DNA of 64,000 nt from Siphonodentalium dalli (Eukaryota > Mollusca > Scaphopoda > Gadilida > Siphonodentaliidae). This document shows positions 1-64,000 of the stretch, piece by piece (position 1 is the first letter of the stretch; each line of letters begins with the position of its first letter). Below the pieces are notes generated by a model. The model was not told the origin of the DNA. It made no database searches and saw nothing but the letters and a program-made list of their open reading frames with translations. The stretch is from NCBI GenBank assembly GCA_032622095.1, contig CP136062.1, positions 3,844,001 through 3,908,000 of the forward strand, written 5' to 3'. The position numbers were made by a program, and so were the translations under genes.

Positions 1-3000
1 AACTTGAACAGTAATGTTCGGATCTCATGAACTTTTGTATGGATGTTCATCAATATGAGGACATTTACATGTAGTGGCACATTCAAATGTTTTTTGTTTG
101 TTTTTTGTTCCATAGTTATTCATCTTTGTTTATATGAAAATGCTGATTTCTGGGTTCATATGTCTGAGTATAGCCATGATAAGTTATAGATGTGCCCACA
201 TTAGGCGGTATGCCACGAGTGGGTATGCACCGGACGACAGTCCATCTCTTGTTATTTCAATACTATCAAATTATTCCTTATCTATCGGTATTTTAGAATA
301 AGGTCGTTTCGTGTTGGGTTAGTTTTTATATATTTCCACAATACATGTGTGGAATAATACAATATGACAATTTGCTAAATTCGATAGGGCACCCGCGTAA
401 TGCCCCAGATTGTAAAAAGATGTGCTGTGGGCAAAGCGGATCATTCATACCATGACTAACTTCCGGCACACATGCGTAGATTAAGTGAATTTGGATAAAT
501 CTAATAAGATGGTTCGACAAAACTCGTGCCTTGTCGGAGCATATCCATAATTGAAAACTTTGAACGTTAGAAAAAACGCTATTTTAATTATTTGCAATAA
601 ATATGAGGTGTGCTTGAATTTTTTTGGGATTTACAGCTGGGAGTTGCCGTAAAAACCTCGAGATTAACGGGGTCTTTACGTGGTGTTATATGATGCTGAC
701 AAGTTCATTTAATGTCAAAATTACTATTAGCCAATTAGGCTGGTTAAACATCACATGTGGCGGCCCACATCGGTTTCATTTGCGGCCCAACCACATATAC
801 CACCCACGGCCTCGAGCCCATCAGGAATTTTTCTGGTTTCCCGATCGGCCAGTCCGCCTCTGAGCTTGTTATCCCAACTACCCGGTAGGGTCAGTACTCG
901 GTCTACTAAATGAGAATTTTTTAAAATTAACTTGTAGGTTGCCTTCTTACCATGTATACGGTGCTTGAGAAGTTGAGAGAACATTGCTGCATTTGCAGGT
1001 GTTGCTCTTATGCACATGCCCATCTTCAGAACTTCTATTATTTCCCATATTGCGATAAATATGATGCAATACGATACATGTATTATTTGAAATGTACATG
1101 TATATCGGTACACTGGATTTACGATGAATCTTTACTGGCCGACAGTTTAGTAATGTACCGGTAGTACGGTAGATCTGTTATTGATCAATCTGATGAATAT
1201 CCTAATATGTAATTAGCCTCCTGGCACATTAGTTATTTTTATCAAATCTTACTGCTACATGTAATGTGCAAATATTGTATTGTTCCGAATTTAGTCAAGC
1301 GATCAGATGGCATCGTTCAAATAGTTCAGTGATTACATGAAAATATAAAGGCAAAATGCATTTAATATATTTTATTCCAATATACGGCACAGTAACATGT
1401 CAACTTATGTTATTGTGACTGACATTACACAAACCTTTCAAAGATACATGGCAACTGGATTTCAAATTTAATTTATAGAAGTGAATATATATATGCATTG
1501 CTGATTTGTCTTACATACTAGTACATGTACATGTTACACTGACTTATTAACTCTCTTGATAAAATTACTATTTCTGCACAAACATAACAAAATATTTGGT
1601 GTCACGCTTGTACTGTAACAGTCTGTTGATCTCAGTGATCTGTTTTCAAACAAAGACAAAAAAATTTGTTCAATTGTATCCAATGAACCTTATTTGTTCA
1701 AGTTATCAAGGGCGGATCTTGCGCTTAATATTGCAAACATACAACATGTACATGCATATACATGTATATACACAGCAGTTTACTTAATCTGACTCAAGTA
1801 CAGTTATTTCAACTGTGGATGAATGCATATCCATGCAAGGGCGAAAACAACATCCTGTGATGTGTGCGCGCCCCACGTGGACTCTTTTCGCCATGCTGAG
1901 CACAATAATTCTGTTGACATTTTGTTTCTGGGCGTCAAGGTTTAGGCGCCCAAAGTTTTTCTATTAACATAGATATAGCAATTCTAACTGTTGTGTCAAA
2001 TTTGTCAGCACAAATGCATGTTTTGAAGCCATGATTGAATTGAAATATGTAACCAATGCATATGGTCCACCCGGTGGCCCCGGGCCCATTTATTGCACAA
2101 ATTGAACTAGCTGTAAGCATGTACATGTAGCTGCATAATTATATTAGCTGACCAATTACATGTAGTAGTATTTTGAACATGTACATGTACATTTGTACCG
2201 GTAATCCGCAGTGTTGACACTGCCATATATTTTGAGGACATACTAGTATCACTGGTGTGAAGCCACAGGACATTTAATCTGCATGCACGACTCTCCATAT
2301 AGCATACCGGGTACCGTATGGCCATGTTTATAGAGTACACTTGTGTGATGTATCCAGTCCTGGTGCAGCATTGGGTATATTTTTTATCGCATTCCCTACC
2401 AATTACATGTATTTTCATTGTAAATTGTAAATTGCATTGGAAATTGATATGCGAATACATTTAAAATCTAGTCTTGATTGATAGCTGTCTTGTTTCAATA
2501 GACGTCTGATAACAGCTGCGGGCATCTTGATATAAAATTAAGCTGAATAAGCTCCACCCCTCGACCGCGGTTTGTTAGGATGACATTAACTAACATGAAC
2601 ACTGACATGCGTGTTGATAGCACATTTTTCGTAAACAATGGAACTAAATTGAAAATCAAGATTAACTCTACTTGAAAACGAAATGATTCAAGGCTAAATC
2701 ATAAAATTGAACCTCATTGAGTAAAAGCACAAGAAATGGGAGTCTGCGCGCTCCGTATATCAAGATAAATCGACCGAATTGATAGATGCACGATATTGGG
2801 CAATAAACTGATTGATAACACAATCTACATACATACATGTACATGTAATGATAGGCCTATATACATGTATATATATATATATCTGTTGATTCGGTATGGT
2901 ATTTAACTTACAACGTAACAAGTCATATGTATAGCTCTGTTAGTTGTGTTGTATGTACACCGTTGGAAGGTATTTAATATCCTAAATATGTTAATGTTCT

Positions 3001-3440
3001 TGGGGTTGATGTTATTTCACAGTGTCTGTATCGTCCAGATGATCCATTCGATTATTGTCCTCACAGTCTTGAAAAAATGCATATTTCTATTGAGACGTAT
3101 TTGCTCTTATTGCATAAATTATCAAATAAAAACAAATATACATTGGGTCATAAAATTAATTATGAGCATTGAGCAGAGCCTGGTTGAAATGCTACGGTGT
3201 GGCGATTCATACTCGTCTGCGAGCTACTGTCAGTACTGATGCCATATATGCATTGTTCTATTAATGGTTTGTATTTTGATGAGGTAAACTGCTCGTAACC
3301 TCCATTGTAGACAATTTCACACCAGGTTCTATTCATAAACTAATTAAAAATTGGCATAAAGAACTGTATTAAACAAATGTCTGTGCGAATGACTGGATCA
3401 TTGACGACTCGGGCAGACATATACTGGGTAATCCTTTTGA
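1..3440. other. AT-rich intergenic DNA, no gene seen
   Basis: No open frame here has protein-like composition, and no RNA gene or long repeat is recognisable. The stretch is rich in the self-complementary motif TACATGTA and its extensions (for example near 1531, 1745, 2110, 2180, 2837) and has a short (AT)n run near 2868-2882. The region 752-930 (minus) reads open for 120 codons but is low-complexity and resembles a repeat fragment more than a gene. Confidence 0.6.
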
Positions 3441-3612
3441 CAGCGTGTTCTGGGCCACAAACAATAGATATAACAAAACTTCAAAAAATGATATCTGGTC
3501 ACACTGAGCGTTGATGGGTAGGTTCCTCGACTCGAATCAATTATTTGTTAACCCCGAAGTCAAAGAAATAGTAATTTATGACGGTCTGATCAGATTGAGT
3601 ACCTGCCTTTAA
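3440..3612 (+). mobile_element. partial copy of the TTAA-flanked MITE found at 14412-14880
   Basis: Positions 3515-3608 match the right terminal repeat of the 14.4-kb MITE: GGTTCCTCGACTCGAATCAA, a block ending in AAAGAAATAGTAAT, then GATTGAGTACCTGCC, followed directly by TTAA (3609-3612). The subterminal sequence from about 3470 is also related. No matching left terminus is visible, so this is half an element. Seen directly; family assignment by comparison within the window. Confidence 0.55.
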
Positions 3613-4046
3613 TGTTACACATATCTGCTGCACACATAACCACCAACAGCAGCATTGGGTGCGTTTTCAACGCTGAGATAACAGCTTTAAACGCCAGTAA
3701 CCTTACATGTATATTTAGCACCCACTGGTGAGTGTTATTGACAATATATTGTGCATCTTAAAGGCATACATGTAATCTGGTTTTATTGTTTAATAGCATT
3801 ACTATTGGCAGTTAATGATGTGATTGTGTTTAGTAGATTTTTTGGAATTTTGTTGGTTGCATGGGAAGACAACTTTGGTTTTCAAATTTTTAAAAACTTG
3901 AAAGCTCTGTATCAGTCTATGAGAACAAAATAATTGTTCATAACACTTTTAGAACTGTAGGTCTAGTTTGTTTTATTTATATATTAATGGAAAGCTTTTT
4001 CGACATTGATTTCAATTGATTACAAATGTAAATAGAAATATTAAAG

Positions 4047-4545
4047 GGGCACACCAGGTTTGATATATTTTTCTTGTACTCTACATGAGATAAAAAGTTT
4101 ATGTGTACCGGTACCTACATGTATACCATAGTATGGTACACTTAGTGTCAATGCTTGGCCACTCGTCGTTCGTCCTTCCATCTGTACCGGGTACGTCTGT
4201 CCCTCCGTAGACACTTTAGGCATAATGCGATAAATCTTAACATTTTCTATTTGATCGAAACCAAATTTTGTACAGTATATACCGGTATATAGGTTTCACA
4301 AACCAAAATACAGTTCGAGTTCGAATATGGGTTTGATCCAAGATTTTATTTACAAAGTTATGGCCCTTTTTACTTAGAATTCACGCATGCTGCAAAAACT
4401 CACACATTTTTTTTATCTGATTGACAACAAATTTGATATGTGAGATTGTCAGCCCAAAATACAGATCAAGTTCGAATATGGGTTTGATCCGATTTATTTT
4501 AAAGGAGTTATGACCCCTTTTTTTTAATTCCAAATTTTAATTTTA
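4047..4545. repeat. dispersed repeat, copy 1 (palindrome ACCATAGTATGGT plus ~170-bp subrepeats)
   Basis: Contains the palindrome ACCATAGTATGGT at 4125-4137, a stretch rich in CCGTCTGTCC-like sequence, then two degenerate subrepeats with the order CCAAATTTTGTA, CAAAATACAG, TCGAATATGGGTTTGATCC, GTTATGGCCC. The same order is found at 31925-32510. The left end reads TTAAAGGGGCACAC, and the right end of the other copy reads its reverse complement with mismatches, suggesting terminal inverted repeats. Probably a non-autonomous DNA element; the class is not known. Confidence 0.6.
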
Positions 4546-4549
4546 AAAA

Positions 4550-5350
4550 AAATGTTTATCTTGAATTTCCTCGCTCAATTTAACAGGCAAAAAATATTAA
4601 AAAACTTTTATAATAATAACACAATTATTTAATTAAAAAAAAATGTCATTGACACTAATTTGTTTTAATTGTATATCATTAATTAGGTGTGATGTCCTGT
4701 TTTGAAAATAGGCAGATGTTATTTCAATAGTTGCATGTAATGCCGTTGTATGAAGGTAAAGATAAACAACCTGCTGGCTGGATAATTATTTATCCCATCT
4801 GTCAAATTGATTAATGGCTAAACCATTGTATCTCACAGTGAGAGGTCCTTGTGTGAATAGGGACAGTTATGAGATTTAAAACGACTCACCCACCCCAAAT
4901 ACTTTAACCCCTTATTAAGACAAATTATATAATATGAGCTTTTGATTTTATGTTTAAGTACTGATATATGTATTACTGTGATCATATCTTTGACCAAGTA
5001 TCAGTTATAGCTAATCGCTATCGCCAAGGTATGGGTTAAACATCTGTCGACCGTGATCGGCCTCTCGTTTTATATTTGGTTCAAATAGGGGCAGAAATAT
5101 GAGATTTACCCATATGTACCGTATGTGAACTGCTAACCTTGTGGGTTGATTTATGAGCTGGGTTTAGAACCACATAATTGGTGGGAGGGTTTCTGGGATT
5201 GACCCCCCTAACTTCGGTATTCAGTGTAAAATATGTTGTAACGAGACCAACAAATGGCCACATTTAGAATATTTCTAACTTTATGAATTGAAGTACCAGT
5301 TGTAAAATTATTCAATCATGTGAGATTGAAGCACATGGACATCCATGTTG
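4550..5350. other. intergenic, one short dispersed fragment
   Basis: No gene seen. Positions about 5018-5070 (GCTATCGCCAAGGTATGGGT, then CGTGATCGGCCTCTCG) match positions about 33288-33340, so this is a small fragment of a dispersed repeat. The rest is unremarkable AT-rich DNA. Confidence 0.45.
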
Positions 5351-5357
5351 GTCGGTT

Positions 5358-5400
5358 GATAGAGGTTTATCGTCGTTTCAGCTGCTATGCCATATCACAA
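5358..5400 (-). repeat. SINE tail fragment
   Basis: On the minus strand this reads TTGTGATATGGCATAGCAGC, then TGAAACGACGATAAACC. It is the same 3' tail seen at 13220-13272 (plus) and 21211-21245 (minus). No tRNA-like head is attached. A truncated SINE copy is the simplest reading. Confidence 0.5.
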
Positions 5401-6480
5401 CATCAGTTTTACTGGTTGAATGACCACACTAACTGTTAATTGCCCCAACCCACCAAACGGGCACCCATGTTAGTCAGCTTTGGTTCGTTAATTAAGCTAG
5501 CTTATGTTCATATTAATACTAGAATGAAGTTTTGGGAAACTCAAGATTCTTTCCAAACTATTTGAGTTTTTTAAGAGTGCAATGGATGTCTTTGGGTGAG
5601 AACCCATTTGTACACTGTATAGTGATTCTTGAATCTGTAGTCACTAAGGAATTAACTCCATGAAGCTGATGCAGATTTCTTTCTCCTGTGCAACAAATCT
5701 TATCATGGCATAGAACAATCTTATATACATGTATGTTTGGAAAGCGCCACACGTTACATGTGAAGGTGTATGTTTAACAGAAAGTGTACTGGTAACCAAA
5801 GAAGACCTGAAGACTCCACCATGATGTAATTGCCTTCTGATTAATAAAATATTGGTGCCAACTATGTGAACATAATATTTTAACTAAATCCAAATTCACC
5901 AACAACCATAATATCACAGTGGGTTATTTTATTATTAGAATGACATGCCGGTGGTGTCATTTTAAAAAGAAAGTGTACTGGTAATTTCTTGCTATGTTTG
6001 TCATGTTCCAGTATACAGAGTGTGTTGAGAAGTTTGTCCATATGCTCGCTACATACATTTGTATAACATTGTTTTGTCCTGTAAAACTACTGGTGGTGTA
6101 TGGTGTCTGTTAAGTTTAAGCATATATGGAACTTATCCCAAGACAAATAATATCACAAAAATTATTAAAAATTCCAGTTTTGTGGTTAAGTATATGTGTT
6201 TTTAAATACAAACTTTGCGATTTCATTGATTTTTAAGGCACAGTGTTAGCCAACACACATCTTATACAAATGTCGACATGATGGGGATTTATTAGCCATA
6301 AATATAAATTATAATATAAAATATATTGGTTACATGAATTTTCCAACCTAAGTGGGGTGTCAGGTTTGAGGCTTTGGAGATGGTGTTCTATCATATCACA
6401 AATACAACCGCTCATGTATGTTACTGCTGGAAAAGTTGACACTCCTGTAATAACAGAAGGACATTTGATAGGCCAAGCAG
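5401..6480. other. intergenic, no gene seen
   Basis: AT-rich sequence with stop codons in all frames. The motif AAAGTGTACTGGTAA occurs twice (near 5780 and 5970), a hint of a decayed duplication. Nothing else supported. Confidence 0.4.
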
Positions 6481-6489
6481 GGACATGGC

Positions 6490-6514
6490 GATGGGGGGGG
6501 GGGGGGTGGGGGGA
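6490..6514 (+). repeat. poly-G tract
   Basis: A run of 14 G, one T, then six G. It is a purine-rich homopolymer able to form G-quadruplex structure in principle; length is probably polymorphic or sequencing-sensitive. Confidence 0.8.
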
Positions 6515-6940
6515 TGTCCCCAACTCAGGTCAAATTTTTCAATAGTTGGATATTGCATGTCTGACGGAACAGTAGGTTGCAATTGTTCTTGTAGTTTTAT
6601 TTTCCAACAATTTATGAATGGGAAATTATTTTTAGAACAACATTTGTATATTTCCTACTTTTGATCAATTGGTTTTAATGAAATTGCTATCAGTTGGAAA
6701 TTTATTGTCATGAATCTCCACTTTGGCTACGTGCTGTGTGTGTAGAAAAGAGTAGAGATTCGTGACATGATCTAGGTCCCTCCCCTGTGGCCAGTCAAAA
6801 ACTGCTTATTAATTTAAGAAAATAATATTTTCCGACTTTAGACATCAGTTGGACATTTTCTAACCGTCGGGGGTGTCAGTTGGAAATTTCTCTTGCAAAG
6901 ATTGAGGCCAGTCTAAATGATAGATATTCTAGCCATGTCC

Positions 6941-7758
6941 CCGATGCAAAATATTTCAATCACGCCATTACAATCGTGCGATAAACTGACAACCGGAATA
7001 CAAACATGCATTATTATTGTTATGTATATTATCTCATACCAAGCATGCGCCCATATGCTTGTGACATACACAACGACAATAGTCTTAATTTGTTACTGGT
7101 ACTTGCATGTAGTTCAATCATGGCAAGTTCTTAATTTCACAATAAGTTTATTGTTAACCTCAAGTTAGGAGAGTATATATACACATGACAAATATATACA
7201 TGTTATATAAATATGCATGCAAATTTTATACTAATCACAATATTAATTATACAGTGTTTATGCTATCTCACACGCATGCGGCCAGGTTCTGACATTTTCA
7301 AGTTTTAAGTGTTAGTGAGGTCGGTGATAATCTAGAGGATTTAGAAATGGGAAGGCATACACAGAGGTGCCCGAATATCAGTTGCCCTTTTAAAAACTGA
7401 TTAGCAATATCACATGCGTGTGATCGAGCGAAATAAAATTTCCAAATAAACTATTTACTGGACATCAAAGTTGAGTATAACAAATTGAGAATGTGTGTCT
7501 TCATATTACATTCTCGAGTGAATTTAGACAAAGGTTTCAGACATCGAATTCACCAATATAATATGTATCAAAAGTGAGTGATTCTCATTTTGATGTGGAA
7601 AGTTAATTGAAATGAGCAAGTAAATTAAATTAATATTTATTTCTTGTACATGTATATACATGTATCAATTTTGAGCCTCTTCAGAGTGGATAACGTTATA
7701 CAAATGTATACTAAAAATTTTCTGACCAACATGTACCACTAACTAAATTCCTGAACCA
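6941..7758 (+). repeat. long dispersed repeat, filled copy, left part
   Basis: Nearly the same sequence recurs at 11414-11974 in the same orientation (for example CACGCCATTACAATCGTGCG, then CTGACAACCGGAATACAAAC, and later GGTCGGTGATAATCTAGAGG). About 240 bp (7479-7717) are present here and absent from the other copy. The repeat is interrupted at 7758 by the fold-back element and resumes at 10327. No protein-coding capacity recognised. It is the target of the fold-back insertion, so it is older than that event. Confidence 0.8.
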
Positions 7759-7769
7759 AGTGTTACCCA

Positions 7770-7925
7770 TGCAGCTTTTGAAGTAGTTCTCCACTTTTGA
7801 AGTAAAAAACGCCAGCTTTTGAAGTACCTCACCACTTTTGTAATAAAATCGCCAGATTTTGTAGTAAAGTGAGGTCTCCGCTTTTGAAGTAAAACACGCC
7901 AGCTTTTGTAGTAAAACAAACTTGG
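7770..7925 (-). repeat. tandem short repeats of the left arm (CTTCAAAAG units)
   Basis: Read on the minus strand, repeated units of the form TACTTCAAAAGCTGGCG and TACTTCAAAAGTGGAG alternate, at 20- to 45-bp intervals. The right arm (10150-10326) carries the same series in the opposite orientation. Translation gives recurring FKSW/LLQK peptides, but this is a by-product of the repeat and not evidence of a gene. Confidence 0.75.
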
Positions 7926-7929
7926 TCTC

Positions 7930-8500
7930 CACACCTGTAATCGACCATACAAGTGTGACGTGGTTTGAATAGCTTTCAGTCATACCAACACGAGAAATCA
8001 CAGTCAATCGCCCATACACGTGTGACGTGTACCAAAAGGCACTTATCGAGTCCGTTTGCGTGACAAAAGAATACACACCGGTAATCGACCATACGAGTGT
8101 GATGTGGTTTGAATAGCCTCCAGTCATACCAACACAAGATAAATCAGGTCAATCGCCTATACACATGTGACGTGTACCAAAAGGCACTTAGTGAGTCCGG
8201 TTCCGTGACAAAACAATCCACACCGGTAATCGACCATATGCATGTGATGTGGTTTGAATAGCCTTCAGTCATAACAACACAAGATAATTTACAGCTCATC
8301 GCCCATACAACTGTGACGTGTTCCAAAAGGCATTAGTGGGTCCGTTTCCCTGCCTAAGCTTATTAACACGCATAGGTGACCAATCATACGAGTATATAAG
8401 ATTGTTCCCAGTCAGCCTGACAACCCACATCATTGAATGCCCTTACAAGTGCGACCTTTGTCAGAAGAAATTTGATGTGACATTGAGTGAGACAAGACGT
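7930..8500 (+). pseudogene. decayed C2H2 zinc-finger array, left arm
   Basis: The plus strand repeatedly reads CCATACAAGTGTGACGTG or close variants (7946, 8012, 8089, 8158, 8302, 8441), which translates as Pro-Tyr-Lys-Cys-Asp-Val, the start of a classical C2H2 finger after its linker. Between these lie CCAAAAGGCACTTAGTGAG (QKALSE) and ACACCGGTAATCGACC, a decayed TGDRP linker. The last unit keeps YKCDLCQKKF. Finger starts are about 66-83 bp apart instead of 84, and pairs of fingers repeat at about 145 bp, so an already shortened two-finger unit was amplified. Frameshifts and stops prevent any long frame. Known: C2H2 fingers bind DNA; here no function is expected. Confidence 0.7.
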
Positions 8501-8533
8501 TTTGTCAGTCCAGTAACATGTCAACATATATAG

Positions 8534-9654
8534 TTCATCGAAATTAGGTGATGTAGTAGTTCCAACGGAACATAGTTGGTATATTTGGCCTCACTTTTAA
8601 TTGCATATTCATACCCTCGAAATTAGGTGATCCGCCGACGCTTTAGGGACAGCAGAAAATGTTTGGTTTATTAGCTTCGTCTCTGGAAGGCGACATTAAC
8701 AACAAATTTCGATCATTGAAATTATGTCACATAACCGAAGTATTAGAACTACGTCAAACGTGGCCAGCTATAAAACACGGGGCCCAGTAATGTGTTGTGT
8801 GGAAACCGTTGGGTTCACATATCCTCTGATGATTGAGTATATAAAATAACGGAGTCGATGGCATTATGTCGCTATACAGGGAAAATTAAAATTTCAAATC
8901 TCAATGTTCTTGATGCCAAAGGATCAGTCTCCTTTAAAAATTTATTCAACACAATATACGAATACAAATCATTTTATTGTCAATTTTCAGTCACAGCAAT
9001 ACATAATGAAACGCATAACAAAATTAAGAATGAATGGAACGATGTTGTTGATGTAGTTAAATAATAATTAGTCAACTTTATCCTTAGACGCTATATTTCT
9101 TGAATAGTTATGTATAATATTGTTTAGCTTGATCCCTTATCGCCTCTCATCCACATCAACAATTCTGCTGTCTAAATCTTTTTTATTTATTATGGTCAAT
9201 AAATTAAATCAATATTCTATCATGAAGACAATATATTATGGTTTACATATTTACTATTGCTATGTTGCATCTATCAATTGGGGTCAGACTAAGTGGTGTA
9301 CAGGGAAGGTTGAGGTGTCTCGTGGACTGATAACTTAACATAAAAACAATGCTGAATTATTTTGAGATATCTCAGAACACAACAAAACCCACATATCAAA
9401 ACACAATATATGTAGGTACATATTCTAGTTGGTAGTCTATATTGTTAATGGTCACTGATCCGAAATAGTGCATGCACTTATATTTCAGCAATTAGTTTTA
9501 ATCTTGAAGTGTGTAGTTTATAAAGAAAGTCTTATAATTTTAGTAATATACCAGATCTCTAAATCTACCAGCCATGCAAAATCGTACACTGATTCACGTT
9601 TACTGAAGCCAAAATATAATAAATCAAGTTCACAGTTCACCCAGAAACGTTCCT
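8534..9654. other. central loop of the fold-back element, no gene seen
   Basis: The motif TCGAAATTAGGTGA occurs twice (near 8538 and 8618). Short open frames (68 to 84 codons) have no recognisable domain. No transposase motif was found. Confidence 0.45.
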
Positions 9655-10060
9655 CAAGCCTTTTGGTACACGTCACACGTGTATGGACGATTGGCTGTGT
9701 GATTTGTCTTGTGATAGTTTAACTGAAAGCTATTCAAACCACGTCACACTCGTATGGTCGATTGCCAGTGTAGATTCTTTTGTCACGGAACGGACTCATT
9801 AAGTACCTTTTGGTACACGTCACACGTGTATGGACGATTGACTGTGTGATAGTTTAACTGAAAGCTATTCAAACCACGTCACACTCGTATGGTCGATTAC
9901 CAGTGTGTATTCTTTTGCCACGCAACCGGACTCACTAAGTGCCTTTTGGTACACGTCACACGTGTATGGGCGATTGACTGTGTGATTTCTCTTGTGTTGG
10001 TATGACTGAAAGCTATTCAAACCACATCACACTCGTATGGGCGATAGCCACAATGGATTA
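9655..10060 (-). pseudogene. decayed C2H2 zinc-finger array, right arm
   Basis: This is the inverted counterpart of 7930-8500: read on the minus strand it gives the same series of CCATACGAGTGTGACGTG and CCATACACGTGTGACGTG starts, with CCAAAAGGCACTTAGTGAG between. The two-finger unit repeats about every 135-148 bp. The arrays are not perfectly collinear between arms, so they have diverged or exchanged units since the inversion formed. Confidence 0.7.
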
Positions 10061-10149
10061 TCGGGTTGACTTTGTCATGAAAATCGTTTAGCGCCCATCA
10101 AAATGTATTGAGTCAGTTTACTGCAAAAGCTGTAATTATGTTATTGCAA

Positions 10150-10326
10150 AAGTGGAGACCTACAAAAGCTGGCGTGTTTTACTTCAAAAGCGGAGACCTC
10201 ACTTTACTACAAAAGCTGGCGATTTTATTACAAAAGTGGTGAGGTACTTCAAAAGCTGGCGTGTTTTACTTCAAAAGTGGAGACCTACTTCCAAAAGTGG
10301 TCAGTTACTTCAAAAGCTGGCGTAAC
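10150..10326 (+). repeat. tandem short repeats of the right arm
   Basis: ACTTCAAAAGCTGGCG and ACTTCAAAAGTGGAGACC units alternate; the array is the reverse complement of 7770-7925 and ends at the right terminus of the fold-back element. Confidence 0.75.
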
Positions 10327-10500
10327 AACCATGACAACAAAAAGCAATTATTAATAGGTTCAATTAGATTATCAAAGAAAGAATATACGCCACTGAAGGA
10401 TTCCAGTCAATCCCCCTTGCAGGTAGATGTTATATGTTATGCACATCAATTTGAAACCATGCGATATTTTAAAGGAGACAAGTTTTGTAATACAGCCTTA
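10327..10500 (+). repeat. long dispersed repeat, filled copy, right part
   Basis: Continues the repeat interrupted at 7758. It matches 11975-12148 almost base for base (GCAATTATTAATAGGTTCAA, CACTGAAGGATTCCAGTCAA, TTTTAAAGGAGACAAGTTTT). Confidence 0.8.
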
Positions 10501-11115
10501 CGGTTTTGACATACAAATATTGTTAGTAAAATGCTTAAAGGGGTAATGTACCCAAGATGTTGTTGTTGGTTTCTATAATCCCCGAGTCGGAGAATAAGGT
10601 AACAACTTTTCCATTCTTTGAAAGTCTGTTGAGTACGAAGTAGTGTTACGGATGGCAAATTTACCGGAATGCAAAAATACAAATTGTCGTTGTCGAGTAA
10701 TTTTTGTACAGTTTTCAACCAAATGAATCAAATACAAATTATATTATATGCATAGTAGTCCCATATACTCATTTAAGTTATTGTATCGTCACTAGTCAAT
10801 GAGTGGCTTGAGTTTTCTCCCCGTATAAGCATAATGTTTCAAACGATCTTGTGTGTGCAATGGGTTTACTAATCCAGTATCCCTCAATTATAATTTGATT
10901 ATGTTTTGTACACGGAAATTCGTATTTTAATTTACGCCATTTTATGGCTCCAACCATAAATTCAATTTATATTAAATTATTAACTTTTAAATTATTAAAT
11001 TTTAAGATAGCCTATTAACCTGAGCGTTTACATAATACATCTTCGACTCAAATTAATTATGTTTCTAAGTAATAGTATCGATAATAGATCGTTTTTGTTA
11101 TCACTGGAAATTTAA
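10501..11115. other. intergenic, no gene seen
   Basis: AT-rich sequence. No open frame with protein-like content; no long repeat recognised other than the short TTAAAGGGG start near 10535. Confidence 0.4.
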
Positions 11116-11160
11116 TTGAAAATGGCGTACAATACCCCTTTAAATTTTCCATTTTGTGTT

Positions 11161-11400
11161 GTTAAATCTATGTATCATGGTTCGGATATATCGATATTCC
11201 GGACGATTCATCCATATAGTTTAACGACCTTGATCAACGCATCTTGCATATTGATCGGACAGTCCTTTATTGATGCAGTAGCGCAGTGTAAAATGATAAT
11301 TGCCGGAACGAATTGTAAAAATAGTTTTAAAAAATACAGCCTTACGGTTGTGACATAGCCAGTAATGGGGTACCGTTACAGTATTCTCGACGCTACCTGG
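11161..11400 (+). repeat. direct repeat, copy 1 (second at 12727-12966)
   Basis: Shares about 240 bp with 12727-12966, including TTTAACGACCTTGATCAACG, GATCGGACAGTCCTTTATTG and GGGTACCGTTACAGTATTCT. The two copies differ at scattered bases, so this is an old duplication. The sequence continues into the long dispersed repeat at 11414. Confidence 0.75.
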
Positions 11401-11413
11401 TATGACCGAGACC

Positions 11414-12150
11414 CCGATCAAAAATCTTTCAATCACGCCATTACAATCGTGCGATAAAACTGACAACCGGAATACAAACATGCATTATTATTGTTATGTA
11501 TATTATCTCGTACCAAGCGTGCGCCCATATGCTTGTGACATACACAACGACAATAGTCTTAATTTGTTACTGGCACTTAGTTAAATCGTGGCAAGTTCTT
11601 AATTTCACAATAAGTTTATTGTTAACCTCAATTTAGGAGAGCATATATACAGATGACAAATATATACATGTTATATAAATATGTATGCAAATGTTATACT
11701 AATAACACTATTAATCATACAGTGTTTAGGTCATGTCACACGCATGCGGCTAGGTTCTGGCATGTTTACGTGTTAGTGAGGTCGGTGATAATCTAGAGGA
11801 TTTAGAAATGGGAAGGCATACACAGAGGTGTCCGAATATCAGTTGCCATTTTAAAACCTGCTTAGCAATATCACATGCGTGTGATCGAGCGAAATAAAAT
11901 TTCCAAATAAACTATTTCCTGGACATCAAAGTTCAGTATTTCTGACCTACACGTACCACTATCTAAAATTCCTGAACATGACAACAAAAAGCAATTATTA
12001 ATAGGTTCAATTAGATTATCAAAGAAAAAACATACGCCACTGAAGGATTCCAGTCAATCCCCCTTCCAGGTAGATGTTATATGTTATGCACAGCAATATG
12101 AAAGCATGCGATATTTTAAAGGAGACAAGTTTTGTAACACAGCCTTACTA
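11414..12150 (+). repeat. long dispersed repeat, empty-site copy
   Basis: Same sequence as 6941-7758 plus 10327-10500 but without the 2.57-kb fold-back element: around 11970 it reads CCTAACAT-free CCTGAACATGACAAC. It also lacks the 240 bp present at 7479-7717. This makes it an unoccupied reference for the insertion. Confidence 0.8.
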
Positions 12151-12570
12151 CCATTTTCTGTTGTTAAATCTATTTATTACACGATCCTACCATTATTCTA
12201 TTCAATAAACCCATTCTATAAATTGTGATATTAAACATTCGTTTAATAACAGGAAATAGTGCCAGGTGACCTTTGACTTCCGGTTTGTCGTCTGTTAACA
12301 TTCCTTATGCTACGTCTCAAAATACTATGGCTTCCAATATATTTCCAACAAACTATGATGAATGAAGAGTTTGAAAAGTTATGTCATTATATATACGTCA
12401 TTAATTGCGCCAAAGCGTCTTTATTTATCTGGGACTATTTCTGTACACGGGGAAATAACGATCGAATAGTTACGTGAAACGTCATCGCATGTCTTAAAGA
12501 AGCCGATGTTAGTTTCGCGTCCCATTTGTTGATTTAAGTATCTTTTGTCGATGTTTTGGACCATGTAATA
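12151..12570. other. intergenic, no gene seen
   Basis: No open frame with protein-like content and no repeat recognised in this stretch. Confidence 0.4.
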
Positions 12571-12573
12571 AAT

Positions 12574-12724
12574 AGAATCTACAACTCGTCCCCAGTTTAG
12601 AGTGGAAATTACAAAACTCGTCCAGTAAATTAGGTCTGGACCTCGCCAAAGGCTCGGTCCAGACCTAATTTACTGGACTCGTTTTGTAAATTCCGCTATA
12701 AACTGGGGACTCGTTGTAGATCCT
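12574..12724. repeat. near-perfect 150-bp palindrome (fold-back MITE-like)
   Basis: Two arms of about 70 bp are reverse complements with few mismatches, around a short centre near 12650. The left arm contains CAACTCGTCCCCAGTTTA and CCAGTAAATTAGGTCTGGAC; the right arm contains their complements. Such an element could extrude as a hairpin or make a hairpin RNA. Class unknown; no clear target duplication seen. Confidence 0.85.
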
Positions 12725-12726
12725 CT

Positions 12727-12966
12727 ATGTATCATGGTTGCATGGATATAATGATATTCCGGAAGATTCGTCCATATAGTTTAACGACCTTGATCAACGC
12801 ATATTGTATATAGATCGGACAGTCCTTTATTGAGGCAGTAGCGCAGTGTAAAATGATAAGTGCCGGAACGAATTGTAAAAAAAGTTTTAAAATATACAGC
12901 CTTACGGTTGTGGCATAGCCAGTAAATGGGTACCGTTACAGTATTCTCGACACTACCTGACATGCC
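12727..12966 (+). repeat. direct repeat, copy 2 (first at 11161-11400)
   Basis: See the copy at 11161-11400; substitutions and a small insertion (GCATGGATATAATG region) distinguish them. Confidence 0.75.
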
Positions 12967-13144
12967 CGAGTATTTGGTGTCGATTAAATTTTGTGAGATA
13001 TGACAATTATCCCAAGAAATATTGTCACTATAAAATGCTTAAATTTTCCACTTGTGTGGTTAAATCTATGAGTTTCCAACTTGAAATTTCCCGCTTCCAT
13101 TGAACCACTCACCTTTCTGTCAGGGATGTAGAGGGAATCATTTA

Positions 13145-13272
13145 GCATAATTATATCAGTTCAGTGTGAGATAAACACAGAACCGCATATGTGTGTTACC
13201 TGTCAAGTGGGAAATGACATAGTCGTGATATGGCATGCGTCTGAAACGACGTTAAACCCTCAATCAAACAAA
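13145..13272 (+). repeat. SINE body and tail fragment
   Basis: Positions about 13220-13272 read AGTCGTGATATGGCATGCGT, then CTGAAACGACGTTAAACCCT, then CAATCAAACA. The same tail, in minus orientation, ends the SINE at 21204-21484. Tails of this kind are common in molluscan SINEs (recalled from general knowledge, not searched). No tRNA head is attached. Confidence 0.55.
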
Positions 13273-13274
13273 GT

Positions 13275-14012
13275 TACCTGTCAATAGGTTATGAGAATTC
13301 TGCGATCAGAGAGGTATAACACTAAGGGGATTTGACTGATCGTGCCATCCTTGTGACATTACACTTGTCCGATAAACTGACGACAGTACCATATAAGACA
13401 TGCATGCGATTTTGTGTATAATTATCTTTCGTACCAAGCGTGCGGTATGGATATAGTGGCAGATGCGTCCGTATGCTTGCGACATGCAATGTGATAACAG
13501 TCCACAAATCTGTTAATTGCTCCTATTAATTCATGGCTATTTCTTAATTTCACAGTGCGTTTCAGAGTTGTTGATATTCCCGGAAGTTTGTCCGTATGCG
13601 TGCTTGCTACATGTAACAGAGTGTTCCACCAAATACACGTAACAGGGGTACGTGCCGTTCTGCTAAGTACGCTCACCCATCTACTCTTGTGGATCTAAAT
13701 AAGCATACATGTATGCTTCTAATAGCCTTCTATGTCCACCCTGTACTCTTATACTTGTATGCTTAATTAAGTTTTTAATTTGCTGCCATATATAGTGTGT
13801 ATTTGTGTCCGTATGTTTATTTAAACTGTGGGATTGTCAGGCAGACTATATATACTAAAGGCCAATCAGAATGGATTATTTTAGTTTGATGACACACACA
13901 TTTCTCCGAGTGGTCTAGCACATGTAGTACCCTGTACGTAACATCCTATACTTATTGTAATATTGAACTTAATGATCAACTTGGTGGTTGCTCCATTACG
14001 TGTCACGTACGA
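13275..14012. other. intergenic, decayed repeat fragments
   Basis: Positions 13320-13620 hold fragments related to the long dispersed repeat (CGTACCAAGCGTGCG at 13431 resembles the one at 11510). Otherwise no gene seen. Confidence 0.4.
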
Positions 14013-14333
14013 TCATATTATATTCATGTATTCATATATCTTTGTTTCGTTCGGATCGAGCTCGAATCGACGTTTCTCTTTCGTCTGGCCAAGCGACTTA
14101 TAACCTCCCATGAATCTCAAAAATTTCCCCTTGAAGATACGATAACCAACCGTCCAGAATTGCTTGACTGTATCTCTATATCGCATCGCGTGTATGTTTC
14201 CATTGCGGAGAAATGTGGCAACATCCATAAACAACTGGAAGGCAATGTTGTTTACATGAATTCCACGAAAAAGCGGCCATGGATACCGATAATGGGTATT
14301 TGCATCATAATCATGTCATCGGGGAATGTTGTT
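14013..14333 (-). pseudogene. short protein-like fragment, unknown family, probably broken
   Basis: On the minus strand the frame is open from just after a TGA (near 14334-14336) to a stop at 14013, about 106 codons. The composition looks coding: the residues read HDYDANTHYRYPWPLFRG, then VNNIAFQLFMDVATFLRNGN, then TVKQFWTVGYRIFKGKFLRF, and later GGYKSLGQTKEKRRFELDP. An in-frame ATG lies at 14234. No signal peptide or membrane segment is evident, and I do not recognise the family. Upstream the frame is closed and a MITE starts 80 bp away, with no convincing splice acceptor at the frame's edge, so it is either an exon of an unrecognised gene or the remains of a retrocopy or transposon protein. 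Confidence 0.35.
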
Positions 14334-14411
14334 GCTTCTTCTGTATTTCATTATTACTATCCAATGAACATATTTTGGAATGGTCATTGCCCTCACTATA
14401 CAATCTCTTAA

Positions 14412-14880
14412 AGGTACTCAATCCGATAAAACTCCTCTCAATTACTATTTCAATGGCTTCGGGGATCAACAATATTTGATTCGAGTCGAGGAAGTCACCC
14501 ATCAAAGCTCAGGTTTGTTAGATATCGATTTTAGAAAGCTATTATTTTTCATTATCGGGAATACTATCTGGCCCAGAACTCAGTCAAAATTGCGTTAAAA
14601 TTACCACTTGATTTTAGAGTTATTCATCATTGTCTGTTTGAATAGATTTGGAGTACACATCCAGAGCAGATTACGGCAGTTATTAGTACTCATCTCGAGA
14701 ACATAACACATTTCAAAAATCAATATCTAATAACTGTGAGCTTTGTTTGATGGGTTCCTCGACTCGAATCAAATATTGTTTACCCCCAAAGCCAAAGAAA
14801 TAGTAATATAGGACCCTCTGATCGGATTGTTGTTGTTGGAATCTGTTGAGATGGGGACCCTCTTTACGGATTGAGTACCT
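14412..14880. mobile_element. 469-bp MITE with TTAA target duplication
   Basis: The left end reads AGGTACTCAATCCG and the right end reads CGGATTGAGTACCT. The inverted repeats extend at least 150 bp with indels (left: TTTGATTCGAGTCGAGGAAG; right: GTTCCTCGACTCGAATCAAA). TTAA flanks both ends (14408-14411 and 14881-14884). TTAA duplications are the hallmark of piggyBac-type transposition; assignment to that superfamily is inference. No coding capacity. A partial relative lies at 3440-3612. Confidence 0.75.
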
Positions 14881-14884
14881 TTAA

Positions 14885-15757
14885 ACACCAGATATTGTGT
14901 GACTGGAGATCAATGATGCGCGCATGCGCAGTCAACGCATATTTTCATATTTTGCCAAATAAGGTCAAATGAACCAAAATATCATTTTCCAGCGGCTCAA
15001 GTGTCATTCTAGGTTAATAGTGAGGTATGTGTGGAAATGTTATTTTTGTCACATTTCCCATATCACAATCTGCCTCAATTATCATAGTATCCCCTTTTTG
15101 CACATATATTTTAGTAAAATGGCGGTTTAACCCCTACCAATAACCCGTTTCTAAGGTAAAAACAGTCGCATAGCAACCGTTGCCATGGAAAGTATTTTCG
15201 TGATTGCTCCCATATCTGAAAATAATACGTGGAACCTAATATACACATGTGCCAAGTTTTATGCTTTTATGACAATGTCCCCACTTGATACACAAAAAAC
15301 TATACCTAAAAAAATCGCACGGTGATTCCGTCACGCCCGTTGTGTGATTCCGTAACGGCGAACAAACCGAGTTAACTATTAATATACAAACAAGTGTGTG
15401 ACAATGCGGCTTTTTTCTGCAAGTATAATGTATCTACTTTGCTCATTGATAACTTTTTCCAGGTCAGCTTGGCCGAATGAGCAGGGTTCTTCAATAGTAC
15501 GGACCTACCCTCATATTGATGGCACCTTTTTGGTCATTCCGTCACGGACACACTTTGACCCAGAGTGAGATGATACTTAAATACACATATAATTGTATAT
15601 AACTAAACAACTTAGTATAGTATGTACAATGTTTTCATTTTAAGCGGTCAAATTAAACAACAATTGTTTGACATTAACCAAGATTCGCTAAAAAATTGTA
15701 ATTGTTTAATTTGAACAAACTATGAAGGAGCTGAATTGTTTGTTTCGCACAAATAGT
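14885..15757. other. intergenic and 3' flank of the fucosyltransferase gene
   Basis: No second gene seen. On the minus strand ATTAAA (15710-15705) lies about 48 bp past the fucosyltransferase stop and is a weak candidate poly(A) signal. An inverted repeat (arms about 15649-15668 and 15696-15715, TCAAATTAAACAA type) surrounds it. Confidence 0.4.
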
Positions 15758-16945
15758 TTAAGAGTGTACAGCATGGCAATAGCCTCCCACATCTTTGTCT
15801 ACCAGGCACCCCGGCAGGTTCTCATAAACTTGGGATTGTTTATCATTTCTCAACAACCTTTCACAGAGAATGCATGGAGTTCTAGTCCAAGTGGGTGTCA
15901 GTCTGTGGCTAGTAGTCCATTTCAGGTACGAGTTGTATTTAATTGGGTCCCCACCAACATCTTCTATGAAGTCTGCTAACTCTTCGAAGCTTTGGAAATC
16001 CATGGCATTTATGAACGATCTCGGTGGATATAGTTTGTTGTAGTTACCACCACCAACAACAATTGGGACTACGTTCCATGTTAAAGCTTGAAATCCTTTC
16101 TCTGTCACATAGTCGGCACAGATACCACTTGGCAGCGCTAGGCGAAACTTATAATTCTTTAACAGCGACACACATGCGGAACCATTTCGAGGGCATATCA
16201 AGTCTCCACAACGACCGTACGTATCTACAGTGACATATTTATTCAGGTCTTTAGCAAACTTGACCCTGTCGAATGGGGTACGGCAGTTAGAGGCCATGAA
16301 AAAAATATTCTTTGTTTTGTTTGCCCAATGGTCTTCCATTGTTTTTATTTCGTGCAATCTTTCGACTTGATAAAAAGGGTGATAAATGTCTGAGTCTGTG
16401 CGATACGTGAACGTCCAGTTGAAGAAATTGTTGTGTTTCTTTGTTAGATGTATACTGGCATGATAAGGAGGCTCGTGGTTCAACAAGATAAAGAGTTGAT
16501 CAGTATTATTTCGCTGCGGCAGTGATCTGAGTCGTGACAGTTCCATAAGTACTGCGTCAGTCTGGTTGACCAATTGTTTATTTCTTGTAAAGGTGCACAT
16601 GTTTTTCAAATGGGGACACTTCATGTCGCTAATTTTTTTGAAGTAGTGGGTGTCCCAAAATAGAATCAGTTTTCTGGTTTTTCTGGTGACATTATGTTGT
16701 GGAAAAATATGGACATATTTCCGATTATCTGGACTTATCTCGTATATATTGTCTCTATGAGGATAGTATGGGTCGGGAGGATATTTATTAGCACTGCGAC
16801 GAGTATTCCACATATTTGCACCTAGCTTTCCAAGAGGTATTCTACTCCGTACGATGCTTTTAAGATTGAAGAAACCAAACAAGATGATCAGCGAACTAAG
16901 AAGCAGCACATATTGCACAATGATCCGTTTCCGCAGGAAAAACAT
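15758..16945 (-). CDS. alpha-1,3-fucosyltransferase, GT10 family
   Basis: Transfers fucose from GDP-fucose to GlcNAc-containing acceptor glycans in the Golgi lumen (family knowledge). The start chosen here, ATG at 16945-16943, gives 395 residues; an ATG 48 bp upstream lies inside the predicted intron. The protein begins with MFFLRKR and a hydrophobic segment (about residues 8-26), the type II membrane anchor. A stem follows, then the FucT N-terminal domain (about 90-190) with NHEPPYH, whose Glu (residue 158) matches the catalytic base, then the GT10 domain (about 212-345): FFMASNC, an Arg at 227, YGRCG, DYVTEK (278-283; Tyr, Glu and Lys bind donor in characterised enzymes), PIVVGGGNY and PPRSFI. 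A CxxC pair (358, 361) sits near the C terminus. Six N-glycosylation sequons are present. Oddity: the usual FENS before DYVTEK is LPSG. The coding region is one exon of normal length. Acceptor and exact linkage cannot be read from sequence. Confidence 0.92.
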   Translation of the reverse strand: MFFLRKRIIVQYVLLLSSLIILFGFFNLKSIVRSRIPLGKLGANMWNTRRSANKYPPDPYYPHRDNIYEISPDNRKYVHIFPQHNVTRKTRKLILFWDTHYFKKISDMKCPHLKNMCTFTRNKQLVNQTDAVLMELSRLRSLPQRNNTDQLFILLNHEPPYHASIHLTKKHNNFFNWTFTYRTDSDIYHPFYQVERLHEIKTMEDHWANKTKNIFFMASNCRTPFDRVKFAKDLNKYVTVDTYGRCGDLICPRNGSACVSLLKNYKFRLALPSGICADYVTEKGFQALTWNVVPIVVGGGNYNKLYPPRSFINAMDFQSFEELADFIEDVGGDPIKYNSYLKWTTSHRLTPTWTRTPCILCERLLRNDKQSQVYENLPGCLVDKDVGGYCHAVHS

Positions 16946-16965
16946 GTCTACACTAATGGAGCCAC

Positions 16966-16985
16966 CTGTAAATATAATGTAAACA
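16966..16985 (-). promoter_or_regulatory. 3' splice acceptor in the 5' UTR of the fucosyltransferase gene
   Basis: Read on the minus strand, the sequence is GTTTACATTATATTTACAG followed by GTGGC, a good T-rich tract plus CAG acceptor. The exon would begin at 16965, 20 bases before the ATG at 16945. This supports an upstream non-coding exon (at higher coordinates) and excludes the upstream in-frame ATG at 16993. The first exon and promoter could not be located. Confidence 0.6.
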
Positions 16986-16989
16986 ATTA

Positions 16990-17390
16990 TCAAATATTGA
17001 TTATGTAAAGCTTACCGCCTTTAAACATATACTCAACTTTGCATGGTGATTTCACTGACCTGTTTATGTTATTAGTTATATGTAGATCGGGGACGATGGC
17101 ATACAGCTGGCAGCCTACATACATGTATGGGCATATATCACACTCAGTTAAAAGTTATAACCATTATACGAAATTAACGCTCTTTCTTTTTTATTGCGAA
17201 AAACAAACTAAATTGGCAACAAATATATTTCATCATCTGTGCCGCCACTCCCCCTTTTATTCCTCGTAAAATTGACCCATGTTAGACCCGTTTGGTGCCA
17301 GCTTGATGGTCCACCGTGCAGTTGTATAGAAAACAGACATTCGCAAATATAGGCACCTAATTTGGAATATGTAAACCACACGATTTGATT
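16990..17390. other. presumed intron or upstream region of the fucosyltransferase gene
   Basis: No coding sequence or clear promoter seen. If the splice acceptor is real, this belongs to the first intron. Confidence 0.4.
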
Positions 17391-17394
17391 CCTG

Positions 17395-18115
17395 GGATCA
17401 TTGGAGAAAAATGTGTATCATTTTGGTGGAAATAACGCTAAACATTTGATCAGTTTCGATTACCCTCCCCGCCTCATGTCAGTATTAAGCGGCGCAAATT
17501 GTGACACCCTTAAACCACACAAAAACTCGTTATGAAGATGAATGTATATAAAATTGGTGGAAATCGGTGACTAAACATATTCTTATCAAATTTAGTGACC
17601 CCAAATCTCACACAATCGGCACAATATGGCGTCTTTAAATCAAGAAGAATGTTTCGTGGACATCGGCACTAATATTGTGTTTTATACATTTTGGTTCCCC
17701 TCTCCCCTTCCGAGCCTCTTGGCTCAATGATGAAACTTTTTACAGCTTCAAGCCACACAATTAGACTCATGATGTCATGGAGAAATTTGGTGGTAATCGG
17801 CGACTAAACAAATTATCAAATTTGGTGCGCCCCCCAATCTCTCAGGCTAACGGCACTAATTTGGTGTCTTTAAATCACACTATTATATGTTCGTCGTATA
17901 ATTTGGTGGAAATCGGTGCTAATAATATTGTTTATCAATTGTGGTGCTCCTCTCCCCTTCGGTGTACTCTTGACACAATGCCGTATATCATGGAGAAGAA
18001 TGTGTATCAATTTGGTGGAATCCACCGCTAAACTATGTTTATTAATTTGTGGGCCCCTTCCCCTGCTGTGCACCCATAACGGCGTCAATTTTGACACCTT
18101 TAAGCTGAATTGTCA
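17395..18115. repeat. degenerate tandem repeat, about six units of ~118 bp
   Basis: Recurring blocks of the form TTTGGTGGAAATCGGTG, then CTAAACA, then TTATCAAATTTGGTGCCCC occur at about 17421, 17552, 17652, 17785, 17901 and 18010. Spacing is 99-133 bp. Units are strongly diverged, so the array is old. Confidence 0.65.
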
Positions 18116-18119
18116 TGGT

Positions 18120-18960
18120 TGAGCTGTGTATGTAAGTATGGGGTGTACGTGTGGGGTATTTGTATACATAGAAGGGCGGTATGGCCATTGGTTAGGTGTA
18201 TCTATATACACCTGGGGTGACTCTTTGGTCATGGTGTGGCCAATATGGATACAGGGAGTGACCGTATGGCAATATTAATGGTAAGGTGAATTGGTATACA
18301 AGGAGTAACTTTATGAGTATACGGCGAGTGGCTGAATTGTCATGGTTGACGTGTATATGCAAGTCTGGAGTGCACGAATGGCCGTGTATGCGGTGTGGGA
18401 CATTGGTATATCCATAATGGGTGTAAGGCCATTGGTGAGGTATAGATGTATACTAGTTATGCATAGAGTGACTCTATGGTTATAAGTTGGGTGCATATGT
18501 ATATTTTGGGTGGCTATATTGCCATGGCTTTTGCAAACGGATATACAGGGAGTGACTGTGTGACACTGTCACCACTGTTGAGGCGAATTGGTATACATAA
18601 ATTGATGTATCATCATGAATGTGGCGAATAGGTATACATGGAGTGAATATATGAACATGTGTGGAGCGTATCTGTACATCTAGAGTGGCTCTGTGCATGT
18701 AGAAATTATATATACATGTAGTCACTGTATGGACAGATGTGAAACGCATGTGTTATTATATGATCATGGGCGAGGTGTAGGAGCATGTCATGTGTGCCTG
18801 TATCTTCATCACGGCTGTGTGGCCATGTGTATGTGTATATGCTGTACGGTAATGAGTGAGCTGTATATGTATACATATAATGGCACATGATCATTTATGT
18901 GGTGTTCATGTATATATGGAGTGACTGTATGGCTATGTGTGGGTTGTTCAGTTGTACCTT
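18120..18960. repeat. degenerate minisatellite, GGAGTGACTGTATGGCC type
   Basis: The phrase GGAGTGACTGTATGG, with variants, recurs (for example 18248, 18304, 18469, 18551, 18641, 18682, 18917), linked by TATACA- and GTGTGG-rich sequence. The repeat length is irregular, roughly 40-60 bp. It abuts the preceding ~118-bp repeat. Confidence 0.55.
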
Positions 18961-20390
18961 TGGGTGATTATCGCTTTCCACAATACAATACATGTTAATC
19001 CTCTTCAAAATGGTAAAACAGAACAACTTAATCCGAATGTGTTCTAGGTTGACACTCAAATATGAGTTTATCGACCAAACTATAACTGTTACAGTGATTT
19101 GTCAACAGACATTGCTAACCTGGAAGTAAGTTCAAATAATATAGTCTAAAAAATATTATTATAATATTTTTCAATATTTTAACCTATTCCAAAAACATTG
19201 GTATATTATTGGACTCATTAGCCATTTATCGACAATGCCACTCTGACTGTAACATTAATGTTTACATAACAATGGTTTCGGCCTGTTAAATCAAATCTTG
19301 TCATTGGAGAGTTATTAATAGCGAGCCCGAAACGAGACCCCTGCACGTGAGCGATAAGCATATACGTGTACGCGAGATCTACGCTATACTATTCGTTGTT
19401 TTGGCGGGAAATCTATAAAAAGTAATATAGTACTAAATATAATAATTGATTACTAGATATAGATGTCGGAGACTGACCTATCACAACTAACGTTAGTTAT
19501 CAATTACCAATCAAAATTAACGTTACTTATCAATTACGACGGTTGACTTAGAGACTCCAGTATCCAGTTCCACCTCAAAGTTCATAATAATTAACATTAA
19601 CTGATTAAAGCAGTCAGTAGCAAAGGTGAGTTAGACTCCATTATAAGCCCACGTAGGGCTCTGATTGTACTGGGCGCACACACGCGACGCTGGGAGAGCT
19701 GAATTGCAATATGGTTCCTTTGAAATTTGTTTCTTAAAAATAGATTGACCTTTGACATGCCCTGTTGAACTCTTGGTATCGTCTTTCCGAGTCACCCATT
19801 TAGCTATTGGGTGATCTCGTTTGTCTTAACCAATCAGAATTAATGTTGATCACAGTCGGTTGTTAGGCAAGTGATGCTATTCAAACAACTGAAAATCGCC
19901 ACCTCGGATTATTATTTCCACGAATTACCAATTACCACACAAGACTGTATAGGTGGGTGAGAATAACCTGCTTACATTATGCTATACAAGGTGATTGCAT
20001 GTATATGATCAGTATCGGATGTAGCATATACGCCTTGTTTGACCGCGAATGTAACAAATTCACCAATTCCAGGCCGGGCGAGGGCAGAGTGATTATTGAC
20101 TATTGACTCTAAGTCTAACTTAGTGACTGAGTCTCTCCTCGGGTTCAAAGTCATAATTCCACGATTCACTCTAGCAACAAATTTCGAAATTAAACTTTGA
20201 ACTAATCAAGCACCGACCTCATTTATAATTATACATGTGAGTATGTTTAACTTACTATGCAAACAACGACAAAATTAATTTATGAACAACGTTTTGTCAA
20301 GCGTGTCAGTAACCGCGACCATAATTTATTTCTACAAAAAGGAAGCAGTAGTGTGTAGACCAGATAGTCTGTAACAATACATTCCACCCG
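18961..20390. other. intergenic, two small repeat features
   Basis: Positions 19478-19540 contain a short tandem duplication of ACGTTA(G/C)TTATCAATTAC. Positions about 19800-19950 (AACCAATCAGAATT, then TTATTTCCACGAATTACCA, then TTACCACACAA) resemble 49690-49810, so a dispersed element is likely. No gene seen. Confidence 0.45.
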
Positions 20391-20475
20391 GTACCATATT
20401 GTACTTAATTATATTCCACCCGGAAAACATATTGTTCTTAAATATATTCCACCCGGAAAACCATTGTTCTTAATT
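20380..20475. repeat. short tandem repeat, three units (ATTCCACCCGG)
   Basis: ACATTCCACCCGGTACCATA, ATATTCCACCCGGAAAACAT and ATATTCCACCCGGAAAACCA follow each other at roughly 34- to 37-bp spacing, each with TTGT(A/T)CTTAA. Confidence 0.75.
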
Positions 20476-21200
20476 AGCATGTGATTTAAGAGAACAAACC
20501 ATTCTACTTTTCCTAAACAAAAGAAGGAACTGTGTACCCCACAGGTGTCTGGAGAACAATACAATATAATCCTTAGAAATTCAAAGGTACTATTATATAA
20601 AGACAAAGCCTGTGAACTCAGGAACCAGCATGAACATCAGAACATTACATTCTACCCTTTTGAAGTCTCAAAGTTATTGTTATAATTATAAAACAAAGCG
20701 TTAACTCATGAACATGCACGAACCACAGGTAGAATTAAACCTAAACAAAGAAATCTATATGTATACTTCGAATATATGGATCTAGTGTCAAGGAGGACAT
20801 TATAAATAACAACAAATCAAAATATTCAAGCACACTCCATCTACGTATAGTAGACTGGATGGGAATGCACCCTTTCTGTTTAAAGTTTATACGCAGAAAA
20901 TATCAGACTGAAGCAACTGTAAATACCTATGGAATTAGTTCACACTAATTCAAAGCCTAATACGAATCCGAGCGTGTCTGTGTTAAAACCATAAAATACA
21001 CGATATGTAATGCTTGGGGATATGCGAATCGAGCAATATCATTTCGAATCGAATCTCGATTCAAATCAGTCAAGCCAATCGAATCTCTCATCGAAATATT
21101 GCATCAGTGGTATGACTGGTTTCAAGAGTGAAGACGTAGTTATATCACTCGAGTAAGTCACCATACCAACATCAATTAGTCTCTTGGTAACGATTTGTTT
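20476..21200. other. intergenic, no gene seen
   Basis: No protein-like frame, RNA gene or repeat recognised. Confidence 0.4.
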
Positions 21201-21203
21201 GGA

Positions 21204-21484
21204 TTGTTAGGGTTTATCATCGTTCTAGCCGCTACACCACACACGAAGGTGTCAATTTTACCGGTGGAGCAAAGACCACGCAGAGGTTTAATGTCACCGA
21301 AAAATTGTCCCACCGCGTGTAGAAACTACCGACCCTAGGAAGGCAACTGACAAACTTACCCAGATACATGATTTATGTCAGCCTATTTATGATGGGGTTC
21401 GAACCAGCTTCGTCAGAGCTGGGCGATCTGTGACGGGGTAATGCATATGACACTCTACCAACTGAACCACCAGAAGCCCCCCCC
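21204..21484 (-). mobile_element. tRNA-derived SINE
   Basis: On the minus strand the head (about 21480-21395) reads TGGTTCAGTTGGTAGAGTG, a pol III A box, and GGTTCGAACCC, a B box, about 55 bp apart as in tRNA-derived SINEs. The body follows and the element ends near 21211 in GTAGCGGCTAGAACGATGAT, then AAACCC, the tail also seen at 5358-5400 and 13220-13272. No intact tRNA cloverleaf is claimed. A C-run (21477-21486) lies just at the 5' boundary. Confidence 0.7.
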
Positions 21485-21486
21485 CC

Positions 21487-21726
21487 AATTTGCTAGATCA
21501 GTTATACCAGTCTTGCAATGTGTCTATGGTCTATAACTCAGTCTACAACAGAGGTTGTTTCTAGGATGTTTCATTGGTTTTCGTGAAAAAGGAATAATAA
21601 CCATTGAAGTAACAAGAATGAAACTGGTGCCGATGATTCGAATCAAATCAAGACATTGTTCCGGAACAGAGGAATGTCATAATCCGAGAATACGCTTTTA
21701 GTTCTGCAGAGTCAGTTCTGATCCTA
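21487..21726. other. intergenic, no gene seen
   Basis: Unique-looking sequence between the SINE and the 80-bp tandem repeat. Confidence 0.35.
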
Positions 21727-21968
21727 CGTTCCGAATGATTAATGGATCCTTATCAAACGTTAGAGAAATACGGTGAAATCCCGGTCATTCCCGTGCATCC
21801 TGGCTAGATTCCGAATGAATGATTGGTCCATATCCAACGTTGGAGAATGACGGTGCAATCCCGGTCATTCCCAGCATCCTGGCTAGATTCCGAATGAATG
21901 ATTGATCCATATCCAACGTTGGGGAATGACGGTGTAATCCCGGTCATCCCCGGGCATCCTGTCTAGAT
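21727..21968. repeat. tandem repeat, three units of ~80 bp
   Basis: Each unit runs ATTCCGAATGAATGATTG, CCATATCCAACGTTGG, GAATGACGGTG, AATCCCGGTCATTCCC, GCATCCTGGCTAG. Unit starts are near 21728, 21810 and 21889. The second and third units are the most alike. Confidence 0.85.
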
Positions 21969-22194
21969 TAATTAAGAGTCAGTATGGTTTAATATCCAGG
22001 GTATGACTTCCTGTTGAGGGTTATATCGCTGTGTTTGGGTTAAGAAACTAAAATTAATTAGTCTAATGATTTTGAAATCAGCGTGTAACACCACGTTTAT
22101 ACATATCAACATAGTACTGTCTAGTGTGTAGGACTTCATACGTTGTGTTAAGAAATTACAATTTAACCGATTCACATTTTAATTTGGCTCAAAT

Positions 22195-22590
22195 GACCAG
22201 CATGTACAAATGCTCTTGTACAAATGCTCTATAAACTGAGATTTTAGAAACTCCTTGGCACGGCGTGTTGAATCACGCCTGTCACATAAAAATCGCTATC
22301 TATTATCATAGAATGCCAAACTAAGCATCTCCATATATACCAGCATGTATTTTAATGCTCTATAACATAAGCTTTTACAACATCATTTGTCAAACCACGT
22401 CGTCCGTGTCAAATCAGTATCCAAGTTAACCTGGAACGCCAAATTAGACATCACAATATATACCAGCATGTACATCAATGCTCTATACCATAACATTTTA
22501 CAAACTCATTAGCGTTGACGTGTCAAATCTCGTCGTTTGTGTCAAAGCACGATCCCATAAACCTGGAACACCAAATTAAATATCACGGGC
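22195..22590. repeat. tandem repeat, three diverged units of ~120-143 bp
   Basis: CCAGCATGTAC...AATGCTCTATA followed by a GTGTCAAATC block and CTGGAACGCCAAATTA recurs with unit starts near 22197, 22340 and 22461. Confidence 0.7.
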
Positions 22591-25100
22591 CCTGTATTTG
22601 GGCATACCCGTCGAGTTACCTATAACTTGTCAGCTAATAATTATAACAACTATCATGTAACACCCATACCAATTACGTCATTTTATATAAATGTCATATA
22701 TTATATATATAGTTATTCCTTGTAAAACAACGGAATAAAATGTACAACCCCTGAGACAATTTGCTTGGCTTATTGGTTCACATAGCTAATTATATATGGC
22801 TCGCTATCAAAATAAGATATGTCTCCCCTTTCATTCTGACATGTCCCTTTAAACTTGAAATCAATAGTTCGGTCACAATAGGAATTTTATTTTGCTAATT
22901 TATGACAACTCTTGACGAAATTTTTAAGCTTATTTCTTATTCACACCTGAAGTGCACGAGAAACGGATCGCTGGACAATGGCCCGAGCACAGCTGATATT
23001 TTCACATAACTCCAGACAACATTTAACGAATGTATAGCTTTCTATTTAAATATTCTAACTTGACCGTCCACCGGATTACAGGTTCCTTTAAAACAAATAA
23101 CATCTCAGCATCTTGTCTTCATTTACTGACCACAGTTTAACAGCCAGATGAATGTACATATTTACCACTTCATCGACCGACAGGACAAACATAACCGTTT
23201 GCAGTGGTGTAGAATGTTTGCTTAGGACAATCATGAGGGATAATGAAATATGTCTTATCAGAACTGCTGGTAATTTTGCATGTATTGTTAAACAACAGGC
23301 GAGAACGAATTTCTCATTTCACCTTAACCGAATGTGAATGGATTAACGCAGATGATTCCGATAGACTTCTCCAGGTGGGGACGAATTGTTGTCCTTTGTA
23401 GCGTGCACAGCAATTATAAGCACTGTATTCCACCACGCTCCATTGTGTCCTATTTGACCATTCAAGTGAATAAACAATTGAGTGTCCACAATTGAGAGGG
23501 GCTTCCTCGTATTGTTAGAATATAAACAGAGATATTACGTCTGTGATTTCGCACCAGTGTACAAAAACCATTGAGACCACTACCAACAAAATTCCCCATA
23601 TTTTTAAATGTATGAATGTTCGCTTAACTGGGCCCATAACTTCAATAATACAGATGTCTTCGTCGAAAGCACCTTTCTGTATGAGATAAGGTTAGATAAC
23701 CTTTCTCTCTTTGTTGACAAGCCTCACTTTTTTCTCTCTATGGGGCGCATGCACCGCCAACGAAATATTAAACTATGGATGTCATGGTTCGCATGTTTTT
23801 GCAGATTACATTGCCGTGAACCAATCATTGTTCCAATTGTGTGTCTTGAACTAGTATTTTCTTCAATGGAATTATCAGGATTGTCTGGATAAATTCATGT
23901 TCTTTTCTGTGACAATTCCTTAAAAGTAAGTTCTTTGTTTTTCTTCTTTTATGTTCTACATGTATATTATTACGTGTACTCGGTGCCGTCCACAAACATT
24001 TATACATACTTGATAGCATGTTAGTCTGATTAAATACTTACAGACACTCTCAGAATACACGTAATAGATGTAATTATGGCATAATAAATTTTCTAGCCAT
24101 TATTTTCTTGTATGGGCACACCATAATTGATTATTCAGTTACATTTCCGACTTTCCGACTTGTCAACTCTGATCAACTTTGGTTTGTTCGAAACTTGAAC
24201 ACATTAAAACCGTTTCGATTTCTTGTATAACGCCTACATACAATGGCGATACATGTACAGCAATCTATATATTTTTAAAATAGACATTTTAACCCAATCC
24301 GGGCGTGTCATAACCAAAATACTACTAACCATCTGTGTAGATATTCTTGCAAAACATTTGACCTATTGGGCTGACTTGAACATTCCAAAACATTGGTTCC
24401 GAATGCTTCAAACTTCAAGTATCTATATCTTGACCACAAATTATTTAATCTGAAATTTCTTGAATCACTTCAACTAATTGCTTTCTAAAACCTATATTCT
24501 TCTGGACGCAACCAGTCTCTTGACAAACTGTCATAAATAACTACTGTTTCCCAATCGATCATCCGAGGCACAATAAAACTACATTATACGCTTTATTGAC
24601 CGACATAACAGCCTTAACCAACACTTGAACCCACAATTCGTTCAAAACCAGAACTGACTAAAATCATACTGATTAACTTGAAAACATCCTAAAATCATCA
24701 GTAAATGTTCCATACCTATATAACCTGCATAATGGTGCGACGATTTGTATAACCAGAATTTCCTAGAACATTTTTGTTTAGTGACTCACATTATTCAAAA
24801 ATAATTTGTTCAACCTTAAACAAGTTTACCAAAAGTGCTTTAATACTATATGTAAACGCTTTCAACTTGCTCAGAGCAAACTAAATGATCTATAAAGTTC
24901 TTTTCCAAAACAAAAACTTATGTCAAACTGGACTACTTTTGTATTTTGACAAACTCCTACTATATAGATCATAATAGGCATCAAACACACTGTTTAAATT
25001 ATCTAACCATAACCTTGTGACAAATTTCTTCGCCCTGAAAATGTTCAACCAAACTCAACTTGTTTGAAAACAAGCAGACATACAACTGCGGCGTATTCAC
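22591..25100. other. AT-rich intergenic DNA, no gene seen
   Basis: Open frames up to 94 codons occur (for example at 23608-23892) but have no recognisable domain, no supporting splice structure and a composition typical of chance frames in AT-rich DNA. Confidence 0.45.
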
Positions 25101-25104
25101 TACC

Positions 25105-25690
25105 TCTGTGTATATATGCGTCATTGAATAATTCACTGGAATCTTCACGTGTAGACTGTAAAATCAATCTTACCAATTGGATACCATATAACGATAGACA
25201 CACATTATATTCCAGTGATTATTTCCTATAGCTGATCACATTTTACAAATTTACGCAACCATTTTGAACAACAACTCGACATAGAAAAACGGTAATTTTC
25301 AAGCATACCTTATAGAAACATTTGCAAAACAATTTCAACTATAACTGTATATTCCCTTAATAACTTTTTGCCTTGCCCACATTTTGTTCAATACAAAAAA
25401 AAACCAATACGATCGACAGAATACTCGATATGAGAATTTGTTTTCTTCACAATATCTCTATCATGCATAATTTAATAATTCACTGGGACTGATTTGTGTA
25501 GAATGTGACAACAATTCTTATCCAATTCTTGGATACCATAACCCTGGACACAAACTATTATCCCAGTAACTATTATTATTTCTATTCACATCGAGCGTAC
25601 ATGTAACAATAATACCTCGAAAATAAAAACAAACCTTTATTTCAAATCGGCGCAACGATTTTTGAAACAACAACTACTCGAAATAAACAT
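25105..25690. repeat. degenerate tandem duplication, ~350-bp spacing
   Basis: The order AATAATTCACTGG, TGTGTAGA, TTGGATACCATA, ATTCCAGTGATTATT, GCGCAACGATTTTTGAA with CAACAACTC occurs at 25127-25275 and again at 25468-25680. Divergence is high. Confidence 0.55.
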
Positions 25691-26640
25691 ACTGAAGCAA
25701 CAGTAGTTTAGAAGTATACCTGAAATGACAAAATTGGCACAACAATTTTAAACCAAAGGTAAATGACCTAATAGCTATACGGGTTGTGAACCTGGTGAAC
25801 CAGCCAATTAATTGCAAATTGCTCATACCTTGTGATCGCCTGCACGTCCATGTCCCAAAATTCCAAGAAGCGTCTAGCTCACGGGCACCACTTAGGAGAT
25901 GTAATACTCCCCAGGTTCTTTTAGCACTAAGTCGGAACTCTCAGAACATGGACAAACATTTATTACACACGAAGATAAAATAGACGTATATAATATTCAA
26001 CACCAGGCAGTCACAGTGAACACATACTTATAGCTACCACGACGACGCGTGCATCGTGGATAACTTTACCTATAAGTCTCAGATAGAATTCACAAGTCTC
26101 CGAGTCTAAGCTCTGACCAGAATATATATCACAAGGGTCAACTTCCGTTGGAGTCAATACACTACTTCACACACTCTCGTATTTACGAGAATAGCCCCCA
26201 TGTTTGCGAGATTAGCGACTCGAGATCAATAACAGCGAGATTATCAACCTTGAGTTTGCTTTCCCATATGAAGAGCAAACCTTCCGATCCCAGACACTGA
26301 CCCACGAAATACTATAGTTTAACCTTACTCACGCCATGTCGAACAGCTGGAAGTGTTACGGTGTGTTATGACCCGTGTGGGCTGAGACCCAAACATAGTA
26401 GCCTCGTCAGACCGAGAGCGACACGAATCTATTTTTCAATATGAAAAGTGTACAAATCGTCAAACATCTAGGGAGTGACAGGTCTGTAGATTCGAAAGCG
26501 AGTGGAAAGTTCGCGTTCGTCTTTGGGAAAATAACGGGCAGTATATAAAATAGATGGGTGTGTCTCAGTTTGTGTCGTTTGTTGAATTTATATGATACCA
26601 TTGAGTGAGTGGATCGTGCCGTCACGAAAGAAGTGTTTGT
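25691..26640. other. intergenic, no gene seen
   Basis: No protein-like frame or repeat recognised. Confidence 0.4.
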
Positions 26641-26644
26641 GTGT

Positions 26645-27400
26645 GTATTGTAATATTACATTCGAATTACTTGAACATTGAAAACAGAATTTCGTTAGTC
26701 TTCCAGCCACAGATGGTGTGACCATATAGTCACTATTTAAACGATGACTGCAAAATGACGGAATACAGTGTCGTCACAGATGAGTCACAGGATGTAACAT
26801 ATGTATAATTCAAATGAAATATGAAAATTACCTAATTTCCGCCTGAAACACTATTCAATTTGTCCAAATTTTAAGGAATATATATTATATAGCAAATTTG
26901 CTCGAAATTGTCTGAATTTTGAGCTTCCGTAACGTTTTCAGTGGGCTTACACTGTAAACCGACTATTTATACACTTTCCAAAAATACGAATATGAGATCA
27001 TATCCGTTATATTCGAATAATTGACAAAAAGTGCAGATGGTGGATCGTAATAAAGAGCAGTTATGTGGCGAATAATAAAGAGCTTTCTCAATATATACGA
27101 AATCATTGTCAATTATGTATTGTTATGTTAAAATCGAATCACTTGAACAATTGAAATTATAATACCAGTTAGTCATCGAGCGCCGATGCATGGTGTGTCT
27201 GAATGGTGTATGATTTAATGTGTAATTAGAGCAGTCGTAATGGGATATGACCTTCGGCTCAACGACCTACGTGTTACACGATACAGTTACGGTTGTTTTG
27301 TCAATTTCTGGATAATAAAGAGCGTTCTTATGTTATACCTATTGTGTATTGTAATAGTAAATTTGAATTGCTTGGCCATTGACACAGAATGTCCGCTAGT
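26645..27400 (+). repeat. left arm of a large inverted repeat, with internal duplications
   Basis: Positions 26800-27065 are the reverse complement (with mismatches) of 27800-28030 and of 28205-28460. Positions 27231-27330 (GACCTTCGGCTCAACGACCT, AATAAAGAGCGTTCTT) are the reverse complement of 27508-27610. A further block, ATTGTAATA...GAATT(A/G)CTTG with TAGTCTTC, occurs at 26647, 27118 and 27342. Confidence 0.75.
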
Positions 27401-27504
27401 CTTCGAGTCTCCCGATGGTGTGTGTGAAGTCGTGTGATTTAATGTGTAATCAGGACGGTCTTAACGTGGTGTGACCATCGGCTCAACGACATACACTAGG
27501 TATG

Positions 27505-28205
27505 AACGTATATAATAAGAACGCTCTTTGTTATTCTCCAGAAATAGACAAAACAGCCGTAACTCTATCGTGTAACGCGTAGGTCGTTGAGCCGAAGGCC
27601 ATACCCACATTACGACTGTCCCGATTGTACCTTAAACCATAGGGCATTTACACGCACCGTCAGTGGTTCCGGGACTAACGTATATTCTGAGTTCAATGTT
27701 CAAGCATTCAAATTTAATATTAATAGTACAATATAAGCATTACATGTATATAGTGAGAACGCTCTTTATTACTCTCCAGAAATAGACAATGCGACCGTAA
27801 CCGCTCTTTATTATGATCCACTCTTTATGAATTATTTGAATGTAACGGTTATGATCTAATATTCGTGTTTTGGAACATGTATAAGTTGTCATTTTACTAT
27901 TTCAGCCAACCAAAAACGTTACGAAAGCTCAATATTCTGACAAATTAGGGCATATTTTATATATTTTCGATAAAATTCGGACAAATTGAATGGTATTTCT
28001 GATGGAAATTACAGTATTTTTCACATTTCTGCTGCATTATATTCATCGCCCGGCTACATGACCTCACTATCGATCGTGTATATTCATCGTCAACTAATGA
28101 CCGCGCCCACCGTCCATATATATAATTAGTACGTAGTTTTATCGGTCAGTCACTTATCTAAACTCATCGAACTCCGACACGTGTGCATTTCCACAGTGCT
28201 GCGAT
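27505..28205 (-). repeat. right arm of the large inverted repeat and first tandem unit
   Basis: Complements the left arm in order. The unit from about 27795 to 28205 is repeated at 28206-28620, with GATATTAAT closing both, about 412 bp apart. Units contain CGTTACGAA(A/C)GCTCAA(T/A)ATTCTGAC and AAATTCGGACAAATTGAATG. Confidence 0.75.
28104..28152 (+). promoter_or_regulatory. TATA-box and initiator-like stretch, copy 1
   Basis: CCATATATATAATTAGTA is followed about 25-30 bases later by GGTCAGTCAC, the spacing expected of a TATA box and a TCAGT initiator. The second tandem unit has CTGTATATATAATTAGTA (about 28525) but its initiator position reads GGTCGGCCGC. Suggestive of a promoter carried by the repeat, perhaps an LTR-like or transposon promoter. 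Inference only. Confidence 0.3.
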
Positions 28206-28620
28206 ATTAATGCTCTTTATTACGATCCACCATTTGCACTTTTTATCAATTATTCGAATATAACGGGTATGATCTCATATTCGTGTTTTGGAAATTGTAT
28301 AAGTAGTCGTTTTACAGCGTCAGCCCACCAAAAACGTTACGAACGCTCAAAATTCTGACATATCAGGTCAACTTTTATATATTTTCGGTAAAATTCGGAC
28401 AAATTGAATGATATTTCTGGCGGAAATTACAGTATTTTTCACATTTCGTTTGCATTGTATTCATCACCCGGCTAAGTTCACTACTATCGCGTATATTCAA
28501 CGTCGGCGTTCGCGCTCACCGTCACTGTATATATAATTAGTAGGTAGCGTTATCTGGTCGGCCGCTTATCTAAACTCATTGACCTCCGGCACGTCCGCAT
28601 TCCACAGTGATGCGATATTA
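28206..28620 (-). repeat. second tandem unit of the 412-bp repeat
   Basis: Direct repeat of 27795-28205, closer in sequence to the left inverted arm (26800-27065) in places, for example GGATCGTAATAAAGAGC with CACTTTTTATCAATTATTCG (minus/plus). Confidence 0.75.
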
Positions 28621-28680
28621 ATTCGATAGTATGCCAGGTGTGATTATAGATTAGATACATAAATATATCCGCGGAGTTAC

Positions 28681-28960
28681 AATGTGTCACGTGATGTCGT
28701 GTTTACGATAAGCAACACGTTGGACACACTACGGGGTATAATAAATTTTAATCCGAATTTGAAACTTCATTGTCGGTACCCGGGTTTGCTTGAATTTGGA
28801 AATTTGAGTCCGACAGTCGCGAGAGATACCTAACCTATAGGTGTAGTTATAAGTTGTCACGTGGTGGTGTGTTTGGGATAAGCAGCAAGTTGTATACACT
28901 ACGGGGTATAATAAATTTGAATTCGAATTTGAAGCTTCAATACGGGCGCGGGGACTCCAT
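28681..28960. repeat. tandem duplication, 170-bp period
   Basis: TTGTCACGTGGTGGTGTGTT, GGATAAGCA, ACACTACGGGGTATAATAAA, then TTTGAATTCGAATTTGAA occurs at 28685 and again at 28854 with about 15 percent difference. Confidence 0.75.
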
Positions 28961-29039
28961 TTACCACGTCGGGGTTTGACGGTACGAAACGAGGGGTCAT
29001 CGCCGGTGTATACTAAGGACAAAGATTATTAAATTTTGG

Positions 29040-29110
29040 TAAATGAGAGACGATATATTCCTTAAAAAAAATAAAAAGCGTTTTCCTTAAAAAAAAAAAG
29101 CCCCCGACTC
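29040..29110. repeat. A-rich low-complexity stretch
   Basis: Two runs of CCTTAAAAAAAA with AAAAAGC, followed by a third A-run near 29128. Could be the A-tail of a retroposed sequence, but no element body is recognised. Confidence 0.4.
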
Positions 29111-29174
29111 TGGTCATTTTTAAAACTAAAAAAAACCCCTCCCCATTGAGGGGAAAGGGGCGGGGCGCGACCCC

Positions 29175-29270
29175 GCGCGTCGACCTCCCACGATACTACG
29201 GGGTACGACCCAGTAACCTATATCACGCACTACGGCGCAGTACCGCTATCATTTCCGGAAATAGGTAAAC
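29175..29270. repeat. 96-bp dispersed repeat, copy 1
   Basis: Almost identical over 96 bp to 34214-34309 (GCGCGTCGACCTCC, CAGTAACCTATATCACGCAC, TACGGCGCAGTACCGCTATC, ATTTCCGGAAATAGGTAAAC). High identity between two loci 5 kb apart suggests recent copying or gene conversion. Confidence 0.8.
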
Positions 29271-29411
29271 GCGGCAGTATGGCGTACACTGTTAAAAATA
29301 TCCGTAAAGTATACAGCAGCTTCTGGTGTAAAATTGGGATTGACTATTTCGAGTAACAGGAACGGAACGAGGAACAGGAACGAGTTCCGAGTAACAGAAT
29401 GACTATTTCGA

Positions 29412-30333
29412 GTAACAGGAACGAGGAACAGAGATATAAGCTCACATTTCTCGCGTTTTGCTCTATGTAACGATACATATTATACATCATTCGAAATGTT
29501 AGCATAGCCCCTTCATTAATAGTGCAACATTTAGACACTAATATTGCGAACAAAGTGTACACTTGGCCAGGAACGGCGAGCGTTGAATGAGAAATTAGCT
29601 AAAAACGAAAAAATCCGAGTACCGGGAATCAGGAACCGAGATATAAGCTCACATTTCTCGCGTTTTGCGCTATGTAACGATACATATTATACATCATTCG
29701 AAAGGTTAGCCTATCCCCTTCATTACTCTTGCAACATTTAGACACTAATATTGTGAACAAAGCGTACAATTGGCCAGGAACGGCGAGCGTTGAATAAGAA
29801 ATTAGCTAAAAACTGGAAAAAATCCGACTAACAGGAATCAAGAACAGAGATATAAGCTCACATTTCTCGCGTTTTACGCTATGTAACGATACATATTATA
29901 CATCATTCGAAAAGTTAGCATATCCCCTTCATTAATATTGCACCATTTAGACACTAATATTGCGAACAAAGCGTACATTTGGCCAGGAAAGGCGAGTGTT
30001 GAATAAGAAATTAGCTAAAAACTGGAAAAAATCCGACTAACAGGAATCAGGAACAGAGATATAAGCTCACATTTCTCGCGTTTTACGCTATGTAAAAATA
30101 CATATTATACATCATTCGAAAGGATAGCATCTTCCCTTCATTAATATTTCAGCAATTAGACACCAATGTTGCGAACAAAGCGTACAATTGGCCAGGAACG
30201 GCGAGCGTTGAATAAGAAATTAGCTAAAAACTGGAAAAAATCCGACTAACAGGAATCAAGAACAGAGATATAAGCTCACATTTCTCGCGTTTTACGCCAT
30301 GTAAAAATACATATTATACATCATTCGAAAGGC
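29412..30333. repeat. tandem repeat, 209-bp monomer, about 4.4 copies
   Basis: GAGATATAAGCTCACATTTC starts at 29431, 29639, 29848, 30057 and 30266, giving intervals of 208 then three times 209 bp. Each monomer also has CATATTATACATCATTCGAA, TTTAGACACTAATATTGCGA, TTGGCCAGGAACGGCGAGCG and AATTAGCTAAAAAC. The array stops within a monomer at GCATTCGAAAGG-type sequence near 30333. It is preceded (29345-29411) by degenerate AACAGGAACGAGG repeats. No coding capacity. Confidence 0.9.
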
Positions 30334-30339
30334 GCACAT

Positions 30340-30890
30340 AATTTACGACAGTTGTTTTTTTTTTGCGCTGGATGGATTATGTCCCATTACGGTGGTCACG
30401 TGATTAGCAGCATGCGTTATTGTTGTGAGAGCTGACATTTTTGATGAATATTATTCCTCGTCTAGCCGCTTCTAATAAGGGTTGTATTCTGGTAAGTTTA
30501 CTTATATATGATCGCAATTTGGCATACAACTAATTTGCTCCAAGTTTTTCGAGTGATCGATCAGCTAATGTATTGATATATTGTTCAACAGCTGTTCTGT
30601 GTTCAATCACCGCCGTTTTTAGTTTCAATCAAGATTTTCGACTTTCCCAATTTTAAACTCAAGTAAACATGTTAAGTCAGACTAACAACAGCACTGGAAT
30701 ACCCGCCCGAAGACGACCCACCCATACTCAGTTGCCACCGTTTCTGTCCAAAAATTAGGTTTAGTGACAAATTTTATCCAAATCTTATTCTAATTTAAAA
30801 TTTGGAAAGTTGATAAATCTTGATTGATACAAAAAACTTCAACAACCAACTTTCATTCTTTGTGATATCTTTGACTGCGATGAATCACAA
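30340..30890. other. intergenic, no gene seen
   Basis: Contains a T-run near 30355. No frame or repeat recognised. Confidence 0.4.
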
Positions 30891-30894
30891 AAAA

Positions 30895-31165
30895 AGACTT
30901 GCGACACATAGTGACATACCGTTGCGATCGCAAAGGTATAGGTTATGTTAATTTGTTTGTGATTATCGCAAAGTATTTTAAAAAGTTATCGCAAAGATGT
31001 TTGCGATTTTGTTTAATCTATTATATAAGATTGCAAGTATGTTTGCGATTTATCGTGAATATGTTTTTGATGTTTACGATTTATTTTGCGAAGTATTTTG
31101 CGATCTATCGTAAAGATGTTTGCAATTTATCGAAAGTTTTTTGCGATTTATCAGCATACACCTTT
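30895..31165. repeat. clustered TTTGCGATTTATCGCAAAG motifs
   Basis: The palindromic phrase GCGATTTATCGCAAAGATGT or its parts recurs about every 20-35 bp (near 30922, 30962, 30992, 31031, 31083, 31102, 31136). The same motif dominates 41360-42600. No sign that it is coding. Confidence 0.7.
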
Positions 31166-31436
31166 GGAAAGCGACAGGCGGGTTTTCAAAACTTGAACCC
31201 AAATTTGGGGGGGGGTGTTGGTGTGGTGAACTGCCTTTTTGTCCATAGTAACACTATTAAACCAATGGAAGCGCTTTGTTAGGTTTGAGTTTCTGGGTCA
31301 ATAAGAATGGCTGCATAACTACATATAAGGAGTTACCGGTACTAGTACATATACATGTCTAGTATTTTCATGTTTAAATAGTAGCTATATCAGTATATAT
31401 CACTATATGTACATTGTATGTTGTGTATTATCGGGG

Positions 31437-31545
31437 GAGGGGTGGTCAGTGGTCCAATCAGCACGGCACCGATCACCAAACTGTAGGACCTCAGCTCGTG
31501 ACAGACGGATTCGAATCCTATGTGGTGACCTACTAGTATCCTCCA
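31437..31545 (+). repeat. possible tRNA-derived SINE head
   Basis: GTGGTCAGTGGTCCAATCAG resembles an A box and GGATTCGAATCC is a good B box, about 60 bp apart. The body is not shared with the SINE at 21204-21484. Degenerate, so weakly supported. Confidence 0.4.
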
Positions 31546-31924
31546 ACTTCCTGCCTGAAGAAAATTTTCTGATTACCAGTGGTTTGCATATGATATGTGC
31601 AGACGGTGCATAATGACTATCTATTGTAGGTGACTAACCATATCTAGACCACATGGTTTCCACCACCAACAAATGATCTGGCCTCATTGTTATATCGCCT
31701 TACTAGTAGTTGTGGAAAGCGACACAACACCGCAAATACATAAATGTGTATTAGAAAATACTCAATGTTGCTACTGCCTATCATTTATTTATTTTATATT
31801 TTGGATTTTACATCGCTTCCTATAATTAACTGATATAACAGCAAAGCCAGATTAATTGCTGGTAGAGGAAACCATGTGTGCTACACTTAGTCGTGTACAA
31901 TTCAGTAATGTTTTTATGTTTACA

Positions 31925-32510
31925 CATACCATAGTATGGTAAACATAGTGCCGTTGTCCGGATTTACCACTCGTCGTTAGTCCGTCTGTCCGTCTGTCTG
32001 CATGTAGACACTTTACGCATGGTGCGATAACTGAAATAATTTCTATCTTATCGGAACCAAATTTTGTATATGAATTTCTCAGCACCAAATACAGATCGAG
32101 TTCGAATATGGGTTTGATCCAAGTTTTTGTTAGGGAGTTATGGCCCCTTTTCAACTTAGAATTCATGCATGCTGCCATAACTAAAAAAAAATTATCTGAT
32201 CGTAACCGAATTTGGTATGCGAGTTGCTCCGCCCAAAATACATATCGAGTTCGAATATGGGTTTGATCCGATATTTTTTAATGGAGTTATGGCCCTTTGA
32301 CATAGAATTAATGCATATTTCGATAAATCAACAATTTTTCAACTGATAGGAACCAAATTTTGTATGTGAGTTTCTCAACTCAAAATACAGATCGAGTGTG
32401 AATATGGTACACATATTGTCGATGTCCGGATTGACCACTTGTTTTCATTTAGATTTTGATGATTATGATACAAGTTGATAAAAAGGTTCCCAGTGTGTCC
32501 CTTTAATTTT
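31925..32510. repeat. dispersed repeat, copy 2 (related to 4047-4545)
   Basis: Palindrome ACCATAGTATGGT at 31928-31940, then CGTCTGTCCGTCTGTCTG, then three degenerate ~150-bp subrepeats each with CCAAATTTTGTAT, ACAGATCGAG, TCGAATATGGGTTTGATCC and AGTTATGGCCC. The right end reads GTGTGTCCCTTTAA, complementary to the left end of copy 1. Confidence 0.65.
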
Positions 32511-34050
32511 TTTAAATAATTAAACACAATTATTTTTTTAAGTTAAAAACATTTGAAAAACTAACATCATTATAACTCTGCCAAGGGTACCCCGAATCAC
32601 CACCAGATTTGTTTAAATCGGTCCAAAATCTTGTGTTAAGTACTGGTAGATCTGTTTGGAGCAACATTAAATCCAATTCACCAATTCCATGCCATGCCTT
32701 TGGACTACTTAGCTATTGATAAGGCTATATTATTTTCTGATGTCTCCTATGCCAAGGTGCAAATAATTTGATGAAGAAGGCTATGGTATCTAATTTCAAA
32801 TAAGATTTAACAATCAACATCACATGATATTAGCAGTAGACTTGGACATCTGTGGTGCAGAGTTATATCTCCAGATGGTCTGATGTCATTATAATTGCTA
32901 CTGGTTTAATAGAGAGGTCAGTGTTCAACATAAACAATTCCTGTGATTTGTTCACAGCTCTGCTGTATGATTGATCTTAATGGGTCAGCAGTGAGGTGGC
33001 TTATCTGTATACTATATTGTTGGTAGAATTTGACACCTTATTATTGTAAACTTAAATTGGACTCTCTTAACCCAAGTATTCCATGTCCAGGTCACACCTT
33101 TCACATTTAACCCAAGGCTGTGGTGGTTTAGCATTACAGATCACGTACCAATGCATTCTCTTATAAAAATGCCAGTGACCCATTAATTCCAATAATTTGT
33201 GTCATGTAGATTTGTCTATAATAGTACATACATTATACTCTATAATTCAACACCAAAACTCTCATTTATGATTCCGATCATAGTAAATTTGTATCGCCAA
33301 GGGATGGGTTAACATCTGCCGATCGTGATCGGCCTCTCGATTAATATATGTCATTTATGCACCGTCTTCTCGCATGTAAACCACCGACCATCATGATGGT
33401 ACATGTAGCATGTGTTTCCTCTTTTAATATTCTCATGTTATTTATACTAGTAATTAGATGAAGGCAGTCCGTGTTTCCTTTGTCCTTCCCATGTTATTAT
33501 AATTAGATGTAGGTATAGTCAGTGTTTCGTCTGTTCCTCCCATGTTATTATCATATTATGCCTACGGGGGATGGTCCGATGGGGGCATATACATGTACTG
33601 GTAGTTGAGGGCTCTGTCTGTACTAGCATATCACCTGATGTTCGGGTGTTAATTATCAGAGTTTGACTTTGTTATCTGTTGGCATGGTGAAGGCACAGGT
33701 TGGTACCCACATTAATTAGGCTAATTATTCAAGGCATGTAACTTTGTTCCATAATTATGTTGTACGACAAAGGACGATTTCATAACAATTAGGCAATGGA
33801 AATTGATTTGTGATCTATAATTGTAGATGTAATTGCAGACATTGAGCACCCGTGGACCTGGTTGAATTTTATGTGGTAAGATAGTTCACAACCATTCTCA
33901 AGCTACTTGTAATTTATTGGCATTTGTTCTAATGTGGAGGGGTAGATAGGATTGAGACCCCATCACAGTTCGATTCACACCAGGTTATCAGCTTCTGTAA
34001 ATGTCATGTAACTGAAATACTGTGATAATGAAATATTATAATATATTATT
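32511..34050. other. intergenic, no gene seen
   Basis: AT-rich. Contains a fragment at about 33288-33340 shared with 5018-5070 and two local copies of CTCCCATGTTATTAT (33480-33550). No protein-like frame. Confidence 0.45.
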
Positions 34051-34213
34051 ACTGTTATAAATATCCGTAAAATGTTATGGCAGAAAGTATCGGCAATTTT
34101 GGGACCAACAGAATCTGCAGTAATTTTTATGGTCTTCCGTAAATATATAATTAACGGAAAAACCGTAAAAAATCAGTAATTAAGTCACGTGATACCCCAT
34201 AATCTTCCCATTT

Positions 34214-34309
34214 GCGCGTCGACCTCCTGCAATACTACGTGGTACGACACAGTAACCTATATCACGCACTACGGCGCAGTACCGCTATCATTTCCGGAAA
34301 TAGGTAAAC
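34214..34309. repeat. 96-bp dispersed repeat, copy 2
   Basis: Matches 29175-29270. Flanked on both sides by GTCACGTGATACCCCATAAT (34185 and 34327), so it sits inside a short direct repeat of its own. Confidence 0.8.
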
Positions 34310-34539
34310 ACGACACAAGGGCGTATGTCACGTGATACCCCATAATCTTCCCAAAAAATCCTGAAGTGTCTTATTAACTACTCATCTGATCGTTCCTATT
34401 GGAGATAATATGATCCCTCGTGACACGTAATGGAGCAAACACCAATGTGATCATCAAGTTCAATATACAATGAAAGTGTAGCTCAAATAGGAAAGGGAAC
34501 AATATTATTTATGTGCTACAGTCAACGGAGTGATTAGGG

Positions 34540-35850
34540 ATGTGGGAAGTTGAAAGGTCTAGTTATGCAAAGAGTAAAATCTAAGATGGCCACTGGCAGC
34601 CATGTTTTTTTTGCCGAATGACCCCATAATGACTCGTTACCAATTACATGTCAATGTTAAGATCCATGAATAATTTCATGATGATCCGACAACAGATAGG
34701 ACCTGTAACCTTTGTCAAAAGAGTTAGTCACACAAAGAGTAAATTCCAAGATGGTGTCCAGCGATTCATTCCCATCTATATGTCAATATTAACTTCCAAG
34801 ACAAATTTCATGATGATCAGACGAACACTCCGGCCTGAAGCCCATGCTAATGATTGAATTATAGCACTTGTCCTCCAATCCCTTTTGTCATATTCATTAT
34901 GAACAAATAAAATATGTTTAAACTAATGAATTGAATTTTGAAATCCAAGATGGCCGCTGTTGGCTCGTTCCCATCTACATTTCATTGTCAACATCTTTGA
35001 CAAATTTCATGATGATCCGACTACCATGCCAAACAACTTAGTCGTGCGAAGAGTAAAATCCAAGATGCCTGCTGGCGACCATGTTTATTGGCCAAATGAA
35101 CCCAAAATGAATCGACCCCATCTACATCCCATTGTCAACATCTGTGACAAATTTCATAATGATCCGACTAAAGGTACGACGTGTAGCCCATGCCAAACAA
35201 TTTAGTCATGCAAAGAGTAAAATCAAAGATGGCTACCGGTGGCCATGTTTTGCGGCCGAATGACCCCAAAATGACTCGTTCCCATCTACATGACAATGTC
35301 AACAGCCGTGACAAATTTCCTATTGATCCGACCAAAGGTACGACATGTCGCCCATGGATTTAGTCACGCAAAGAGTCAAATCCAAGATGGCAGCTGGCCG
35401 CCATGTTTTGGCCGGATGACATAAACATGACTGATTCCCATCTACATGTCATTGTCAACATCCACAACAAATTTCATAATGATCAGACAAACAGTACAAA
35501 GGTAGGACCTGTAGTGCGTGCCAAATGATTTAGTCATACAAAGAGTAAAATCCAAGATGACTGCTGCCGGTCATGTTTTTTGGCCGAACGAACCCAAAAT
35601 TACTCGTCCATCTACATGTCAATATTAACATTCTTGACAAATTTCATGATGATCTGACAAACAGTACAACCTGTAGCCCGTGCTAATGGATTGAATTTTG
35701 AAATACAAGATGGCCGCCAGCAGCCATGTCTTTTTGCGAATTACCCCAAAATGAATTGTTCCCATCTACATGTGAATGTCAACAGCTTTGACAAATTTTA
35801 TACTGATCATACCAAAGGTACGACCTGTAGTAGCCCGTGCTAAAGGAACT
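34540..35850. repeat. tandem repeat, eight units of about 115-199 bp
   Basis: Units contain AAAGAGTAAAATCCAAGATG, a CCATGTTTTTTGGCCGAATG block, TCGTTCCCATCTACATGTCA, GACAAATTTCATGATGATCC and GGTACGACCTGTAGCCC. AAGATGG marks fall at 34583, 34748, 34947, 35062, 35226, 35384, 35554 and 35707. Spacing is mostly 153-170 bp and is not a multiple of three, so the 60- to 80-codon frames seen here are incidental. Confidence 0.85.
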
Positions 35851-35870
35851 ATTGTTGACGAATCACACAC

Positions 35871-35890
35871 CACACACACACGCACACCTG
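35871..35890. repeat. CA microsatellite
   Basis: ACACACCACACACACACGC immediately follows the tandem repeat. Confidence 0.7.
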
Positions 35891-35998
35891 GACGACATAT
35901 TCCAAGCCATGGCAATAGCTCAAACTTCACAAAGTAAAGTTTAGCTAATAATTATAGGATGTTACGTACTACCTGTGCTACACCACTCGGAGAGATGT

Positions 35999-36097
35999 CT
36001 GTATCATCACACTAAAATACCATGTCAGAACGTGGATTGAGATATATATGTATCATCACACTAAAATACCATGTCAGAACGTGGATTGAGATATTCG
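35999..36097. repeat. tandem duplication, 49-bp unit, two copies
   Basis: TATCATCACACTAAAATACC then ATGTCAGAACGTGGATTGAG occurs at 36002 and 36051 without mismatches in the shared part, so it is recent. Confidence 0.85.
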
Positions 36098-36196
36098 TAT
36101 ATATATAGTCAGAAAGAGCCGGATTACTACTGTAGTATGTGACATTGCCCATCTTGTGAACCATTCAAACCCAGCATTAAATTTCTGAATACTTCT

Positions 36197-36213
36197 GCCC
36201 CCCCCCCCCCCCA
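36197..36213. repeat. poly-C tract
   Basis: About 15 C in a row (36197-36212). Confidence 0.8.
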
Positions 36214-36214
36214 C

Positions 36215-37610
36215 CAAACTACCAACCCTGAGTTACAAATTATTTGTAAATTTCAGTTTGATATGCCACCAATATTTATGGAGAAATGTGTTGTTTTGAG
36301 ACCAAATATAGATACATGTAGAGGATATATGTGGTTCTTGAGTACATAGCCTAGTTATTTCATGAATGACTAGCAGTGGGAATATATATTTGCAATGAGC
36401 GACCACATGTCGCAAGTTGAAAATGGATAATTCCACTACTAGTCATAAATGTAAATACTAGGGAATTCATACAAAACACCAAAGAATCTATTTTTATAAG
36501 GGCTAGTTGATATTGGCATAGTCTGCTATAGAATTATATATACATGGGCTTTGATGTACATGAATATAACATAATTATCATGGTTATGATCAGTCAATCA
36601 TATGACTAAAGTTTGAACATCAGAAAATATTAGCTGAGAACCTGGTATCAGTGGTGTGAATTGAACTGTGGTGGGCTCTCGGCATTTCATATCAAACATT
36701 AGTTTCACCATTAATACATCTTATCAATTGGTAAAATAATAGCCAAAATGTATTCCGCCGATTAAATGTCATAACATTCGAACTAAAGTTATCGCCTGGA
36801 ATTGAAACCGCGAATGATCGCATAATAATTTAATGTAAAATACACATACGAATTGACAATAAAATTGGACATCCAGATTTGTTATTAGAAGAGTATCATA
36901 ATCCAAGATAACGTTCAATAAGGCGGGTCAATTTTAATTTTAAAAAGGACATACGACAAATACAAAGAAGGAACGTCCCCAGTGGTATATAATTATATCA
37001 TTTTACTGACTACATATAATATTTCATTTCAAACATTAGATTCAACATTAATCCATATTCTCACTTGATGAAATAATAGACAATATACAAAAACTGAACC
37101 ACCGTACAGTCACAAACTTCCACACAAATGCGCCACTGAGGATTGTAGTACAGGCCAAAACAGAATTGAGCATACATTTTTGAATTCGTTTGTGCTCATT
37201 ACGATAAAGAAACAAAACAGTTTTAAATTACATCCACTATGGCGCCACAGTGGCGGCCAACATGGCAGTTAAGATTTATGTCAGCACTTTGTGAACAACT
37301 AATACGATATGCGGGCAACGAACATCTCATGTGGTATTATTTATAGCGATGTATTGCTAGAGTGTGTGTTTCCATTGTTAAATGGTAATTTATTGTTTGC
37401 GGCATGACGGAAACTTTATCATGTCTCAAATTTATAACAGTTCGTGAACAAAGACGGGAAAATAGGACATATGGCGTATCCAGTGGTATGTATTATGGCG
37501 ATTCATTACATTAATTTCATCACATTAGTCATATGAAATAGTAGTTCTGTCATTAGCATGTATTTTAATTTGCGAAATAATAAACACAAAAATCGCCATT
37601 CGTCATTATA
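36215..37610. other. intergenic, no gene seen
   Basis: No protein-like frame, RNA gene or recognisable repeat. It ends at TAACGTT (37611-37617), the left flank of the large cluster that follows. Confidence 0.4.
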
Positions 37611-37980
37611 ACGTTACTAGGGGGTTGCCCGTCACAAAATGGCGGGTATATAAATGGTCTTTGTTACCTTCTAGTCTCCGCGGTCATGAACATATTTTCT
37701 CACTTTTTTTTTGTCGCTGAAAGCGCGAGGGAACAATTTATTTCACTACAAACTGTATGTGTACACCCAGCCCACATATGCGCATGCACATATTGAGCGA
37801 AACAAAATCAGCATATTACTTTAAATATTACTACATACTAACTGAAACATACTCAATTCGGGAGCCATTATTCGGCGACGAAGGGAGCTTGCGGCACAGT
37901 TTGACCATAAACGGACCCCATTTGGAGTATGTATTCAGCATGCAGCATAATGATCACATTATTTCAATAAAACTGTATTT

Positions 37981-38130
37981 TCTACGCCCCCCCCCCCAGA
38001 TCTCTCCCCAACCCACATATATTCATGCATATATGGAACGCAACAATCAAGATATTTTACTTTATTAAAATATATACTAACTGACACAGGCTCCATTATG
38101 TGGGTGGCCTTTATTTTGCGGGGGGGGGGC
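37981..38130. repeat. homopolymer tracts inside the cluster
   Basis: A C-run at about 37987-37996 and a G-run at about 38120-38128; comparable G-runs occur at 46269-46279. Confidence 0.6.
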
Positions 38131-39216
38131 TGCGGCCCCTTTGTGTGTATAAATGAAATCTTTTTCTATCTCATGTCTGACACAGCGAACCCCAATGTTG
38201 GTCGGCACCCGACAATAAAATGGCCATATCGCTTTGATATGATATGAAACATCGCGCGCTTCGTGCACATTTTTATTTTTTAAACATTCTTATCAGATTT
38301 GCACTCAACTGAAAGATTAAAAGAGCATTAATTAGCGTCGGCAAAGTTGTTTACACTGTATTATTAGTCCCGGTCCGGGAATGGTTTTCCTAACTGAGTT
38401 CCGGCGAATCTACTGAACGGTACCCACTGGCGGGAGGTCAGACAATGTCCATTCGCCATCTTCCGGATATACCTGTACTCCTTCGATTCCACACTCAATG
38501 CACACTTTCATATAAAAGAGAGAATTATGTACTTATGTTCACACCGAACTGGCAAATTGAAATACCATATATTAGCACCCATTCCCAAATATGTTAGAGC
38601 GTTCGAGTCTCGACTCTAGACACCAGCACATGCACTTCCACGACAAAATCAACATTTGTTAATTATATTCACACTGAACTTTAACTGACAAATTATTTAG
38701 CGCCTATTTCCAACAACGCGTTGGTCAGTAGAGCCCATGGAAGTTTCGTCTACAATAGCAAAGCAAGTGTCGGTTTTCGTGCGACGTCAATGACGTCATT
38801 TTGACAAACGTCATAAGAAATAGTGTCTATACTTGAGTGCAAATATTGCATTTGGGGACATGACGGGTATACATATGTTCTTTGTTACTTTCTAGTGTCC
38901 GCGGTCATGAACAAATTCTCATTTCTATATAAGAAATGCAATGGTCATGCTTCTCTTTATTGTCACTGAAAGCGCGAGGAAACACTTTATTTCATTAAAA
39001 CTGTATTTGTACACATACCCACCCCACATATACGCATGCACTTATTGAACAAAACAAAATCAGCATATTACTTTAAATATTACTAATACTAACTGAAACA
39101 TACTCAATTCGGGAGCGTTTATTCAGCGACGAAGAGGGCTTGCGCACATTTTGATCTTAAACGGATCCCCTTAGGGGCCAGAATTCAGCATGCAGCCTAA
39201 GGATCACAGGCCCATT

Positions 39217-39665
39217 TATGGAATCATATTAGGGCCATTTCCTAATAGCGCTTTCGGCGCGCGCCGAAACCGACAAAAAGTGCGCCATTAGTAACGCGCC
39301 GAAAGCGCCGAAAGCGACAAAAAGTGCGCCGAAAGCGACAAAAAGTGCGCTTTCGGCGCTTTTTGCGCGCGCCGAAACATACCCAAATGGCGCACTTTTT
39401 GTCGCTTCCGGCGCGCGCCATTAGGGAGTGGACCTAATAGTATGTCTAATGGCGCTTTCGGCGCGCGCCGAAAGCGACAAAAAGTGCGCCATTAGTAACG
39501 CGTTGAAAGCGACAAAAAGTGCGCCGAAAGAGACAAATAGTGCGCCGTAATGGCGCATATTTTGTCGCTTTCGGCGCTTCCGGCGCGTTACTAATGGCGC
39601 ACTTTTTGTCGCTTTCGGCGCGTGCCGAAAGCGCCATTAGGAAGTGGCCCTAATAGGATTCCATA
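39217..39665. mobile_element. 449-bp GC-rich palindromic MITE with target duplication
   Basis: Terminal inverted repeats start TATGGAATC, then A/C, then TATTAGGGCC at the left, and the right end is the complement (GGCCCTAATAGGATTCCATA). CCCATT flanks both sides (39211-39216, 39666-39671). Uninterrupted relatives of the target, reading GGCCCATTTGTATGAACAC, occur near 45395, 45750 and 46105, so the insertion point is defined by empty sites. The interior consists of direct and inverted copies of GCGCTTTCGGCGCGCGCC and GACAAAAAGTGCGCC, far richer in G+C than its surroundings. Confidence 0.85.
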
Positions 39666-39728
39666 CCCATTTGTGGGAACACATTATTTGACATAAAACT
39701 CTATTTTCTCCCCTCCCCTCTCCCCAAC

Positions 39729-39730
39729 CC

Positions 39731-39760
<30 letters not shown>
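39729..39760. repeat. AT microsatellite
   Basis: About 14 uninterrupted AT dinucleotides ending in GCATGCA. Confidence 0.85.
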
Positions 39761-39761
<1 letters not shown>

Positions 39762-40607
39762 TGCACACACAGAACGCAACAATCAAGCTATTTTACTTTA
39801 TTACCATATACTAACTGAATCAGGCTCTATTTAGCGATGGAGGGGCCTAACTGAAACAGGCTCTAGTTAGCGATGGGGGGACCTGCGGCCCCTTTGTGCG
39901 CTTACATTATATGACCTTCAACAGCGCGCGCTTCGCGCACATTTTGATCTTTTAAACATTCTTTCATCAGATTTACACTCAACTGAAACATTAAAAAAAC
40001 ATTAATTAGCGTGGGCAGTATTGTTTACACTGTATTAGTACCGGCTCGGGAATGTGGTTTTTCTAACCGAGTTCCGGCGAATCTACTGGACGGTATACCC
40101 ACTGACGGGAGGTCAGACTGTGTCCATTCGCCATCTTCCGCACAACTTTCATAACAAAGACAGCATTCTTTACGTATGTTTACACGAACTGGCAAATTAA
40201 AATACCATATTAGCACCCATTCCCAACGATGGTAGAGCATTCGAATTTCGACTCTACACCCACTACATGCACTTTCATGACAAAATCAACATTTGTTACT
40301 TCTATTCACACTCAACCTGAACTGACAAATTAATTTAGCGCCTATTTCCAACAACGCTGTTAGCGCGCATGGAAGTTTCGTCGATAATAGCAAAGCTAAT
40401 GTGGGTTTGCGTGCCACGTCACATGATGTCATTTCGACAAACGTCATAAGAAATAGTCTATATATACTTGAGTGCAAATACTGCATTTCGGGACCATGTT
40501 AGATCTCAGGTTTGCTTTGACCAATCGACTTGAAAGTTGGTGCGTCATCTTTTTCGACACAATATAGGCCGTGGTACAAATTTGGGCCACACACTCTTTA
40601 AAAAATA

Positions 40608-41000
40608 GGTACTTCAGAGTGCCTACGTAGGTACTAAGCTTTGTCCCAGGGGGAGTACCAACTGTTTGGTACTCTGGAGTACCAAAAGTGGTACTCTGGA
40701 GTACCAAAAGTTTAGGTACTCTAGAGTACCAATATGATTGGTACTCTGGATTACCTACTAAATATTTAGGTTCTATCCGGGCATTGTGCATATAATACCC
40801 ACCCTGCCTTTATGTCACCGAAGTCATGACGCACACGACATGAAGTGCCAAGAAATACACACCCATCATATTATATGAAGTACCGAATATAAAGACAGGT
40901 ACTCTGAAGTATTTAGGTACTATGCATAGTACCTAGCAATTTGGTACTCAACAGAACCAAACATATAGGTACTAAGCGGAGAACCTGCCCAGATACCAAG
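40608..41000. repeat. subterminal palindromic repeats, GGTACTCTGGAGTACC
   Basis: GGTACTCTGGAGTACC is a near-perfect palindrome and recurs at about 40669, 40691, 40715 and 40740, with looser GGTACT units to 41000. Related GTACCA/GGTACT units lie at the other end (44508-44610). Many transposases bind clustered subterminal repeats, which fits a transposon end. Confidence 0.7.
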
Positions 41001-41239
41001 CACTCGAAATTACGAAACATGGCCGACGGCAAATTAACAATGTGGCAATTTAGATTCCAAATGAAGCCATGGCGTTTAAACATTGAATAAAGTACAAAAC
41101 CACTCCATTACATAGTGATAATGAAATAATCCGAATTATACATGCATTACTTTTATTAGTAAATAACCTTGATCGTGATTTTGAACTTAAATCAAAGTTT
41201 AAGATCTAGATTTCAGGATTCCCTGTTCCCTGCATGTGG

Positions 41240-42600
41240 AGTAAAATTGGTCTGAATGTCCAAAAATAATTTCTTAATTTGTGTGCAATAATATTAAGTA
41301 AACATAAATCAAACATCTTGGAACTGGTCTGGATGAAACACCGATCGATCTAGAATAGCCCGATAAATAAAAAACTACCTTGCGATAAATCGCAAACCTT
41401 TGCGAATCGCAAACAACTTTGCAATAAATACCGGTATATGCGATTTAGTGTAAAGGTTTTCGATTGATTACAAAAGGTTTGCGATTAATCGCAATGGTTT
41501 GTGATTTATCGCAGATATATTTTCATGCATTGGCATTAATGGACTTGAACCATATAAATATAATCCGACATCTTCAACAGGTCTGGGTAAACCACCAATC
41601 GATCTATAATAGCATGGTTGGGCTAAAATAGACCGATCGTTCTTTGGCAGCAAGCATGTATGTGGGCTAAGGCGAGCAAACCTTCGCGATAAATCACAAA
41701 ACACTTTGCGAAAAATTACAAACACCTTTGCGATAACTCACAAACCTTTACGATAAATCTCAAACATCTTTACGAGGACTCTCAGACTGCGTAGTGGGTG
41801 ATTAAATTTTGTGAATTATCGCAAACATGTTTGAGATTTGTGGCAAACTTTTTTGGTGCTAAAAATGTCTTAATTTGTGTGTAAATATTATAAATCAGCC
41901 ATATTGAACATGTCTCAGTGAACAACCTATTAATTTATAATTGAACGGTCGGGCTAAAATAGACCGATCAGTCATTCACGGCCAGATGCAAGAATGTTGA
42001 GAGGAGGAAAACTTTGCGAAAAATCACAAAAACTTTCGCGATAACACGCAAACCATTACGATAAATCTCAAACATCTTTACGATAAATCTCAGACTGCGT
42101 ACTGTGTTAATAAAAAATTTTATCTATCGCAAAGATGTTTGAGATTTGTCGCAAAGGTTTTTTTTGCACTAATGGGCTTCTGTGAATATTATAAATCAGA
42201 CATCTTAAACAGGTCTGAGTGAACAACCTATCAATCTATGCCCGGTCGGACTAAAATAGACCGATCAGTCATTCACAGCCAGATGCATGAGTGATGAGGG
42301 AGCAAACCTTTGCGATAACACACAAACCATTACGATAAATCTCAAACATCTTTATGATAACTCTCAGACTACGTACTGGGCGATTATATTTTTGCGATTT
42401 ATCGCAAAGATGTTTGAGATTTGTCGCAAAGGCTTTTTGCCGATAATGGGCTTCTGTGAACATTATAAATCAGACATATTAAACATGTCTGAGTGACCAA
42501 CCTATAAATCTATAATTGCCCGGACATTCACAGCCAAGGGAGCAAATCTTTGCGATAACTCCCAAACCTTTGTAAATAGTGTGCGATAAGCAAAATACTC
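41240..42600. repeat. tandem repeat of ~300 bp rich in TTTGCGATAAATCGCAAA
   Basis: The block (GGGCTAAAATAGACCGATC, TCATTCACAGCCAGATGCA, GAGCAAACCTTTGCGATAA, ATCTCAAACATCTTTACGA, GATTTATCGCAAAGATGTTT) recurs with GGCTAAAATA at 41621, 41952 and 42249 and a partial unit to 42590. Intervals are 331, 297 and about 277 bp. It carries the same palindromic motif as 30895-31165 and lies inside the nested 4.0-kb element. Confidence 0.75.
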
Positions 42601-44340
42601 AAAAATCGGGAGACCATTAACTTTGGTTAATTAAAACTGTTGTTTGAAAAATACCGCTATAGCGCTCACTAGTCCTCGCTACAAGAGGTGTTGAATGGGT
42701 TACCAGAATTATTATCACTCTCCCAAAAAAATTGCCACGGTGTTCAGTGTTTTGCTTATCGTACACTTACAATGCGCTGTATCAGTAAATGAACAAATAC
42801 TAAGATACATGTAACACAAAAAGAGTTTAATGTATTTAATATATGATAAAGTTTGGTAAAGCCATAGGTAATAAATTATTCTCCATTCGCATCTATGCGT
42901 CAACAAGTCAGTGGCATTGCCTGATCACCAGAGCCATATAATGTAGAATTTCGCTAATATGGTTTCCAGTTATGAATGAGGTTATTTCCTAGCAAAGCGG
43001 AAATGGCCGAATCGCTCAGATTGATAACCACACATGTAGCCAGACATGTTTTGATAAGAACATGAAGCATCTGGACATTGGAATGGTCTACATGTTCGTG
43101 TATGTATACAGCTAAGCTCTAATTGACCCCTCCCCCTTAATGACATATGGCCATCGATATTACGAGTAGTTGCGAATGTCGGTCAGTGACCAACTTTGAA
43201 TGTTAATTAAACCGTAAACAAATTATTAATTGAAATATTGTTTTGTGTATAGTTAATATGGTGCATGGCGCTGATGAAAAGCTGGACTGGGTGTTTACAA
43301 GGTGTCCATGTAAAAAAGTAGTGCGACGTACAGTGGTCGCAAAATATTATTAATAAGACTGTATAAAGATTATCTGCGGTTGCCACATACGGTATCAACC
43401 ACTTGACCATGGTTGAACGGCGGTATGGTATAACCGGTGTCTGACTGTCATTAACGCCCTACAACCTTGTTAAAGGGGTGATTAATTAGAGCATAGCTGT
43501 AGTACGTTACTAAAAGCTTGCGATTGATTCAGTTATAACGTGTGTCCCTGAATTGGATCCATATCTCCGAGATTATCCACCATTCCATAAATATATCAGA
43601 ACAATATAATAGCATCACAGGCGTTTCGATCAAAAGAATAGCAGAAACAGTAACTGGGCGACATGTCATCGCGACATGGTTCTTAAATCACGTTTCGATG
43701 AAAATTGAAGAATATGATCCGTCGTCCTTTGCACAGGTACTTGTACGTTGTAGCCATCAAACTTGTTACTGACTCAGGAGTCATGACTGATCTGTGACGT
43801 CATAACTCTGATTAATTTCTACAGAATTGGATGTCTCGTAATCATAGTCACCAGTGGTTGACTCTTGTGAGTTAATTGGGCGGTTTATAATGTTGTGAAA
43901 CTTAAGTATCTGTCTTTAGTAATTCACAATACTTTTGTGTCGTGCATGTATTAAACCACACTGCACTCAATGACTTTTCAATGGTCTAGCTCAGTTCACC
44001 GAAAATAATGTAAACGCCCGTTATTTTTTCGGAGGTTATATATCATCTTGTCCCGTCCATGTACAACCATAATCCACACAGTGCTGACAATATTCCAGGT
44101 TATTGCGAAGCCAGTTAGGTCCAATTTCACACACACAAAAATATGTTGATGCATTTCAGAGAAGTTACTTCCCTAATCTTAAATCGACCCAGCGAGCGAA
44201 CAACGTACCTAAACTGGCATATACTACAACATGTAAGCCCCGTCCGATCCCAACATAAAATGTCTAAGTCTGATGTTTGTTTGTCTCTTCGTCCATGTTT
44301 ATATACTGTAAAAAATCTCAATCGTATCAACTTGAAGTGG
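42601..44340. other. interior of the nested element, no gene seen
   Basis: Open frames of up to 87 codons have no recognisable domain. No transposase motif visible. Confidence 0.4.
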
Positions 44341-44357
44341 CTGGACGCCGCCATTTT

Positions 44358-44480
44358 ATCGAGATCGCCTAGTACCAAATGAATTACCACGTGATGCCAT
44401 CACGTGGGTAACACTTGGGTACCGAGATCGCGCTAGTGCCAAATGAATTATCACGTGATGCCATCACGTGGCTACTATTC
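44358..44480. repeat. 64-bp tandem duplication with CACGTG palindromes
   Basis: CACGTGATGCCATCACGTG occurs at 44388 and 44452, each preceded by GAGATCGC and GTACCAAATGAATT-type sequence. Each copy has two CACGTG hexamers (canonical E-box) in a palindrome. It lies about 145 bp from the right end of the nested element. Confidence 0.8.
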
Positions 44481-45390
44481 AGGTTCCGAGAGTGGATAGT
44501 ACCAACATGGTGTGGTACTATATCAATTTTTAGAAACAAATTCTTCTCAATACCTGTTGGTCTGGTACTATCAGACATATTGGCACTACCTTAGTACCTA
44601 TATGGCTTATTATTTATAAGTGTGCATTACACGCATGGTTGAAAAGTTATAAACGCGCCAAATGCGTGACCGAGTTATACACAGAGAGACATACACACAG
44701 ACACAGACGACGCGTTATATATATATAGACTAGGGGGTTGCCCGTCACAAAATGACGGGTATATAAATTTTCTTTGTTATTTTCTAGTGTCCGCGTTCAT
44801 GGACACATGGAATGGTCATGCTTCTCCTTTGTGTTACTGAATACGCGTTGGAACACTTGATTTCACTAAAACTGTATTTCTACACACCCAGTCCACATGT
44901 GCGCATGTACATATTGAACGAAACAAAATCAGTATATTATTTAAATACTATGCACCAACTGAAACATACTCAATTCAGGAGCCTACATTCGGGAGCTTGC
45001 TTCACATTTTGAACGGACCCCCTTTGGAACCTGTATTCAGCATGCATGTCGCCTAATGATCACACGCCTGCACTGCGCGGCCCGTTTGTATGAACACTTT
45101 ATTTCAATAAAACTGTATTTTTACCCCCACCACCATCTCCCCAATCATGTATATGCATGCACATATGGAACGCAACAATCAAAATATTTTACTTTATCTA
45201 TACTAACTGAAACAGGCTCAATTCGGAATCTTTATTTAGAGGGGGAGGGGCCTACAACCCCTTGCTGCGCTTCGCGCACATTATATGATCTTAAACTGCG
45301 TGAGCTTCGCGCACATACAGGGAGCTTGCAGCACATTCTAAACGGACCCTTTATTCAACATGTAGCCTATTGATCACACGCCCTGCACTG

Positions 45391-46455
45391 CGTGGCCCAT
45401 TTGTATGAACACTTTATTTCAATAAAACTGTATTTTTGCCTCCACCACCATCTCCCCAACCCACGTATATGCATGCACGCATATGGAACGCAACAATCAA
45501 TATATTTTACTTAATCTATACTAACTGAAACAGGCTCAATTCGGAACCTTTATTTAGCAGGGGAGGGGCCTGCAGCCCCTTTGTGAGCTTCGCGCACATT
45601 ATATGAATTTAAACTGCGTGCGCTTTGCGCATTGTGATCTTTTAAACATTTATTCTTGTATCAGATTTGCACTCAACCGAAAGATTAAAAGAGCATTAAT
45701 TAGCGTCGGCAGTATAGTGTTTACACTGTAGGCCCTATTATTAGGCGTGGCCCATTTGTATGAACACTTTATTTCAATAAAACTGTATTTTTGCCTCCAC
45801 CACCATCTCCCCAACCCACGTATATGCATGCACGCATATGGAACGCAACAATCAATATATTTTACTTAATCTATACTAACTGAAACAGGCTCAATTCGGA
45901 ACCTTTATTTAGCAGGGGAGGGGCCTGCAGCCCCTGTGTGAGCTTCGCGCACATTATATGAATTTAAACTGCGTGCGCTTTGCGCATTGTGATCTTTTAA
46001 ACATTTATTCTTGTATCAGATTTGCACTCAACCGAAAGATTAAAAGAGCATTAATTAGCGTCGGCAGTATAGTGTTTACACTGTAGGCCCTATTATTAGG
46101 CGTGGCCCATTTGTATGAACACTTTATTTCAATAAAACTGTATTTTTGCCCCCACCATCATCTCCCCAACCCACGTATATGCATGCACATATATGGAACG
46201 CAACAATCAAGATATTTTACTTAATCTATACTAACTGAAACAGGCTCAATTCGGAACCTTTATTTAGCGGGGGGGGGGGGTTCTGCAGCCCCTTTGTGAG
46301 CTTCGCGCACATTATATGAATTTAAACTGCGTGCGCTTCGCGCATTGTGATCTTTTAAACATTTATTCATGTATCAGATTTGCACTCAACCGAAAGATTA
46401 AAAGAGCATTAATTAGCGTCGGCAGTATTGTTTACACTGTAGGCCCTATTATTAG
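45391..46455. repeat. exact-period tandem triplication, 355-bp unit
   Basis: CGTGGCCCATTTGTATGAAC starts at 45391, 45746 and 46101, so the period is 355 bp twice. Units differ at only a few positions (CCCCTTTGTGAG against CCCCTGTGTGAG; CTCCACCACC against CCCCACCATC; GCAGGGGAGG against a G-run), so this part of the cluster was amplified recently. Confidence 0.9.
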
Positions 46456-47124
46456 GCCTGTCCCGGGAATGTGCTTTTTCCAACTGAGTTCCGGCGAATT
46501 TACTGAGTTCACGGTACCCACTGGGTACCGCTTACCCACGTGTATACCGGTACTCCTTCGATTCCACACTCAATGCACAATTTTCGTATCAAAGACAGCA
46601 TTCTTTACTTATGTTCAAACCCAACTGGGAAATTAAAATACCATATTAGCACCCATTCCCAACGACGAACGTTCGAGTCTTGGATCTGCACACCACTACA
46701 TCCACCCATTCCCAACGACGGTAGAACGTTCGAGTCTTGACACTACACCCCACTATACATGCACTTCTGCGACAAAATCAACATGCGTTACCTAAATTCA
46801 CACTGAACCTGAACTGACACATTAATTCCCAACAACGCTTTGGTAGAGCGCATGGAAGTTTCGCCTACAACAGCAAATCAAGTGTTGGTTTGCGTTCTAC
46901 GTCAATGACGTCATTTCGACAAACGTCATAAGAAATAGTGTCTACTTGAGTGCAAATGCTGCATTTGGGGAGCATGTTAGATCTCAGGATTGCTTTAACC
47001 AATCGGCGTGAAATTTGGTGAGTCACCTTTTATGACACACTATAGATCGGGGTACAAATTTGGGCCACATTGGACGCATGGTTGAAAAGTTATAAACGCG
47101 CCAAAAGCGTGACCGAGTTATACA

Positions 47125-47155
47125 CACACACACAGATACACACACACACAGACGA
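47125..47155. repeat. CA microsatellite at element end
   Basis: ACACACACACACAGATACAC-type repeat just before the junction of the second and third full units; a longer equivalent is at 49106-49147. Confidence 0.75.
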
Positions 47156-48115
47156 CGGGTTTTATATATATAGACTAGGGGGTTGCCCGTCACAAAATGA
47201 CTGGTATATAAATGTGCTTTGTTATTGTCTAGTGTCCGCTTTCATGGACACATGGAATTGTCATGCTTCTCTTTTTTTTGTTACTGGATGCACGTTAAAG
47301 GAACACTTTATTTAACTAAAATTGTATTTCTACGCACCAGTCTACATATATGCGCATGCACATATTGAACGAAACAAAATCAGTATATTATTTAAATACT
47401 ACGATGCACCGACTGAAACATACTCAATTCAGGAGCCTTCATTCGGGATCTTGTTGCACATTTTGAACGGACCCACTTTGGAACCTGTATTCCGCATGCC
47501 GCCTAATTGTCACACGCCTGCACTGTGCGGTCCATTTGTATGAACACTTTTCAATAAAAGTGTATGTTTTACCCCCACCCCATCTCCCCAACCCATGTAT
47601 ATGCATGCACATATGGAACGCAACAATCAAAATATTGTACTTTATCTATACTGAAACAGGCTCAATTCGAGAGACTTTATTTAGCGGTGGGGGGTCTACA
47701 GCCCCTTTCTGCGCATCGTGCACATTATATGATCTTAAACTGCGTAAGCTTCGTGCACATATATATAGGGAGCTTGCAGCACATTTTAAACGGACTCCCT
47801 TTGGAAGCTGTGTTCAGCATGCAGCCTATAATGATCACACGCCCTGCACTGCGCGGCCCATTTGTATGAACACTTTATTTCAATAAAACTATATTTCTGC
47901 CCCCACAATCATCTCCCCAACCCACGTAGGCTATATATGCAGGCACATATGGAACGCAACAATCAAGATATTTTACTTTATCTATAGGGCACACTAACTG
48001 AAGCAGGCTCTATTCGGAACCTTTATTTAGCGGGGGGCCTGCAGCCCCTTAGTGAGCTTCGCGCACATTACATGAATTTAAACTGCGTGCGCTTCGCGCA
48101 CATTGTGATCTTTTA

Positions 48116-48375
48116 AACATTTATTCTTTTATCAGATTTGCACTCAACCGAAAGATTAAAAGAACATTAATTAGCATCGGTTTGGCGAGTTCACGGTACC
48201 CACTGGATCCCACTGGCAGGAGGACTGTTCATTCGCCATCTTCCGTGTATACCGGTACTCCTTCGATACCACACTCAATGCACAACTTTCGTATCAAAGA
48301 CAGCATTATTATTCTTTTATCAGATTTTCACTCAACCGAAAGATTAAAAGAACATTAATTAGCGTCGCAGTATTG
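48116..48375. repeat. internal partial duplication, ~195 bp apart
   Basis: TTTATCAGATTT(G/T)CACTCAA, CCGAAAGATTAAAAGAACAT and TAATTAGC occur at 48127 and again at 48317 within the third unit. Confidence 0.7.
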
Positions 48376-49105
48376 TTTCCACTGTAGGCCCTATTATTAG
48401 GCCTGTCCCGGGAATGTGATTTTTCTAACTCAGTTTGGCGAATTTACTGAGTTCACGGTACCCACTGGCGGGAGGCCAGACTGTCCATTCGCCATCTTCC
48501 GTGTATACCGGTACTCCTTCGATACTACATTCAAGGCACAACTTTCGTATCAAAGACAGCATTATTTACTTATGTTCAAACCCAACTGGCGAATTAAAAT
48601 AGAATCAAAATACCATATTAGAACCCATGCCCAACGACGAACGTTCGAGTCTTGACTCTGCACCCCACCTGGGTCCCCACTACACCCACCCATTCCCAAT
48701 GACGGTAGAACGTTCGAGTCTTGACTCTACACCCCACTGTACATGCACTTCCGCGACAAAATCAACATTCGTTACCTAAATTCACACTGAACCTGAACTG
48801 ACACATTAATTTCCAACAACGCTTTGGTAGAGCGCATGGAAGTTTCGCCTACAATAGCAAAGCAAGTGTTGGTTTGCGTTCGACGTCAATGACGTCATTT
48901 CGACTAACGTCATAATAAATAGTGTCTACTTGAGTGCAAATGCTGTATTTGGGGAGCATGTTAGATCTCAGGTTTGCTTTGACCAATCGTCGTGAAATTT
49001 GGTGAGTCCGCTTTTATGACACACGGTAGGCCGTGGTACAAATTTGGGCCACATTGGACGCATGGGTAAAAAGTTATAACCGCGTCAAAAGCGTGACCGA
49101 GTTAT

Positions 49106-49147
49106 ACACACACACACAGATACACAGATACACACACACACACACAG
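49106..49147. repeat. CA/GATACA microsatellite
   Basis: ACACACACACAGATACACAG and further CA repeats close to the right end of the cluster. Confidence 0.8.
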
Positions 49148-49177
49148 ACGACGGGTTTTATATATATAGATAACGTT

Positions 49178-50163
49178 GTGTACAAAGCGCAAAGGTACCT
49201 CTGAGAATCGTAACCAAGAACAAAACAACACATGCACGGTTGTAGATACCATTTTGTGCGACATAATTATGTGACCACATCCCATAATATGACTGTCATT
49301 TAAATTTTGCGATGTACAGCAGCCAGAGAAGAGACGTCCTTTTGTGATGCTTTGCGCTGGATGCGTTGTTGAAGTGCCAGAAGTGTTCAACAACCGTTCA
49401 AATGGTTTGTTTGTTCGCTCTAGTGCTGGTAGTTAATTGAAAGTATCACGCGATAAGTTAACTTTGCAATAATAATAGAAAACTTAATCAGATTTCGCCA
49501 AGCGAAATCTGAAAGTTTTCATGAAGGTAACTCGCATGATATCCGTATACATATGAAGCTGTATTATTGTGTCCTGTATATAGTTCGTTACCTAAAAATA
49601 ATATTAGAGCACGCGCTTAACGTAACGTAAAGTGGCACTCTCGTTAGGAAAAGGCGCAATACAAACCTTTTACATATTGGTCAGATTGTGTATCTTAACC
49701 AATCAGATTTGACGTTGCATTGACATGGTTGTTGCTACGCCTTGTAGTTCAAATACAGAAACCACCACATCATCGTTAGTATTTCCACAAATTACCCATT
49801 ACCACACAACAAACGGATGAGATGAAAGCTATATATACATAGACGATGAGTGATCTAACTAAACATAGAACTTCACATCTTGTTTCGGACGGAAAAATGT
49901 CACCAAAACACTTCTTTTACTGTGATTTGAGGCTTCCGTTATTTGACTTGGCACATTTACTGTGGACTTGGTCAAGTTTGTGTTTGACATTTTGACAGTC
50001 TCAAACTCTGAGTCTTTGTTATTGTCGTTCATGTTTCAATGAATGATTTACTGTAAGTTATCTTGGTTAGCTAACTGGATCATAGGTACCATCAGCTGAA
50101 TGAATTAAATCGCAAAAAGAGTCCAATTTATCAAGTATCCACAGTCTCTGTTCCCACTCCAAC
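49178..50163. other. unique spacer between the element cluster and the satellite
   Basis: No gene seen. A perfect small hairpin, CAGATTTCGC / GCGAAATCTG with loop CAA, lies at 49491-49513. About 49690-49810 resembles 19800-19950 (AACCAATCAGATTT, then ATTTCCACAAATTACC), marking a dispersed repeat. Confidence 0.5.
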
Positions 50164-51630
50164 GCTTAACAACAGTCGTCATTAGCGAAGACCGAAACAT
50201 ATATATCAAAGCTTAACAACAGTCGTCATTAGCGAAGACCGAAACATATATATCAAAGCTTAACAACAGTCGTCATTAGCGAAGACCGAAACAAATATAT
50301 CAAAGCTTAACAACAGTCGTCATTAGCGAAGACCGAAACAAATATATCAAAGCTTAACAACAGTCGTCATTAGCGAAGACCGAAACAAATATATCAAAGC
50401 TTAACAACAGTCGTCATTAGCGAAGACCGAAACAAATATATCAAAGCTTAACAACAGTCGTCATTAGCGAAGACCGAAACAAATATATCAAAGCTTAACA
50501 ACAGTCGTCATTAGCGAAGACCGAAACAAATATATCAAAGCTTAACAACAGTCGTCATTAGCGAAGACCGAAACAAATATATCAAAGCTTAACAACAGTC
50601 GTCATTAGCGAAGACCGAAACAAATATATCAAAGCTTAACAACAGTCGTCATTAGCGAAGACCGAAACAAATATATCAAAGCTTAACAACAGTCGTCATT
50701 AGCGAAGACCGAAACAAATATATCAAAGCTTAACAACAGTCGTCATTAGCGAAGACCGAAACAAATATATCAAAGCTTAACAACAGTCGTCATTAGCGAA
50801 GACCGAAACAAATATATCAAAGCTTAACAACAGTCGTCATTAGCGAAGACCGAAACAAATATATCAAAGCTTAACAACAGTCGTCATTAGCGAAGACCGA
50901 AACATATATATCAACGCTTAACAACAGTCGTCATTAGCGAAGACCGAAACATATATATCAAAGCTTAACAACAGTCGTCATTAGCGAAGACCGAAACAAA
51001 TATATCAAAGCTTAACAACAGTCGTCATTAGCGAAGACCGAAACAAATATATCAAAGCTTAACAACAGTCGTCATTAGCGAAGACCGAAACAAATATATC
51101 AAAGCTTAACAACAGTCGTCATTAGCGAAGACCGAAACATATATATCAACGCTTAACAACAGTCGTCATTAGCGAAGACCGAAACATATATATCAAAGCT
51201 TAACAACAGTCGTCATTAGCGAAGACCGAAACAAATATATCAAAGCTTAACAACAGTCGTCATTAGCGAAGACCGAAACAAATATATCAAAGCTTAACAA
51301 CAGTCGTCATTAGCGAAGACCGAAACAAATATATCAAAGCTTAACAACAGTCGTCATTAGCGAAGACCGAAACAAATATATCAAAGCTTAACAACAGTCG
51401 TCATTAGCGAAGACCGAAACATATATATCAAAGCTTAACAACAGTCGTCATTAGCGAAGACCGAAACAAATATATCAAAGCTTAACAACAGTCGTCATTA
51501 GCGAAGACCGAAACAAATATATCAAAGCTTAACAACAGTCGTCATTAGCGAAGACCGAAACAAATATATCAAAGCTTAACAACAGTCGTCATTAGCGAAG
51601 ACCGAAACAAATATATCAAAGCTTAACAAC

Positions 51631-54600
51631 ATTAGCGAAGACCGAAACAAATATATCCAAAGCTTAACAACAGTCGTCATTAGCGAAGACCGAAACAAAT
51701 ATATCAAAGCTTAACAACAATTGTCATTAGCGAAGACCGAAACATATATATCAAAGCTTAACAACAGTCGTCATTAGCGAAGACCGAAACAAATATATCA
51801 AAGCTTAACAACAGTCGTCATTAGCGAAGACCGAAACAAATATATCAAAGCTTAACAACAGTCGTCATTAGCGAAGACCGAAACAAATATATCAAAGCTT
51901 AACAACATTAGCGAAGACCGAAACAAATATATCCAAAGCTTAACAACAGTCGTCATTAGCGAAGACCGAAACAAATATATCAAAGCTTAACAACAATTGT
52001 CATTAGCGAAGACCGAAACATATATATCAAAGCTTAACAACAGTCGTCATTAGCGAAGACCGAAACAAATATATCAAAGCTTAACAACAGTCGTCATTAG
52101 CGAAGACCGAAACAAATATATCAAAGCTTAACAACAGTCGTCATTAGCGAAGACCGAAACAAATATATCAAAGCTTAACAACAGTCGTCATTAGCGAAGA
52201 CCGAAACATATATATCAAAGCTTAACAACAGTCGTCATTAGCGAAGACCGAAACAAATATATCAAAGCTTAACAACAGTCGTCATTAGCGAAGACCGAAA
52301 CAAATATATCAAAGCTTAACAACAGTCGTCATTAGCGAAGACCGAAACAAATATATCAAAGCTTAACAACAGTCGTCATTAGCGAAGACCGAAACAAATA
52401 TATCAAAGCTTAACAACAGTCGTCATTAGCGAAGACCGAAACAAATATATCAAAGCTTAACAACAGTCGTCATTAGCGAAGACCGAAACAAATATATCAA
52501 AGCTTAACAACAGTCGTCATTAGCGAAGACCGAAACAAATATATCAAAGCTTAACAACATTAGCGAAGACCGAAACAAATATATCCAAAGCTTAACAACA
52601 GTCGTCATTAGCGAAGACCGAAACAAATATATCAAAGCTTAACAACAATTGTCATTAGCGAAGACCGAAACATATATATCAAAGCTTAACAACAGTCGTC
52701 ATTAGCGAAGACCGAAACAAATATATCAAAGCTTAACAACAGTCGTCATTAGCGAAGACCGAAACAAATATATCAAAGCTTAACAACAGTCGTCATTAGC
52801 GAAGACCGAAACAAATATATCAAAGCTTAACAACATTAGCGAAGACCGAAACAAATATATCCAAAGCTTAACAACAGTCGTCATTAGCGAAGACCGAAAC
52901 AAATATATCAAAGCTTAACAACAATTGTCATTAGCGAAGACCGAAACATATATATCAAAGCTTAACAACAGTCGTCATTAGCGAAGACCGAAACAAATAT
53001 ATCAAAGCTTAACAACAGTCGTCATTAGCGAAGACCGAAACAAATATATCAAAGCTTAACAACAGTCGTCATTAGCGAAGACCGAAACAAATATATCAAA
53101 GCTTAACAACAGTCGTCATTAGCGAAGACCGAAACATATATATCAAAGCTTAACAACAGTCGTCATTAGCGAAGACCGAAACAAATATATCAAAGCTTAA
53201 CAAAAGTCGTCATTAGCGAAGACCGAAACATATATATCAAAGCTTAACAACAGTCGTCATTAGCGAAGACCGAAACAAATATATCAAAGCTTAACAACAA
53301 TTGTCATTAGCGAAGACCGAAACATATATATCAAAGCTTAACAACAGTCGTCATTAGCGAAGACCGAAACAAATATATCAAAGCTTAACAACAGTCGTCA
53401 TTAGCGAAGACCGAAACAAATATATCAAAGCTTAACAACAGTTGTCATTAGCGAAGACCGAAACAAATATATCAAAGCTTAACAACAGTCGTCATTAGCG
53501 AAGACCGAAACATATATATCAAAGCTTAACAACAGTCGTCATTAGCGAAGACCGAAACAAATATATCAAAGCTTAACAACAATTGTCATTAGCGAAGACC
53601 GAAACATATATATCAAAGCTTAACAACAGTCGTCATTAGCGAAGACCGAAACAAATATATCAAAGCTTAACAACAGTCGTCATTAGCGAAGACCGAAACA
53701 AATATATCAAAGCTTAACAACAGTTGTCATTAGCGAAGACCGAAACAAATATATCAAAGCTTAACAACAGTCGTCATTAGCGAAGACCGAAACATATATA
53801 TCAAAGCTTAACAACAGTCGTCATTAGCGAAGACCGAAACAAATATATCAAAGCTTAACAACAGTCGTCATTAGCGAAGACCGAAACAAATATATCAAAG
53901 CTTAACAACAGTTGTCATTAGCGAAGACCGAAACAAATATATCAAAGCTTAACAAAAGTCGTCATTAGCGAAGACCGAAACAAATATATCAAAGCTTAAC
54001 AACAGTCGTCATTAGCGAAGACCGAAACAAATATATCAAAGCTTAACAACAGTCGTCATTAGCGAAGACCGAAACAAATATATCAAAGCTTAACAACAGT
54101 TGTCATTAGCGAAGACCGAAACAAATATATCAAAGCTTAACAACAGTCGTCATTAGCGAAGACCGAAACAAATATATCAAAGCTTAACAACAGTCGTCAT
54201 TAGCGAAGACCGAAACAAATATATCAAAGCTTAACAACAGTCGTCATTAGCGAAGACCGAAACAAATATATCAAAGCTTAACAACAGTCGTCATTAGCGA
54301 AGACCGAAACATATATATCAAAGCTTAACAACAGTCGTCATTAGCGAAGACCGAAACAAATATATCAAAGCTTAACAACAGTCGTCATTAGCGAAGACCG
54401 AAACATATATATCAACGCTTAACAACAGTCGTCATTAGCGAAGACCGAAACATATATATCAAAGCTTAACAACAGTCGTCATTAGCGAAGACCGAAACAA
54501 ATATATCAAAGCTTAACAACAGTCGTCATTAGCGAAGACCGAAACAAATATATCAAAGCTTAACAACAGTCGTCATTAGCGAAGACCGAAACAAATATAT

Positions 54601-54896
54601 CAAAGCTTAACAACAGTCGTCATTAGCGAAGACCGAAACAAATATATCAAAGCTTAACAACAGTCGTCATTAGCGAAGACCGAAACATATATATCAAAGC
54701 TTAACAACAGTCGTCATTAGCGAAGACCGAAACAAATATATCAAAGCTTAACAACAGTCGTCATTAGCGAAGACCGAAACAAATATATCAAAGCTTAACA
54801 ACAGTCGTCATTAGCGAAGACCGAAACAAATATATCAAAGCTTAACAACAGTCGTCATTAGCGAAGACCGAAACAAATATATCAAAGCTTAACAAC
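51631..54896. repeat. higher-order unit, early relative with 68-monomer offset
   Basis: Short-monomer pairs start at 51631 and 52559. The pair at 52559 matches 55731 and the rare ACAAAAGTCG variant at 53952 matches 57124 at a common offset of 3172 bp, which is 68 monomers after allowing for four short ones. It lacks the third short pair and the CATTAACGAA variant found in the later units. Confidence 0.75.
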
Positions 54897-57800
54897 ATTA
54901 GCGAAGACCGAAACAAATATATCCAAAGCTTAACAACAGTCGTCATTAGCGAAGACCGAAACAAATATATCAAAGCTTAACAACAATTGTCATTAGCGAA
55001 GACCGAAACATATATATCAAAGCTTAACAACAGTCGTCATTAGCGAAGACCGAAACAAATATATCAAAGCTTAACAACAGTCGTCATTAGCGAAGACCGA
55101 AACAAATATATCAAAGCTTAACAACAGTCGTCATTAGCGAAGACCGAAACAAATATATCAAAGCTTAACAACATTAGCGAAGACCGAAACAAATATATCC
55201 AAAGCTTAACAACAGTCGTCATTAGCGAAGACCGAAACAAATATATCAAAGCTTAACAACAATTGTCATTAGCGAAGACCGAAACATATATATCAAAGCT
55301 TAACAACAGTCGTCATTAGCGAAGACCGAAACAAATATATCAAAGCTTAACAACAGTCGTCATTAGCGAAGACCGAAACAAATATATCAAAGCTTAACAA
55401 CAGTCGTCATTAGCGAAGACCGAAACAAATATATCAAAGCTTAACAACAGTCGTCATTAGCGAAGACCGAAACATATATATCAAAGCTTAACAACAGTCG
55501 TCATTAGCGAAGACCGAAACAAATATATCAAAGCTTAACAACAGTCGTCATTAGCGAAGACCGAAACAAATATATCAAAGCTTAACAACAGTCGTCATTA
55601 GCGAAGACCGAAACAAATATATCAAAGCTTAACAACAGTCGTCATTAGCGAAGACCGAAACAAATATATCAAAGCTTAACAACAGTCGTCATTAGCGAAG
55701 ACCGAAACAAATATATCAAAGCTTAACAACATTAGCGAAGACCGAAACAAATATATCCAAAGCTTAACAACAGTCGTCATTAGCGAAGACCGAAACAAAT
55801 ATATCAAAGCTTAACAACAATTGTCATTAGCGAAGACCGAAACATATATATCAAAGCTTAACAACAGTCGTCATTAGCGAAGACCGAAACAAATATATCA
55901 AAGCTTAACAACAGTCGTCATTAGCGAAGACCGAAACAAATATATCAAAGCTTAACAACAGTCGTCATTAGCGAAGACCGAAACAAATATATCAAAGCTT
56001 AACAACATTAGCGAAGACCGAAACAAATATATCCAAAGCTTAACAACAGTCGTCATTAGCGAAGACCGAAACAAATATATCAAAGCTTAACAACAATTGT
56101 CATTAGCGAAGACCGAAACATATATATCAAAGCTTAACAACAGTCGTCATTAGCGAAGACCGAAACAAATATATCAAAGCTTAACAACAGTCGTCATTAG
56201 CGAAGACCGAAACAAATATATCAAAGCTTAACAACAGTCGTCATTAGCGAAGACCGAAACAAATATATCAAAGCTTAACAACAGTCGTCATTAGCGAAGA
56301 CCGAAACATATATATCAAAGCTTAACAACAGTCGTCATTAGCGAAGACCGAAACAAATATATCAAAGCTTAACAACAGTCGTCATTAGCGAAGACCGAAA
56401 CATATATATCAAAGCTTAACAACAGTCGTCATTAGCGAAGACCGAAACAAATATATCAAAGCTTAACAACAATTGTCATTAGCGAAGACCGAAACATATA
56501 TATCAAAGCTTAACAACAGTCGTCATTAGCGAAGACCGAAACAAATATATCAAAGCTTAACAACAGTCGTCATTAGCGAAGACCGAAACAAATATATCAA
56601 AGCTTAACAACAGTTGTCATTAGCGAAGACCGAAACAAATATATCAAAGCTTAACAACAGTCGTCATTAGCGAAGACCGAAACATATATATCAAAGCTTA
56701 ACAACAGTCGTCATTAGCGAAGACCGAAACAAATATATCAAAGCTTAACAACAATTGTCATTAGCGAAGACCGAAACATATATATCAAAGCTTAACAACA
56801 GTCGTCATTAGCGAAGACCGAAACAAATATATCAAAGCTTAACAACAGTCGTCATTAGCGAAGACCGAAACAAATATATCAAAGCTTAACAACAGTTGTC
56901 ATTAGCGAAGACCGAAACAAATATATCAAAGCTTAACAACAGTCGTCATTAGCGAAGACCGAAACATATATATCAAAGCTTAACAACAGTCGTCATTAGC
57001 GAAGACCGAAACAAATATATCAAAGCTTAACAACAGTCGTCATTAACGAAGACCGAAACAAATATATCAAAGCTTAACAACAGTTGTCATTAGCGAAGAC
57101 CGAAACAAATATATCAAAGCTTAACAAAAGTCGTCATTAGCGAAGACCGAAACAAATATATCAAAGCTTAACAACAGTCGTCATTAGCGAAGACCGAAAC
57201 AAATATATCAAAGCTTAACAACAGTCGTCATTAGCGAAGACCGAAACAAATATATCAAAGCTTAACAACAGTTGTCATTAGCGAAGACCGAAACAAATAT
57301 ATCAAAGCTTAACAACAGTCGTCATTAGCGAAGACCGAAACAAATATATCAAAGCTTAACAACAGTCGTCATTAGCGAAGACCGAAACAAATATATCAAA
57401 GCTTAACAACAGTCGTCATTAGCGAAGACCGAAACAAATATATCAAAGCTTAACAACAGTCGTCATTAGCGAAGACCGAAACATATATATCAAAGCTTAA
57501 CAACAGTCGTCATTAGCGAAGACCGAAACAAATATATCAAAGCTTAACAACAGTCGTCATTAGCGAAGACCGAAACAAATATATCAAAGCTTAACAACAG
57601 TCGTCATTAGCGAAGACCGAAACAAATATATCAAAGCTTAACAACAGTCGTCATTAGCGAAGACCGAAACAAATATATCAAAGCTTAACAACATTAGCGA
57701 AGACCGAAACAAATATATCCAAAGCTTAACAACAGTCGTCATTAGCGAAGACCGAAACAAATATATCAAAGCTTAACAACAATTGTCATTAGCGAAGACC

Positions 57801-58761
57801 GAAACATATATATCAAAGCTTAACAACAGTCGTCATTAGCGAAGACCGAAACAAATATATCAAAGCTTAACAACAGTCGTCATTAGCGAAGACCGAAACA
57901 AATATATCAAAGCTTAACAACAGTCGTCATTAGCGAAGACCGAAACAAATATATCAAAGCTTAACAACATTAGCGAAGACCGAAACAAATATATCCAAAG
58001 CTTAACAACAGTCGTCATTAGCGAAGACCGAAACAAATATATCAAAGCTTAACAACAATTGTCATTAGCGAAGACCGAAACATATATATCAAAGCTTAAC
58101 AACAGTCGTCATTAGCGAAGACCGAAACAAATATATCAAAGCTTAACAACAGTCGTCATTAGCGAAGACCGAAACAAATATATCAAAGCTTAACAACAGT
58201 CGTCATTAGCGAAGACCGAAACAAATATATCAAAGCTTAACAACAGTCGTCATTAGCGAAGACCGAAACAAATATATCAAAGCTTAACAACAGTCGTCAT
58301 TAGCGAAGACCGAAACATATATATCAAAGCTTAACAACAGTCGTCATTAGCGAAGACCGAAACAAATATATCAAAGCTTAACAACAGTCGTCATTAGCGA
58401 AGACCGAAACATATATATCAAAGCTTAACAACAGTCGTCATTAGCGAAGACCGAAACAAATATATCAAAGCTTAACAACAATTGTCATTAGCGAAGACCG
58501 AAACATATATATCAAAGCTTAACAACAGTCGTCATTAGCGAAGACCGAAACAAATATATCAAAGCTTAACAACAGTCGTCATTAGCGAAGACCGAAACAA
58601 ATATATCAAAGCTTAACAACAGTTGTCATTAGCGAAGACCGAAACAAATATATCAAAGCTTAACAACAGTCGTCATTAGCGAAGACCGAAACATATATAT
58701 CAAAGCTTAACAACAGTCGTCATTAGCGAAGACCGAAACAAATATATCAAAGCTTAACAAC
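54897..58761. repeat. higher-order satellite unit A, 3865 bp, 83 monomers
   Basis: Contains short-monomer pairs beginning at 54897, 55731 and 57693, each pair spaced 276 bp. Six short monomers (6 bp shorter) in 83 give exactly 83 x 47 - 36 = 3865 bp, the observed distance to the next unit. Rare variants CATTAACGAA (57041) and CAAAAG (57125) lie inside. Confidence 0.88.
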
Positions 58762-61700
58762 ATTAGCGAAGACCGAAACAAATATATCCAAAGCTTAACA
58801 ACAGTCGTCATTAGCGAAGACCGAAACAAATATATCAAAGCTTAACAACAATTGTCATTAGCGAAGACCGAAACATATATATCAAAGCTTAACAACAGTC
58901 GTCATTAGCGAAGACCGAAACAAATATATCAAAGCTTAACAACAGTCGTCATTAGCGAAGACCGAAACAAATATATCAAAGCTTAACAACAGTCGTCATT
59001 AGCGAAGACCGAAACAAATATATCAAAGCTTAACAACATTAGCGAAGACCGAAACAAATATATCCAAAGCTTAACAACAGTCGTCATTAGCGAAGACCGA
59101 AACAAATATATCAAAGCTTAACAACAATTGTCATTAGCGAAGACCGAAACATATATATCAAAGCTTAACAACAGTCGTCATTAGCGAAGACCGAAACAAA
59201 TATATCAAAGCTTAACAACAGTCGTCATTAGCGAAGACCGAAACAAATATATCAAAGCTTAACAACAGTCGTCATTAGCGAAGACCGAAACAAATATATC
59301 AAAGCTTAACAACAGTCGTCATTAGCGAAGACCGAAACATATATATCAAAGCTTAACAACAGTCGTCATTAGCGAAGACCGAAACAAATATATCAAAGCT
59401 TAACAACAGTCGTCATTAGCGAAGACCGAAACAAATATATCAAAGCTTAACAACAGTCGTCATTAGCGAAGACCGAAACAAATATATCAAAGCTTAACAA
59501 CAGTCGTCATTAGCGAAGACCGAAACAAATATATCAAAGCTTAACAACAGTCGTCATTAGCGAAGACCGAAACAAATATATCAAAGCTTAACAACATTAG
59601 CGAAGACCGAAACAAATATATCCAAAGCTTAACAACAGTCGTCATTAGCGAAGACCGAAACAAATATATCAAAGCTTAACAACAATTGTCATTAGCGAAG
59701 ACCGAAACATATATATCAAAGCTTAACAACAGTCGTCATTAGCGAAGACCGAAACAAATATATCAAAGCTTAACAACAGTCGTCATTAGCGAAGACCGAA
59801 ACAAATATATCAAAGCTTAACAACAGTCGTCATTAGCGAAGACCGAAACAAATATATCAAAGCTTAACAACATTAGCGAAGACCGAAACAAATATATCCA
59901 AAGCTTAACAACAGTCGTCATTAGCGAAGACCGAAACAAATATATCAAAGCTTAACAACAATTGTCATTAGCGAAGACCGAAACATATATATCAAAGCTT
60001 AACAACAGTCGTCATTAGCGAAGACCGAAACAAATATATCAAAGCTTAACAACAGTCGTCATTAGCGAAGACCGAAACAAATATATCAAAGCTTAACAAC
60101 AGTCGTCATTAGCGAAGACCGAAACAAATATATCAAAGCTTAACAACAGTCGTCATTAGCGAAGACCGAAACATATATATCAAAGCTTAACAACAGTCGT
60201 CATTAGCGAAGACCGAAACAAATATATCAAAGCTTAACAACAGTCGTCATTAGCGAAGACCGAAACATATATATCAAAGCTTAACAACAGTCGTCATTAG
60301 CGAAGACCGAAACAAATATATCAAAGCTTAACAACAATTGTCATTAGCGAAGACCGAAACATATATATCAAAGCTTAACAACAGTCGTCATTAGCGAAGA
60401 CCGAAACAAATATATCAAAGCTTAACAACAGTCGTCATTAGCGAAGACCGAAACAAATATATCAAAGCTTAACAACAGTTGTCATTAGCGAAGACCGAAA
60501 CAAATATATCAAAGCTTAACAACAGTCGTCATTAGCGAAGACCGAAACATATATATCAAAGCTTAACAACAGTCGTCATTAGCGAAGACCGAAACAAATA
60601 TATCAAAGCTTAACAACAATTGTCATTAGCGAAGACCGAAACATATATATCAAAGCTTAACAACAGTCGTCATTAGCGAAGACCGAAACAAATATATCAA
60701 AGCTTAACAACAGTCGTCATTAGCGAAGACCGAAACAAATATATCAAAGCTTAACAACAGTTGTCATTAGCGAAGACCGAAACAAATATATCAAAGCTTA
60801 ACAACAGTCGTCATTAGCGAAGACCGAAACATATATATCAAAGCTTAACAACAGTCGTCATTAGCGAAGACCGAAACAAATATATCAAAGCTTAACAACA
60901 GTCGTCATTAACGAAGACCGAAACAAATATATCAAAGCTTAACAACAGTTGTCATTAGCGAAGACCGAAACAAATATATCAAAGCTTAACAAAAGTCGTC
61001 ATTAGCGAAGACCGAAACAAATATATCAAAGCTTAACAACAGTCGTCATTAGCGAAGACCGAAACAAATATATCAAAGCTTAACAACAGTCGTCATTAGC
61101 GAAGACCGAAACAAATATATCAAAGCTTAACAACAGTTGTCATTAGCGAAGACCGAAACAAATATATCAAAGCTTAACAACAGTCGTCATTAGCGAAGAC
61201 CGAAACAAATATATCAAAGCTTAACAACAGTCGTCATTAGCGAAGACCGAAACAAATATATCAAAGCTTAACAACAGTCGTCATTAGCGAAGACCGAAAC
61301 AAATATATCAAAGCTTAACAACAGTCGTCATTAGCGAAGACCGAAACATATATATCAAAGCTTAACAACAGTCGTCATTAGCGAAGACCGAAACAAATAT
61401 ATCAAAGCTTAACAACAGTCGTCATTAGCGAAGACCGAAACAAATATATCAAAGCTTAACAACAGTCGTCATTAGCGAAGACCGAAACAAATATATCAAA
61501 GCTTAACAACAGTCGTCATTAGCGAAGACCGAAACAAATATATCAAAGCTTAACAACATTAGCGAAGACCGAAACAAATATATCCAAAGCTTAACAACAG
61601 TCGTCATTAGCGAAGACCGAAACAAATATATCAAAGCTTAACAACAATTGTCATTAGCGAAGACCGAAACATATATATCAAAGCTTAACAACAGTCGTCA

Positions 61701-62626
61701 TTAGCGAAGACCGAAACAAATATATCAAAGCTTAACAACAGTCGTCATTAGCGAAGACCGAAACAAATATATCAAAGCTTAACAACAGTCGTCATTAGCG
61801 AAGACCGAAACAAATATATCAAAGCTTAACAACATTAGCGAAGACCGAAACAAATATATCCAAAGCTTAACAACAGTCGTCATTAGCGAAGACCGAAACA
61901 AATATATCAAAGCTTAACAACAATTGTCATTAGCGAAGACCGAAACATATATATCAAAGCTTAACAACAGTCGTCATTAGCGAAGACCGAAACAAATATA
62001 TCAAAGCTTAACAACAGTCGTCATTAGCGAAGACCGAAACAAATATATCAAAGCTTAACAACAGTCGTCATTAGCGAAGACCGAAACAAATATATCAAAG
62101 CTTAACAACAGTCGTCATTAGCGAAGACCGAAACAAATATATCAAAGCTTAACAACAGTCGTCATTAGCGAAGACCGAAACATATATATCAAAGCTTAAC
62201 AACAGTCGTCATTAGCGAAGACCGAAACAAATATATCAAAGCTTAACAACAGTCGTCATTAGCGAAGACCGAAACATATATATCAAAGCTTAACAACAGT
62301 CGTCATTAGCGAAGACCGAAACAAATATATCAAAGCTTAACAACAATTGTCATTAGCGAAGACCGAAACATATATATCAAAGCTTAACAACAGTCGTCAT
62401 TAGCGAAGACCGAAACAAATATATCAAAGCTTAACAACAGTCGTCATTAGCGAAGACCGAAACAAATATATCAAAGCTTAACAACAGTTGTCATTAGCGA
62501 AGACCGAAACAAATATATCAAAGCTTAACAACAGTCGTCATTAGCGAAGACCGAAACATATATATCAAAGCTTAACAACAGTCGTCATTAGCGAAGACCG
62601 AAACAAATATATCAAAGCTTAACAAC
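58762..62626. repeat. higher-order satellite unit B, 3865 bp, 83 monomers
   Basis: Short pairs at 58762, 59596 and 61558 and the rare variants at 60906 and 60990 are each displaced by exactly 3865 bp from unit A. The match breaks near 62615, where unit A continues into a short monomer but this unit reads AACAACAATTGTC. After it the array (62627-64000) has only full-length monomers. Confidence 0.88.
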
Positions 62627-64000
62627 AATTGTCATTAGCGAAGACCGAAACATATATATCAAAGCTTAACAACAGTCGTCATTAGCGAAGACCGAAACAA
62701 ATATATCAAAGCTTAACAACAGTCGTCATTAGCGAAGACCGAAACAAATATATCAAAGCTTAACAACAGTTGTCATTAGCGAAGACCGAAACAAATATAT
62801 CAAAGCTTAACAACAGTCGTCATTAGCGAAGACCGAAACATATATATCAAAGCTTAACAACAGTCGTCATTAGCGAAGACCGAAACAAATATATCAAAGC
62901 TTAACAACAGTCGTCATTAGCGAAGACCGAAACAAATATATCAAAGCTTAACAACAGTTGTCATTAGCGAAGACCGAAACAAATATATCAAAGCTTAACA
63001 ACAGTCGTCATTAGCGAAGACCGAAACAAATATATCAAAGCTTAACAACAGTCGTCATTAGCGAAGACCGAAACAAATATATCAAAGCTTAACAACAGTC
63101 GTCATTAGCGAAGACCGAAACAAATATATCAAAGCTTAACAACAGTCGTCATTAGCGAAGACCGAAACAAATATATCAAAGCTTAACAACAGTTGTCATT
63201 AGCGAAGACCGAAACAAATATATCAAAGCTTAACAACAGTCGTCATTAGCGAAGACCGAAACAAATATATCAAAGCTTAACAACAGTCGTCATTAGCGAA
63301 GACCGAAACAAATATATCAAAGCTTAACAACAGTTGTCATTAGCGAAGACCGAAACAAATATATCAAAGCTTAACAACAGTCGTCATTAGCGAAGACCGA
63401 AACAAATATATCAAAGCTTAACAACAGTCGTCATTAGCGAAGACCGAAACAAATATATCAAAGCTTAACAACAGTCGTCATTAGCGAAGACCGAAACAAA
63501 TATATCAAAGCTTAACAACAGTTGTCATTAGCGAAGACCGAAACAAATATATCAAAGCTTAACAACAGTCGTCATTAGCGAAGACCGAAACAAATATATC
63601 AAAGCTTAACAACAGTCGTCATTAGCGAAGACCGAAACAAATATATCAAAGCTTAACAACAGTTGTCATTAGCGAAGACCGAAACAAATATATCAAAGCT
63701 TAACAACAGTCGTCATTAGCGAAGACCGAAACAAATATATCAAAGCTTAACAACAGTCGTCATTAGCGAAGACCGAAACAAATATATCAAAGCTTAACAA
63801 CAGTCGTCATTAGCGAAGACCGAAACAAATATATCAAAGCTTAACAACAGTTGTCATTAGCGAAGACCGAAACAAATATATCAAAGCTTAACAACAGTTG
63901 TCATTAGCGAAGACCGAAACAAATATATCAAAGCTTAACAACAGTTGTCATTAGCGAAGACCGAAACAAATATATCAAAGCTTAACAACAGTTGTCATTA

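Follow-up and report, generated by a model that had tools for sequence, protein, structure and literature searches.

In the left 50 kb of the window, that is, of the whole 64,000-nucleotide stretch analyzed here, we observed many diverged repeats, and its right end is occupied by a single 47-bp array that Tandem Repeats Finder placed from position 50160 to the window end. A protein-family scan covering 7 of the 59 listed open frames yielded matches for one frame and none for the other 6. This frame, on the reverse strand (15758-17011, 417 codons), carries both fucosyltransferase (family 10) domains (E values of 1.6e-43 and 1e-20) and may be a candidate intact, single-exon fucosyltransferase gene. 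The repeats include an inverted repeat of about 0.58 kb (7772-8347 and 9658-10316), with 78% identity over 580 bp and one 136-bp piece at 97%. Its arms, which hold short tandem repeats, could represent the termini of a foldback-like element. Two tandem arrays of intermediate length were found at 29409-30332 (209 bp, 4.4 copies) and 35024-35830 (164 bp, 5.0 copies), and a 355-bp repeat present in three copies at 97% (45390-46464) lies within a stretch of direct repeats that are related to one another but diverged (37616-49170). Monomer-like pieces of the 47-bp array were limited, in the remainder of the window, to matches of 11 to 17 bases with E values of 1.4 or worse.

The monomers of the array were cut at a fixed anchor, the first of them at 50164, and the array continues past the window. 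Among the 297 monomers, 280 measure 47 bp, 16 measure 41 bp (all of type E), and one is cut by the window end. Type A accounts for 192 monomers, followed by B (31), C (25), D (23), E (16), F (3), G (3), H (2), I (1), and J (1), the last being the truncated monomer. The array is built of eight 47-bp types, which differ from type A solely at sites 10, 12, 14, 22, 37, and 47, and of one 41-bp type, with one singleton sequence type among the 296 complete monomers. Relative to the 47-bp form, type E reads as a 7-base deletion combined with one inserted C. Both for sites 14 and 37 and for sites 10 and 37, all four combinations of variants are present among the 47-bp monomers, which is consistent with exchange within monomers or with recurrent mutation.

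At its left edge the array starts abruptly (50155-50210), with first monomers that are fully canonical, and variants do not increase toward this edge over its 15 monomers. The bases CAAC that precede GCTT at the array start equal the end of the rare F variant, a resemblance of four bases only, and the array looks as if it had been cut inside an F monomer.

This array is non-coding eukaryotic satellite DNA, in our judgement probably from an animal, being a long head-to-tail run of near-identical monomers in which no open stretch exceeds 44 codons in any of the six frames. A coding function was ruled out on that ground, and an RNA family was ruled out as its identity since no Rfam family reached its gathering score in the window. 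ARAGORN (bacterial code) detected no tRNA in the window either. We also rejected the possibility of a CENP-B-box satellite: on both strands of the type-A monomer, the one monomer compared, the best match to the box NTTCGNNNNANNCGGGN covered 6 of the 9 fixed bases, no better than the shuffles, 188 of 500 of which reached at least 6. Nothing points to a function other than that of bulk satellite DNA. A distant blastn search of phage records with 611 bp gave no match, and neither did an exact 27-base pattern among viral contigs or an exact 22-base pattern among contigs of prokaryote genomes, as expected for a eukaryote. Strings of 19 to 20 bases from the monomer had no match in the literature, a search of exact text that constitutes weak evidence, and no literature match combined 47 bp, satellite DNA, and higher-order repeat.

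Table 1. Features of the 47-bp satellite array, in positions of the window; letters in words denote monomer types
Feature	Position	Strand	Remarks
47-bp satellite array, 297 monomers of 10 sequence types	50164-64000	+	Reaches window end, last monomer cut
Left array edge, 15 monomers	50164-50868	+	BB, then 13 identical type-A monomers
Older imperfect copy of the block from 54370	51104-54369	+	Lag 3266
6-monomer (282-bp) tandem ACAADB ACAADB in older copy	53242-53805	+	Word pair also in units A and B
First copy of exact 3933-bp match	54830-58762	+	Holds unit A: 83 monomers (3865 bp) starting with the E monomer at 54887
18-monomer, 834-bp sub-block of unit A	54887-55720	+	In tandem duplication; exact 880-bp match, 54689 vs 55523
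68-bp identity tract containing the duplication junction	58695-58762	+	Word DBA/EACA, unique in array
Second copy of exact 3933-bp match	58695-62627	+	Holds unit B: 3865 bp starting with the E monomer at 58752, without a mismatch to unit A
D-rich right array part	62758-64000		7-monomer (329-bp) lag; runs off window

The central observation is an exact duplication of 3865 bp. As assembled, the array is identical to itself at this lag over an unbroken 3933 bp, and units A and B differ at none of their 3865 positions, which places the 95% upper limit of their divergence at 0.00078 per site. An earlier note on this DNA had described a repeat of 83 monomers and 3865 bp and called for the mismatches between its two units to be counted. 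The figures hold, as 77 monomers of 47 bp and 6 of 41 bp add up to both of them. The five pairs of features that were said to recur at exactly 3865 bp all fall in corresponding monomers. For three pairs (54897/58762, 55731/59596, and 57693/61558), these are 41-bp monomers of type E that begin at 54887/58752, 55721/59586, and 57683/61548. The two single-base variants belong to type H (57041/60906, in monomers starting at 57025/60890, with the variant base at site 22, 57046/60911) and to type G (57125/60990, in monomers starting at 57119/60984, with the variant base at site 10, 57128/60993). The span of 54897-62626 captured the exact repeat but understated it, since the match extends 67 bp further to the left and 1 bp further to the right.

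Beyond the exact run, identity at lag 3865 was 98.2% in the 500 bp to the left, declining to 77.4% when 1000 bp were compared in that direction and to 56.1% for 2000 bp; the first 500 bp on the right side gave 31%. These are ungapped comparisons, and we put the drops down to register shifts caused by the 6-bp length difference of the E monomers.

The duplication is superimposed on older structure. The E monomers form eight pairs, and in all eight the members are 276 bp apart. Measured between successive E pairs, unit A consists of blocks of 18, 42, and 23 monomers (834 + 1962 + 1069 = 3865 bp); the blocks of 18 and 42 recur in unit B, where the third block continues into the right-hand region. 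The exact match at the 834-bp step is longer than the step, and therefore this step is itself a tandem duplication. The older copy upstream departs from the block that it resembles by an I monomer in place of B, an A monomer in place of H, two extra A monomers, and a different right boundary. Variant H is present in both unit A and unit B, and the older copy has AADG where they have AHDG. Past 62627, the monomers follow the order CAADBAADAAAADAADAAADAADAAADDD, which includes an exact 563-bp match at the 7-monomer lag. The description of the repeat as having two levels was thus right about the 276-bp pairs and too simple as a whole, given levels of 6 monomers (276/282 bp), 18 monomers (834 bp), and 83 monomers together with the older copy at lag 3266. 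The window holds one exact duplication atop older nested duplications.

The order of the monomers is non-random. The longest monomer string repeated in the array comprises 84 monomers, a length reached by none of 6000 simulated arrays. Among these, 1000 shuffles of monomer order gave a maximum of 23, and 5000 Markov sequences (1000 per order, trained on the array after removal of its truncated monomer and its final two D monomers) gave maxima of 22, 30, 34, 47, and 80 at orders 1 to 5. The order-5 chain approaches the observed value; its training data, however, already contained the duplication. When the DDD end was kept in the training data, the maxima were 19, 291, 35, and 117 at orders 1, 2, 3, and 5; we set these nulls aside because we read the DDD end as an absorbing state.

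The joins between blocks provided insights into how the duplication arose. As the exact match is 68 bp longer than the unit, the join must lie within the 68 bp of identity listed in Table 1. The word that spans it, DBAEACA, occurs once in the array (58611). Meanwhile, the join at the outer left (BAAAA/EACA, 54652) is found at three further sites (51386, 57448, and 61313), and so is the join at the outer right (DBA/CAAD, 62476; further sites at 53430, 56602, and 60467). Two of the three other sites of each outer join are the unit A and unit B copies of one join, leaving two that are independent. Deleting one unit would thus leave only joins that are seen elsewhere, the mark of a duplication in place, and the 98.2% identity to the left of the run is what is expected for pairing in register.

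Based on these findings, we postulate, with a probability of roughly 80%, that this satellite has grown and been homogenized by homologous exchange between misaligned repeats, and that the last event was an unequal exchange. Sister chromatids or homologues would have been the partners in this exchange, out of register by 83 monomers, or 3865 bp. Break-induced or template-switch replication with an equal misalignment would leave the same sequence. A recent block duplication by unequal exchange, one of the mechanisms put forward in the earlier note, is the best reading of the absence of mismatches, of a single new junction lying in 68 bp of identity, and of outer joins that are known elsewhere.

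The same absence of mismatches is also what would be expected of a duplicated contig piece, in which one real 3865-bp unit had been written twice by the assembly. We consider this explanation unlikely: the false join would have required an overlap of just 68 bp, in our judgement short for long-read assembly, and the very clean consensus, with its one singleton type, suggests that the reads were accurate. Moreover, older and smaller duplications of a similar kind are present within the same array. Rolling-circle reinsertion, also put forward in that note, would have a 3865-bp circle excised, replicated, and reinserted. Landing in register, such a circle would leave a sequence identical to that produced by exchange. 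Reinsertion elsewhere would be expected to add an outer junction not known from other sites, which is not observed: the one new junction is internal, and each type of outer join is known at three other sites. Just two copies are present, and the paper on the Vicia satellite VicTR-B reports that a rolling-circle intermediate of the satellite circles was not detected in its own system (PMC2543021). Rolling-circle reinsertion is therefore not needed to explain the array, and we regard it as very improbable.

It is about as hard to credit, and if anything slightly harder, that the window shows the first two of many 3865-bp units of a true higher-order repeat array that recur beyond position 64000. 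The array does run off the window, and the block does have an older imperfect copy upstream, but beyond 62627 the monomers do not begin the unit anew, so that no third copy adjoins unit B. Accordingly, the term higher-order repeat describes the locus well in one respect and is strained in another. Units A and B are identical and each contains seven monomer types (A, B, C, D, E, G, and H), as expected of such a repeat. The many tandem copies that also characterize this class are absent, as two exact copies of the unit lie within the window and the unit does not restart between 62627 and 64000. Two exact copies amount to one event, and hence we interpret them as one block duplication and not as an established higher-order repeat.

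Returning to unequal exchange, the nested levels suggest an order in which the events may have taken place. Duplications of 6 monomers would have come first, followed by a duplication of 18 to 20 monomers and then by the copying of a block at lag 3266. Two changes would have come next, namely the H mutation and the appearance of the 23-monomer block that carries the third E pair, in an order relative to each other that is not fixed by the array, and the exact 3865-bp duplication would have been the last step. The simplest reading places the H mutation between the lag-3266 and 3865-bp events because H is in both exact units and absent from the older copy.

We also modelled block duplication and deletion, with mutation kept rare, in a toy simulation that was run 60 times under each of four mutation settings. 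Its block-size ceiling of about 120 monomers was a chosen value, and the outcome is parameter-dependent. Among 240 runs per type of block size, exact tandem units of at least 83 monomers arose in none when blocks were short (mean of about 6 monomers), in 4 when sizes were log-uniform, and in 21 when they were uniform. The corresponding counts under the mutation setting that came closest to the monomer make-up of the array were 0, 3, and 7 of 60. Since short blocks never produced such units, shifts as large as 83 monomers must be allowed. A bolder reading would be that the array records ever larger duplications (6, 18, and 83 monomers) with scant mutation between them and no increase of variants at the left edge, and that it might reflect an early satellite burst during which the size of the exchanges grew with the length of the array; we hold this to be doubtful.

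The nesting had been called unusual for so short a monomer, a claim that several precedents do not bear out. Human satellite 3 (HSat3) at DYZ1 is described as having a 3.6-kb unit built of pentanucleotides, and changes in the size of its array are ascribed to unequal crossover or conversion (PMC4022460). As in the array described here, a very short monomer is nested in a multi-kb tandem unit, a likeness of organization; in contrast to our two unit copies, the arrays of DYZ1 are estimated at 7-98 Mb (PMC4022460). The plant satellite VicTR-B of Vicia grandiflora has a monomer of similar length (38 bp) and a minor subfamily with a small higher-order repeat of 186 bp and five monomers, although the available text of that paper describes no 83-monomer unit for it (PMC2543021). 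Cervid (deer) satellite I likewise holds short subrepeats of 31 bp within a longer unit, but this unit is of about 0.9 kb and, unlike the monomers here, its subrepeats vary substantially within and between species (PMC7835801). Nested periods are also reported for the alpha-satellite of human chromosome 15, in the form of cascading higher-order repeats with subfragment periods inside the main period (PMC11050224). The likeness lies in one monomer type recurring within the unit and in the nested periods, whereas that system has monomers of about 171 bp and 429 copies of a 15-monomer unit, as opposed to 47-bp monomers and two copies (PMC11050224).

Unequal crossing-over is named among the mechanisms of satellite homogenization in a review of the subject, along with transposition, reinsertion of replicated extrachromosomal forms, and gene conversion (PMC5615363). 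The duplication described here is a real observation that falls within ordinary satellite evolution and involves no new mechanism. It provides a clean and legible case of satellite growth through nested block duplication, and reads or population samples at this array could yield the rate and the size spectrum of unequal exchange.
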